Positions 1 to 41,060 of a stretch of DNA of 41,060 nt are shown one piece after another (the stretch's first letter is position 1; every line of letters starts with the position of its first letter). The notes beneath the pieces were generated by a model. That model ran no database searches. It was not told where the DNA came from and saw only the letters and a list, made by a program, of their open reading frames with translations. Source of the stretch: Bacteriovoracaceae bacterium (GTDB lineage Bacteria; Bdellovibrionota; Bacteriovoracia; Bacteriovoracales; Bacteriovoracaceae). Location of the stretch: contig JAGSHI010000018.1 in NCBI GenBank assembly GCA_023954635.1, positions 1 to 41,060 on the forward strand, given 5' to 3'. Made by a program: the position numbers and the translations under genes.

Positions 1-332
1 AGCTCAAAATATTTCTTTCTGGCAACAAGGTGTTGCTCTTGAAGATTTTCGTATTTTCTAAACAACTTTTCTAATGGACTTAGGTTTTCCGAAGGTCTTT
101 TTCTTCTTCTACGTCTCTTTTTGTTGCCTTGATTATTTCGAGATTGTGGGTTTGACCTGTTTCCTCCAGAGTTTGGCTTTTTATTATTTCCAGACTGGGG
201 AGAGTTATTTTTGGGGCCACTTCCACTTTTTCGTCTTCGATTCTTATTACGATTTCCGCTTGGGCTTCGTTTTTTGTTTGAATTTGAATTACTTTGTCCG
301 CTTTCGCCGGAGCTTTTTTTATCTTCGCTCAT
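1..332 (-). CDS. Basic low-complexity protein, 5' part only (runs off left edge)
   Basis: An open minus-strand frame of 110 codons runs from an ATG at 332 to the window edge without a stop. A Shine-Dalgarno AGGA lies about 6 bases upstream and a good sigma-70-type promoter lies behind it, which support a real gene. The first ~75 residues are almost entirely Ser, Asn, Gly, Lys and Arg, ending in a run of arginines and lysines. After this the composition becomes normal, with a helical-looking stretch (LEKLFRKYENLQEQHLVARK) that continues past the edge. The very basic disordered N-terminus suggests nucleic-acid or ribosome binding, but that is inference. I do not recognise the family. The plus-strand frame over the same bases is Phe/Tyr-rich and is the shadow of this gene. 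Confidence 0.72.
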   Translation of the reverse strand, partial: MSEDKKSSGESGQSNSNSNKKRSPSGNRNKNRRRKSGSGPKNNSPQSGNNKKPNSGGNRSNPQSRNNQGNKKRRRRRKRPSENLSPLEKLFRKYENLQEQHLVARKKYFE

Positions 333-356
333 GTTTTCCTATTTTTGTTAGTATTC

Positions 357-386
357 ATCATAAAAAAGCTTGATAGTTAGTGTCAA
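357..386 (-). promoter_or_regulatory. Sigma-70-type promoter for the left-edge gene
   Basis: On the minus strand, TTGACA (386-381) is followed after 18 bases by TATGAT (362-357), a 6/6 and 5/6 match. It lies 24 bases upstream of the ATG at 332. Confidence 0.6.
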
Positions 387-479
387 ATTTTTGCTTCAAT
401 AACACAGGTAGACTACTAAAAACTTAATTCTCTGGTAGTTTAGCAACATCTTTAGTTAGTTCAATTCAAGGAGTCATCC

Positions 480-1469
480 ATGTCAAAAAAACGTGTAAAA
501 GTCGCAATCACTGGTGCAGCTGGTCAAATCGGTTACGCCTTACTTTTTAGAATCGCCTCAGGCCAAATGTTCGGTCCAGATACAGAAGTAGAACTTCAAC
601 TCCTTGAGTTAGAAGCTGCATTGCCGGCCTTAAAAGGTGTTGCCATGGAGTTGGATGATTGTGCATTCCCACTTCTTAAAAATATAGTTTGTAGTTCAGA
701 TCCTAATGTTGCTTTTAAAGATGCAAATTGGGCACTTTTAGTTGGTTCAGTTCCAAGAAAAGACGGAATGGAAAGATCAGATCTCTTAAAGATTAATGGT
801 GGAATTTTTACAGGTCAGGGGAAAGCAATTAATGACAATGCTGCATCTGATGTAAAAGTTTTTGTTGTTGGAAACCCTTGTAATACTAATTCACTTATTG
901 CAATGAACGCCGCAAAGGATATTCCTAACGATCGCTTTTTTGCTATGACGATGTTGGATGAGAATAGAGCTAAAACTCAATTAGCTCAAAAAGCTGGAGT
1001 GCCAGTAACATCAGTTAAAAATATGACTATCTGGGGAAATCACTCAGCAACTCAATATCCAGATTTTTATAATACAAAAATAGATGGAAAATCTGCTGCA
1101 GAAGTCATTACTGATACTGAATGGCTTAAATCTGAGTTTATTACGACTGTTCAAAAAAGAGGTGCTGCTATTATTAAGGCCAGAGGTCTCTCGTCAGCAG
1201 CTTCAGCTGCTAATGCAGTCGTTAATGGTGTTTATAATTTAACTCATGATACACCAGCTGGAGAAACTTATAGCATGTGCCTATGTTCAAATGGACAGTA
1301 TGGTGTAGATGAAGGACTCATTTTTTCTTATCCATGTAGAACTGAAAATGGTGTTGTAAAAGTAGTAGAAGGAATTGAGCACAATGAATTTGGTACAGAA
1401 AAATTCAACACAACTTTAGAAGAACTTAAAAGTGAAAGAGATACTGTTAAAGGTATGGATTTAATCTAA
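480..1469 (+). CDS. mdh: Malate dehydrogenase
   Basis: This enzyme interconverts malate and oxaloacetate with NAD in the TCA cycle. At 329 residues it matches the cytosolic-type bacterial MDH family rather than the LDH-like one. The Rossmann glycine motif TGAAGQIG is at residues 11-18, the substrate loop with [13 protein letters not shown] at 91-103 carries the substrate arginines, LDENRA at 159-164 supplies the catalytic Asp and Arg, and WGNHS holds the catalytic His188. The ATG is preceded by AAGGAG about 7 bases upstream. The gene is monocistronic: divergent from the left-edge gene and closed by a strong hairpin terminator. Nothing is missing or unusual. Confidence 0.97.
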
Positions 1470-1497
1470 GATAAAAAATAAAATTTTAGTATAAAAG

Positions 1498-1534
1498 AAA
1501 GGCCGAGTGGAGAGAGTTTACTCGGCCTTTTTTT
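1498..1534 (+). terminator. Rho-independent terminator of mdh, probably bidirectional
   Basis: A stem of AAAGGCCGAGT (1498-1508) pairs with ACTCGGCCTTT (1520-1530), an 11-base-pair stem with an 11-base loop, and runs into a T tract. The reverse strand also has a T-rich exit, so it can serve the converging small lipoprotein gene too, about 120 bases past that gene's stop. Confidence 0.93.
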
Positions 1535-1653
1535 ATGTCAAAAAAATCGGTTCAAGGAGATTTTTGACAAAACAACTACACACTTGATGAGGAAAAAAGG
1601 CACTTTTCATATTCACGGAGTAGTGTAGTTGAGCTAAATTTTCTTGATACCCT

Positions 1654-1833
1654 TTAGTGGGCACCTTTTCGTGACTCAAACCACTCTGAATAATAGAATT
1701 GTCCTGTCTTAGAACTACTGGTTGAGTCGCCGTTAGGAGCTTTGAACGTATTCGATTTACTCGAGGTTCCACAGCTAGTAAACAGCATGCTAAAGGTTAA
1801 TAGAGTTAGTAAGGTAAAAACTGACTTCTTCAT
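1654..1833 (-). CDS. Small lipoprotein (59 aa), unknown function
   Basis: This is a short exported protein. The start chosen is the ATG at 1833, which sits 7 bases after a GGAGG; the frame could open at 1845 but that leaves the Shine-Dalgarno inside the coding region. The N-terminus has two lysines, a hydrophobic core and an SMLFTSC ending, a reasonable lipobox, so the mature protein would begin at that Cys and be only ~40 residues long. The mature part is Ser/Thr/Asn-rich and ends FYYSEWFESRKGAH. No family is recognised. It stands alone behind a 248-base leader region that contains a sigma-54-like promoter. Confidence 0.68.
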   Translation of the reverse strand: MKKSVFTLLTLLTFSMLFTSCGTSSKSNTFKAPNGDSTSSSKTGQFYYSEWFESRKGAH

Positions 1834-1957
1834 GTGATCCTCCAAACTTCCTTGTTCTGAGGTTGGCCAAAAATCATCCTGATTTTAGACCTTTCTCTTT
1901 AGGTTTAAGAAGATTCTCAAACCCGTCCTTAGGTTTATCTTCTCATACTTTAGTAAT

Positions 1958-1973
1958 TGCATGTAGCGTGCCA
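1958..1973 (-). promoter_or_regulatory. Sigma-54 (-24/-12) promoter-like site upstream of the small lipoprotein gene
   Basis: The minus strand reads TGGCACGCTACATGCA. The family consensus is TGGCACG, four bases, TTGCW; only one base differs, and the invariant GG and GC doublets are separated by exactly 10 bases. It points at the lipoprotein gene at 1833 and would give a leader of about 110 bases. The 236 bases between 1846 and 2081 hold no convincing gene; a 99-codon plus-strand frame there lacks a ribosome binding site and protein-like composition. Confidence 0.55.
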
Positions 1974-2081
1974 ATTTTTCTTAATCGGTTTTATAAGATT
2001 TTGGTGGCAAAAAGACGTTTTGGGGTCAATTTGGGGGTATCCTGTAGATTTATGGCACCAACTTCTGATCATAAAGATTGG

Positions 2082-2558
2082 TTATTTGATGGAGCTCAGT
2101 CCTTTTTCTTTAGTGTAATCTTCAAGTATTTGGAAAAACTTTCTTTGTTCATCAATACTTAAAGGTTTAACTGAGTCTACTTTTTGTTTCCTAATTCCTT
2201 TTGCACCAATAAGTTCATCTACTTTACGGAGACGAGAAGTAATCGAAACCGCCATTGTTGTTAACCATTTTGGAAATTGTTTATTAATTTCTTCAACTGG
2301 AATTTTAATAAGAGTGGTGTCTTCAGCACAAACGACATGGGCACTTCTTGGTTTCTGATCAAAGAAACTAAGCTCTCCCATATACTCGCCTTCATTGAGA
2401 TAGGCGAGTGGTGTAATTTGAGTTCCTTTATTAACCATAATAAGCAATTTACCTTTAACGATAATATAGAGATCAAAGTTTTTTTCACCTCCAACGCAGA
2501 CAACTTCGTCCTTTTTGAGGTTTAAGGTGAGCCCTTTATTTCCTGTACTTTTACTCAT
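2082..2558 (-). CDS. Cyclic-nucleotide-binding domain protein (Crp fold without HTH)
   Basis: A 158-residue protein whose first ~110 residues form a cNMP-binding beta-roll. The phosphate-binding-cassette region reads GEYMGELSFFDQKPRSAHVV, with the Gly-Glu and Pro-Arg-Ser positions of the Crp/PKA family kept. The C-terminal part is helical and charged (SITSRLRKVDELIGAKGIRK) and shows no DNA-binding helix-turn-helix, so this is a stand-alone sensor rather than a transcription factor of the Crp type. Ligand identity cannot be read from the sequence. AGGA lies 8 bases before the ATG, and only 11 bases separate it from the SGNH-like gene upstream, so both are likely co-transcribed. Confidence 0.85.
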   Translation of the reverse strand: MSKSTGNKGLTLNLKKDEVVCVGGEKNFDLYIIVKGKLLIMVNKGTQITPLAYLNEGEYMGELSFFDQKPRSAHVVCAEDTTLIKIPVEEINKQFPKWLTTMAVSITSRLRKVDELIGAKGIRKQKVDSVKPLSIDEQRKFFQILEDYTKEKGLSSIK

Positions 2559-2569
2559 GATAAAATCCT

Positions 2570-3694
2570 TTAAAGGTTAAATGATTTCCTTATCAGTTTT
2601 TTTAGCTCATCAAGAGCTCTTTGGTAATAAATGACTTGTGGATAAATAGTGTCGAGAAAAAGTGAGTCTCTTCCTAAATTTTGATTAACTATTGAGTTAA
2701 AATCAATCAATTGAACATTATTCTTTTTCGCTAGATCAACCATTATTTTATTAAAGACAACATTGCCTCGCCATTGTGTACAGTCATAAGCGGCAGCTAA
2801 GAGTAAGTCATTTCTTGCTTCTTTAAACCTTCCAAGAGATAGAGCTGCTTTGCCTTTTAGGAAATGGGATCTAGAATTTGCTAGAGAGACTTTTGTGAGC
2901 TCTTTTGCCTTTGAATAAGCAATCTTCTTGTTACCATCCTTGATCATTTTTTCGATTTCATCTTGATAAGCATCCATCGTTTCAGTTTTTGAATTTTCAC
3001 AAGATGATTTAGGTTCTGTCTCCATATTGATAGGAGTGGTGATAAATATAAGAGTTGAGTCTTTAGATTTAACAAACTGAATTAACTCCCAAATTTCTTT
3101 TTGAAATATTTTGAATGACAGCTCCATTCTGTCTTGACGTTGTTTACCCGTATAAGTCGATGAATCTTGTTTGGGGTAGTCACCAAGCTTCATAAAGTGA
3201 ACAGGTGTGTATAAATATTTTGAAATAGGTGGAACAGTCATGATGAGAGTTAAGACTGTATCGTCCTCATATCTTTTAAAATTTTTAAGGACGGTATTTT
3301 TTTGTGAGATTAAAAACTTCTTTTCATAAAACTCTTCACTGGCACCATGAAAAACAACTACTGAAGGAAGATTTTCTAAGGCCTTTAGCTTTGCAATTGA
3401 TCTATGCAGCCCTTCGTTTGTCTTGGACCAATTATAAATATTTAAAGGTTCGCGAAGCTCTTTACTTGTATCGGCAATCAGGTCTGGAATATATTTATCT
3501 AGCGCAACACCCATCCTGTCTCCAATAATGATGACATTGGCCTGGGCGGCCTCAAGACTTCCTTCAATATTTTTCATCTCGATAAGATAGGGGTAGGGAA
3601 TGATTTGCGTAGGAGTTATTTTGTACTTATAGGCGATCAGAACTACGAGAACAGTAAGAATGGTTAAAAATAAGAGCTTCAATTTTTTGAACAT
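2570..3694 (-). CDS. Membrane-anchored SGNH-hydrolase-like protein with TPR-like insertion
   Basis: Residues ~6-22 are a single N-terminal membrane anchor and the rest is predicted periplasmic. The layout resembles SGNH/GDSL hydrolases: VIIIGDR at 54-60 sits where GDS is expected, VVVFHGASEEF occupies the third block, and LIDFNSI plus DTIYPQ near the C-terminus sit where the catalytic Asp-x-x-His normally falls. The catalytic Ser and His are therefore not in the usual form. Between the third and last blocks is a helical TPR-like segment (KAALSLGRFKEARNDLLLAA). Similar architectures occur in AlgX/AlgJ-like envelope proteins, but no specific function can be assigned. It is the first gene of a two-gene unit with the cNMP-binding protein. 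Confidence 0.65.
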   Translation of the reverse strand: MFKKLKLLFLTILTVLVVLIAYKYKITPTQIIPYPYLIEMKNIEGSLEAAQANVIIIGDRMGVALDKYIPDLIADTSKELREPLNIYNWSKTNEGLHRSIAKLKALENLPSVVVFHGASEEFYEKKFLISQKNTVLKNFKRYEDDTVLTLIMTVPPISKYLYTPVHFMKLGDYPKQDSSTYTGKQRQDRMELSFKIFQKEIWELIQFVKSKDSTLIFITTPINMETEPKSSCENSKTETMDAYQDEIEKMIKDGNKKIAYSKAKELTKVSLANSRSHFLKGKAALSLGRFKEARNDLLLAAAYDCTQWRGNVVFNKIMVDLAKKNNVQLIDFNSIVNQNLGRDSLFLDTIYPQVIYYQRALDELKKLIRKSFNL

Positions 3695-3813
3695 AGACTA
3701 ACTACTCAATATCTAATTAGGTGTTTTTTTAAATTCGATAACATACCCCTTTATTCTATAGGCATTTTTTGTTACTTAAAAGCATCAATAATTCGTAGCG
3801 TAAGGTAATTGTT

Positions 3814-5022
3814 ATGCGCACTGCGCCAGAGGTGCTCGCACCAGCAGGAAATTTAGAGAAGTTAAAAGTCGCCGTTTTGTACGGTGCTGATGCTGTATAT
3901 CTTGGTGGTCAAAAATTTGGACTAAGAATGGCCTCTGAAAACTTTAGTTATGATGAAATCCTTGAAGGAGTGGCATTCGCTCATGAACACGGTTCAAAAG
4001 TCTTCGTCGTTCTAAATGGTTTTCTACATGATAAAGATTTAGATGAAATTCCTGAGTTTTTAGAACTCTTAGAAGTGGCCAAAGTTGATGCAGTTATCGT
4101 TTCTGATCTCGGTGTTATTTCAACTGTAAAGAAACATTCAAATCTCGAAATACACCTTTCAACACAAGCATCTTGTCTTAATGTTGAAGCTGCCAAGTTT
4201 TGGAAAGACCAAGGGGTGAAAAGAGTAGTATTAGGTCGAGAGGTTTCTCTTACTGAAGCAAAAAAAATAAAAAAAGAAACAGGTATTGAAGTCGAAATGT
4301 TCATACATGGATCTATGTGTATGGCCTACTCCGGAAACTGTGTTATTTCAAACTATACTCAAGGAAGGGACAGTAATAGAGGAGGGTGTGCTCACTCTTG
4401 TCGCTTTGGCTACGAAATGGATTTTTCTAGCGTTGATGAAAGTAAAATACAAAAAATTCAATCATACTTTATGAGCTCTAAAGATTTAGAGGGGATTCGG
4501 CTGATTCCAGAGTTTTTTGAGGCTGGAATAGATTCTTTAAAAGTAGAAGGCAGGATGAAAAGCCCTCATTATGCTGGAACAATTAGTAAAGTATACAGAG
4601 AGGCCGTAGATTTTTTTCATTTAGAAGGCCACTATAATACTGAAAAAATATTTGAGTGGGAGAAAGAGCTTAGGAAAATTAGTCATCGTGATTATACGAG
4701 TGCTAGTTTAATAAGTCCTGCAGATGAAAGTTCAATTTATGATGAACGAGAAAATGAGATAAAAGATTACCAAGTTGTAGGAGTCATGCAGGAAGTTGTC
4801 CAAAATGAGTTTTGTCTCGTTGAAGTTAGGGCCGCTTTCTTTCCTGGAGATACTCTCGAAGTGCTCCCTTATAAAGGCTCCGTGAAAACAGGAGATATCT
4901 CTTTTATATCTGACATGCTTGGACGTAACGTCGAAAAAACAAAACCTGGAACACTTGTGAAGATTCCATGGATTGAGGGAGTAGATAAACTAAATTTAAT
5001 CAGAAGGAAAATTACATCATGA
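3814..5022 (+). CDS. U32 family protein, TrhP (YegQ)-like
   Basis: Members of this family are Fe-S proteins; TrhP takes part in prephenate-dependent 5-hydroxyuridine formation at tRNA position 34. The opening EVLAPAGNLEKL and GADAVYLGG are U32 hallmarks. The signature HGSMCMAYSGNCVISNY followed by DSNRGGCAHSCR gives four cysteines, C169, C176, C192 and C196, matching the 4Fe-4S ligand pattern. DSLKVEGRMKSPHY follows, then a C-terminal beta domain from ~310. The 402-residue length is close to TrhP. The next gene overlaps by four bases (ATGA), so the two products are translationally coupled. Older annotations call this family peptidase or collagenase; I would not. Confidence is high for the family and moderate for TrhP over other U32 subgroups. 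Confidence 0.88.
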   Translation: MRTAPEVLAPAGNLEKLKVAVLYGADAVYLGGQKFGLRMASENFSYDEILEGVAFAHEHGSKVFVVLNGFLHDKDLDEIPEFLELLEVAKVDAVIVSDLGVISTVKKHSNLEIHLSTQASCLNVEAAKFWKDQGVKRVVLGREVSLTEAKKIKKETGIEVEMFIHGSMCMAYSGNCVISNYTQGRDSNRGGCAHSCRFGYEMDFSSVDESKIQKIQSYFMSSKDLEGIRLIPEFFEAGIDSLKVEGRMKSPHYAGTISKVYREAVDFFHLEGHYNTEKIFEWEKELRKISHRDYTSASLISPADESSIYDERENEIKDYQVVGVMQEVVQNEFCLVEVRAAFFPGDTLEVLPYKGSVKTGDISFISDMLGRNVEKTKPGTLVKIPWIEGVDKLNLIRRKITS

Positions 5023-6158
5023 AGTTTTCCCTGCCTGTAAAATCCAGAGAAGAGATAAAGCTAGCTAAAGAATATGGTATTTCAGAAGTTATAATATCTC
5101 CTTCTTTGCTTTCACGATTTGGGACTATCGATTTAAATAATGCACTCTTTTTAGCAGATGTCTGTAAAGAATATGAAATAATCTCAGTATTAGAATGGGA
5201 TGCTTTATTTACAAATGATAGTTTTGAAAAAGTTCTAAAAGGATTAAGTGATTTTAACTTTTCAAATTTTGATGAAATAAGGGTTCAAGATCCAGGTGTT
5301 TATCACTGGTGTCTCTCCCACACTAAGAATAAAATTCAGTTAAACTTAGAGACAGGTAATCACAATCTTGAATGTATTTCTTCTTGGATTAGCTATAGTA
5401 ATGATCGGTTATCAAAAGTTGTTTTATCACACGAGATACCTAAAGATAAAATCACAACATATACTTCTTTTTTGAATATTCCTGTTGAGTTAATGGGTGT
5501 TGGAAGAATTCTTTTATTTTATACACCGAGAAGATTACTTACTTCATATCATGTTAATCCAGAAAAACAGGTAGAAGTAGAGGCCTCTAGCGAAGAGACC
5601 CCACATAGTGGTTTTAAAGTACTACAAAACTACCATGGAACTTTTATGTTTAATCCTAAGGATCAATTTTTATTGGATCAAATGGATGACATTAGAGACT
5701 CTGGAGTGCATTGGTTAAGACTTGATCTTCGTTTTCATCAATTAAGTGAATTATTACCAAAAATTATGTCTTCAGTTAAAACTAGAGAAACAAAAAGTTT
5801 AAAAGAAGAATGGCCAACAAAGTTATTTGCAGGCTTTTTTCGTGTCAATAAAACTGATATCTTATTTAAAAAACTTAAGAATAAGGTACTTGTAAGAGAT
5901 GATGAAAAGTATCTCGGTGTAGTATTAGATGTAATAAAGAAAGAAAAAATGGGAATTCGTTTAAATACATCAAAGTACAAACTGTCTCTAGGAGACTCTA
6001 TAGAGTTGAGAACACCAGAGGGTAAAGTCAAAAACTATAAAGTAGATGAAATGACAAATAGCCAAGGAGAGTTGGTGCAGTCTGCAAACTCTGGAGACAT
6101 AATTTTTATGAAACACGTCGGAGGTGTATCTATCCGAAGTGCCGTCTACCTTTCGTAG
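5019..6158 (+). CDS. Degenerate U32-like paralogue lacking the Fe-S cysteines
   Basis: A 379-residue protein starting inside the stop of the U32 gene. It keeps the U32 barrel pattern: QLNLETGNHNLE and LSKVVLSHEIPKDKI align with the family segments before the signature, and PVELMGVGRILLFYTPRRL sits exactly where the neighbour has the HGSMC signature. It has only three cysteines (49, 98, 119), none in ligand positions, so it should not bind the cluster. The last ~90 residues (from about KLKNKVLVRDDEKYLGV) look like the U32 C-terminal beta domain. The arrangement recalls UbiU-UbiV, where two U32 proteins form a heterodimer, but UbiV keeps its cysteines. I infer a non-catalytic partner or substrate-recognition subunit for the upstream protein. 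Confidence 0.7.
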   Translation: MKFSLPVKSREEIKLAKEYGISEVIISPSLLSRFGTIDLNNALFLADVCKEYEIISVLEWDALFTNDSFEKVLKGLSDFNFSNFDEIRVQDPGVYHWCLSHTKNKIQLNLETGNHNLECISSWISYSNDRLSKVVLSHEIPKDKITTYTSFLNIPVELMGVGRILLFYTPRRLLTSYHVNPEKQVEVEASSEETPHSGFKVLQNYHGTFMFNPKDQFLLDQMDDIRDSGVHWLRLDLRFHQLSELLPKIMSSVKTRETKSLKEEWPTKLFAGFFRVNKTDILFKKLKNKVLVRDDEKYLGVVLDVIKKEKMGIRLNTSKYKLSLGDSIELRTPEGKVKNYKVDEMTNSQGELVQSANSGDIIFMKHVGGVSIRSAVYLS

Positions 6159-6164
6159 TGATTT

Positions 6165-7295
6165 TTAACTCTTTTGCTTTTTCCAGTAAACAAGTGAAAT
6201 AGGGAATCCTCCCGATTTAATGTTTATAATCTTTGCATTCTTTAATATCTCATTAGGAAGATGGTTTTCTCTTGGCAAAATGAGAGCAAGATCATGCTTG
6301 GTAAGATATTTATTAATGATTTTTTCGAAGTAATCACTTTTCTTTCCTACTATTTTAACTCTTTCTCCCCATGGAGGATTAGAAAGAACCAGTTCTGTAC
6401 TGCTACCAAAGTTTTGCTCAAAAGAGTTTGCAAGTTTTAAATTAATTTTTATTTCGTTATAGTTTTTATCATTAAAATTACTTTCTAAGGCCTTATATGT
6501 TTTTTTATCTATTTCAAATGCTGACACTTCATTAATCTTAGAATCAAGTCGTAACTCTTTTGATATCGAGCTTTTTATGATTGCTTTAAAGCATGGAAAT
6601 GCCTCCCAAGCTTGTTCCTTCTTTGTGTGAAGAGTATTGAATCCAAGGGCCTCTATTAAAAGAGTTCCACTCCCGGCCATAGGATCTAGAATTGTTTTTT
6701 TCTTATGTGCTTCACTCATGAAAACGAGAGCAGCCGCTAAGTTTTCTCTTAGGGGGGCCTCGCTCGAATATATACGGCTTCTTTTAAATAGCTCTGTCCC
6801 TGATATATCGATCGAAACAGTCATAAGGTCATTTTTTAAATTGAAATGAAGTGTTGGTATTGGAAAGGATTTTGATTTTTCAAAATCTTTCTTCTTTGAT
6901 GGGGTATCTGAAAAGTTTTTCTTCAGGCCTTTTCTTATTGATTCCTCGATTCTTCCTGAATGAATTAATCTCGATTTAGAGTTTGTTACTTTTATATGAA
7001 CATCTTCAGAGCATATAACTCTATTCCAATTATACTTGGTTATTTTATTATAAAGCTTAGGAAAATCTCTAACTTTATATTCATCTAGTCTCATTAAAAT
7101 CCTAGTGGGGATTTTTAAAAAGAGACTCATTTCAAGCATAAGGAGGGGAGAAGCATGATACTCCAAAACACCTGGATATGTCGTAGGTTGTTCTATTTCA
7201 CCAAACTTTAAGCGAATTTCATCTAAACCTAGGTCTTCGAGTCCTAGGGGATAGATTATGGCGAACTTTATTTTTTCTTCAACTGAAATGCTCAT
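6165..7295 (-). CDS. THUMP-domain RNA methyltransferase, RlmL N-terminal-like
   Basis: This 376-residue enzyme should place a methyl group on a guanine N2 of RNA, most likely 23S rRNA as RlmL does at G2445. Residues ~1-60 are the N-terminal ferredoxin-like part and ~60-165 the THUMP domain. The UPF0020 methyltransferase follows: APLRENLAAALV, the SAM motif LDPMAGSGTLLIEA, and motif IV NPPWGERV. It is the short, single-methyltransferase form without the RlmK domain. No ribosome binding site is evident before the ATG; a TATAAC box lies close upstream, so the mRNA may be leaderless. It converges with the U32 pair (six bases apart) and diverges from the PAP2 gene with 36 bases between. Confidence 0.85.
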   Translation of the reverse strand: MSISVEEKIKFAIIYPLGLEDLGLDEIRLKFGEIEQPTTYPGVLEYHASPLLMLEMSLFLKIPTRILMRLDEYKVRDFPKLYNKITKYNWNRVICSEDVHIKVTNSKSRLIHSGRIEESIRKGLKKNFSDTPSKKKDFEKSKSFPIPTLHFNLKNDLMTVSIDISGTELFKRSRIYSSEAPLRENLAAALVFMSEAHKKKTILDPMAGSGTLLIEALGFNTLHTKKEQAWEAFPCFKAIIKSSISKELRLDSKINEVSAFEIDKKTYKALESNFNDKNYNEIKINLKLANSFEQNFGSSTELVLSNPPWGERVKIVGKKSDYFEKIINKYLTKHDLALILPRENHLPNEILKNAKIINIKSGGFPISLVYWKKQKS

Positions 7296-7331
7296 ATGGA
7301 GTTATACTATTAGAATAAGTGAGGAAAATCC

Positions 7332-8282
7332 ATGTTTGAATATAAAATTCAAAAGGCTTGGGAAAACTATCATCGAGATTTTGGACTTGGTAGAATTTTA
7401 TTATTCATCTCCTTTTATAATACTTTCTTATTTTTTACTGTCGGATTGATGCATGACTCCTGGCGAGTAGCTGCATTCTTCCCTGTTGGTATCTCTTTAG
7501 TTTTTATTTACTTTAGAAGAAAAGTGATTAGAAAAGGTCCATTATATGTCTTTATATATAACTTAATTCCTATGGGTGTATCTATTCTTTATAATTATAT
7601 TTTAATAGGCCTATACGATAAATCTATAGGTGGAATAACGCGAGTAGATCCACTCATCGCCAACTTCGATAATTGGTTATTTGGTCAACCAATCAGTTTG
7701 TATATTGAAGAGCTTATGTATGGCTCTGGCATCATTGGAACAATTTTTTATGACCTTATAATGACAAGTTATATTGTCTATTTCATTCTGCCTTTTTATG
7801 GCGCTGTTTTGTATTATCGAACATTGCCTCCAAAGAAAAAATATAAAGTAGGTAGATTGTGTGGTTCTGTAACAATTTACTTTTGTCTTAACTATTTATG
7901 TTATATTTCTATTCCCGTTACTGGTCCACAGTACTTTTACTCTGGACTTTATACGAGGCCATTGCCACTAAGTTCATATGGATATTTTATTTTCGACACT
8001 GTTGCAAACCTTCATAATAATTTTATCGATTGTTTTCCAAGTGGGCATTTCGGAATTGCTGTACTTATAACTATATGGCTTTTTAGAATGAATCATATTC
8101 ATAGATTTTTTATGGCGGCAGTGGCATTATTAATCATGCTTGCAACAATTAGTCTAAGATATCACTATACTTTAGATATAATTGCTGCGATTCCATTAGC
8201 AGGAATAAGTTATTATTTAGGGAAATTATTGATTCCTTCAAAAGTTCATATTAATTTTTTTAGAGATGAAAATGAAAGGTAA
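7332..8282 (+). CDS. PAP2-superfamily membrane phosphatase/phosphotransferase
   Basis: A 316-residue integral membrane protein with about six hydrophobic segments (around 20-40, 45-62, 75-95, 137-162, 178-196, 240-300). The PAP2 catalytic motifs are present late in the chain: PSGH at 236-239 and the LRYHYTLD segment at 275-282, with His278 and Asp282 as the nucleophile/charge-relay pair. This arrangement matches the inositol-phosphotransferase-like (PAP2_3) branch that acts on lipid phosphates at the outer face of the inner membrane. Substrate is unknown; lipid phosphate or undecaprenyl pyrophosphate are options, and proximity to the isoprenoid operon makes the latter tempting but unproven. 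GAGG precedes the ATG. The next gene begins within its last codons. Confidence 0.82.
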   Translation: MFEYKIQKAWENYHRDFGLGRILLFISFYNTFLFFTVGLMHDSWRVAAFFPVGISLVFIYFRRKVIRKGPLYVFIYNLIPMGVSILYNYILIGLYDKSIGGITRVDPLIANFDNWLFGQPISLYIEELMYGSGIIGTIFYDLIMTSYIVYFILPFYGAVLYYRTLPPKKKYKVGRLCGSVTIYFCLNYLCYISIPVTGPQYFYSGLYTRPLPLSSYGYFIFDTVANLHNNFIDCFPSGHFGIAVLITIWLFRMNHIHRFFMAAVALLIMLATISLRYHYTLDIIAAIPLAGISYYLGKLLIPSKVHINFFRDENER

Positions 8283-8970
8283 ACTAGTATTAGTCCCAAC
8301 TCCTATTGCTCCAGATCTTCCACTAGAAGAAGTTGCGAAAACTCTCATTCATAACAGCTTAAAAGATGATTTTGAAAATACGCGTATTGTTGTAGAAGAA
8401 GCTAAGGAAGGACGTAGACGTTGGTTAAAGTGGGGGTTCCCACGAGAATCTATTGAAGATTTTATACTTTATAATGAACACAATCATGAAAGTGCTGGTA
8501 AACAAATAATTTCAGAAATAGAGAAAGGTTGCACTGTATATATGATGAGTGATGGGGGACTTCCAGCTTTCTGTGACCCTGGTAAGAACTTAGTTTCACA
8601 ATGTCATCGTCAAAAATTAAAAGTTACTGCAACACCATTTCCTCACAGTATTTCTCTAGCATTGTCTCTTTCTGGCTTTGATCACGACACATTTGTATTT
8701 GAAGGATTTCTTCCCAAAGACAATGACGACAGAAAGAAAAGGCTGGATACCTTAAGAGGTGAAAAACGAACAATTATCTTTATGGACACCCCTTATAGGC
8801 TTGGAAAACTGATTTCTGAAGTAGGGAGAAATTTCGGACAAAGGCCTTGCTTCCTAGGTCTAGACCTAGGATTTCCTCAAGAAGAGCTTATTGTCTGTAA
8901 AGCTTCTCAGATTCCTTCTGTTTTTTCTAAGCAAAAACGGGAGTTTATCCTCATAATATCTCAATCTTAA
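8266..8970 (+). CDS. RsmI-like tetrapyrrole-methylase-fold methyltransferase
   Basis: The family (COG0313) methylates the 2'-hydroxyl of C1402 in 16S rRNA. Visible features are the N-terminal strand KLVLVPTPIA, the SAM-site loop MSDGGLPAFCDPG (family: SDAGTPxxxDPG), and FEGFLP. At 234 residues it lacks the C-terminal extension of E. coli RsmI (~286), and belongs to the divergent short branch also seen in Bacteroidetes, so target identity is less sure. Two in-frame ATGs (8266 and 8272) are possible; both overlap the end of the PAP2 gene, so translation is coupled. It lies 67 bases before the isoprenoid operon and may be part of it. Confidence 0.78.
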   Translation: MKMKGKLVLVPTPIAPDLPLEEVAKTLIHNSLKDDFENTRIVVEEAKEGRRRWLKWGFPRESIEDFILYNEHNHESAGKQIISEIEKGCTVYMMSDGGLPAFCDPGKNLVSQCHRQKLKVTATPFPHSISLALSLSGFDHDTFVFEGFLPKDNDDRKKRLDTLRGEKRTIIFMDTPYRLGKLISEVGRNFGQRPCFLGLDLGFPQEELIVCKASQIPSVFSKQKREFILIISQS

Positions 8971-9003
8971 TGATCAAATGAAGTTGATGACGTATCGCAT
9001 TTC

Positions 9004-9023
9004 GCGTGCTACTTTACGCACGC
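9004..9023 (+). other. GC-rich hairpin in the leader of the isoprenoid operon
   Basis: GCGTGC (9004-9009) pairs with GCACGC (9018-9023) over an 8-base loop, ending 14 bases before the fni ATG. It stands out in AT-rich surroundings. There is no T tract after it, so it is not an ordinary terminator. It may be a leader structure; it is short and could be chance. Confidence 0.35.
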
Positions 9024-9037
9024 ACTAAGAGCACATT

Positions 9038-10060
9038 ATGAGCGATATAGAAATCAGAAAACAGGACCACATTGAAATGGCCTACAACTCTAGAATTCCT
9101 TCAAGTTTGAAGGATGGTAGGTTTGATTATGAACCTCTGTTTGGTATTCATCCAAATAGGAGTCATGGTCAATTTGAAATCAATGTTTTTGATAAAACAA
9201 TGAATTCACCCATTTGGATCAGCAGTATGACTGGTGGTTCAACAGAAGCTGGTCTAATTAATAAACGATTAGCAAATGTGGCAGGTGAATTTGGTCTAGG
9301 TATGGGACTTGGCTCATGTCGTGCTCTACTCGAAAACCCATCTTTAAAAGAAGATTTTAACTTACGACCAATTCTTGGAGAGAAAGCTCCTTTCTTTGCA
9401 AATTTAGGTATCGCTCAGGTTGATGAGTTGTTACGCGAGAACTCAGAAGAGAAGATATTAGAGCTTAATGAAACTTTAAAAACAGATGGACTTATAATTC
9501 ATCTTAATCCTCTTCAAGAGTGGCTCCAGCCAAGTGGTGATAGATATACAAGACCTGCTTTAGAAACTCTTCAAGAGTATTGTTCTAAAATAAACATTAA
9601 AACTATAGTTAAAGAAGTTGGTCAGGGAATGGGTCCAAGAAGTCTTAAGGCTTTAGCAGAGCTTCCTATTTCTGGAATAGAGTTTGCTGCGTTTGGTGGC
9701 ACTAATTTCTCGGCCCTTGAATTAAATAGAAATGAAAATGTTAATTCCGATTTTTGGAAACCATTATGTCATGTCGGACATACTGCCAGTGAGATGGTTG
9801 AAATGTTAAATGACATTTCACAGACGACTGACCTCTCAGATAAAACATTTATAATATCTGGTGGAGTAGAAAATTTTCTTGATGGATTCCATTTACGTGA
9901 AGAATTGAATGCTACCGGATTGATTGGAATGGCCGGTGCTTTTCTTCAAAAAGCTAGAGTCGGAGATAAAGAACTAACTGAATTTACCAAAGAGTACGTA
10001 CTTGGACTAGAGATGGCCAGAGAGTGGTTAAACTCTAAAAAGGGGCTAAAAGTTGATTAA
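9038..10060 (+). CDS. fni: Type 2 isopentenyl-diphosphate delta-isomerase
   Basis: This FMN- and NADPH-dependent enzyme interconverts IPP and DMAPP, the last step of the mevalonate route before prenyl transfer. The TIM-barrel signatures are all present: RKQDHIEMA at the N-terminus, WISSMTGGS for FMN binding, GLGMGLGSCRALLE, FANLGIAQ, LIIHLNPLQE, and TIVKEVGQGMG. The 340-residue length is typical. Its stop overlaps the next start by eight bases. It heads a five-gene run in which neighbouring genes touch or overlap, the same pathway cluster found in Bacteroidetes and some deltaproteobacterial relatives. The start ATG has only a weak AAGAG ribosome binding site. Confidence 0.96.
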   Translation: MSDIEIRKQDHIEMAYNSRIPSSLKDGRFDYEPLFGIHPNRSHGQFEINVFDKTMNSPIWISSMTGGSTEAGLINKRLANVAGEFGLGMGLGSCRALLENPSLKEDFNLRPILGEKAPFFANLGIAQVDELLRENSEEKILELNETLKTDGLIIHLNPLQEWLQPSGDRYTRPALETLQEYCSKINIKTIVKEVGQGMGPRSLKALAELPISGIEFAAFGGTNFSALELNRNENVNSDFWKPLCHVGHTASEMVEMLNDISQTTDLSDKTFIISGGVENFLDGFHLREELNATGLIGMAGAFLQKARVGDKELTEFTKEYVLGLEMAREWLNSKKGLKVD

Positions 10061-11378
10061 GCCAATTTCAGGATTTTCAAAACTTTCAAAAGAAGAGAAA
10101 ATCAATTTCTTAGTAGATGTATATCTAGGTAAGTCAGAAAGTACTCGTAGTTTGATTCAAGGATTCTGGCACAATAATACCGAAGATCAGAAGGTATTTG
10201 ATGAATTCTCTGAGAATACAATAAGTAACTTTTATTTTCCCTATGGTGTTGTTCCTAACATGATGATTAATCAAAAATTGTTATGTGTGCCTATGGTTAT
10301 AGAAGAATCAAGTGTCGTAGCTGCTTGCTCTAAAGCTGCTAAGTTTTGGCTCAACAGAGGTGGATTTAACGCAAAAGTTATTTCAACAACTAAAAATGGG
10401 CAAGTCCATTTTATCTGGAAAGGCGATTCTGATAAATTAAAATCATTCTTTGAATCAGTTAAAGAAGAACTCATAAACTCTGTCTCTCCTCTCGTCAAAA
10501 ATATGGAAGCAAGAGGTGGAGGTCTACTAGATATAAAGCTTATTGATAGAACTTCGGATGAACCGGACTATTATCAATTATGGGGTGACTTCGAAACCTG
10601 TGATGCAATGGGTGCGAATTTTATCAACACAATTTTAGAGGCCCTTGGAAATTCATTTACTGACCTAGTTAAAGCAAATTCAGAATTTCAAGGTGAAGAG
10701 AAAGATCTTCAAGTAATCATGGCGATTCTGTCTAATTATACCCCTGAATGTGTTGTCGAAGCATGGGTAGAATGCCCAATAGAAGAATTGCAAGATCCAG
10801 CAAGTGATATGTCTTCACAAGAGTTTATTGAAAAGTTTTCTCGCGCAATTAGAATCAGCAAAATAGATGTGAATAGAGCTACAACTCACAATAAAGGTAT
10901 CTTTAATGGAATCGATGCAGTCATTCTAGCGACAGGTAATGATTTCAGAGCTATTGAGGCCTGTGGACACACCTGGGCCTCTCGTCATGGTAAGTATCAA
11001 GGTCTGACTGATGTAACCGTTAATGATGGTAAGTTTAGGTTCTCTTTAAAATTACCATTAAGTTTAGGTACAGTTGGTGGATTAACTGCCCTTCACCCAT
11101 TAGCAAGAACTTCCCTTGAAATGTTAGGTCATCCAAATGCTAAAGAGTTAATGGAAGTCTCGGCATGTATCGGTCTTGCTCAAAATTTTGCAGCATTAAG
11201 ATCTCTAGTAACTACAGGTATTCAAAAGGGTCACATGAAAATGCATCTCATGAATATACTGAATCATTTAGAAGCAAATGATGAAGAACGCAAAAAGGCA
11301 AAACTAAATTTTTCTACTGAAACTATAAGCTATCAGGCAGTGAGGGATTTTATAAATTCCTTAAGACAATATCATTAA
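10053..11378 (+). CDS. mvaA: Hydroxymethylglutaryl-CoA reductase, class II
   Basis: It reduces HMG-CoA to mevalonate with a nicotinamide cofactor. The class II family features are clear: the catalytic Glu in PMVIEESSVVAA (84-85 region), MEARGGGLLD, the cofactor/Asp loop CDAMGANFINT, the catalytic Lys in TTHNKGIFNGIDAV, LGTVGGLTALHPLA, and the flap His in IQKGHMKMH. The 441-residue size fits soluble class II enzymes, and there is no membrane domain. Class II enzymes are historically called degradative, but operon position with mevalonate-consuming kinases and fni shows a biosynthetic role here. Cofactor preference (NADH or NADPH) cannot be decided by eye. No HMG-CoA synthase is in the window. 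Confidence 0.96.
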   Translation: MIKPISGFSKLSKEEKINFLVDVYLGKSESTRSLIQGFWHNNTEDQKVFDEFSENTISNFYFPYGVVPNMMINQKLLCVPMVIEESSVVAACSKAAKFWLNRGGFNAKVISTTKNGQVHFIWKGDSDKLKSFFESVKEELINSVSPLVKNMEARGGGLLDIKLIDRTSDEPDYYQLWGDFETCDAMGANFINTILEALGNSFTDLVKANSEFQGEEKDLQVIMAILSNYTPECVVEAWVECPIEELQDPASDMSSQEFIEKFSRAIRISKIDVNRATTHNKGIFNGIDAVILATGNDFRAIEACGHTWASRHGKYQGLTDVTVNDGKFRFSLKLPLSLGTVGGLTALHPLARTSLEMLGHPNAKELMEVSACIGLAQNFAALRSLVTTGIQKGHMKMHLMNILNHLEANDEERKKAKLNFSTETISYQAVRDFINSLRQYH

Positions 11379-11395
11379 AAGAGGATTTGAATAAT

Positions 11396-12439
11396 ATGAT
11401 GGAACAAACCGTATATGATAATGATTTGAAAGCAATGATTAAGTCCGGTATTAATCAAGAGAAAAATACTCAACACTACTTTGGACATGGAAAACTCTTA
11501 TTATCAGGGGAATACTTTGTACTTGATGGAGCTAAAGCCTTGGCCTTGCCTACTAAGGTTGGACAAAGTATGACAGTAAAATACTCTCAGTCCTTTGAAC
11601 CTATTCTTTATTGGAAAAGTTACGACGTTAATGGAAAACTTTGGTTAGAGGCTAAGTTTGAATTTTGGCACTTTGACTGCTTAGATTCAAATCCTAAACA
11701 AGAAGTTTTGCTACTTCAAAAAATCTTAAGACAGGCCAGAAAACAAAATAATCATTTTTTAAGAGAAGGTGTTGATGTTTTGGTCGAAACATCACTAGGT
11801 TTTCCACTGGAGTGGGGTCTAGGTAGTAGTTCAACTTTAATTTATAATATTGCTCAATGGGCATATATCTCTCCATTTGAGCTTCTTTTTAAAACCTATG
11901 GTGGGTCTGGATATGATATTGCCTGTGCTCAATCAGAAGGACCAATTGTATACCACAAGAATAATACAGGGCCGAACTGGTCACCTGTCGCATTTAACCC
12001 AACTTTTCGAGAGAACTTATACTTCGTTTATTTAGGTAAAAAGCAAAATACAGGAAAAGCAATTGAGTATTACAACTCTATGAGACCATTTGACCCAGAA
12101 TTAATAATGAATTTATCAACAATAACTGATGAATTGATGAAATGTTCAACTTTAGAAGAATTTGAATTCTTACTAACTGCTCACGAAAATCTCATTAGCA
12201 AAAACCTAAAGATGGAGTGTGTAAAAGAGAAACGTTTTACTAACTATTGGGGAGCTGTAAAGTCTCTTGGAGCATGGGGTGGAGACTTTGTTTTAGTAAC
12301 AAGTGATAGACCTCAATCTGAGACTGTAAAGTACTTTGAAGATAATGGTCATTCTATAGTTATTCCATATGACGAAATAATTTTGACTGGTAATACTCCT
12401 CAATATGACATGGCCGATGGTAATGAGTATCTCCAATAA
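11396..12439 (+). CDS. GYDIA-family GHMP kinase, probable phosphomevalonate kinase
   Basis: The frame opens at a TTG at 11387, but GAGGA at 11381-11385 is 10 bases from the ATG at 11396, so I choose that start. It is a GHMP kinase: GHGKLLLSGEYFVLDGA opens the fold, the ATP loop reads WGLGSSSTL, and the subfamily signature GGSGYDIACAQSEGP is intact. The final GHMP motif is GAWGGDFVL instead of the usual glycine-rich GAGGGG. The operon already has a mevalonate kinase and a decarboxylase, and the only missing kinase step is phosphomevalonate to diphosphomevalonate. I infer that role by elimination; it has weak similarity to classical phosphomevalonate kinases. Confidence 0.85.
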   Translation: MMEQTVYDNDLKAMIKSGINQEKNTQHYFGHGKLLLSGEYFVLDGAKALALPTKVGQSMTVKYSQSFEPILYWKSYDVNGKLWLEAKFEFWHFDCLDSNPKQEVLLLQKILRQARKQNNHFLREGVDVLVETSLGFPLEWGLGSSSTLIYNIAQWAYISPFELLFKTYGGSGYDIACAQSEGPIVYHKNNTGPNWSPVAFNPTFRENLYFVYLGKKQNTGKAIEYYNSMRPFDPELIMNLSTITDELMKCSTLEEFEFLLTAHENLISKNLKMECVKEKRFTNYWGAVKSLGAWGGDFVLVTSDRPQSETVKYFEDNGHSIVIPYDEIILTGNTPQYDMADGNEYLQ

Positions 12440-13472
12440 TCAAATTATTGATAGGTTAGGAAGTTGTAATACACTATCCTGGAAAGCTCCCTCTAATATT
12501 GCACTCATCAAGTATTGGGGGAAAAAGGATTTTCAAATTCCTGCAAACTCATCAATTAGTATGACTCTTAATAATTGTTATACGAATTGTATTATGGAGT
12601 TTATAGCTTCTGATAATTTTTCAGTCTCTCTTGAATTTGAAAATAAAAGTGATGACTCATTTCTAAAGAAAGTAACAAAACATATTTCAAGAATAGCTAA
12701 AGATTTTCCTGTTTTAAAGTCTTTTTCCTATACATTTAAAACATCAAATACATTTCCTCACTCTGCAGGAATTGCTTCAAGTGCCTCAAGTATGGCCGCA
12801 ATTAATCTTTGCCTAACCGAGCTTCTAGTAAAACTAGATGAAGTCCCAAATGAGGATTTTTTCCGTTTTGCTTCAGACCATGCAAGGCAGGGATCAGGGT
12901 CTGCATCTCGAAGTCTTTACGGTGGCTTTGTCGACTGGGGAGCTACATCTAACGATTATGGAAGTGTGCAGGACAATATTCATGAAGACTTCATTGATAT
13001 GGGTGATGCGGTACTTATAGTTGATTCGGGTGTTAAAGAAGTTTCTAGTTCTAAGGGACATCAGTTAATGATGTCACACCCACAAAGAGAAGAAAGGTTT
13101 TCTGCCGCCAACGCTAAAACAAAGAAAATGATTGAGATTTTAAAGGATGGAGATTGGAATAGCTTTATTCCACTTCTTGAGTCTGAAGCACTTGAGTTAC
13201 ATGGGCTTATGATGTCTGGGACTCCTTGGTTTATTCTGATGAAACCAGAGACTTTAGCTCTTTTGGACTTATTTAAAAAATGGAGAAACGAAAACTCTGT
13301 TCGAGCTGCATTTACTTTAGATGCTGGACCAAATATACATTTACTTTACCATAAAGATGAAAGAGATCGAGTCTTAGCTTTTATTAATGAACAGGCCATT
13401 TCACATTTAGAAAATGAACAATGGATAGATGATAAAATGGGAATGGGACCTGAAAAGGTTATAATTCAATGA
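12423..13472 (+). CDS. mvaD: Diphosphomevalonate decarboxylase
   Basis: It decarboxylates mevalonate 5-diphosphate to IPP with ATP. Markers are APSNIALIKYWGKKD (the decarboxylase-specific Lys-Tyr-Trp-Gly-Lys), NSSISMTL, the ATP loop PHSAGIASSASSMAA, RQGSGSASRSLYGGFVDW, and TLDAGPNIHLL with the catalytic Asp. Three in-frame ATGs (12405, 12417, 12423) fall inside the end of the preceding gene; I pick 12423 because the chain then begins MSISNNQ with the smallest overlap, but no start has a strong ribosome binding site. Translation is probably coupled. Its end overlaps the next start by four bases. Confidence 0.94.
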   Translation: MSISNNQIIDRLGSCNTLSWKAPSNIALIKYWGKKDFQIPANSSISMTLNNCYTNCIMEFIASDNFSVSLEFENKSDDSFLKKVTKHISRIAKDFPVLKSFSYTFKTSNTFPHSAGIASSASSMAAINLCLTELLVKLDEVPNEDFFRFASDHARQGSGSASRSLYGGFVDWGATSNDYGSVQDNIHEDFIDMGDAVLIVDSGVKEVSSSKGHQLMMSHPQREERFSAANAKTKKMIEILKDGDWNSFIPLLESEALELHGLMMSGTPWFILMKPETLALLDLFKKWRNENSVRAAFTLDAGPNIHLLYHKDERDRVLAFINEQAISHLENEQWIDDKMGMGPEKVIIQ

Positions 13473-14380
13473 AGGGTGAGAGTAGAACATTTAATTCAAA
13501 AGTATTACTCTTTGGTGAGTATAGTGTAATCAAAAACTCGATGGCCCTAAGTATTCCTTATAGTCTTTTTGAGGGAAGATTATCATTTAGGAAAGACCAG
13601 TCTAAAGTAGTTGATCAAGAACTAAAGGCACTCTGCCTTTATTTAAAAAAACTAAGTAATAAAAATGAGCTTACATTTAACTTTGATGCTCAAAGTTTTG
13701 AGTTTGATATTGGTCAAGGATTATATTTTGATTCGACAATCCCTCAAGGTTTTGGTGTCGGTAGTAGTGGTGCTTTATGTGCAGCAGTCTTTGATCGATA
13801 TTCAAAAAATGCTGAAGGTAATGATATTCAATCTTTGAAAACATACTTTGCACAAATGGAAGGACATTTTCATGGATCTAGCTCTGGAATGGATCCACTC
13901 ATTAGTTATTTAAACCGTGCTACCCTGAGACAAAGTAATGGATCAATTGGAACTGTAGACCTCCCTCGATTTAACGAAGGAAATGGCGGTCTATTTCTTT
14001 TAAATACTGGGCGATCTAGACGAACAGAACCTCTTGTTAATTTATTTTTAGAAAAATGTAAATCTGAAGAATATAACCAAAAGATTGAGAATCAACTTCT
14101 AACGATTACAGATAATTGTATTACGACATTTTTAGAAGGCCAAATAGAAGAATTGTATACTGAATTCAAAAAACTTTCTGAATTTCAGTTTCAAGAACTA
14201 AGTCCAATGATCCCAAATTTGTTTCAAGATATATGGCAAAAAGGTCTATCTGATGACTTTTTTCAACTTAAACTTTGTGGTGCTGGAGGAGGAGGATTTT
14301 TGCTCGGAATGACTCCAAACTTTGAAAAGGCTTCCCATATCCTACAATCATTTGAAATAAGGCCTCTCATTAGGTTTTAA
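13469..14380 (+). CDS. mvk: Mevalonate kinase
   Basis: A 303-residue GHMP kinase that phosphorylates mevalonate. The N-terminal KVLLFGEYSVI motif, the ATP loop GFGVGSSGALCAA, the GSSSGMDPLI segment with the catalytic Asp, and the C-terminal CGAGGGGFLLG are all present, so it should be active. Start and previous stop share ATGA. The specific assignment to mevalonate kinase rather than another GHMP kinase rests on FGEYSV and the SGMDP motif, as well as on operon position; a swap of roles with the GYDIA kinase is possible in principle. A weak hairpin follows the stop. Confidence 0.88.
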   Translation: MKGESRTFNSKVLLFGEYSVIKNSMALSIPYSLFEGRLSFRKDQSKVVDQELKALCLYLKKLSNKNELTFNFDAQSFEFDIGQGLYFDSTIPQGFGVGSSGALCAAVFDRYSKNAEGNDIQSLKTYFAQMEGHFHGSSSGMDPLISYLNRATLRQSNGSIGTVDLPRFNEGNGGLFLLNTGRSRRTEPLVNLFLEKCKSEEYNQKIENQLLTITDNCITTFLEGQIEELYTEFKKLSEFQFQELSPMIPNLFQDIWQKGLSDDFFQLKLCGAGGGGFLLGMTPNFEKASHILQSFEIRPLIRF

Positions 14381-14381
14381 C

Positions 14382-14400
14382 TGACCAATAAGATTGGTTA
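14382..14400 (+). terminator. Weak hairpin after the isoprenoid operon
   Basis: TGACCAAT and ATTGGTTA form an 8-pair stem (one G-T pair) with a three-base AAG loop two bases after the mvk stop, followed by AT-rich sequence without a clean T run. It may end the operon partially. Confidence 0.35.
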
Positions 14401-14436
14401 ATCACTTAAATTTTAATTCTTACCGATAAGTAATCG

Positions 14437-15339
14437 ATGAAAAATATATTATTTATATTTATAATTTGCTTCTCATTTTCTTGTGGAATAATTTCAGATT
14501 TCAAAAGAATACCTGCGGCTGAAGATGAATTTATTCATGTCGTCCTTGATATTGATTGGACTATTGTTGCTCAAATACATGAGGGTTCAGAAGGAATATC
14601 AAAAAGTAACTTAGTTAGGGTTGGAGATGAAACATATAGAATAAAAGACTGGGCAAGGGAATTTGTTTCAGCATTATCTAAAAATCCAAAGATTAAAATT
14701 AGTTTTTTTAGTGGAGGTGGTGAACCTCGAAATCTTGAATTGTTATCAAAAATTAAATTAATGAATGGAAGTGGGAAAAGCTTTTTGGATGTTTCTCATA
14801 AAGTTCTCTCATATAAAGATCTAACAGAAATCCCTGAAGCTCTTAGGACAGGTGATAGGTTTAGTGATCGTTTTAAAAAAGACTTATCTAAACTCGGCTT
14901 TAGTGAAGGTAAAACTCTGATGGTTGATGACAATTATCGTTTTGCTGTAAATGAAGTTCAGCAAAGACATTACCTTTGGTTGGGTCCTACCTTTAATCAC
15001 TATGAAAAGTTCTCTGATATCCCTTCATTGCCCATAGGAGGCCCTGAAGCGAAATTCGTACCTAATTCATATGCGCAATGGTTTTTAGGAAGAAATAAGC
15101 TTGCTGCGGTTTGGGATATTATGGAGCAATCCATAGATAAACATTTAAAATCGGGGATTCCTGTGGATAAAACTATGCAAGATTTATCTAAAGAGCTTGA
15201 TTTAGCGTCAGGAGATTTAAACGGAAACCTTAAGAGAAGTATTGATAAAGGTTCTAAAAAACTTAGAAGACTAGGCTTTCAAAAAGGAAGAGTTTTTCAA
15301 GGGAACAACTGTAGCCTTCTAATTGAAGGTTTCTTTTAA
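14437..15339 (+). CDS. Exported HAD-superfamily-like protein
   Basis: The N-terminus is a signal peptide ending in FSFSCG, a non-canonical lipobox with Cys16. The rest resembles the DxDxT phosphatases of the HAD superfamily (NLI-interacting-factor-like): LDIDWT gives Asp38, Asp40 and Thr42, SFFSGG gives Ser92, and LMVDDN gives Asp164 and Asp165. The catalytic set is therefore intact in a protein predicted to be outside the cytoplasm. The C-terminal third is charged and helical. Substrate is not known. It follows the isoprenoid operon by 56 bases without a good ribosome binding site and its end overlaps the converging crotonase-like gene by four bases. Confidence 0.75.
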   Translation: MKNILFIFIICFSFSCGIISDFKRIPAAEDEFIHVVLDIDWTIVAQIHEGSEGISKSNLVRVGDETYRIKDWAREFVSALSKNPKIKISFFSGGGEPRNLELLSKIKLMNGSGKSFLDVSHKVLSYKDLTEIPEALRTGDRFSDRFKKDLSKLGFSEGKTLMVDDNYRFAVNEVQQRHYLWLGPTFNHYEKFSDIPSLPIGGPEAKFVPNSYAQWFLGRNKLAAVWDIMEQSIDKHLKSGIPVDKTMQDLSKELDLASGDLNGNLKRSIDKGSKKLRRLGFQKGRVFQGNNCSLLIEGFF

Positions 15340-16169
15340 ACTTCGCTCAGGGCCCTTTTTATTTCACTTCTAACTTCTTTTGGACTTTTAAATGTCGGTT
15401 TTCTATTTAATTTCTCAGATTGAATTGCTTCTCTCCAATCTCCAAAACCCATGCAACCTGAAGCATAACCTTCTTCGTATTCTTTAGCTCTATCCAGCTC
15501 AGGAAGCATAGATTGAAGCTGGCTTGATTTTGTTTGAATTCTTGCCATTGGAGACTGACCTGCAATTGCATCTAAATATCTAAATGCTGGTGATTCTCCA
15601 TCAGCATATGTTTCTGTTATAAAGCCTGACTCAAGCAAAGCAACTTTACTTGGAGGAAAAGGAGATAGTAACCAAGCCTTGGCCCTGGCCTTACCTATCA
15701 GACATGAAAGAAACCCAACTCCTCCTGCCATAGGAACAAGACCATCGTCTATTCTTGAAAAATCAATACTCGCACCATTTCTACATAACCTAAGGTCTGC
15801 ACTTAATCCAAACTCTGCACCTACTCCTCGTGCCTTATTTCCATAGTCGACTATAATAGTTTGGGGAAGAAAAAACATTCCATAAACAAGTCTTTGAAAA
15901 CGTTGATAGACCTGAAGTAACTTCTTTTCTCCTCTTGATTCCCAATCGGCCAAATTCAGGCCAGTACCAAAATCCAAGCAGTTAGATTTAAAAAGAACTG
16001 AATTAATTTCAACTTTAGTAGTTAACCATTTTACAAGGTTTTCAAGCTCTACTACCATTTCCAACGTGAAATAAGGTGATGAAGGATCAAAACATAGAGT
16101 AGTAGTTAATGAGCGATTCTCAGGGTTTAGGCTGACTTCGAGTGTATTGTACTGATTAAAAGGGTTCAT
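15336..16169 (-). CDS. Crotonase-fold (enoyl-CoA hydratase/isomerase-like) protein
   Basis: A 277-residue member of the crotonase superfamily. The core GVGAEFGLSADLRLC aligns with the oxyanion-hole helix of enoyl-CoA hydratase and keeps its first catalytic Glu. In the second active-site segment IDFSRIDDGLVPMAGG the second Glu of classical hydratases is replaced by Arg, so hydratase activity is doubtful; isomerase, hydrolase or another CoA reaction is possible. The C-terminus has a charged helical tail. A good AAGGAAGG ribosome binding site lies before the ATG and a plausible promoter is 55 bases upstream. It is transcribed alone, with no pathway neighbours to suggest a substrate. Confidence 0.78.
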   Translation of the reverse strand: MNPFNQYNTLEVSLNPENRSLTTTLCFDPSSPYFTLEMVVELENLVKWLTTKVEINSVLFKSNCLDFGTGLNLADWESRGEKKLLQVYQRFQRLVYGMFFLPQTIIVDYGNKARGVGAEFGLSADLRLCRNGASIDFSRIDDGLVPMAGGVGFLSCLIGKARAKAWLLSPFPPSKVALLESGFITETYADGESPAFRYLDAIAGQSPMARIQTKSSQLQSMLPELDRAKEYEEGYASGCMGFGDWREAIQSEKLNRKPTFKSPKEVRSEIKRALSEV

Positions 16170-16223
16170 ATCACCTTCCTTGGTTTATCCCTTATTTTGT
16201 CGCACATCCTTGGCAACATTAAT

Positions 16224-16252
16224 ATTTTTTCAATGATTTTTTCATGTGTCAA
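16224..16252 (-). promoter_or_regulatory. Possible sigma-70 promoter for the crotonase-like gene
   Basis: On the minus strand TTGACA (16252-16247) is followed after 17 bases by AAAAAT (16229-16224), with a perfect -35 and a weak -10, 55 bases before the ATG at 16169. Confidence 0.4.
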
Positions 16253-16268
16253 AGATTATGCTGAATTG

Positions 16269-18290
16269 TTAGAAAGTGTAATTATATGACATAGTAAACC
16301 TTTCAAATTTGTCTACTATATCATCTGTATCTTGAAGCAGACTTAAGACAGACTCATTACTTCCTTCAAAAGTTTCGTAATTAAACCGTATCTTATGTCC
16401 ATCAGCAGGCTTGTACTCAAGGCCATATATCTGAAGTTTACTATCTTTTAATAAGTCAAAATCAAACGAGTAATTAACTCCGAACTGGGGAGTAAATTCA
16501 AAATCAATTCTTCCAAGATGACTATGTTTATGGGCCCTACTGTCAGTAGAGGAGTGTATAAAAGATGCTGAGTATTGAGCACGTTGCATTTTTTCACGAC
16601 TGAACTCATAGATGATTTTGATTTGATCCATGAACAAGATACCGGCCCAATCTGTAATATTGTAATTTATACCAAGTACATAATTAATAAACTCATCATC
16701 TTGACCACCTTCTGACTTCTGTGAAAGAAATTCACCATAATGTCCTATCTTTCCAAAAGTTGTTGAATAGCCAAAAGTAGAAATAAAAACCTTTGGAAAT
16801 TCTTCAAAGTATTCAACAGTGGAGTTTGCTGGAGTTACGATATCAATGAAAATATTTTCTCTATAAGTTGCATATTGACTAGGTCCATAGAGAAACCCTA
16901 AGAAATAATCCCATCCAGCAAGAGTCCCCTTGAATTGAAGTACATTTTGAAAGTATTTCAACTCAGACTCAGGGTAATTTAACTCGGCCTTTGCTTCATC
17001 TGGGATGACATCTGTACTAACTCTATTTTGTAACCTCGGTGCCTTTGTAGGTAAGAAAAAGGGGACTAGTGCATAACTGATAGTCATATCTCCGATATAA
17101 AAGTCGGGATTCAACATGTAATTACCAAGGTCTTTATGGTTGAGAGGATCGTAGAGATCTTTTGGAGTAACTCTGTCTGCCGGAGAGTGAATATTGGCCA
17201 GTCCCATTTTTAAAACTTTTTTACCAACAGAAAGGTCTACATTGTCCCAAGAATTGAGGAAATATAGCTCATTAAGCTCAATGATCCCTCTACCTTCTTT
17301 TCTGTTATTAAAAATTTGAAGTATATCTCTATAGATTTCATTTTGATTTCCATATTCAAACCAACCACCTGCATATATATAGGCTCGGCCCTTTCTTCGG
17401 TTTAGATTCCAGTCAAGTCTTGTATCCCCAGTAAACTCTCTAAACTTTACAGGTGAGTTTACATTGGTATCAGTGTTATTTTCGGGTACATCTTGGTTAT
17501 AATAAACACCTCTTAAGAAAAACTCTAGATCGATAGATTTATCTACATTTTTAACTTCTTCATCTTTCTTAGGCCTCTTTTCTCTTAAAAGTTTTCTAGT
17601 TTCTTGTTGTTTCTCTAGTAATTCTGCATAATCTTTTTTGTCTTCTTCATCCTCTTCCTCTTCGTCTTCGTCCTCGTCCTCGTCTTCGTCATCATCTTCG
17701 TCATCATCATCTTCTTCTTCCTCATCTTCCTCATCTTCAGTTAAAACTTCTAATGGGATAAGAGGTATACTCGCTACAGTTCCTGTCTTAACTGAAACTT
17801 CCTTTTTATTCTCTGTAAAGGTAAGTACATAGTTCTCACCATAATACCCAGATTTATAAGATCTTATGTTTGAGATGATTCCTGAAGGTCTATTTTTAGT
17901 GATACCCCTCTTTGTTCTTACGTACATGGAACCATTTATTAAGCTTACTTGTTGAAGGCCTTTTTGACTGATACCTCTAATCAAAACTTTGGAGTTTGGG
18001 GCCACAACAACGACACCATTAGTTTTAAACTCAAGGTAAAGGATACTAGAAGGCATTGTTGCAACAATAGTTCCTGGGCGAATAAGTTTATTTTCTTTTA
18101 AGACTCGAGGTTTTTTTTTAACCCCAAAAAATCCATAGGCCCTACCAAGTACTCTTGCAACTTTAACATCTGCATTTGGGTTAAAACTTGGGCCTTTTGG
18201 GGGGGCCGGAATGACACTTTGTTCTTGGGAGAAACCAGTGTTGGAGAGGAAAATAAGAGATATAAGTGTTAGGGTAAAAAGTTTTTTCAA
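16269..18290 (-). CDS. FecR-domain protein fused to an acidic linker and an outer-membrane barrel
   Basis: Start is a TTG at 18290, the only one that preserves the signal peptide (KKLFTLTLISLIFLSNTGFS); an AGGA is 11 bases upstream. Residues ~40-170 look like a FecR domain (VARVLGRAYGFFGV, LINGSMYVRTKRG). Then comes a run of ~45 almost pure Asp/Glu residues (~183-228) followed by a Lys-rich helical patch. From ~245 to the final Phe673 the chain is aromatic and alternating like an outer-membrane barrel, with KVLKMGLANIHSPADRVTP resembling DUF1302-type porins. The gene is 16 bases downstream of a LolA-like gene, so the two are likely partners in envelope transport. A surface or periplasmic Ca-binding role for the acidic tract is only a guess. 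Confidence 0.75.
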   Translation of the reverse strand: MKKLFTLTLISLIFLSNTGFSQEQSVIPAPPKGPSFNPNADVKVARVLGRAYGFFGVKKKPRVLKENKLIRPGTIVATMPSSILYLEFKTNGVVVVAPNSKVLIRGISQKGLQQVSLINGSMYVRTKRGITKNRPSGIISNIRSYKSGYYGENYVLTFTENKKEVSVKTGTVASIPLIPLEVLTEDEEDEEEEDDDDEDDDEDEDEDEDEEEEDEEDKKDYAELLEKQQETRKLLREKRPKKDEEVKNVDKSIDLEFFLRGVYYNQDVPENNTDTNVNSPVKFREFTGDTRLDWNLNRRKGRAYIYAGGWFEYGNQNEIYRDILQIFNNRKEGRGIIELNELYFLNSWDNVDLSVGKKVLKMGLANIHSPADRVTPKDLYDPLNHKDLGNYMLNPDFYIGDMTISYALVPFFLPTKAPRLQNRVSTDVIPDEAKAELNYPESELKYFQNVLQFKGTLAGWDYFLGFLYGPSQYATYRENIFIDIVTPANSTVEYFEEFPKVFISTFGYSTTFGKIGHYGEFLSQKSEGGQDDEFINYVLGINYNITDWAGILFMDQIKIIYEFSREKMQRAQYSASFIHSSTDSRAHKHSHLGRIDFEFTPQFGVNYSFDFDLLKDSKLQIYGLEYKPADGHKIRFNYETFEGSNESVLSLLQDTDDIVDKFERFTMSYNYTF

Positions 18291-18306
18291 CTAATTTGCA
18301 GTCCTT

Positions 18307-19104
18307 TTATCTGGTGTGCATCCCTTTAGTGATATATCTTTCAGTAAAAGTTATATCTTCAATTTTTTTATTAACTTTTCTATCTGTAGTATCCATCGTT
18401 GTCTCATGGAAACCGTGTCTGGTCATTACTGATTTTTTTGCGCGCCAGAGACCTTTCCCATATTTTTTCCATTTACTATTTTTAAGAGATTTTAAAAGCT
18501 TTCCTTTTTTATCATAGTAATCAACTTTTACAGTGGTATATCTCTTTTTACGAACTTCTAATACTCTTTTTGAATATCCTGTTTCGTTTACCTTATCTTT
18601 GTTTTTAGGAATTGCTTCAATTACATAACATGTTTTTTTTCCACACTTTTTGGTATTAAGGCATTTGTAGTCGTAATTTGATAAGTTTTCACCTTCTAAA
18701 TCAGAGTAAGTAAAGTCTGTTCCCATGAAATATTTTCTTTTTCCTGAACTTGCAATTCTTTGCATTTTTCTAAGAGCGGGAAGGTAAAGCCATTGATCAT
18801 CACTTCTTCCTTTATTTTTCCAGTTTAGAAGAGCGGTTCCTTTTATATCATTCGGCTCAAGGAAAGAGGTCAAAGTCTTTTGTTTCCCTTCAGAGAGATC
18901 CATTGAATGTCTTCTTAACTTACGTGCTTCTTTAACCCCATTCTTTAGGTCTTCAAGAATTACATTTTGTACAGATACTTCATAGTCAACCTTCTGTTTC
19001 TTTTCCTGCTTTTCCATAATTTTTTGCCCTGTCTTTTTACATTCACCAGAATGAGCAAAATTGAAGAGAGTAAACAATAAGTTTAAGGAGAGAAAAATAC
19101 GCAT
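18307..19104 (-). CDS. LolA-like outer-membrane lipoprotein-sorting family protein
   Basis: A 265-residue periplasmic protein with a signal peptide (MRIFLSLNLLFTLFNFAHS). The family signature is around residues 85-130: GTALLNWKNKGRSDDQWLYL, then PALRKMQRI and FMGTDFTYSDLEGE. Proteins of this type (LolA-like, Pfam LolA_like) have a lipid-binding half-barrel fold and are usually encoded next to RND-type exporters and large outer-membrane proteins. Here the partner is the FecR-barrel gene 16 bases downstream; no RND exporter is in the window. A TATAAT box lies 41 bases before the start. Confidence 0.82.
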   Translation of the reverse strand: MRIFLSLNLLFTLFNFAHSGECKKTGQKIMEKQEKKQKVDYEVSVQNVILEDLKNGVKEARKLRRHSMDLSEGKQKTLTSFLEPNDIKGTALLNWKNKGRSDDQWLYLPALRKMQRIASSGKRKYFMGTDFTYSDLEGENLSNYDYKCLNTKKCGKKTCYVIEAIPKNKDKVNETGYSKRVLEVRKKRYTTVKVDYYDKKGKLLKSLKNSKWKKYGKGLWRAKKSVMTRHGFHETTMDTTDRKVNKKIEDITFTERYITKGMHTR

Positions 19105-19144
19105 AATAATTCCTAATTAATATAAATATCTATAACTTATAAAT

Positions 19145-19150
19145 ATTATA
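19145..19150 (-). promoter_or_regulatory. TATAAT -10 box upstream of the LolA-like gene
   Basis: A perfect TATAAT on the minus strand in the 75-base gap before the LolA-like gene. No convincing -35 hexamer is found at 16-18 bases. Confidence 0.3.
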
Positions 19151-19179
19151 CTGCTGAAATGATTTATGGGAAGTGAAAG

Positions 19180-20670
19180 TCAGACGACTTTTTTTATCTC
19201 ATGTGGGGTAGGTAAACCGATTTCTTTTGTCAGGATTTCTACTTTTTCATTAAAAGTGGGTATTTCCTTTAGAGAATTGGCCAATTCTATGAATGAAGAT
19301 CTAGGGTCTTTAGCAACTTCAGCTTTTTGAAGGTTTAAATGATGTTTTGCAAACTTTGTCCAAAATTTTGGTAAGAACTTTTCCCTTTGTATAATGTCTT
19401 TAGCACAAAGTGAAATTACCCATGTAGAGTTTTCATCAATTAATTCGACTAACTTTTCTTGAGCATTTGAGTCGAGATTATGAGCATCGTCGATTATAAT
19501 TATAGTTTGATTTAGGTTCTTTAAATCATCAAAAGACCCGCTATTCTCAAAATGAACAACTTCCCAATCATGAAAATGTGAGGAGACAACCATCTCGTTA
19601 ACTACTATTTCTAATGCCTCTTTTGAATGATGGTTAATTACAACATTTTCTTTATTATTTTTAACTTTCTGTATCAAGTGAAGAGTGTTTTTGTCTTTAT
19701 TGATATCTAGTAAATTAAGAAAATTACTTTTAAGACCAGGGTAAAACTTTTTCATTTTAGAAAGAGAGTTGACTGGGTTAAAAAATTGGAAATGACTACT
19801 GAAGAAAATTGATAATAAATTCGCAAAAGATTCATCATTTACTGAGAACCGTTTTTCGGTTGTTTTGTCTACAAATTCTAAAACTCCAATAACTTTATGG
19901 AAACGGTTATATAGAGGAACAGCAAGGCTTGATTCTACTTTCTCGAAGCTATTTGAGTCTTCTAGAATGGGTCTATATAAATTTAATACTTCAGGGTTAC
20001 TTAATACTTTTCCTGGTACACCTTTTCGATAATCAATTTTAAGCTCTACCTCATCTTGTGAGGTTGAGAATTCACAGACCAATTGATTAGTCGAAACATC
20101 TATTAGCCAGATTCTGCCTTTTTTAGCATCAATTCTTGTTAAACTAGTGTGTAAATAATCAGAGATCTTTAAATCATCCAGATCATTAGTCATATCCTTA
20201 AAAGTATTGAGCATCAAGGCGGTAGTCTCTGACATCTCATCAAAGTCTAAAATCCTGGTCCTGGTTGAACTTGCTAAAAGATAAGAATTAAGTCTTTTCT
20301 TACTAAAATTTTCCACAAAAGAATGAATCCAATGAATATAGTCATCATTCTTTGGAACATAAAGGCTGTATTGATAAAGGTGCCTACCTTCAGAGTTGTT
20401 TTTTCTACTTAGTATTATATTTCCGAATACGTTAATTTTATTTTGTCCAAAAAATTTAGAAGGCTTTGACATTTCAAGTTCTACTTCATCTGAGGGAAGT
20501 TTTTCTGAAGTTGAGAAACTAATAAATTCAAAATTAAGATCTTCAATAACAACAGAGACGTTCACGAGTTCAATTGACTTCATTTGAAGCTTTGCGACAA
20601 CTTTATCTTCAGGTAAGACATTTACCCTAAAAGACTTGAACAATTTATATTTTTTCTGATTGAGTTCCAT
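19180..20670 (-). CDS. GAF-like / degenerate sigma-54-activator-like protein (short paralogue)
   Basis: A 496-residue cytoplasmic protein with the same plan as its divergent neighbour. Residues ~1-125 resemble a PilZ-like domain, but the Asp/Asn-x-Ser-x-x-Gly motif reads NVSVVI, so cyclic-di-GMP binding is unlikely. Residues ~150-290 look like a GAF domain (GRIWLIDVSTNQLV, RKGVPGKVL, SSLAVPLYN, VIGVLEFVDK). From ~325 it resembles half an AAA+ domain: there is a Walker-B-like TIIIIDDAHNLD at 389-400 but no Walker A, no GAFTGA loop and no helix-turn-helix. It is therefore probably a signal-sensing partner, not an ATPase. A TTGGATAAAC stretch gives a weak ribosome binding site. No known protein name fits. 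Confidence 0.62.
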   Translation of the reverse strand: MELNQKKYKLFKSFRVNVLPEDKVVAKLQMKSIELVNVSVVIEDLNFEFISFSTSEKLPSDEVELEMSKPSKFFGQNKINVFGNIILSRKNNSEGRHLYQYSLYVPKNDDYIHWIHSFVENFSKKRLNSYLLASSTRTRILDFDEMSETTALMLNTFKDMTNDLDDLKISDYLHTSLTRIDAKKGRIWLIDVSTNQLVCEFSTSQDEVELKIDYRKGVPGKVLSNPEVLNLYRPILEDSNSFEKVESSLAVPLYNRFHKVIGVLEFVDKTTEKRFSVNDESFANLLSIFFSSHFQFFNPVNSLSKMKKFYPGLKSNFLNLLDINKDKNTLHLIQKVKNNKENVVINHHSKEALEIVVNEMVVSSHFHDWEVVHFENSGSFDDLKNLNQTIIIIDDAHNLDSNAQEKLVELIDENSTWVISLCAKDIIQREKFLPKFWTKFAKHHLNLQKAEVAKDPRSSFIELANSLKEIPTFNEKVEILTKEIGLPTPHEIKKVV

Positions 20671-20691
20671 GTTTATCCAACCTACTGATAA

Positions 20692-20719
20692 TTATCGGCT
20701 CCGAAGAGTGAATTACTTA
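20692..20719 (-). promoter_or_regulatory. Possible sigma-28 (FliA)-like promoter
   Basis: The minus strand carries GCCGATAA (20699-20692), identical to the enterobacterial FliA -10 element, with TAAG 16 bases upstream (consensus TAAA, 15 bases). It lies 22 bases before the ATG at 20670. The overlapping GATAATTATC is also a 10-base palindrome. Whether this host uses the same consensus is not known. Confidence 0.3.
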
Positions 20720-20772
20720 GAAAATAGGACTTTTTTACTCTTAGCCGCCCAAAAGACTCGGATAATAAAGTA

Positions 20773-22680
20773 ATGTCAAAGGAAATCCGAATAGTTAACG
20801 AACCCAAACCAAGGATACTGGTGGGACACTTTTATAGTTTGAAACAATTGCGAGCATTTAGAATACCGGTCATGAAAGATGACAAGGTATCGCTCGGACT
20901 TTTTCAAGGTGAACAAGAAATTTTAAAAAGTGATTCCTTAGAATTAAAAGATATAAGTCTTACTGGTGTTGGATTTGTATCTGAAAAAGAGTTTGTTACA
21001 GGGCAAAAGCTAGAATTAAAATTAGAGTTTTCTGATTATAAAAATATAATTGATGGAATAGTTGTAAGGTCTGGACAAATTGACGGTAAGTTTGCAACAG
21101 GAATAATTTTTGATTTTGAACAAGGTGAAACATTCGATAGTTTTTTCCAAAAGTTTATAAAAACATTTCCTGCAAAAAGATTAAAGTCACAATTAATAAA
21201 TTTACTAGATGAACAAAATTTATCAGTAGCAGAAACTACAGATATGGACACGCTTTCAGATCTAAATGCGGAAGTGTCTAACTACGGGAATAGCCCGATG
21301 TATCTTGAGTCTATCAAGTTACAGATGATTGAAGTTTTAGAGTTAGATTTCTTGGATATACTACGAAAAACCAATGATAAAGATTTTGTAGCCTTGAATA
21401 ATGAATTAGAGATAGAGGAATCTTTTGATGTTAGTGAAAGTATAATAAATTCAGCTTGTGAAGATAAAAAGACTATCAATGCTCAAATTATGAGTGATCC
21501 TCTTCTTTCTAGTGATAACTTTTTAAGAAACTACCATAAGCATTATATTCTCGCAGAATCTATTTCGAGAGAAAATGGAGAAGTAAAGGGAATTGCGATC
21601 GCATCAAGAAAAAATAATCCAAAGAAATTTAATGAGACAGACTTAAATATATTCAAACTCTTTTGTCGAGAAGTAAGTAGGTTTTTAACTATTTCAGGTC
21701 AGGGTATTTCTAATGAGCCAGTGAAGTACCTCAATCCTAAAAAACCCCGTGAATTTGCAATGATTGGGCAGAGCGAAGATGTACTTAACATCAGAAAGTT
21801 TATTTCAAAAAGTAAGGCCGAAACTGAGCCAATTTTAATAAAAGGTGTTGCAGGTGTTGGCCGAAAATTACTGGCAAAAATTATTCATAGTGAAGGTAAG
21901 ACAGGCCATTTGGATTTTCGTGAATTTGATGGAGGGTTTGTAAATCATATTAGAGCTTTATCTGATATTTCCTCAAGCAATCGAGTACCATTAGAATATA
22001 AAGAGATTGGTTCTATATATATTACAAATTTTAATAAACTCGATGTTGACTTCCAAAAGAAGCTATTAGAATTTGCATATAGTAATAAATCTCAACTAAG
22101 GTTTATATGTTCTGTTGAATGTACTTCTGAGGAAGAATTAAACCCTGAAGTAACAAAATCTTTTAAGAATAATAAAGTTAGAATTTCTGAACTTAAAAAA
22201 AGAAAAGAAGATATTCCAATCCTCGTAAACCATTTAATAAAAAAAGAATGTAAAAAAAGGGGTCTTTTACCAAAAACGACTTCTGCAAATGTTCTTGATA
22301 AGTTTAAACTTCATGAGTGGAAAGGCAATGTCAGGGAATTAAAAACTGCTGTTTCTAGGCTTGTCTCTTGGCACTCATCTAGTCATTATATTAATACATT
22401 CCCACCGGAGAATTATCAAATATTTGATACCATAAATAATTCTGAGTTTGATATAAGAACAAGTGTTGCTTATCATACTCCTCTTTTTGATGAGTTTAGT
22501 AAGGAAGAACTTGATATAATGATTAAGTGGTCATTAGTTGCTGTCGAAATGAAAAATCATGACGGTAGTTTAAAGAAAACCGCCCTTGCCCTTGGAAAGC
22601 CTCATACTGAATTAGTTGAAATATTTGAGAAAGGTGAGGAGATACTAGAAAATTATGAGCAAAAAAAGAAAGTAGCTTAA
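20773..22680 (+). CDS. PilZ-like / GAF-like / degenerate AAA+ protein resembling a sigma-54 activator
   Basis: A 635-residue protein. Residues ~20-130 are PilZ-like: LRAFR at 26-30 and LKDISLTGVGF at 58-68, the latter fitting the Asp-x-Ser-x-x-Gly motif for cyclic-di-GMP. The middle (~180-310) is GAF-like. From ~326 it follows a sigma-54 activator: MIGQSEDVLNIR, then GVAGVGRK at 358-365 where Walker A should be GxxGxGK, GSIYITNFNKL at 413-423 where Walker B should have Asp-Glu, and WKGNVREL at 516-523, the intact sensor II region. The GAFTGA sigma-54 contact is absent. The C-terminus (GSLKKTALALGKPHTELVEI) is like a decayed Fis-type helix-turn-helix. ATP hydrolysis is unlikely. No Shine-Dalgarno is evident. 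Confidence 0.68.
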   Translation: MSKEIRIVNEPKPRILVGHFYSLKQLRAFRIPVMKDDKVSLGLFQGEQEILKSDSLELKDISLTGVGFVSEKEFVTGQKLELKLEFSDYKNIIDGIVVRSGQIDGKFATGIIFDFEQGETFDSFFQKFIKTFPAKRLKSQLINLLDEQNLSVAETTDMDTLSDLNAEVSNYGNSPMYLESIKLQMIEVLELDFLDILRKTNDKDFVALNNELEIEESFDVSESIINSACEDKKTINAQIMSDPLLSSDNFLRNYHKHYILAESISRENGEVKGIAIASRKNNPKKFNETDLNIFKLFCREVSRFLTISGQGISNEPVKYLNPKKPREFAMIGQSEDVLNIRKFISKSKAETEPILIKGVAGVGRKLLAKIIHSEGKTGHLDFREFDGGFVNHIRALSDISSSNRVPLEYKEIGSIYITNFNKLDVDFQKKLLEFAYSNKSQLRFICSVECTSEEELNPEVTKSFKNNKVRISELKKRKEDIPILVNHLIKKECKKRGLLPKTTSANVLDKFKLHEWKGNVRELKTAVSRLVSWHSSSHYINTFPPENYQIFDTINNSEFDIRTSVAYHTPLFDEFSKEELDIMIKWSLVAVEMKNHDGSLKKTALALGKPHTELVEIFEKGEEILENYEQKKKVA

Positions 22681-22681
22681 C

Positions 22682-25600
22682 TTATCTTTTTACTCCAAGT
22701 CTTTTTTCTCTTCTTATCATTAAATATCGATTAGATAAAATTCTCCAAATTGTTATATCTGGTTTATTTACGACATCTTTTTCTTCATAAACATATTCGT
22801 ATTCTGCATTTTCTCCATCCATACTTGAGTCTGCCAACGATTCGCCTTCATCAATATCTTTCTCTTTAAGCATTGAGAGGTTAATTTTGTTAGGCATAAT
22901 CATTAAGTTTGATAAAGCATTTAGTTTAGCAATCTTAGGGAGAGTGTTCCCTTGATTCATTGATTTTTTCAGTATCCCATTTTTGTCCTCAAGTTTCTTT
23001 GCAGGGACTCCAAAATAACCTGAAGAGTACCTTGCAATATTTTTTTGTATATCTGCTTTCGAAACTCTGGCATTAATAAACTTAACAAGTGCCTTGTCTG
23101 ATAAATCAATTTTCTTCTTCCCAATTCCCTTGAGGTCTTTATTCGCCTTATCAATTAACTGCCAAGCAATACGTTTTGCTTTTGCAGATCTTTCAGATAA
23201 AACATTCTTATCAATATGGCTTACTGTAATTTTACCTGAAGATATATTTGATGAATCTTTAAGCATACTCTTTGTTTCGAGGTCATTGTGTAACTCTCTC
23301 TGATCTGCAGAGATTAGAGGTAGTTTAAATTGCTTACAACTATTGTTCTTTTGACACCCACAACTGCTGTCAACTTTTCCACTAGAATTAAGACAAGTTC
23401 TTTCTCCACCAGAGGGATCAGAGGATGAAGAGATTCCTGCAGATTTAGATGAACTGGAGGAAGAAGATGAAGAGCTAGAGCTGTTTGATGAATTAGAAGA
23501 AGTACTACTCGAAGAGGAGTTACTACCAGACTCGACACCTGCAAAAGTACTCTTGCTATTATTCTCAGTAGGCTCGTTTCCTTCTCCATGGTTTGCAACT
23601 TTCTCTTTCAGTTTGTCAGCTTTTGCCATAGTAGTATCGAGACCACCATCTGGTCCAAACATAACTTTAAATCTTTGTAGAATTCCATCTATGACTTGGG
23701 CCCGACTTCTAAAAGTTTCGGCCATTGATCTTGCGACTCCTGCATACTTTCCAGTCATTGCTGTTGCAGTTCCTGCAAGGCCAGCTGTAATAGACCCACA
23801 TATTATTTGTGGTGTACCAGCACCACAACCGCTACAGGCAACATTTGTAGCAATACCCATAGCAATATCTACAGCAGCAAGTGCTGTGGCAGCTGCAAAA
23901 AGACCCATAAGCATTGTCATGTTAGAACCTTTTTTGTCAGCAATTTCGGCACCTGTAATGAGCGCTTTTTTGTAGAATTCAAAGGCTTCAACTTGATTCT
24001 CATAACTAACACCCTCTAGGCCTTTTTTTGCCTCGAGTGCAGCATATTCAGATTTTAGTTGTTCAATTTTAGCTTTATTTTCATCATCAACTTGAGTTTC
24101 AAGTAGAGGAGTCATTAAAGCTGCTACTCCAAACATCGCTGCAGACATACATCCTGCTATGGCCGAAGCAGCGACACCTGCAATGGCTATCGCAAGCCCA
24201 ATCTCTAAAGAGACAGGGTTTTCTTGATATTGAATATCATTGATGTTTACTGCACCTTCTTCTTTCGCAAGTTTTTCAAATTCTTTTAACTCTTCGTAAC
24301 ATGCATCTTTTTCGTTCTTCGTTGCTTTTCCTTCACATCTAAGAACAGCTCTCGTGAGCATTTTATTTTCTTCTTCCGTCACACATTTATTTGCGTGGCA
24401 ATTCCAAATTTTTCCACTTGATTTACATGAATTTGCTTCAGAGTTTCCAGTGGTATCACATTCTGTTGCAAGATAGGCGACACCAACTTGCTTAAGTTCT
24501 TCTAAACATGCATCTTTTTCGGCCTCGGTAGGCATAGTTTGACAACGCATGGCCTCTTCAGTGAGAACTTCATTTTCGGCCTTTGTAATACAGAGATTCA
24601 TATTACAATTCCAAACTCTTCCTTTGGACTTACATGATGAGGCCTCGGGGGTGCTTTGGTCACATAGGCCACCAGCAATGACATATTCGGTTGCACTTGA
24701 TTCAAGAGCGGCCATACATTGTTCTTTTTGTTCTTTGTCTTTAAGGACCTGGCATTTTGCTGTTTCGTCAGATAATTGATCATTTTGTTCTTGAGTTAGA
24801 CAGTATTCGACATTACAGTTATATACTTTTCCGTCTGCTTGACATTTTTTAGCTGTATCAGAAGTCCCTTCACACATTACACCACCTGCTATTTCTTTCG
24901 CAGTAGTATATTCCAAGTCGGACATACATTTATTAATTTCAGATTTTGTGGGTTTGTTATAACAGTTAACTGCTCTCGCAGAAATAACTCCGTTATACTC
25001 ATCAGTAACACAGTAGTTTAGGTTACAATTGAAGCGTTTACCTTCTTTTTTACATTCATTATTTTGTTCTTCAATATTTTCACACATTGAGCCTGAGGCA
25101 ATATCTACGACAGTTTGATCTCTTAGATCTGAGAGACACTTTTCTTTTCTAGACTTGTCTGTTTCTTCTGCACAACCTTGGGCATTTGTAACAAGACGAT
25201 CATTGTATTCTTTAGTTACGCAATAATTTATTTCACAGTTCCAAACTTTTCCACTCTTCTCACAGTCCATAGCATCTGGAGATGTTTTATCACAAATTGA
25301 GCCACCTGCGAGGTCTGCTATCGTTTGAGTTTGAACTTCTGACATACAGGCATCAACTGCCATTTGGTTGTCTAGTCCATAACAATCTACAACTTGTCCT
25401 GTGAGTTCAGCATTATACTCCTGAGTTACACAGTAATTGATATTACAGTTAAATACTTTCCCTTCAGCTGCACATTCTGTCGCTTGAGGGGTATCGTTGT
25501 CACATAAGGATCCACTCGCAACTTGCTCTACAGTTTCGTCTTTTAAAACTGCCATACATGAATCAATTTGTGCTTGATTAGGTTTGTCGTAACAAGAGAC

Positions 25601-28600
25601 CGCCTTGTCTGTTAGCTGATTATTGTAATCTTGAGTTACACAAAATTTAACATTACAATTCCAGACTTTACCTTTTGATTCACAGTCTTTTGCTTCTTGA
25701 GTTGATTTGTCGCAAATAGAACCACTCGCAATATCTCGAACGGTTTTCTTTTTAAGGTCCGCAAGACAAGTATCAACTTGCGCTTGTGGGCCAAGTGCAT
25801 AACACTTCTTGGCCTCACTTGCGAGTTGGTCATTATAAGATTTAGTGAGACACATTTTTACATGACAATTATAGACTTCACCTTTTTCAGAACATGCTTT
25901 TGCTTCAGGTGTATCTTGAGAACAATTAGCACCCCCAGCGATTTCGCCAACAATCACATCTTTGAGGCTCGCCATACAGGAATCAATTTCGGACTGAGAA
26001 GGCTTTTTGTAACATTCAACTGCACCATCTGCGATTCTTTGATTGTACTCAGCGGTGAGACACATATTTGCACTACAGTTCCAAGATTCTCCCTCTTTAC
26101 ATTGAGAGGCTTCGGGTACTGTTTGATCACAAAGTTTCCCTCCTGCAATGTCAGCTACTGTTCTCGCTTTTATATCTGCCATACATGCATCAGCTTCTGC
26201 AGTTGATGGTTTGCTATAACATTCTGCCGAATCAGTTGCTAATTTCTCGTTATAGTCTTTGGCCAAGCAGAAATTAACATTACAATTCCAGACTTTCCCT
26301 TTTGCTGAACATTCTTTGGCCTCTGAGGTCGTTTGGTCACAAAGAGCTCCAGATGCAATTTCTTTAGCCGTAGTCTGTTTAAGATCTCTCATACAAGTAT
26401 CTTTTTCGGCCTGAGAAGGTTTCTTAAAACATTCTTTAGCCTTTAGGGCTAGGTCATCATTATAAGCTGTAGTTAAACAGAACTTTACTTCACAATTGTA
26501 TATGTGGCCTGGTTTTGATTCACATGATGTCGCTTCTGGAGCGTTCTTATCACAAAGTGCTCCTCCAGCTATATCTCCAACAGTTTTATCTTTTAATTCA
26601 TCGACACAAGTTTGAGTTTCGGCTTTTGTTGGAAGTTTGTAACAAGCAGATATGTCATCTGTTAATTGTTTATTGTAATCTTGGGTTAGACAGTATCCGA
26701 CGAGGCAATTCCAAATCTTGCCATCACTAGAGCAGGCAACGGCATCTTCACCTGATTTGTCACAAAGGGCTCCTCCTGCAATATCAGTAATAGTGTCAGA
26801 TCGAAGTTGTTCCATACATTGATCGATCTCACTTTGAGCTGGCTTGGAGTAACAAGTAACAGAATCTGCGACTAGTTTTTCATTATATTCTTGAGTAAGA
26901 CAAAAATTTACATTACAGTTCCAAACTTTTCCTTCTGCGGTACAAGCGACAGCATCTGGAGTTGTGTTGTCACAAAGAGCTCCGCCTGCAATTTCTGCAA
27001 TAGTATCTTTTCTAAGTTGCTCCATACATGAGTCAGATTGTGCTGGAGTTTTATTTTCGTAACAATTAACTGCTGAATCGGTTAATTTATTATTGTAATC
27101 TTCGGGAAGACAAAACTTAACCTGGCAGTTCCAAACTTTTCCATCTTCTTTAGCGCATTCAACAGCTGCTGGATCTTGAGCATCACATAATGCACCACTC
27201 GCAATATCACGAACAGTTTTCTTTTTAAGTGCTGTAAGACAGTTTTCTTGATCAAGCTCATTCGGCTTATCGTAACAAACAACAGTTTCACCAGTTAAGT
27301 TGTCGTTATACTCTTTTGTAACACAAAAATTTAAATTACAGTTCCAAACCATTCCTTTCGAACTACAATCTTTATACTCCTGTGTCGTATTATCACATAA
27401 GGCACCACTAGCAATATCTTTTGCAGTATCCTTTTTTAATTGTGTCATACAATCGATTTTTTCTTGTTCAACTGTCTTTTGATAACAAGTAACAGTCTTA
27501 TCAGTTAAACCTTGATTATATGCATCTGATAGGCAGAAGTTTACATTGCAGTTCCATGTATGACCGGGGAGTGCATCACAATTCTTTGCTTTATCCGTAT
27601 CTAAGGAGCATAGGCTTCCAGAAGAAATATCTCTGACTGTTTTTTCTTCTAGTATATCCATACAAGCATCAATCTGGGCCTGATCATCTTTTACATGACA
27701 ATCAACCGCTCCAGCTCTTAACTGTGCGTTGTATTCTTGTGATAGACAATAATTAGCTGAACAATTCCATACTTTTCCTTCTGCTTCACAAGCTGCTTTC
27801 TCAGCTGTTTTTGCAGTCTGACAGCTACCACCATATTGGGCCATCATGTCTGTCCATTTTTGAACACATGCATCTTGTTCTGCTTGAGTTGGTTTAGACT
27901 GGCACTTATTATATTCTTGCTTGATAACAGTATCTTCTTTCGGAGTAATACATTGTTCTGAAATACAACTCCATACTAATGCTTTTGACTCACACATAGA
28001 TTTTTGTGCACTCGTGGGAGTACACTCTAATATTTTATATTCTGCAACAGAGGTCAGAGCATTTTTATTACAGGCATCTCTTTCGGCAGCTGTTGGCTTG
28101 CTCTTACAATCATTAAATTCTGCATTTAAGTTTGCATTCGCATCACTTGTTAAACACATCTTTGCTAGACAGTTCCAAGTTTGGCCACCGGCCTTACACT
28201 CAGTTGCTTTGTCATTATTGGAAGTATCACAGGCGTTGTAGCTACCATTGTTGAAATCGTTAAAATCTTTTTTAACCGCATCCTGACAAGCAAGTAACTT
28301 TTGTCCATCAGTTTTATATTCTTCCTTACAGATATCCATCTGTTGGTTGAGAATAAGGTTTTCTGAAACAGTGAGACATAATTGAAGGCTGCATTCCCAA
28401 ACCATACCATTATTTCTACATTGAACAGCTAAATCTGTTTGTAAACAAGGATCGAGTGGAGCTCCATTTGACAAGTCTCCTGTCCCTCCGTTTTCTGTAC
28501 TTGCATTTGCAGTGATTGTTGTATTAATTTCAGATTGGAGAGTTTGCACGCAAGTTCTTTTTGTATTTATATCAGTATGGTTTTTACACTCAGTAGCTTT

Positions 28601-29107
28601 GTTACTTAAAGTTGTATTTTGATCATTTGTAAGACACTGCATGAACATACAATTAAATACTTTGTCTGCTCCCGTACAAGTCGCAGGAGTCTGACAAGTT
28701 TGTCCTGGTGCTAAGACAATCTCATATGCTTTTTGTTCAAGTCCCTGGGCACATGCAATCTTTTCAGAAAATGAACCTTGGTTACATTTTTGAGCTTCAG
28801 ATTGAAGTTCATTATATTGTTGTTGGGTCACACAAATTTCAATCCCATTATAAGAGAACCATTGACGACCAGATTCTGAACAAACCTGCTGGGGTGTTTT
28901 AATGGAAGACTCTGCATAGGCCTTTGAAAATAAAATATTATCAACTATAAAGAGTATAGGGGTTGTCGGGGCCTCAAGTTTTAAAGTTGGAGAATTTAAA
29001 TAACCAGTTCTGTACCCATAGTTTGTCACTTCTACCAATGGGTAAAGAGCGAACTGTAGGTTCAATAGGATGGTCACTAAATGACTAATGATCTTGAAAT
29101 TTTTCAA
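22682..29107 (-). CDS. Giant exported six-cysteine-repeat protein (2141 aa)
   Basis: A single uninterrupted frame starting at an ATG preceded by GGGGGA. Residues ~1-65 carry a hydrophobic export segment (LVTILLNLQFALYPLV). From ~76 to ~1604 the chain is a tandem array of about 21 complete units plus a divergent first one, each ~70 residues with six cysteines spaced C-x9-C-x8-C-x4-C-x15-C-x11-C and a conserved KVWNCNVNFCLTQEYN core. After the array come two hydrophobic stretches (around EIGLAIAIAGVAASAIAG and MLMGLFAAATALAAVDIAMG), a Ser tract, a small Cys motif (SSCGCQKNNSC) and a basic tail ending in ISNRY-like ILSNRY. The product should be disulfide-stapled outside the cytoplasm. I recognise no family and assign no function. 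It converges with the PilZ/AAA-like gene, two bases apart. Confidence 0.88.
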   Translation of the reverse strand: MKNFKIISHLVTILLNLQFALYPLVEVTNYGYRTGYLNSPTLKLEAPTTPILFIVDNILFSKAYAESSIKTPQQVCSESGRQWFSYNGIEICVTQQQYNELQSEAQKCNQGSFSEKIACAQGLEQKAYEIVLAPGQTCQTPATCTGADKVFNCMFMQCLTNDQNTTLSNKATECKNHTDINTKRTCVQTLQSEINTTITANASTENGGTGDLSNGAPLDPCLQTDLAVQCRNNGMVWECSLQLCLTVSENLILNQQMDICKEEYKTDGQKLLACQDAVKKDFNDFNNGSYNACDTSNNDKATECKAGGQTWNCLAKMCLTSDANANLNAEFNDCKSKPTAAERDACNKNALTSVAEYKILECTPTSAQKSMCESKALVWSCISEQCITPKEDTVIKQEYNKCQSKPTQAEQDACVQKWTDMMAQYGGSCQTAKTAEKAACEAEGKVWNCSANYCLSQEYNAQLRAGAVDCHVKDDQAQIDACMDILEEKTVRDISSGSLCSLDTDKAKNCDALPGHTWNCNVNFCLSDAYNQGLTDKTVTCYQKTVEQEKIDCMTQLKKDTAKDIASGALCDNTTQEYKDCSSKGMVWNCNLNFCVTKEYNDNLTGETVVCYDKPNELDQENCLTALKKKTVRDIASGALCDAQDPAAVECAKEDGKVWNCQVKFCLPEDYNNKLTDSAVNCYENKTPAQSDSCMEQLRKDTIAEIAGGALCDNTTPDAVACTAEGKVWNCNVNFCLTQEYNEKLVADSVTCYSKPAQSEIDQCMEQLRSDTITDIAGGALCDKSGEDAVACSSDGKIWNCLVGYCLTQDYNKQLTDDISACYKLPTKAETQTCVDELKDKTVGDIAGGALCDKNAPEATSCESKPGHIYNCEVKFCLTTAYNDDLALKAKECFKKPSQAEKDTCMRDLKQTTAKEIASGALCDQTTSEAKECSAKGKVWNCNVNFCLAKDYNEKLATDSAECYSKPSTAEADACMADIKARTVADIAGGKLCDQTVPEASQCKEGESWNCSANMCLTAEYNQRIADGAVECYKKPSQSEIDSCMASLKDVIVGEIAGGANCSQDTPEAKACSEKGEVYNCHVKMCLTKSYNDQLASEAKKCYALGPQAQVDTCLADLKKKTVRDIASGSICDKSTQEAKDCESKGKVWNCNVKFCVTQDYNNQLTDKAVSCYDKPNQAQIDSCMAVLKDETVEQVASGSLCDNDTPQATECAAEGKVFNCNINYCVTQEYNAELTGQVVDCYGLDNQMAVDACMSEVQTQTIADLAGGSICDKTSPDAMDCEKSGKVWNCEINYCVTKEYNDRLVTNAQGCAEETDKSRKEKCLSDLRDQTVVDIASGSMCENIEEQNNECKKEGKRFNCNLNYCVTDEYNGVISARAVNCYNKPTKSEINKCMSDLEYTTAKEIAGGVMCEGTSDTAKKCQADGKVYNCNVEYCLTQEQNDQLSDETAKCQVLKDKEQKEQCMAALESSATEYVIAGGLCDQSTPEASSCKSKGRVWNCNMNLCITKAENEVLTEEAMRCQTMPTEAEKDACLEELKQVGVAYLATECDTTGNSEANSCKSSGKIWNCHANKCVTEEENKMLTRAVLRCEGKATKNEKDACYEELKEFEKLAKEEGAVNINDIQYQENPVSLEIGLAIAIAGVAASAIAGCMSAAMFGVAALMTPLLETQVDDENKAKIEQLKSEYAALEAKKGLEGVSYENQVEAFEFYKKALITGAEIADKKGSNMTMLMGLFAAATALAAVDIAMGIATNVACSGCGAGTPQIICGSITAGLAGTATAMTGKYAGVARSMAETFRSRAQVIDGILQRFKVMFGPDGGLDTTMAKADKLKEKVANHGEGNEPTENNSKSTFAGVESGSNSSSSSTSSNSSNSSSSSSSSSSSSKSAGISSSSDPSGGERTCLNSSGKVDSSCGCQKNNSCKQFKLPLISADQRELHNDLETKSMLKDSSNISSGKITVSHIDKNVLSERSAKAKRIAWQLIDKANKDLKGIGKKKIDLSDKALVKFINARVSKADIQKNIARYSSGYFGVPAKKLEDKNGILKKSMNQGNTLPKIAKLNALSNLMIMPNKINLSMLKEKDIDEGESLADSSMDGENAEYEYVYEEKDVVNKPDITIWRILSNRYLMIRREKRLGVKR
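24299..28882 (-). repeat. Coding tandem repeat, ~21-22 units of ~210 bp
   Basis: Each unit encodes about 70 residues with six cysteines. Units in the middle (roughly 25.0-27.6 kb) are most alike, such as GGALCD or SGSICD openings followed by VWNCNVNFC and CYxKP; the first four and last three units are more divergent, with different spacing between the last Cys of one unit and the first of the next. The repeats have drifted at DNA level, so the array is old rather than a recent expansion. Confidence 0.88.
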
Positions 29108-29334
29108 GAATCCCCCAAATTTTTTATGCGCTACTATAATTTTAACTTCTTAAACCGTACGGAATAACTGAAAGCATCAGATATTCACTTGTTTCCTGTA
29201 AAGTTAGCTATTTATGAAGCAAAAGTTTCTTTACAATAAAATTAGGCTAGACCAAAATTTTTGGCAGCACGTACTTTAAGCTATTTATAGTTGGATTCTT
29301 ATCGACAAATTTTGATGAATTATTAAGGTGAAAT

Positions 29335-29366
29335 AGTAAGGTATTGTATAATTTCAATACCTTACT
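29335..29366 (-). terminator. Inverted repeat after trxB, probable terminator
   Basis: AGTAAGGTATTG (29335-29346) and CAATACCTTACT (29355-29366) form a perfect 12-pair stem with an 8-base loop, 18 bases past the trxB stop. The exit is AT-rich without a long T run. The remaining ~230 bases up to the giant gene contain no coding frame; a TATAGT box lies about 40 bases before its ATG. Confidence 0.55.
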
Positions 29367-29384
29367 TCATTAGTTGAAGGGCTC

Positions 29385-30314
29385 TTAATGCTGATCTTCT
29401 AGGAATCTCTCAGCTCTAATGGCCGCCATGCAGCCTGTACCTGCAGCTGATATGGCCTGACGATAATAACTATCTTGAACATCACCACAAGCAAATACAC
29501 CAGGAACGTTTGTATCTGGATGTTGACCTTTTGTTACTATGAAACCATGGTCATCAATATCTATTTGGCTGTTTAAAAATGATGTATTTGGAGTATGCCC
29601 AATTGCTAGAAAAAAACCATCTGTTTGGCGCTCAATAACTTCTCCAGAAACTGTATCTTTTACTTTTAATCCGGTTACTCCTGAGTCATCAAAAATAATT
29701 TCTTCAGTAGACTTATTCCAAAGGACTTCAATCTTTTCATTATCAAAAACTCTTTGTTGCATAGGTTTCGAGGCCCTGAAAGAATCTCTTCTGTGAAGAA
29801 TGTAAACTTTACTCGCGAACTTTGAAAGGAACATTGCCTCTTCCATCGCAGTATCACCACCACCGACAACGTGAACTATTTTGTCTCTGTAGAAAAATCC
29901 ATCACAAGTAGCACAGGCACTAACCCCACGACCTATGAGTTCTTTTTCATTTGGTAAACCTAAGTACTTTGCAGAAGCACCTGTAGAGATAACTAAACTT
30001 TCTGCTAAATATTCATTTCCATTTTCACAAGTTAGTTTAAATGGTCTTTTAGATAGGTCCACATCTGTAACGTGTGTACTTAAAAACTCTGTTCCAAACC
30101 TTTCGGCCTGTTTCTTCATCTGGGTCATTAAATCAGGACCCATAACTCCGTCAGGGAACCCTGGGAAATTTTCAACATCTGTAGTTGTTGTTAACTGACC
30201 ACCAGGCTCATGACCTTCAATGCAAAGAGGTTTTAAATCTGCACGAGAGGCATAAAGTGCTGCTGTATATCCGGCGGGCCCACTACCCACAATGACTAGC
30301 TTTCTTGTTTCCAT
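29385..30314 (-). CDS. trxB: Thioredoxin reductase
   Basis: This flavoprotein reduces thioredoxin with NADPH. FAD binding is at VIVGSGPAGYTAALYAS (residues 7-23), the redox pair is CATC at 134-137 followed by DGFFYRD, NADPH binding is GGGDTAMEEAMFL, and the C-terminal FAD motif reads VFACGDVQD. The 309-residue length is standard. It lies 29 bases after the small GTG-started gene, so the two probably share the promoter at 30568-30596. In this window it is the obvious supplier of thiol reducing power in the cytoplasm, which is of interest beside a 130-cysteine exported protein, although that neighbourhood may be chance. Confidence 0.97.
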   Translation of the reverse strand: METRKLVIVGSGPAGYTAALYASRADLKPLCIEGHEPGGQLTTTTDVENFPGFPDGVMGPDLMTQMKKQAERFGTEFLSTHVTDVDLSKRPFKLTCENGNEYLAESLVISTGASAKYLGLPNEKELIGRGVSACATCDGFFYRDKIVHVVGGGDTAMEEAMFLSKFASKVYILHRRDSFRASKPMQQRVFDNEKIEVLWNKSTEEIIFDDSGVTGLKVKDTVSGEVIERQTDGFFLAIGHTPNTSFLNSQIDIDDHGFIVTKGQHPDTNVPGVFACGDVQDSYYRQAISAAGTGCMAAIRAERFLEDQH

Positions 30315-30343
30315 AGTTTGTCCTTAAACAGAGAACTATTGTT

Positions 30344-30529
30344 TTATTGTTCTTCGAGTTGTTTTTTTATTGATTCAGGTCTGTCATCTTCTTCTGGATG
30401 AAGTTCATACCAAGCCTTTATAGACATCAACTCTTCAGGGTTCGATGCTTCTTTTGTCGTTTTGAACTCTTCCTCAGTAATTGAGCATTGATATCGGTAT
30501 ATCTTTTGGAATTTTTTTCTTCTAGCCAC
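30344..30529 (-). CDS. Small charged protein (61 aa), unknown function
   Basis: The frame begins with GTG at 30529, preceded by AGG at 7 bases. The protein is soluble, Lys-rich at the N-terminus and Glu-rich at the C-terminus (KIYRYQCSITEEEFKTTKEA, then WYELHPEEDDRPESIKKQL). Normal amino-acid composition, an acceptable ribosome binding site, a promoter immediately upstream and the 29-base spacing to trxB support a real gene. It has one Cys and no metal-binding pair. The family is not recognised. Confidence 0.72.
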   Translation of the reverse strand: MARRKKFQKIYRYQCSITEEEFKTTKEASNPEELMSIKAWYELHPEEDDRPESIKKQLEEQ

Positions 30530-30567
30530 GTGTCAACCTAGTGTTTTATATCAGTTTATAGACTCTT

Positions 30568-30596
30568 TTTATATGTGAAAAAGTGTAATCCTTCAA
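30568..30596 (-). promoter_or_regulatory. Sigma-70-type promoter for the small gene and trxB
   Basis: On the minus strand TTGAAG (30596-30591) is followed after 17 bases by TATAAA (30573-30568). It lies 38 bases before the GTG start at 30529. Confidence 0.5.
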
Positions 30597-30699
30597 CTCT
30601 CATGGGGGAGTATCTAACTTTTTTTAAGCGCTAGGTCATAACTTCCCACTAACACTTATTAGCTACTTAGCATGTTAAAATATTAATGAGATCAAATAT

Positions 30700-32271
30700 A
30701 TGTCTAAATATTGGAAATTTTTAGTATTTTTACTAACTTTTACAGGTTCACTGCTTATTTCGAAGCAGTCGTTTGCTATTGGAATGGCAAAAGTTCTTGA
30801 AATAAGCTCGACAGGAATGTCGCTTATCCTTGATCGAGGAAGCTTTGAGGGACTTAGGCCAGGAATGAAAGGCCAATTCTTAAAGGCCATTGGGGACATG
30901 AATCGTCCAAAGTTTAAATATCTAGCAAATGCTGAAGTCATCAAAGTCCATAGCAGCTACTCCTATTGGTATATGAGAGACGTAAATAAGTCTGAGTTTA
31001 TCGACAAAGGTCAAAGAATCGTTTTTGTCACAATGAAAGAGGTGTTGTCCGGAAGGCGAGATGCTAAATTTTTAAAAAGAAGAGTTATTCTTAGAAAAGG
31101 TGATACTCCACTTAAGTATGTTGAAGAAAAAAATGCTGGAGTTCCTACAGAGTTAATAAAAAAATCAGAAAAATATGATCAGAATAATCAAGAACTCACT
31201 GAAACATACGCAACTGTTGATGAAGAAAGAATTATTACTGAATTTGAAACATGGTCGAAAGATAAAAATCTTACTTATGTTGATGACTATCTTCAAGAAG
31301 TTGAAACGAATAGAGAAACTGATATTAGTGAAGACAGAGATTTAAATGAATTTAGAGAAAAGGATGGAGACAAGTTATTTAAAAGTGTTGTTGATGGCTC
31401 CGTGAAAAAATTTAATGATTACAAATACAGCCTTAATACTTTTTACAAAGATCAAAAGAAAGATGAAGACTTCAGACAGATCCGTGAAACTGTTATGGAT
31501 GAAACTGTATACGCAAAATATCAAAAAGAAAAAGAAGAAAGAAAATGGGTTAGTCCTCAAGCAATGGCCAAAGTGGAGCGAGATGGAAAACTCTGGTCTT
31601 CTGATATGGATGATGAGCAGTTAAGAAGGTTCTTTATAAAAAGTGGTATACGCAGAGAGAATGAAAGACAAAGACTGTCATTAAGTGAATATAACGCAAA
31701 CGAAGTTACTGTTACATATAGCACGGCCCTCGTAAATCACTACACTACTAACGATGATAATTTTCAAGGCTCAAACTATAGTTTAGGTGTTGGCTATGAA
31801 TATCACTTGAGAAGAAGCTCCCCTGATTGGGATAAAACAACAATAGATGCTTTTCTTTTGAGAACAATCTCTTTCTATAATATGGGTGGAGATAAAAACG
31901 GAAGGTTTACCGAAGGAATTGTAAAACTTGGAGTTAATTATTACTTTGTGAATAACCCCGCAACGATTTATAAGTGGAGTTTTTTTGGTGGCATGGGAAT
32001 TATGAGAGGAAATGCTCTTGGTCAAGGTATAGGTTTAGTTAAAGATTATAACTATCAACTTATTGGTGTTCCTACTTACCTAGGTTTTAAATATAGGTTT
32101 AAGTCTGGTGATGAATTGGACCAAATTTCTGGAATTGGTTGGGGATTAAAAATTAAGTTTTCTTATGAATATTTAAAGTTAAATACAGTAGATTTACTTG
32201 AAGACGATATCAATGGAAGTATATCTGTTGAAGATGTGAAATTTACCGTTGGACTGAGTACTTACTTTTAG
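30700..32271 (+). CDS. Exported protein with SH3-like N-terminus and C-terminal barrel
   Basis: A 523-residue protein with a signal peptide (KFLVFLLTFTGSLLISKQSFA). Residues ~28-110 form a small beta domain with RGSFEGLRPGMKGQFLK, of the kind seen in FlgT-C-like or SH3-like modules. A long, highly charged helical region (~130-335) follows, then a C-terminal part (~340-523) rich in alternating aromatic residues that ends KFTVGLSTYF, typical of an outer-membrane barrel closed by a terminal Phe. Function is unknown. The next gene, 10 bases downstream, has the same three-part layout without the helical middle; both are likely co-transcribed. The ribosome binding site is weak. Confidence 0.68.
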   Translation: MSKYWKFLVFLLTFTGSLLISKQSFAIGMAKVLEISSTGMSLILDRGSFEGLRPGMKGQFLKAIGDMNRPKFKYLANAEVIKVHSSYSYWYMRDVNKSEFIDKGQRIVFVTMKEVLSGRRDAKFLKRRVILRKGDTPLKYVEEKNAGVPTELIKKSEKYDQNNQELTETYATVDEERIITEFETWSKDKNLTYVDDYLQEVETNRETDISEDRDLNEFREKDGDKLFKSVVDGSVKKFNDYKYSLNTFYKDQKKDEDFRQIRETVMDETVYAKYQKEKEERKWVSPQAMAKVERDGKLWSSDMDDEQLRRFFIKSGIRRENERQRLSLSEYNANEVTVTYSTALVNHYTTNDDNFQGSNYSLGVGYEYHLRRSSPDWDKTTIDAFLLRTISFYNMGGDKNGRFTEGIVKLGVNYYFVNNPATIYKWSFFGGMGIMRGNALGQGIGLVKDYNYQLIGVPTYLGFKYRFKSGDELDQISGIGWGLKIKFSYEYLKLNTVDLLEDDINGSISVEDVKFTVGLSTYF

Positions 32272-32281
32272 GGGTGAGAGT

Positions 32282-33376
32282 ATGAAAAAGGGATTAATAC
32301 TCATTGTTTTTTTAGTCTATGCCATGAATTCAATGGCCTTAGAGGTTGATGAAAAACTAACTTTAAGATTGATAAAAGTTAGTAAAACGAAAAAAACAGT
32401 ACTCATAAATAGAGGACTTGAAGACGGCCTGGTTGAAGGGGATCATGCAAAGTTTTTCTTAACAACTGGAGTCGTTGCAAGAGGTGTAGTAGTAAAGGCT
32501 TCTCCAACGAGGTCAATATGGTCTGTCTATAGAGTTATAGATAGAGAAGCCGTGTTTAAAGATAAAGTTATGAATCTCAAAATTACAAAAGGCATGAAAC
32601 TTTCAGAAGACCAAACAAAAGACATAGTAGCAGAGAAACAAGGGGATATTGATGTTCCTCCTGCGATAGCACTAGCCCCAGGAGCAAATGATTTAGATCA
32701 ACTAAAAGATGAAGATAAAAGAGAACTAGAGGCCCTAGGAGGTGGTGGTAGCACTGACAACTCTATGAGAAGTTCAGATGTTTCAATTGGCATCTCTCGC
32801 AAAACAGTTGAAGTATTTGGCCTGCTCAATTTTAATAATATGAGCTCTAGCTCTGACTTAGGGGATGGAATTACTACCACTGGCACGAATGCCTCTTTAG
32901 ATTTTTCTTTTGGAATAGAGAAGTATTTTGATTCACAAAGTAAGGCACTCCGAAACTTTAGTATGAGTGCATTTTTTCATAAAAGTACACATGAGGCCGT
33001 AGGGATTTCAGGAACACAAGTTAGTTTAGATGCATTTGGATATGGTGTTGGTGCAAATTATCACTTCATTGCAGATGCTCTAAGTTACGGTAGAGGAATT
33101 GGTTTCGCCAATTTCACTATTGGTGTTGGGTCAACTCAAGATAGTATTTCATTTCAAACTAATACTGTTTCTTCTGATCCACAAAGCTTAGACGGTAATT
33201 CGACTTTCTTTTCTGTTGGAATGGGATTTAAGTTTTTTTTAAAAGATGGTTTAGGAGCAAGAGCACTTCTTGATTGGTACCAACGTGGAGAAAAATACGC
33301 CTTAGATGATGGAACTGAATATACAAAAACTGTTTCTGGCCCTAGAGTTCAGGTAGGTATTGGGTACCGATGGTAA
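32282..33376 (+). CDS. Exported SH3-like/barrel protein, partner of the upstream gene
   Basis: A 364-residue protein with a signal peptide (KKGLILIVFLVYAMNSMA). Its N-terminal domain repeats the upstream pattern: INRGLEDGLVEGDHAKFF corresponds to LDRGSFEGLRPGMKGQF. A short acidic linker with a Gly/Ser spot follows, and the last ~190 residues alternate like an outer-membrane barrel (FGLLNFNNMSSS, GYGVGANYHF, SVGMGFKFFL) and end VGIGYRW, an aromatic C-terminus as expected for barrel insertion. A GGGGTGAGAG ribosome binding site lies just before the ATG. It converges with glpD, two bases apart. Confidence 0.7.
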   Translation: MKKGLILIVFLVYAMNSMALEVDEKLTLRLIKVSKTKKTVLINRGLEDGLVEGDHAKFFLTTGVVARGVVVKASPTRSIWSVYRVIDREAVFKDKVMNLKITKGMKLSEDQTKDIVAEKQGDIDVPPAIALAPGANDLDQLKDEDKRELEALGGGGSTDNSMRSSDVSIGISRKTVEVFGLLNFNNMSSSSDLGDGITTTGTNASLDFSFGIEKYFDSQSKALRNFSMSAFFHKSTHEAVGISGTQVSLDAFGYGVGANYHFIADALSYGRGIGFANFTIGVGSTQDSISFQTNTVSSDPQSLDGNSTFFSVGMGFKFFLKDGLGARALLDWYQRGEKYALDDGTEYTKTVSGPRVQVGIGYRW

Positions 33377-33378
33377 GC

Positions 33379-34791
33379 TTAGTCTAACTGTCTTAGCAAA
33401 TCTTCATAATCTTCTAGAAATTGATCATAAGGAGGAGTAAACCTCCACACACCAGTATTCTGTAGGCCAAGTCTTCTTGTTAAAAGGTCGTCTTTGGTTC
33501 GAACATGCTCTTCTCTAATTATTTTTTCTACACGCTCTCTGCCGAGCTCTTTTCTTCTTTCTTTAAATGAGGATACATTTGAACGTTTCCTTAAGGCTTT
33601 TTGTGTAAGAGAGCTGTTATAGTTTTTGTTTAACGATTGGCAAATGTTCCTCGAGATCTCTTGGCCCATAACTCTGAAGGTCGTGTATTTTCCACCTAGG
33701 ATGACATGGAGGTTATGATAGGGTTGATAAACTTTATGAACTCTACTGGTTTTCCCTCTATCGCCTGATGTATCGTCTTTTACGAGAGGTCTAATTCCAG
33801 CAAAAGTAGAGATGATATCTTCTCTTTCAAATTGCGCATTTGGGAAATAGTTATTTAAATTTAAAAGTAGGTAGTCAATTTCTTCTTCAGAGATCTTAAT
33901 GTCAAAAAAACTTCCTTCTTCAATAACCTCAGTCGTACCTACTAAAATAGCACCTTCATGTGGAATAACAAAAATAACTCGTCCATTTTTATCATTAAGT
34001 ACCATTGGGTGTTCTAGTTTAATTTTACTTTTCTTAAGCCAGAGATGACTCCCCTTAGAAGGAAGTAGGCGAGGTGTCCAAGGAATATTTCCAAGGTTTT
34101 CCATGAGCTTATCTGTAAATGGACCTGTCGCAAAAACAGTTTGAGAAGCTGTAACTGTTTTTTCTTCTCCAGTAAGTTCGTCTTTTAATTCTAGGATATT
34201 AATAGAATCTTTGTTTTCAAAAGATGTCATCGTCACGTAATTTAGAGCATGGCATTTCTTCTCAATCAGACCGTCATAAATTACTTCAAGTGTAATCTTA
34301 ACATCATCCATAACGGCATCATAATAAACACCTGCACCGGACAGTCCATTCGATTTAAGTCCTGGAATTGCTTTTAGAGTTTTTTCACGACCTAAAATTT
34401 TATGTGGAGAGTTTTTAAAACTCGATAAAAAATCATAAAGCCAAAGACCAATACCCACCATCCAAAGCGGTCTTGCTGATTCTTTGAAAATAGGCAAATA
34501 GAATGCATCTTCATAACATAAGTGTGGTGCTCGTTTAATCCAAAAGTTCTTTTCATGCAAGGCCTCCCAGATGAGAGCAAAATCAAGATTTTCTAAATAG
34601 CGAATACCACCATGAAGCATCTTTGAAGAACTTTGAGAAGTCTGACTGGAAAAGTCTTTAGAGTCGACAAGTAAAACTTTTAGTCCATGAAGGGCCAAAT
34701 CTCTAAATATCCCAGCACCTGTAATTCCAGCTCCGACTATTACGACATCATAGTGGTCATTTGCCTTAGAGAGAGGAGAGTCAGATTTCAA
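33379..34791 (-). CDS. glpD: FAD-dependent glycerol-3-phosphate dehydrogenase
   Basis: It oxidises glycerol 3-phosphate to dihydroxyacetone phosphate at the inner membrane, feeding electrons to quinones. FAD binding is DVVIVGAGITGAGIFRDLAL near the N-terminus, followed by SSKMLHGGIRYLE, a GlpD signature; later GGKYTTFRVMGQEI matches the family. The frame can be opened at a TTG at 34824, but a strong GGAGG at 34800-34804 is 8 bases from another TTG at 34791, giving MKSDSPLSKANDHYDVVIVGAG, so I use that. This start overlaps the preceding gene by 11 bases, implying coupling. At 470 residues it lacks a long C-terminal extension, which is common among short GlpD forms. Confidence 0.9.
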   Translation of the reverse strand: MKSDSPLSKANDHYDVVIVGAGITGAGIFRDLALHGLKVLLVDSKDFSSQTSQSSSKMLHGGIRYLENLDFALIWEALHEKNFWIKRAPHLCYEDAFYLPIFKESARPLWMVGIGLWLYDFLSSFKNSPHKILGREKTLKAIPGLKSNGLSGAGVYYDAVMDDVKITLEVIYDGLIEKKCHALNYVTMTSFENKDSINILELKDELTGEEKTVTASQTVFATGPFTDKLMENLGNIPWTPRLLPSKGSHLWLKKSKIKLEHPMVLNDKNGRVIFVIPHEGAILVGTTEVIEEGSFFDIKISEEEIDYLLLNLNNYFPNAQFEREDIISTFAGIRPLVKDDTSGDRGKTSRVHKVYQPYHNLHVILGGKYTTFRVMGQEISRNICQSLNKNYNSSLTQKALRKRSNVSSFKERRKELGRERVEKIIREEHVRTKDDLLTRRLGLQNTGVWRFTPPYDQFLEDYEDLLRQLD

Positions 34792-36370
34792 GTCCGACAC
34801 CTCCAGAGTCTGAAACCCAAACAATATTACCAGTTGCTGTTATTTTGTATTTAACGCCTGGGTTTTCTGAATCTCTGATTACTAGCGGAGTTAGTTGAAA
34901 ATTAATTCCAATCACAGCATTGCCACCAGACTTTAAACATTGACTCTTTAAACCGTCGGCGAGCTCTTGGTAAATTTCATCGAGGCCTAAGGAAATATCT
35001 GCAAGTAATTCACCTTCATTTTTCTCAAAATAACTAAACTCTTTTCTTTCTTTTGGTTTTTCTTCGTCAGTATCGTCAGGTAGGTTTGAGTGCTGAAGTA
35101 CTTCTAATTCCGATTCATCTATTACTCGATGTTCTGTCGCAATAGAGATATATTTCTTAATGATATAGTTTTCGAGCTGTGGTGTCGTGGCCATCAAAAT
35201 ATTTGACAGAGATACGGGTTTTTCAGAGAGATCCATAGTGTCTTTACGATTCTTTCGTAAAGTTTTTTTCGTAACGAGACCAACCTCTGACTTGTCATAT
35301 GTTTTTGATGGATGAAGTTCTTCACTTAAACCAACAAGTATTTCAATGTTGAATCTTCTCATCCTATGGGCCAAGTATATTGCTGAATATTCACTTATCT
35401 GGCTAATCAATACTGAACCATTGGCAAGGCCTTGCTCCATCGTTGCTTGATTACTGTCATTTACGAGACCATGCTCTCGTAGAATAATGAGAAGATCATC
35501 GGCATCTTCTTTATATTTAATATTCTTGAGAACTATTGAATATGGTGGATTTCCACCTGCTGCGACAACCCCATAAGAAATATTCTTTGCAAATTGTTTT
35601 ACATCTTCAAATGACTCTTTTGGTGTGGAGATATTTGTTTGAGGGGCAGGAGTTTCGATTATAGGCTCTGGTTCAGGTATTGGCTCAGGTTCCGGTTCCG
35701 GCTCAGAAAAATTTTGTTCTTCATCATCAGACATATCAAAAGAAGAACTTTCTTCTTCTGTGTCATCACTAAAACTGGCTTCTTTGGTGGCTTCACCAAA
35801 GCTAGTTTCTTCGGTGTCATCATCACCAAAGCTAGTTTCTTCGGTGTCATCATCACCAAAACTAGTTTCTTCGGTATCATCATCACCAAAGCTAGCTTCT
35901 TCGGTATCATCATCACCAAAGCTAGCTTCTTCGGTGTCTTCACCAAAGCTAGCTTCTTCGGTATGATCATCACCAAAACTGGCTTCTTCGGTGTCATCAT
36001 CACCAAAACTAGCTTCTTCGGTGTCTTCACCACCAAAACTAGCTTCTTCGGTGTCTTCACCACCAAAACTAGCTTCTTCGGTATCTTCACCACCAAAGCT
36101 AGCTTCTTCGGTATCTTCACCAAAGTTTGTTTCTTCTATTTCGTCAGTAGATTCTTCTGAATCAAAAGAGGCCTCTTCGAAAGTCGATTCTGCCTCTTCG
36201 GGATCGTCGTCAAGATCATCTATGCTAGACATTTCCTCGGGCGCAGGCATGGCCGGGTCATCATCATCGTCTTCAGAGCCTAAGAGAGCATCAGTTTCAG
36301 GGTCGTCCTGATGAATAAACTCTGAGAGATCTGTGATCTTCGTAAGATCTTTTTTTTCGTCATCTGACAT
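34781..36370 (-). CDS. Acidic repeat protein with YbjQ-like C-terminal domain
   Basis: The ATG at 36370 is preceded by AAGGAAA; a GTG at 36376 in frame is too close to it. Residues ~1-85 are very acidic, ~85-210 consist of ~13 copies of a ten-residue unit like TEEASFGDDD, and a Pro-Glu stretch (EPEPEPIPEPEPI) follows. The globular part has two pieces: ~260-345 (YSIVLKNIKYKEDADDLLII..., VLISQISEYSAIYLAHRM), resembling a small sensor-like domain, and the last ~70 residues with LADGLKSQCLKSGGNAVIGI and YKITATGNIVWV, which match the YbjQ/DUF74 fold. Predicted cytoplasmic. It follows secA by 52 bases and overlaps glpD. Function unknown; repeat number likely varies between strains. Confidence 0.72.
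   Translation of the reverse strand: MSDDEKKDLTKITDLSEFIHQDDPETDALLGSEDDDDDPAMPAPEEMSSIDDLDDDPEEAESTFEEASFDSEESTDEIEETNFGEDTEEASFGGEDTEEASFGGEDTEEASFGGEDTEEASFGDDDTEEASFGDDHTEEASFGEDTEEASFGDDDTEEASFGDDDTEETSFGDDDTEETSFGDDDTEETSFGEATKEASFSDDTEEESSSFDMSDDEEQNFSEPEPEPEPIPEPEPIIETPAPQTNISTPKESFEDVKQFAKNISYGVVAAGGNPPYSIVLKNIKYKEDADDLLIILREHGLVNDSNQATMEQGLANGSVLISQISEYSAIYLAHRMRRFNIEILVGLSEELHPSKTYDKSEVGLVTKKTLRKNRKDTMDLSEKPVSLSNILMATTPQLENYIIKKYISIATEHRVIDESELEVLQHSNLPDDTDEEKPKERKEFSYFEKNEGELLADISLGLDEIYQELADGLKSQCLKSGGNAVIGINFQLTPLVIRDSENPGVKYKITATGNIVWVSDSGGVGLEI
35761..36140 (-). repeat. Coding tandem repeat, ~13 units of mostly 30 bp
   Basis: Units encode DTEEASFGDD-like decapeptides with 27- and 30-base versions (GGED, DDD, ED endings) and Ala or Thr at position 5. 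They are nearly identical at DNA level, which suggests recent slippage or recombination. The repeat opens long spurious frames on both strands. Confidence 0.92.
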
Positions 36371-36384
36371 TAGCACTTTCCTTT

Positions 36385-36404
36385 CTTATTAATTTCTTAA
36401 TAAG
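36385..36404 (-). other. Perfect inverted repeat between secA and the acidic repeat gene
   Basis: On the minus strand CTTATTAA, GAAA, TTAATAAG forms an 8-pair stem with a four-base loop, ending one base before the AAGGAAA ribosome binding site of the acidic repeat gene. There is no T run, so it could be a translational control hairpin or processing site rather than a terminator. Confidence 0.4.
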
Positions 36405-36422
36405 TCCATGGAAATAATTTAA

Positions 36423-38978
36423 TCAAGCTCCGTGACAATGCTTAAACTTTTTAGTTGAACCACATGGGCACGGATCATTCCTTCCTACTTTATTGGTCGA
36501 ACGCTTAACTGGCTGTGCTTTACCTTCTGTTGCATTTTCCGCTTCTTCTTGAGCGCGTTTATGGGCCTCAATCTGGGCCTCAAGCATCTCTTGTTGTTTC
36601 TTTTTAAGTTCTTCAATCTCTTCTTGAGTATAAAGTTGAACACTGAAAACATTTTGTACAACTGTCTTTTTGACTTCAACTTTCATGTTTTCAAACAAAC
36701 TGAAACTTTCTCTTTTGTATTCTGTCATAGGATCTTTTTGAGCATAGGCCCTTAGATTGATCCCTTCTTTTAAATGGTCCATTGATAATAAATGGTCTTT
36801 CCAATATTGATCAAAAATTGAAAGTAAAATTTCTCTGATTGCATAAGTAACTTGTTCGTCTTCGTATTCAGAGAATTTTTTATTCATAAGCTCTGTAGAA
36901 ATAGTGGCAAAATACTTTTCGATTTCACCATCGTACTTCTGGAGGCATTCTGGAGCATTTATGTCGTAATCAGAATAGAAAGTGGTATTAAAACCTTTTT
37001 TCATATCATCCCATGGCCATGAATCGATTGGAACTTTTCGCTCTGGCCTATAGTTATCAACCAAATAAGCACTTACATCCTCAATCATCTCTTTGATGAA
37101 GCCTAGGTTGTCCTTATCATCGAGGATATCTCTTCTTAGTTTATATATGACACGTCTTTGTTCATTCATTACGTTATCGTATTCAAGAAGATGTTTTCTT
37201 ATTTCAAAATTATGCCCTTCAACTTTCTTTTGTGCCTTGGCAATGGCATTTGAAATCATTTTATGTTCGATTGGTTCATCGTCTTCCATCCCAAGAGTTT
37301 CCATAAACCCTGAAATTTTCTTTGATCCAAAAATTCTCATGAGATCATCTTCAAGAGAGAGAAAGAATTTTGAATGTCCAGGGTCTCCTTGACGCCCAGA
37401 TCGACCTCTAAGTTGGTTATCAATCCTTCTAGATTCGTGTCTTTCTGTACCTAGAATGAAAAGCCCACCAAGTTCCTTCGTTTCGTCGGTTAGCTTAATA
37501 TCGGTACCACGGCCGGCCATGTTTGTTGCAATCGTGATAGCACCTTTTTGACCAGCATTTTGAACAATAGAAGCTTCTCTCTCATGTTGTTTGGCATTGA
37601 GGACTTCATGAGGGACACCGTATTTTTTCAAATGACCCGAAATAATTTCCGAAGAATCAATAGAAATTGTACCAACAAGAACTGGTTGTCCTTTCTCATG
37701 TAATTCTTGAATTAAAAGTGAAGCCGCTTTATATTTTGCAGCTTTGTCTTTATAAATAACGTCAGCATCATCAATTCTTGCGATAGGTAAGTTAGTAGGG
37801 ACGACAACAACTTCTAGGCTATAGATTTTTCCGAATTCCTCGGCCTCTGTATCAGCAGTACCTGTCATACCTGAGAGTGAATTATAAAGTTTAAAATAAT
37901 TTTGAAATGTAATGGATGCAAGAGTCTGATTCTCTTTTTTGATTTGAACGCCTTCTTTGGCTTCAACTGCTTGGTGTAATCCATCAGACCAACGTGAACC
38001 GTCTTTAAGACGTCCTGTAAATTCATCAACAATAATGACTTGATCTTCTTTTACAACGTAATCCACATCTCTTTTGAATAGAGAATGAGCTTTAAGAGCT
38101 TGATTCAAGTGGTGAAGCATTTCAGAGTTTTGAACATTGAAGAGATTTTCAATTTTTAATAACTTTTGAATTTCTGTAATACCTTCATCAGTATAAATAG
38201 CAGATCTTGCTTTCTCGTCTATTGTGAAGTGTTTTTCAGGATTTAACTTTGGAATTAGAGCATTTGCTACACTATAAAGACCAGTATCTCCTTCTGATGG
38301 TCCAGAAATGAGAAGGGGAGTTCTAGCTTCGTCGATTAAAATAGAATCGACTTCATCGACAATACAGTAGTTATGATCTCTTTGAACATAATCTTCAAGA
38401 TCAAATTTCATATTATCTCTAAGATAATCAAAAGCGAACTCGTTGTTTGTTCCGTAGGTGATATCAGCTTTGTAAGCGGCATGTCTGTCTTCATCGCTCA
38501 TATCATTAACAATACAACCAACACTAAGGCCTAAAAAGTTATAAATCTGTCCCATCCACTCAGCATCCCTAGAGGCAAGGTAGTCGTTGACAGTAACAAG
38601 GTGAGCACCTTTTCCCGTTAGGCCATGTAAATATAGTGGAAGGGTAGCAGTAAGCGTCTTTCCTTCACCAGTTTTCATCTCTGCGATTTTGCCTTCAAAA
38701 AGAACTATCCCACCCAAAATTTGAACATCAAAATGTCTCATTTCAAGTGTTCTAATCGAGGCTTCTCTTACTGTGGCAAATGCTTCAGGAAGTATTTCGT
38801 TTAAAGTCGAACCATTATTAATTCTGTCTTTGAATTTTTCGGTTTGGGCCTTAAGCTCTTCATTTGAGAGCTCTTTCATTTTTGGTTCTAAGTCATTTAT
38901 TTGTTGGATCAATGGTCTTAATCTTTTGATATCTCTATCATGTTTTGTACCAAAGATGGCCCGTAACGGGTTAAACAT
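36423..38978 (-). CDS. secA: Preprotein translocase ATPase SecA
   Basis: The motor that drives unfolded proteins through SecYEG. Complete at 851 residues. Walker A is MKTGEGKT at 101-108, the DEAD-like box is [20 protein letters not shown], and the helicase C motifs [40 protein letters not shown] are intact. The C-terminal zinc and SecB-binding tail is present ([15 protein letters not shown]). AGGAG is 7 bases from the ATG. The gene is 15 bases after the M23 peptidase gene, so it is probably transcribed with it. Nothing is unusual in the protein itself. Confidence 0.98.
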
Positions 38979-38993
38979 ATTTTACTCCTAAGT

Positions 38994-40082
38994 CTAATCT
39001 AAAATGAAATATAATGGGTCTACAGGTGTACCGTTTACTCTCACTTCATAATGAAGGTGAGGTCCAGTTGAGTACCCTGTACTACCAATTGCGGCCAATA
39101 AATCGCCTCGTACAACTCTTTGTCCTTTGTGGGCATGTAGTCTACTCGCGTGTGCATAAATAGTTTCTACACCATAACCATGATCTATCTGAACAAAGTT
39201 TCCAAACCCAGGCTTTTTCCCTGAGTAAGTAACGACTCCATCTGCTGGAGCAATTATAGGCGTACCGCTTTTAGCGCCAACATCAAGTCCTTCATGCATT
39301 TTAACCCTATTAGAGTAGGGTGAATTTCTGGGACCATAATAACTTGTTATCCAACCTTTAGCAGGAAGAAGAGTTGGTGTTGATTTTAAAAAACTGTCTT
39401 TGTCTAAAAGGAATTGGTCTAGGCCATGAACTTTTAATTCTAATTCTTTTGTGAAGTTTTGAATTTCTGAATAGATAAAATCGAAACTAGCAAATTGTCC
39501 TGCTAGTAAAAAACTTTGTTTGGTTAGTAAGTCCCACTCTTTGGTGTAAGCATAACCCGTTTGAAGCCCGAAGTTTGTTGCAATCTTCTGCTCATATAGT
39601 TTTTTAAAATTATTATATTTATCATGGTTAGAAGGTTTTCTAATTCGGTTTTTAATTTCTTTAAACGGATCAATATTTTGTACTTGAGGTGGTCCACCAA
39701 TACCTTTCTTGGACTTTTTAGTTCCCTTGTCGTTTTCTTCATGGCCCTTTACGGCCTTAGTCATGTCGGCTTCTTCTAGACCTGTAATTATTCTAAGCTT
39801 CTTTTCGAAGTTGTGTATTCTTTCAATATCATCAGTTAAAGAATTTAACTTCATTTGAAATAATTGAATCTGTTCTTTTAATTGTCTGTTTTCAATTGAA
39901 AGGTGTTCGTTTTGATGGACCTGTCCAAGAATCTTTGTGTAGTCGTAAACTAGAATTCCAATGAGAAAAATGACAGCAACACTAAGGAAGACTAAAGAAT
40001 TAAAAATAATTCTTGGAATTCTTAAGGATTTAACACCTTTTTCTCTTTCTGGGACCACCATAATAGTGAAGTAACGGTCCAA
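38994..40082 (-). CDS. M23 (LytM-type) peptidoglycan endopeptidase, membrane anchored
   Basis: The start is a TTG at 40082, 7 bases after a GGAG; an ATG seven codons later lacks a site. The opening DRYFTIMVVPEREKGVKSLR is a conserved feature of this M23 group, which supports the TTG. Residues ~25-46 are a transmembrane helix, ~50-100 a coiled coil, and the LytM domain covers ~240-360. Zinc ligands are intact: His263 and Asp267 in HEGLD, His344 in HLH, with the catalytic His311 in YAHASRL. It should therefore cleave peptide cross-links in the periplasm, unlike the EnvC-type inactive members. A strong promoter lies just upstream and secA just downstream. Confidence 0.93.
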   Translation of the reverse strand: MDRYFTIMVVPEREKGVKSLRIPRIIFNSLVFLSVAVIFLIGILVYDYTKILGQVHQNEHLSIENRQLKEQIQLFQMKLNSLTDDIERIHNFEKKLRIITGLEEADMTKAVKGHEENDKGTKKSKKGIGGPPQVQNIDPFKEIKNRIRKPSNHDKYNNFKKLYEQKIATNFGLQTGYAYTKEWDLLTKQSFLLAGQFASFDFIYSEIQNFTKELELKVHGLDQFLLDKDSFLKSTPTLLPAKGWITSYYGPRNSPYSNRVKMHEGLDVGAKSGTPIIAPADGVVTYSGKKPGFGNFVQIDHGYGVETIYAHASRLHAHKGQRVVRGDLLAAIGSTGYSTGPHLHYEVRVNGTPVDPLYFILD

Positions 40083-40119
40083 TTTTGCTCTCCGTTAAAA
40101 TGAATAAATTCAATCTAAT

Positions 40120-40148
40120 ATTCTAAAATCACAAAGAAGTAATGGCAA
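40120..40148 (-). promoter_or_regulatory. Sigma-70-type promoter for the M23-secA unit
   Basis: On the minus strand TTGCCA (40148-40143) is followed after 17 bases by TAGAAT (40125-40120), 5/6 matches in both hexamers, 37 bases before the TTG start at 40082. Confidence 0.6.
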
Positions 40149-40168
40149 GGTTCACTGTGTATCGATTT

Positions 40169-40912
40169 TTACTGAGCAAGAACAAGAATGACACTAATAT
40201 TATCGTTACCACCATTACGATTGGCCTGGTCTATTAAATATTGTGCACATTGTTCAACATCGGACTGAGTTGCAGTACTTGGATTAGGTATAAATTTGTT
40301 TATAATGAATATGATATCTTCATCACTTACTTTTCCATGCAGGCCGTCAGAACAACCAAGAAAAACGTCATTCTTACTAACTTTATAAGTCCAAACATCA
40401 ACATCAACTTCATCATCGAAGCCTACTGTGCGGACGAGAACATTTTTTTGAGGATCTTTAGCAGCTTGCTCACGATCATAAATGCCCATATTTAATTTTT
40501 CTTGAACTAAGGAATGATCTTTACTTAATTGAAATAGTCGGTTTTTGTTAATGAGATAAGACCTCGAGTCACCAACATTTGTAAGGTAGAGATTCTGACC
40601 ACGAAAGTACATGGTCACAACAGTAGTCCCCATACCTTCTAACTTAGGATCTTCTTTACCTCTATTTAAAATGGCCTTGTTTGCACTTATTACTGATTGA
40701 GAAGAGGCCTGGATTGGATCCATATCGTAATTCTGGATTATAAATTCAGGCACATGTTTAACGGCCATTGCTGAAGCAATATCTCCACCGTTGTGCCCTC
40801 CCATCCCATCGGCCACAACAAAAATGTTCCTCTCAGGATTCAAGTAGATTGAATCTTGATTTGTTTTTCGTTTTCGACCAATGTCACATTTTCCAGCGCT
40901 GATGAGACCCAT
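40169..40912 (-). CDS. PP2C-family Ser/Thr protein phosphatase
   Basis: A 247-residue soluble metal-dependent phosphatase of the bacterial Stp/PrpC type that reverses Hanks-type kinase phosphorylation. Metal-binding motifs are intact: RKTNQDSIY, VADGMGGHNGGDIAS, TNVGDSRSYL, LGCSDGLHGKVSDE and the C-terminal NGGNDNISVIL. There is no regulatory or membrane domain. AGGA is 6 bases from the ATG and a TTGACA promoter lies upstream. The companion kinase is not in this window and could be just beyond the right edge or elsewhere. Confidence 0.95.
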   Translation of the reverse strand: MGLISAGKCDIGRKRKTNQDSIYLNPERNIFVVADGMGGHNGGDIASAMAVKHVPEFIIQNYDMDPIQASSQSVISANKAILNRGKEDPKLEGMGTTVVTMYFRGQNLYLTNVGDSRSYLINKNRLFQLSKDHSLVQEKLNMGIYDREQAAKDPQKNVLVRTVGFDDEVDVDVWTYKVSKNDVFLGCSDGLHGKVSDEDIIFIINKFIPNPSTATQSDVEQCAQYLIDQANRNGGNDNISVILVLAQ

Positions 40913-40935
40913 TATTTTCCTTTTGTTTCACATCT

Positions 40936-40964
40936 ATTTTCTGTTCACATGTAAATCATGTCAA
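40936..40964 (-). promoter_or_regulatory. Sigma-70-type promoter for the PP2C phosphatase gene
   Basis: On the minus strand a perfect TTGACA (40964-40959) is followed after 17 bases by GAAAAT (40941-40936, 4/6), 24 bases before the ATG at 40912. The remaining bases to the window end show no coding frame; they are probably the leader of a gene beyond the edge. Confidence 0.5.
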
Positions 40965-41060
40965 CACACTGAAAAAAGGTTTATCTTGATTTCTTTACTT
41001 GGTTATAGTGCAGAATCAATTTTTTGAAGGCTAAGCATCATTAAAAATCACCATATTAAC

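Follow-up and report, generated by a model that had tools for sequence, protein, structure and literature searches.

A giant exported protein with 22 cysteine modules in a Bacteriovoracaceae bacterium, and a family of relatives in which the middle is exchanged

What use might a marine relative of predatory bacteria have for a single exported protein of 2141 residues, 138 of which are cysteines? The gene in question lies in a window of 41,060 nucleotides, the whole stretch of DNA analysed here, from a Bacteriovoracaceae bacterium (Table 1). Its reading frame opens with a TTG at 29107 and closes with a stop at 22682; a run of GGGGG just 5' of the TTG is a possible ribosome-binding site. The product is dominated by 22 modules, 21 of them with a full set of six cysteines and one, at the N-terminal side, degenerate. 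The pattern of the full module is C-x9-C-x8-C-x4-C-x15-C-x11-C, with Cys-to-Cys steps of 10, 9, 5, 16, and 12, and then 18 to the next module. These steps agree exactly with the spacings of 9, 8, 4, 15, and 11 given in a preliminary description of the locus, and the estimate there of about 130 cysteines over some 1500 residues was also right: the 21 modules at residues 138-1621 hold 126 cysteines, and the degenerate one has four more.

Table 1. Features of the giant gene, its product, and its neighbours; positions are those of the window.
Feature	Position	Strand	Basis or remark
Whole gene, Cys-rich exported 2141-aa protein	22682..29107	-	ORF and translation; same array in 2 further MAGs from the genus
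Hydrophobic export segment at the N-terminus, aa 1-66	28910..29107	-	hydropathy; core at aa 6-24, plus another hydrophobic stretch ending in AYAES
Degenerate N-terminal module, aa 76-137	28697..28882	-	has C2, C4, C5, C6; without C1 and C3
21 six-Cys modules in tandem, aa 138-1621, ~70 aa each	24245..28696	-	Cys pattern; AlphaFold2 of modules 9-12
Module 21, aa 1550-1621, adjoins anchor region	24245..24460	-	best match of the last module in G029
Hydrophobic segment 1, rich in Gly/Ala, aa 1634-1669; includes an invariant Cys	24101..24208	-	hydropathy; Cys invariant in alignment A3
Hydrophobic region 2, aa 1730-1785, Gly/Ala-rich	23753..23920	-	hydropathy; position kept across family (A3)
Ser-rich linker, aa 1860-1897	23420..23530	-	sequence
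Conserved Cys cluster C-x10-C-x-C-x5-C, aa 1905-1924	23336..23395	-	in A3, 3 Cys columns invariant, 1 nearly
C-terminal tail, last ~38 aa, ending ITIWRILSNRYLMIRREKRLGVKR	22685..22801	-	common to otherwise dissimilar proteins
TrxB, thioredoxin-disulfide reductase, next gene upstream	29385..30314	-	TIGR01292, 405 bits, over cut-off
Sigma-54-activator-like protein, convergent	20773..22680	+	sub-threshold PilZ match, 20.9 bits vs cut-off 22.5; similar to 19180-20670
LolA-like / DUF1329 protein	18307..19104	-	Pfam PF17131 E 4e-55, PF07044 E 9e-9
673-aa protein	16269..18290	-	by inspection, N-terminus FecR-like, remainder like an outer-membrane barrel, last residue F

Such a regular array could in principle be a product of chance or of assembly. 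Two independent MAGs from this genus have the same array with identical module order; in them the aligned cysteines are conserved in 107/107 and 86/86 cases at overall identities of 78% and 56%, and the gene is under purifying selection (pN 0.14 vs pS 0.74). The array is thus not a chance arrangement. An assembly artefact is unlikely, judging from the sequence, since the modules are so divergent from one another (mean identity 36% at the amino acid level and 51% at the DNA level, with maxima of 60% and 66%).

Two cysteines of the module behave as partners. C1 and C3 are kept or lost jointly in 38/38 proteins, with six changes on the tree, and they are concordant in 36/36 and 18/18 cases when counted per module. 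Since they are retained or lost as a pair, a C1-C3 disulfide within the module is supported; for the other four cysteines, C2-C4 and C5-C6 would be a guess at the pairing. The four-Cys state of the degenerate module is also found in the one-module orthologues of genomes G004 and G095. The genome encodes DsbA, DsbB, and a VKOR-DsbA fusion, and together with the paired and invariant cysteines these genes lend support to the structural disulfides that had been proposed from the array. The proposed export segment likewise gains support: in one-module homologues, the module starts directly behind what appears, by its hydrophobicity, to be an ordinary signal peptide. In the giant protein, the region behind the export segment matches the profile of the Cys module, which is predicted to be mainly helical. 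For modules 9-12, AlphaFold2 predicts a compact alpha-beta-beta-alpha-alpha unit (mean pLDDT 88.5, pTM 0.73), while the model of the C-terminal domain, made from three sequences, reached a mean pLDDT of 38.7, too low to be of use.

Comparison with databases gave the module no relatives. No Pfam family (EGF, TIL, sushi, VWC, and others) exceeded its curated cut-off for the giant protein, the best E being 0.005, and none did so for four homologues; no NCBIfam family matched up to E 0.05; and among PDB sequences the best E was 0.86 for the whole protein and 1 for the module profile. The earlier statement that the repeat belongs to no known family therefore holds for Pfam, NCBIfam, and PDB sequences, none of which yielded a significant match to a known domain. 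Structure searches with the predicted module in PDB and BFVD gave no convincing fold match either (Foldseek best E 0.97; VIA-align best Z 5.2, a value that common arrangements also reach; BFVD none), and weak structural rows for serum albumin were taken as a common helical arrangement. PHROGs yielded a single weak match, to a family without assigned function (E 0.004), and no stretch passed. A phage or plasmid origin was also considered and found no match. In the literature, no description of this Bacteriovoracaceae protein family was found.

The giant gene is, on sequence evidence, a member of a family that extends across the Bacteriovoracaceae, and its array is an expansion of an ancestral single-module plan. 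The family is defined by alignment A3, in which a six-Cys module, hydrophobic regions, a Cys cluster, and a conserved C-terminal tail occur in one chain. It is present in 124/129 Bacteriovoracaceae genomes and in 0/240 other genomes of the phylum, and most of its members have 600-830 residues and one module. The A3 profile matches the C-terminal part of the giant protein at E 3.4e-180, a value that is partly by construction, as the window protein is itself a row of A3; a single-sequence search finds one-module homologues independently, with E down to 6.6e-17. Profile matches in the bacterium's own genome are mostly modules of the one giant gene. In A3, module 21 takes the position of the single module of short homologues. 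The conserved core of the family is the C-terminal third, with its hydrophobic segments, Cys cluster, and common tail. The preliminary description, which proposed looking for the protein in other Bacteriovoracaceae genomes, had not noticed the family membership, the single-module ancestry, the alternative repeats in orthologues, or the conserved C-terminal third.

Members of the clade orthologous to this protein share conserved ends but vary in the middle. Some members have no array (584-617 residues), some have 22 six-Cys modules, others combine six-Cys modules with ELKAAG repeats, and others again carry 27-29 four-Cys modules (1992-2047 residues, 126-131 Cys). The tail has a distribution of its own. 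Its profile (alignment A7) has 5-9 matches per Bacteriovoracaceae genome and none in the single tested genome from another family of the phylum, and in 30/30 cases the match lies within 0-15 residues of the stop. In this recurrence, the tail resembles a sorting or anchoring tail.

Taken together, the giant protein is probably, in a guarded estimate, a Sec-exported, disulfide-stiffened, membrane-anchored stalk with an interchangeable spacer, the likeliest use of which is contact with cells or surfaces. After export via Sec, the N-terminal ~1600 residues would form, beyond the cytoplasm, a string of 22 small modules held by disulfides. The C-terminal third would hold the protein in the cell envelope, and the array would be a spacer carrying the N-terminal end away from this anchor. 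Orthologues in related genera have these two ends around no spacer at all, around four-Cys arrays, or around ELKAAG repeats. Because related genera swap spacers, selection on the spacer appears to act on bulk properties (reach, stiffness, protease resistance) and not on one sequence. Contact with other cells or surfaces would be the likeliest use in a bacterium of a predatory lineage. A stiff fibre tens of nanometres long with a role in attachment or prey contact, as the preliminary description envisaged, would be a hypothetical extension of this reading. The module, its conservation, the family, the orthology with exchange of the middle, and the C1/C3 covariation are direct observations; from there, we infer membrane anchoring (with a C-terminal topology predicted from hydropathy), an extended shape, surface exposure, and a contact function. 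The stalk reading also draws on purifying selection, the conserved cysteines and array order, the syntenic one-module orthologue, the well-predicted module, and the common tail.

Several known systems offer a comparison. Fibrillar adhesins are long monomeric surface proteins with stalk-domain repeats and an adhesive domain (PMC8286594). Like them, the giant protein is a long, apparently exported monomer (by hydropathy) with a spacer of 22 tandem stalk-like modules and, opposite an anchor-like C-terminal region, a distal N-terminal end. Unlike them, it has no recognised adhesive domain, known stalk domain, or anchor motif, and its modules are disulfide-rich and predicted to be mainly helical; searches of Pfam and NCBIfam recognised neither an adhesive nor a ligand-binding domain at its N-terminal end, and no known secretion domain was found. 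In periscope proteins, the repeats are highly alike in DNA and vary in number between strains (PMC8201768). Here too, rod-like arrays would set the projection of the N-terminus, and array length differs among relatives, but the modules are far from identical in DNA, their order is kept across the genus, and it is the type of repeat that changes between genera. The mosaic adhesive trimer (MAT) fibres of Bdellovibrio are trimeric and beta-helical (PMC10769870); they are fibre proteins that a predator from this phylum exports, and in this they are comparable, whereas the present family has Cys modules with a different predicted fold and is confined to Bacteriovoracaceae among the phylum genomes searched. 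Finally, CHCH or twin CX9C proteins share Cys-linked helical hairpins, and one of them, NDUFB10, ranked first in the module-profile search of PDB sequences without being significant (E ~1); their Cys spacing differs, as does the beta hairpin of the module.

The gene neighbourhood bears on an alternative that we regard as unlikely, namely that the giant protein remains in the periplasm and serves an exporter of lipids or hydrophobes as a bridge or accessory. From an anchor in the inner membrane, it would work with a neighbouring MMPL-type transporter, the LolA-like protein, and the 673-residue protein, which has no Pfam match and may be a barrel-like outer-membrane protein; the array would span or scaffold the periplasm. 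Five genomes of other genera (G009, G089, G059, G082, and G088) have homologues of both the LolA-like and the barrel-like gene next to the giant gene, and in G029 and its own genus these are near it. An MMPL-type gene accompanies them in G009 and G082, in the latter partly covered by the examined stretch, and a total length of ~2000 residues in several genera would suit a fixed gap. However, neither gene adjoins the giant gene in G035, and at the orthologue's locus in G004 there is only a short fragment resembling the barrel gene, so that the association is optional. A fixed gap, moreover, could not be bridged by the one-module orthologues of ~600 residues.

It is rather improbable that the protein is a secreted matrix or coat, in which the hydrophobic segments would not serve as anchors, the chain would be set free or assemble into a coat via its tail, and bulk and stability would come from the modules. 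The segments are indeed only moderately hydrophobic and Gly/Ala-rich, with conserved cysteines inside, and the tail is common to several protein groups, but the segments hold their position across the family and no cleavage or assembly motif was recognised. A reservoir of reduced thiols or metal, or a redox buffer, tied to the adjacent trxB, is suggested by the very high Cys content but is highly improbable: neither C1 nor C3 is ever lost singly, the pattern expected of a disulfide; an export segment is present; the middle of one family member of similar size is nearly devoid of Cys; and trxB is equally syntenic with the one-module orthologue of G004, so that it does not track Cys number and the idea that its adjacency reflects the Cys load was rejected.

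Returning to the envelope-anchored stalk, it is tentatively possible that it represents a class specific to Bacteriovoracaceae, with fixed ends and a disulfide-rich, interchangeable middle of roughly constant size (~2000 residues, ~130 Cys) built independently from different modules. Such stalks would be delivered by an uncharacterised route that recognises the common tail, and used in contact with other cells. Neither Pfam nor NCBIfam includes the domain family that the module constitutes, and the module itself is predicted with confidence. The tail, in being common to several protein groups, suggests an uncharacterised route for sorting or anchoring in Bacteriovoracaceae. The exchange of disulfide-rich spacers between orthologues is a natural experiment on the requirements of a molecular stalk. 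Such a stalk would matter in a lineage known for predation, where contact machinery is poorly described outside Bdellovibrio.

The giant gene encodes a protein whose residues 138-1621 form 21 full six-cysteine modules, with cysteine steps of 10, 9, 5, 16 and 12 inside the module (C1 to C6) and of 18 on to the next. These steps reproduce exactly the spacings (9, 8, 4, 15, 11) given in a preliminary description from the sequence alone, which had picked out this protein as a regular series of six-cysteine units. A degenerate module (residues 76-137), which has C2, C4, C5 and C6 without C1 and C3, precedes the full ones. Judging from sequence, the array is unlikely to be an artefact of assembly, since its modules are on average only 36% alike in residues and 51% in bases (maximum 60% and 66%), which makes a false expansion improbable. 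The same array is present in two further MAGs of the genus, with contig ends breaking each at different points. Module n of the close MAG is best matched by module n of the giant protein in all 17 cases, and nearly every module of the more distant MAG pairs in this way. Thus, the array predates the split of these species. Aligned cysteines are kept in 107/107 and 86/86 positions in these two MAGs (overall identity 78% and 56%), and the giant gene has a pN of 0.14 against a pS of 0.74.

No relatives of the module or the protein were found in Pfam, NCBIfam or PDB sequences, which agrees with the earlier claim that it matches no known repeat family. Collections of phages, plasmids and viral contigs gave no match either. 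A strict module-core pattern, which would miss the distant one-module relatives that profile searches do find, matched only three genomes among those of 84,980 species. Two carry the label Bacteriovoracaceae; the third, under the label Deltaproteobacteria, corresponds to the same-genus MAG G002. The suggested fold prediction of adjacent units was run with AlphaFold2 on modules 9-12, using an alignment of these with other module blocks of the giant gene and its orthologues (mean pLDDT 88.5, pTM 0.73). Each module is predicted to consist of a short helix, a beta hairpin in which C3 and C4 lie, and a pair of longer helices with C5 and C6. Foldseek and VIA-align returned no convincing solved relative, a weak result that is no proof of a new fold.

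A profile built on the one-module proteins (A3) finds matches in 124 of 129 Bacteriovoracaceae genomes and in none of 240 other genomes of the phylum. In a tree of the C-terminal region, a clade of 14 that includes the giant protein (support 100/99) stands apart from 30 others, nearly all of them one-module paralogues of 590-830 aa. Within the clade, the ends are common to all and the middle varies. There is no middle array in G004, G095, G012 and G060 (584-617 aa); the genus of the giant protein has the six-cysteine array (2141 aa); G029 has about 700 aa of ELKAAG-type repeats, then six-cysteine modules (1745 aa); and six genomes of four genera have 27-29 four-cysteine modules of about 49 aa, flanked by two six-cysteine modules (1992-2047 aa, 126-131 Cys). 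The one-module orthologue in G004 lies at the same locus, with the two regulator genes on one side and trxB on the other, in reversed orientation. With some inner branches of the clade weakly supported, the existence of two repeat units implies a minimum of two independent array origins. The C5-C6 hairpin of the six-cysteine module is a possible source of the four-cysteine unit, although the profile comparison (probability 83%) is suggestive only.

Coordinates of features in the window and in loci (L) of other genomes (G)
Position	Feature	Remarks
Window 22682-29107	Giant gene	Minus strand; 138 Cys in translation; TTG start, GGGGG run upstream
Window 22685-22801	Tail	Motif S-[IL]-[WF]-x2-[IV]-[ST]-x-R-Y...RL; also in loci L137-L166; at least three dissimilar protein groups
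Window 20773-22680	Convergent neighbour	
Window 36423-38978	SecA gene	Full-length; one of two in genome, other at G000:C107
Window 10053-14380	Mevalonate-pathway genes	HMG-CoA reductase, diphosphomevalonate decarboxylase, GHMP kinase; three genes (11387-14380) syntenic in G004
L102:2919-8969, L103:4959-10937, L104:4723-10836, L105:5155-11298, L107:6511-12612, L108:4558-10662	Four-Cys orthologues, ~2000 aa	C-x5-C-x17-C-x10/11-C-x13, 27-29 in tandem; no Pfam match in L107, the one tested
L026:7779-13016 (G029, also L041)	Ten-residue repeats A-x-x-L-K-x-A-G-x-[ST]	N-terminal ~700 aa; replace most six-Cys modules; locus sequence partly N
L106:4794-10187 (G008)	Family member, 1797 aa	Only 19 Cys; middle a Pro-rich stretch, then charged YDxxKxDFDxY-type repeats
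L125:9172-10050 and L125:7935-9167 (G016)	Family member split over two adjoining genes	One has signal segment and module, the other C-terminal part and tail; similar short-match pattern in other g15 genomes
L130:11119-12813 (G093)	564-aa ORF, 34 Cys	Adjoins 1111-aa family member

Genes for a LolA-like and a barrel-like protein adjoin the giant gene in G009, G089, G059, G082 and G088, lie near it in G029 and in the window, and are absent beside it in G035. An MMPL-type transporter gene precedes them in G009 and also in G082, where it is cut by the stretch edge. That the giant protein is a periplasmic partner of this LolA/MMPL system is an unlikely reading. The convergent neighbour is similar to sigma-54 activators, and its match to PilZ falls below the threshold; a link to c-di-GMP through it is possible.

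The part of the giant protein that follows the array comprises, in order, two hydrophobic regions rich in Gly and Ala, a linker rich in Ser, a conserved cysteine cluster and the tail. When nine Bacteriovoracaceae genomes were searched with a profile of the final ~38 residues (A7), each yielded 5-9 matching proteins, and one genome from another family of the phylum yielded none. Some of the matched proteins had gone into the profile, which makes the best E-values partly a product of its construction; this does not apply to the extra members. The distance from the end of the tail to the stop is 0-15 residues in 30/30 loci examined, and without their last 60 residues the tail-bearing proteins form three groups with no detectable similarity between them. 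The tail resembles a signal for sorting or anchoring. The reading of the giant protein as a secreted component of a coat or matrix is slightly more doubtful than that as a LolA/MMPL partner.

Three disulfides per module had been proposed. Among 54 non-array modules, C1 (scored as a cysteine 19-34 residues before C4) occurs in 36/36 with C3 and in 0/18 without it. The two states agree in all 38 proteins of a tree of those bearing both characters, with six changes, and in all five independent pairs (p 0.0625, the lowest value five pairs allow). The degenerate first module follows the same rule. Such joint retention and loss would be expected if C1 and C3 form a disulfide; how the remaining four cysteines pair is only a guess. 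Genes for DsbB, a VKOR-DsbA fusion and several DsbA-like proteins are present in the genome. Use of the cysteines as a thiol or metal store is highly improbable.

We lean towards an anchored, disulfide-stiffened stalk, because orthologues keep their ends yet swap the spacer; this interchangeable middle is the strongest argument. The giant protein would work as a stalk does in fibrillar adhesins (PMC8286594), although it is not classed among them because no adhesive domain was found in it. Nor, with repeats this divergent, is it a periscope protein (PMC8201768). The observation behind the preliminary description is confirmed, and its interpretation is supported in part only. The module and the C-terminal region are undescribed and the family is lineage-restricted; for this lineage, the likeliest role of the giant protein is a putative use in cell contact.
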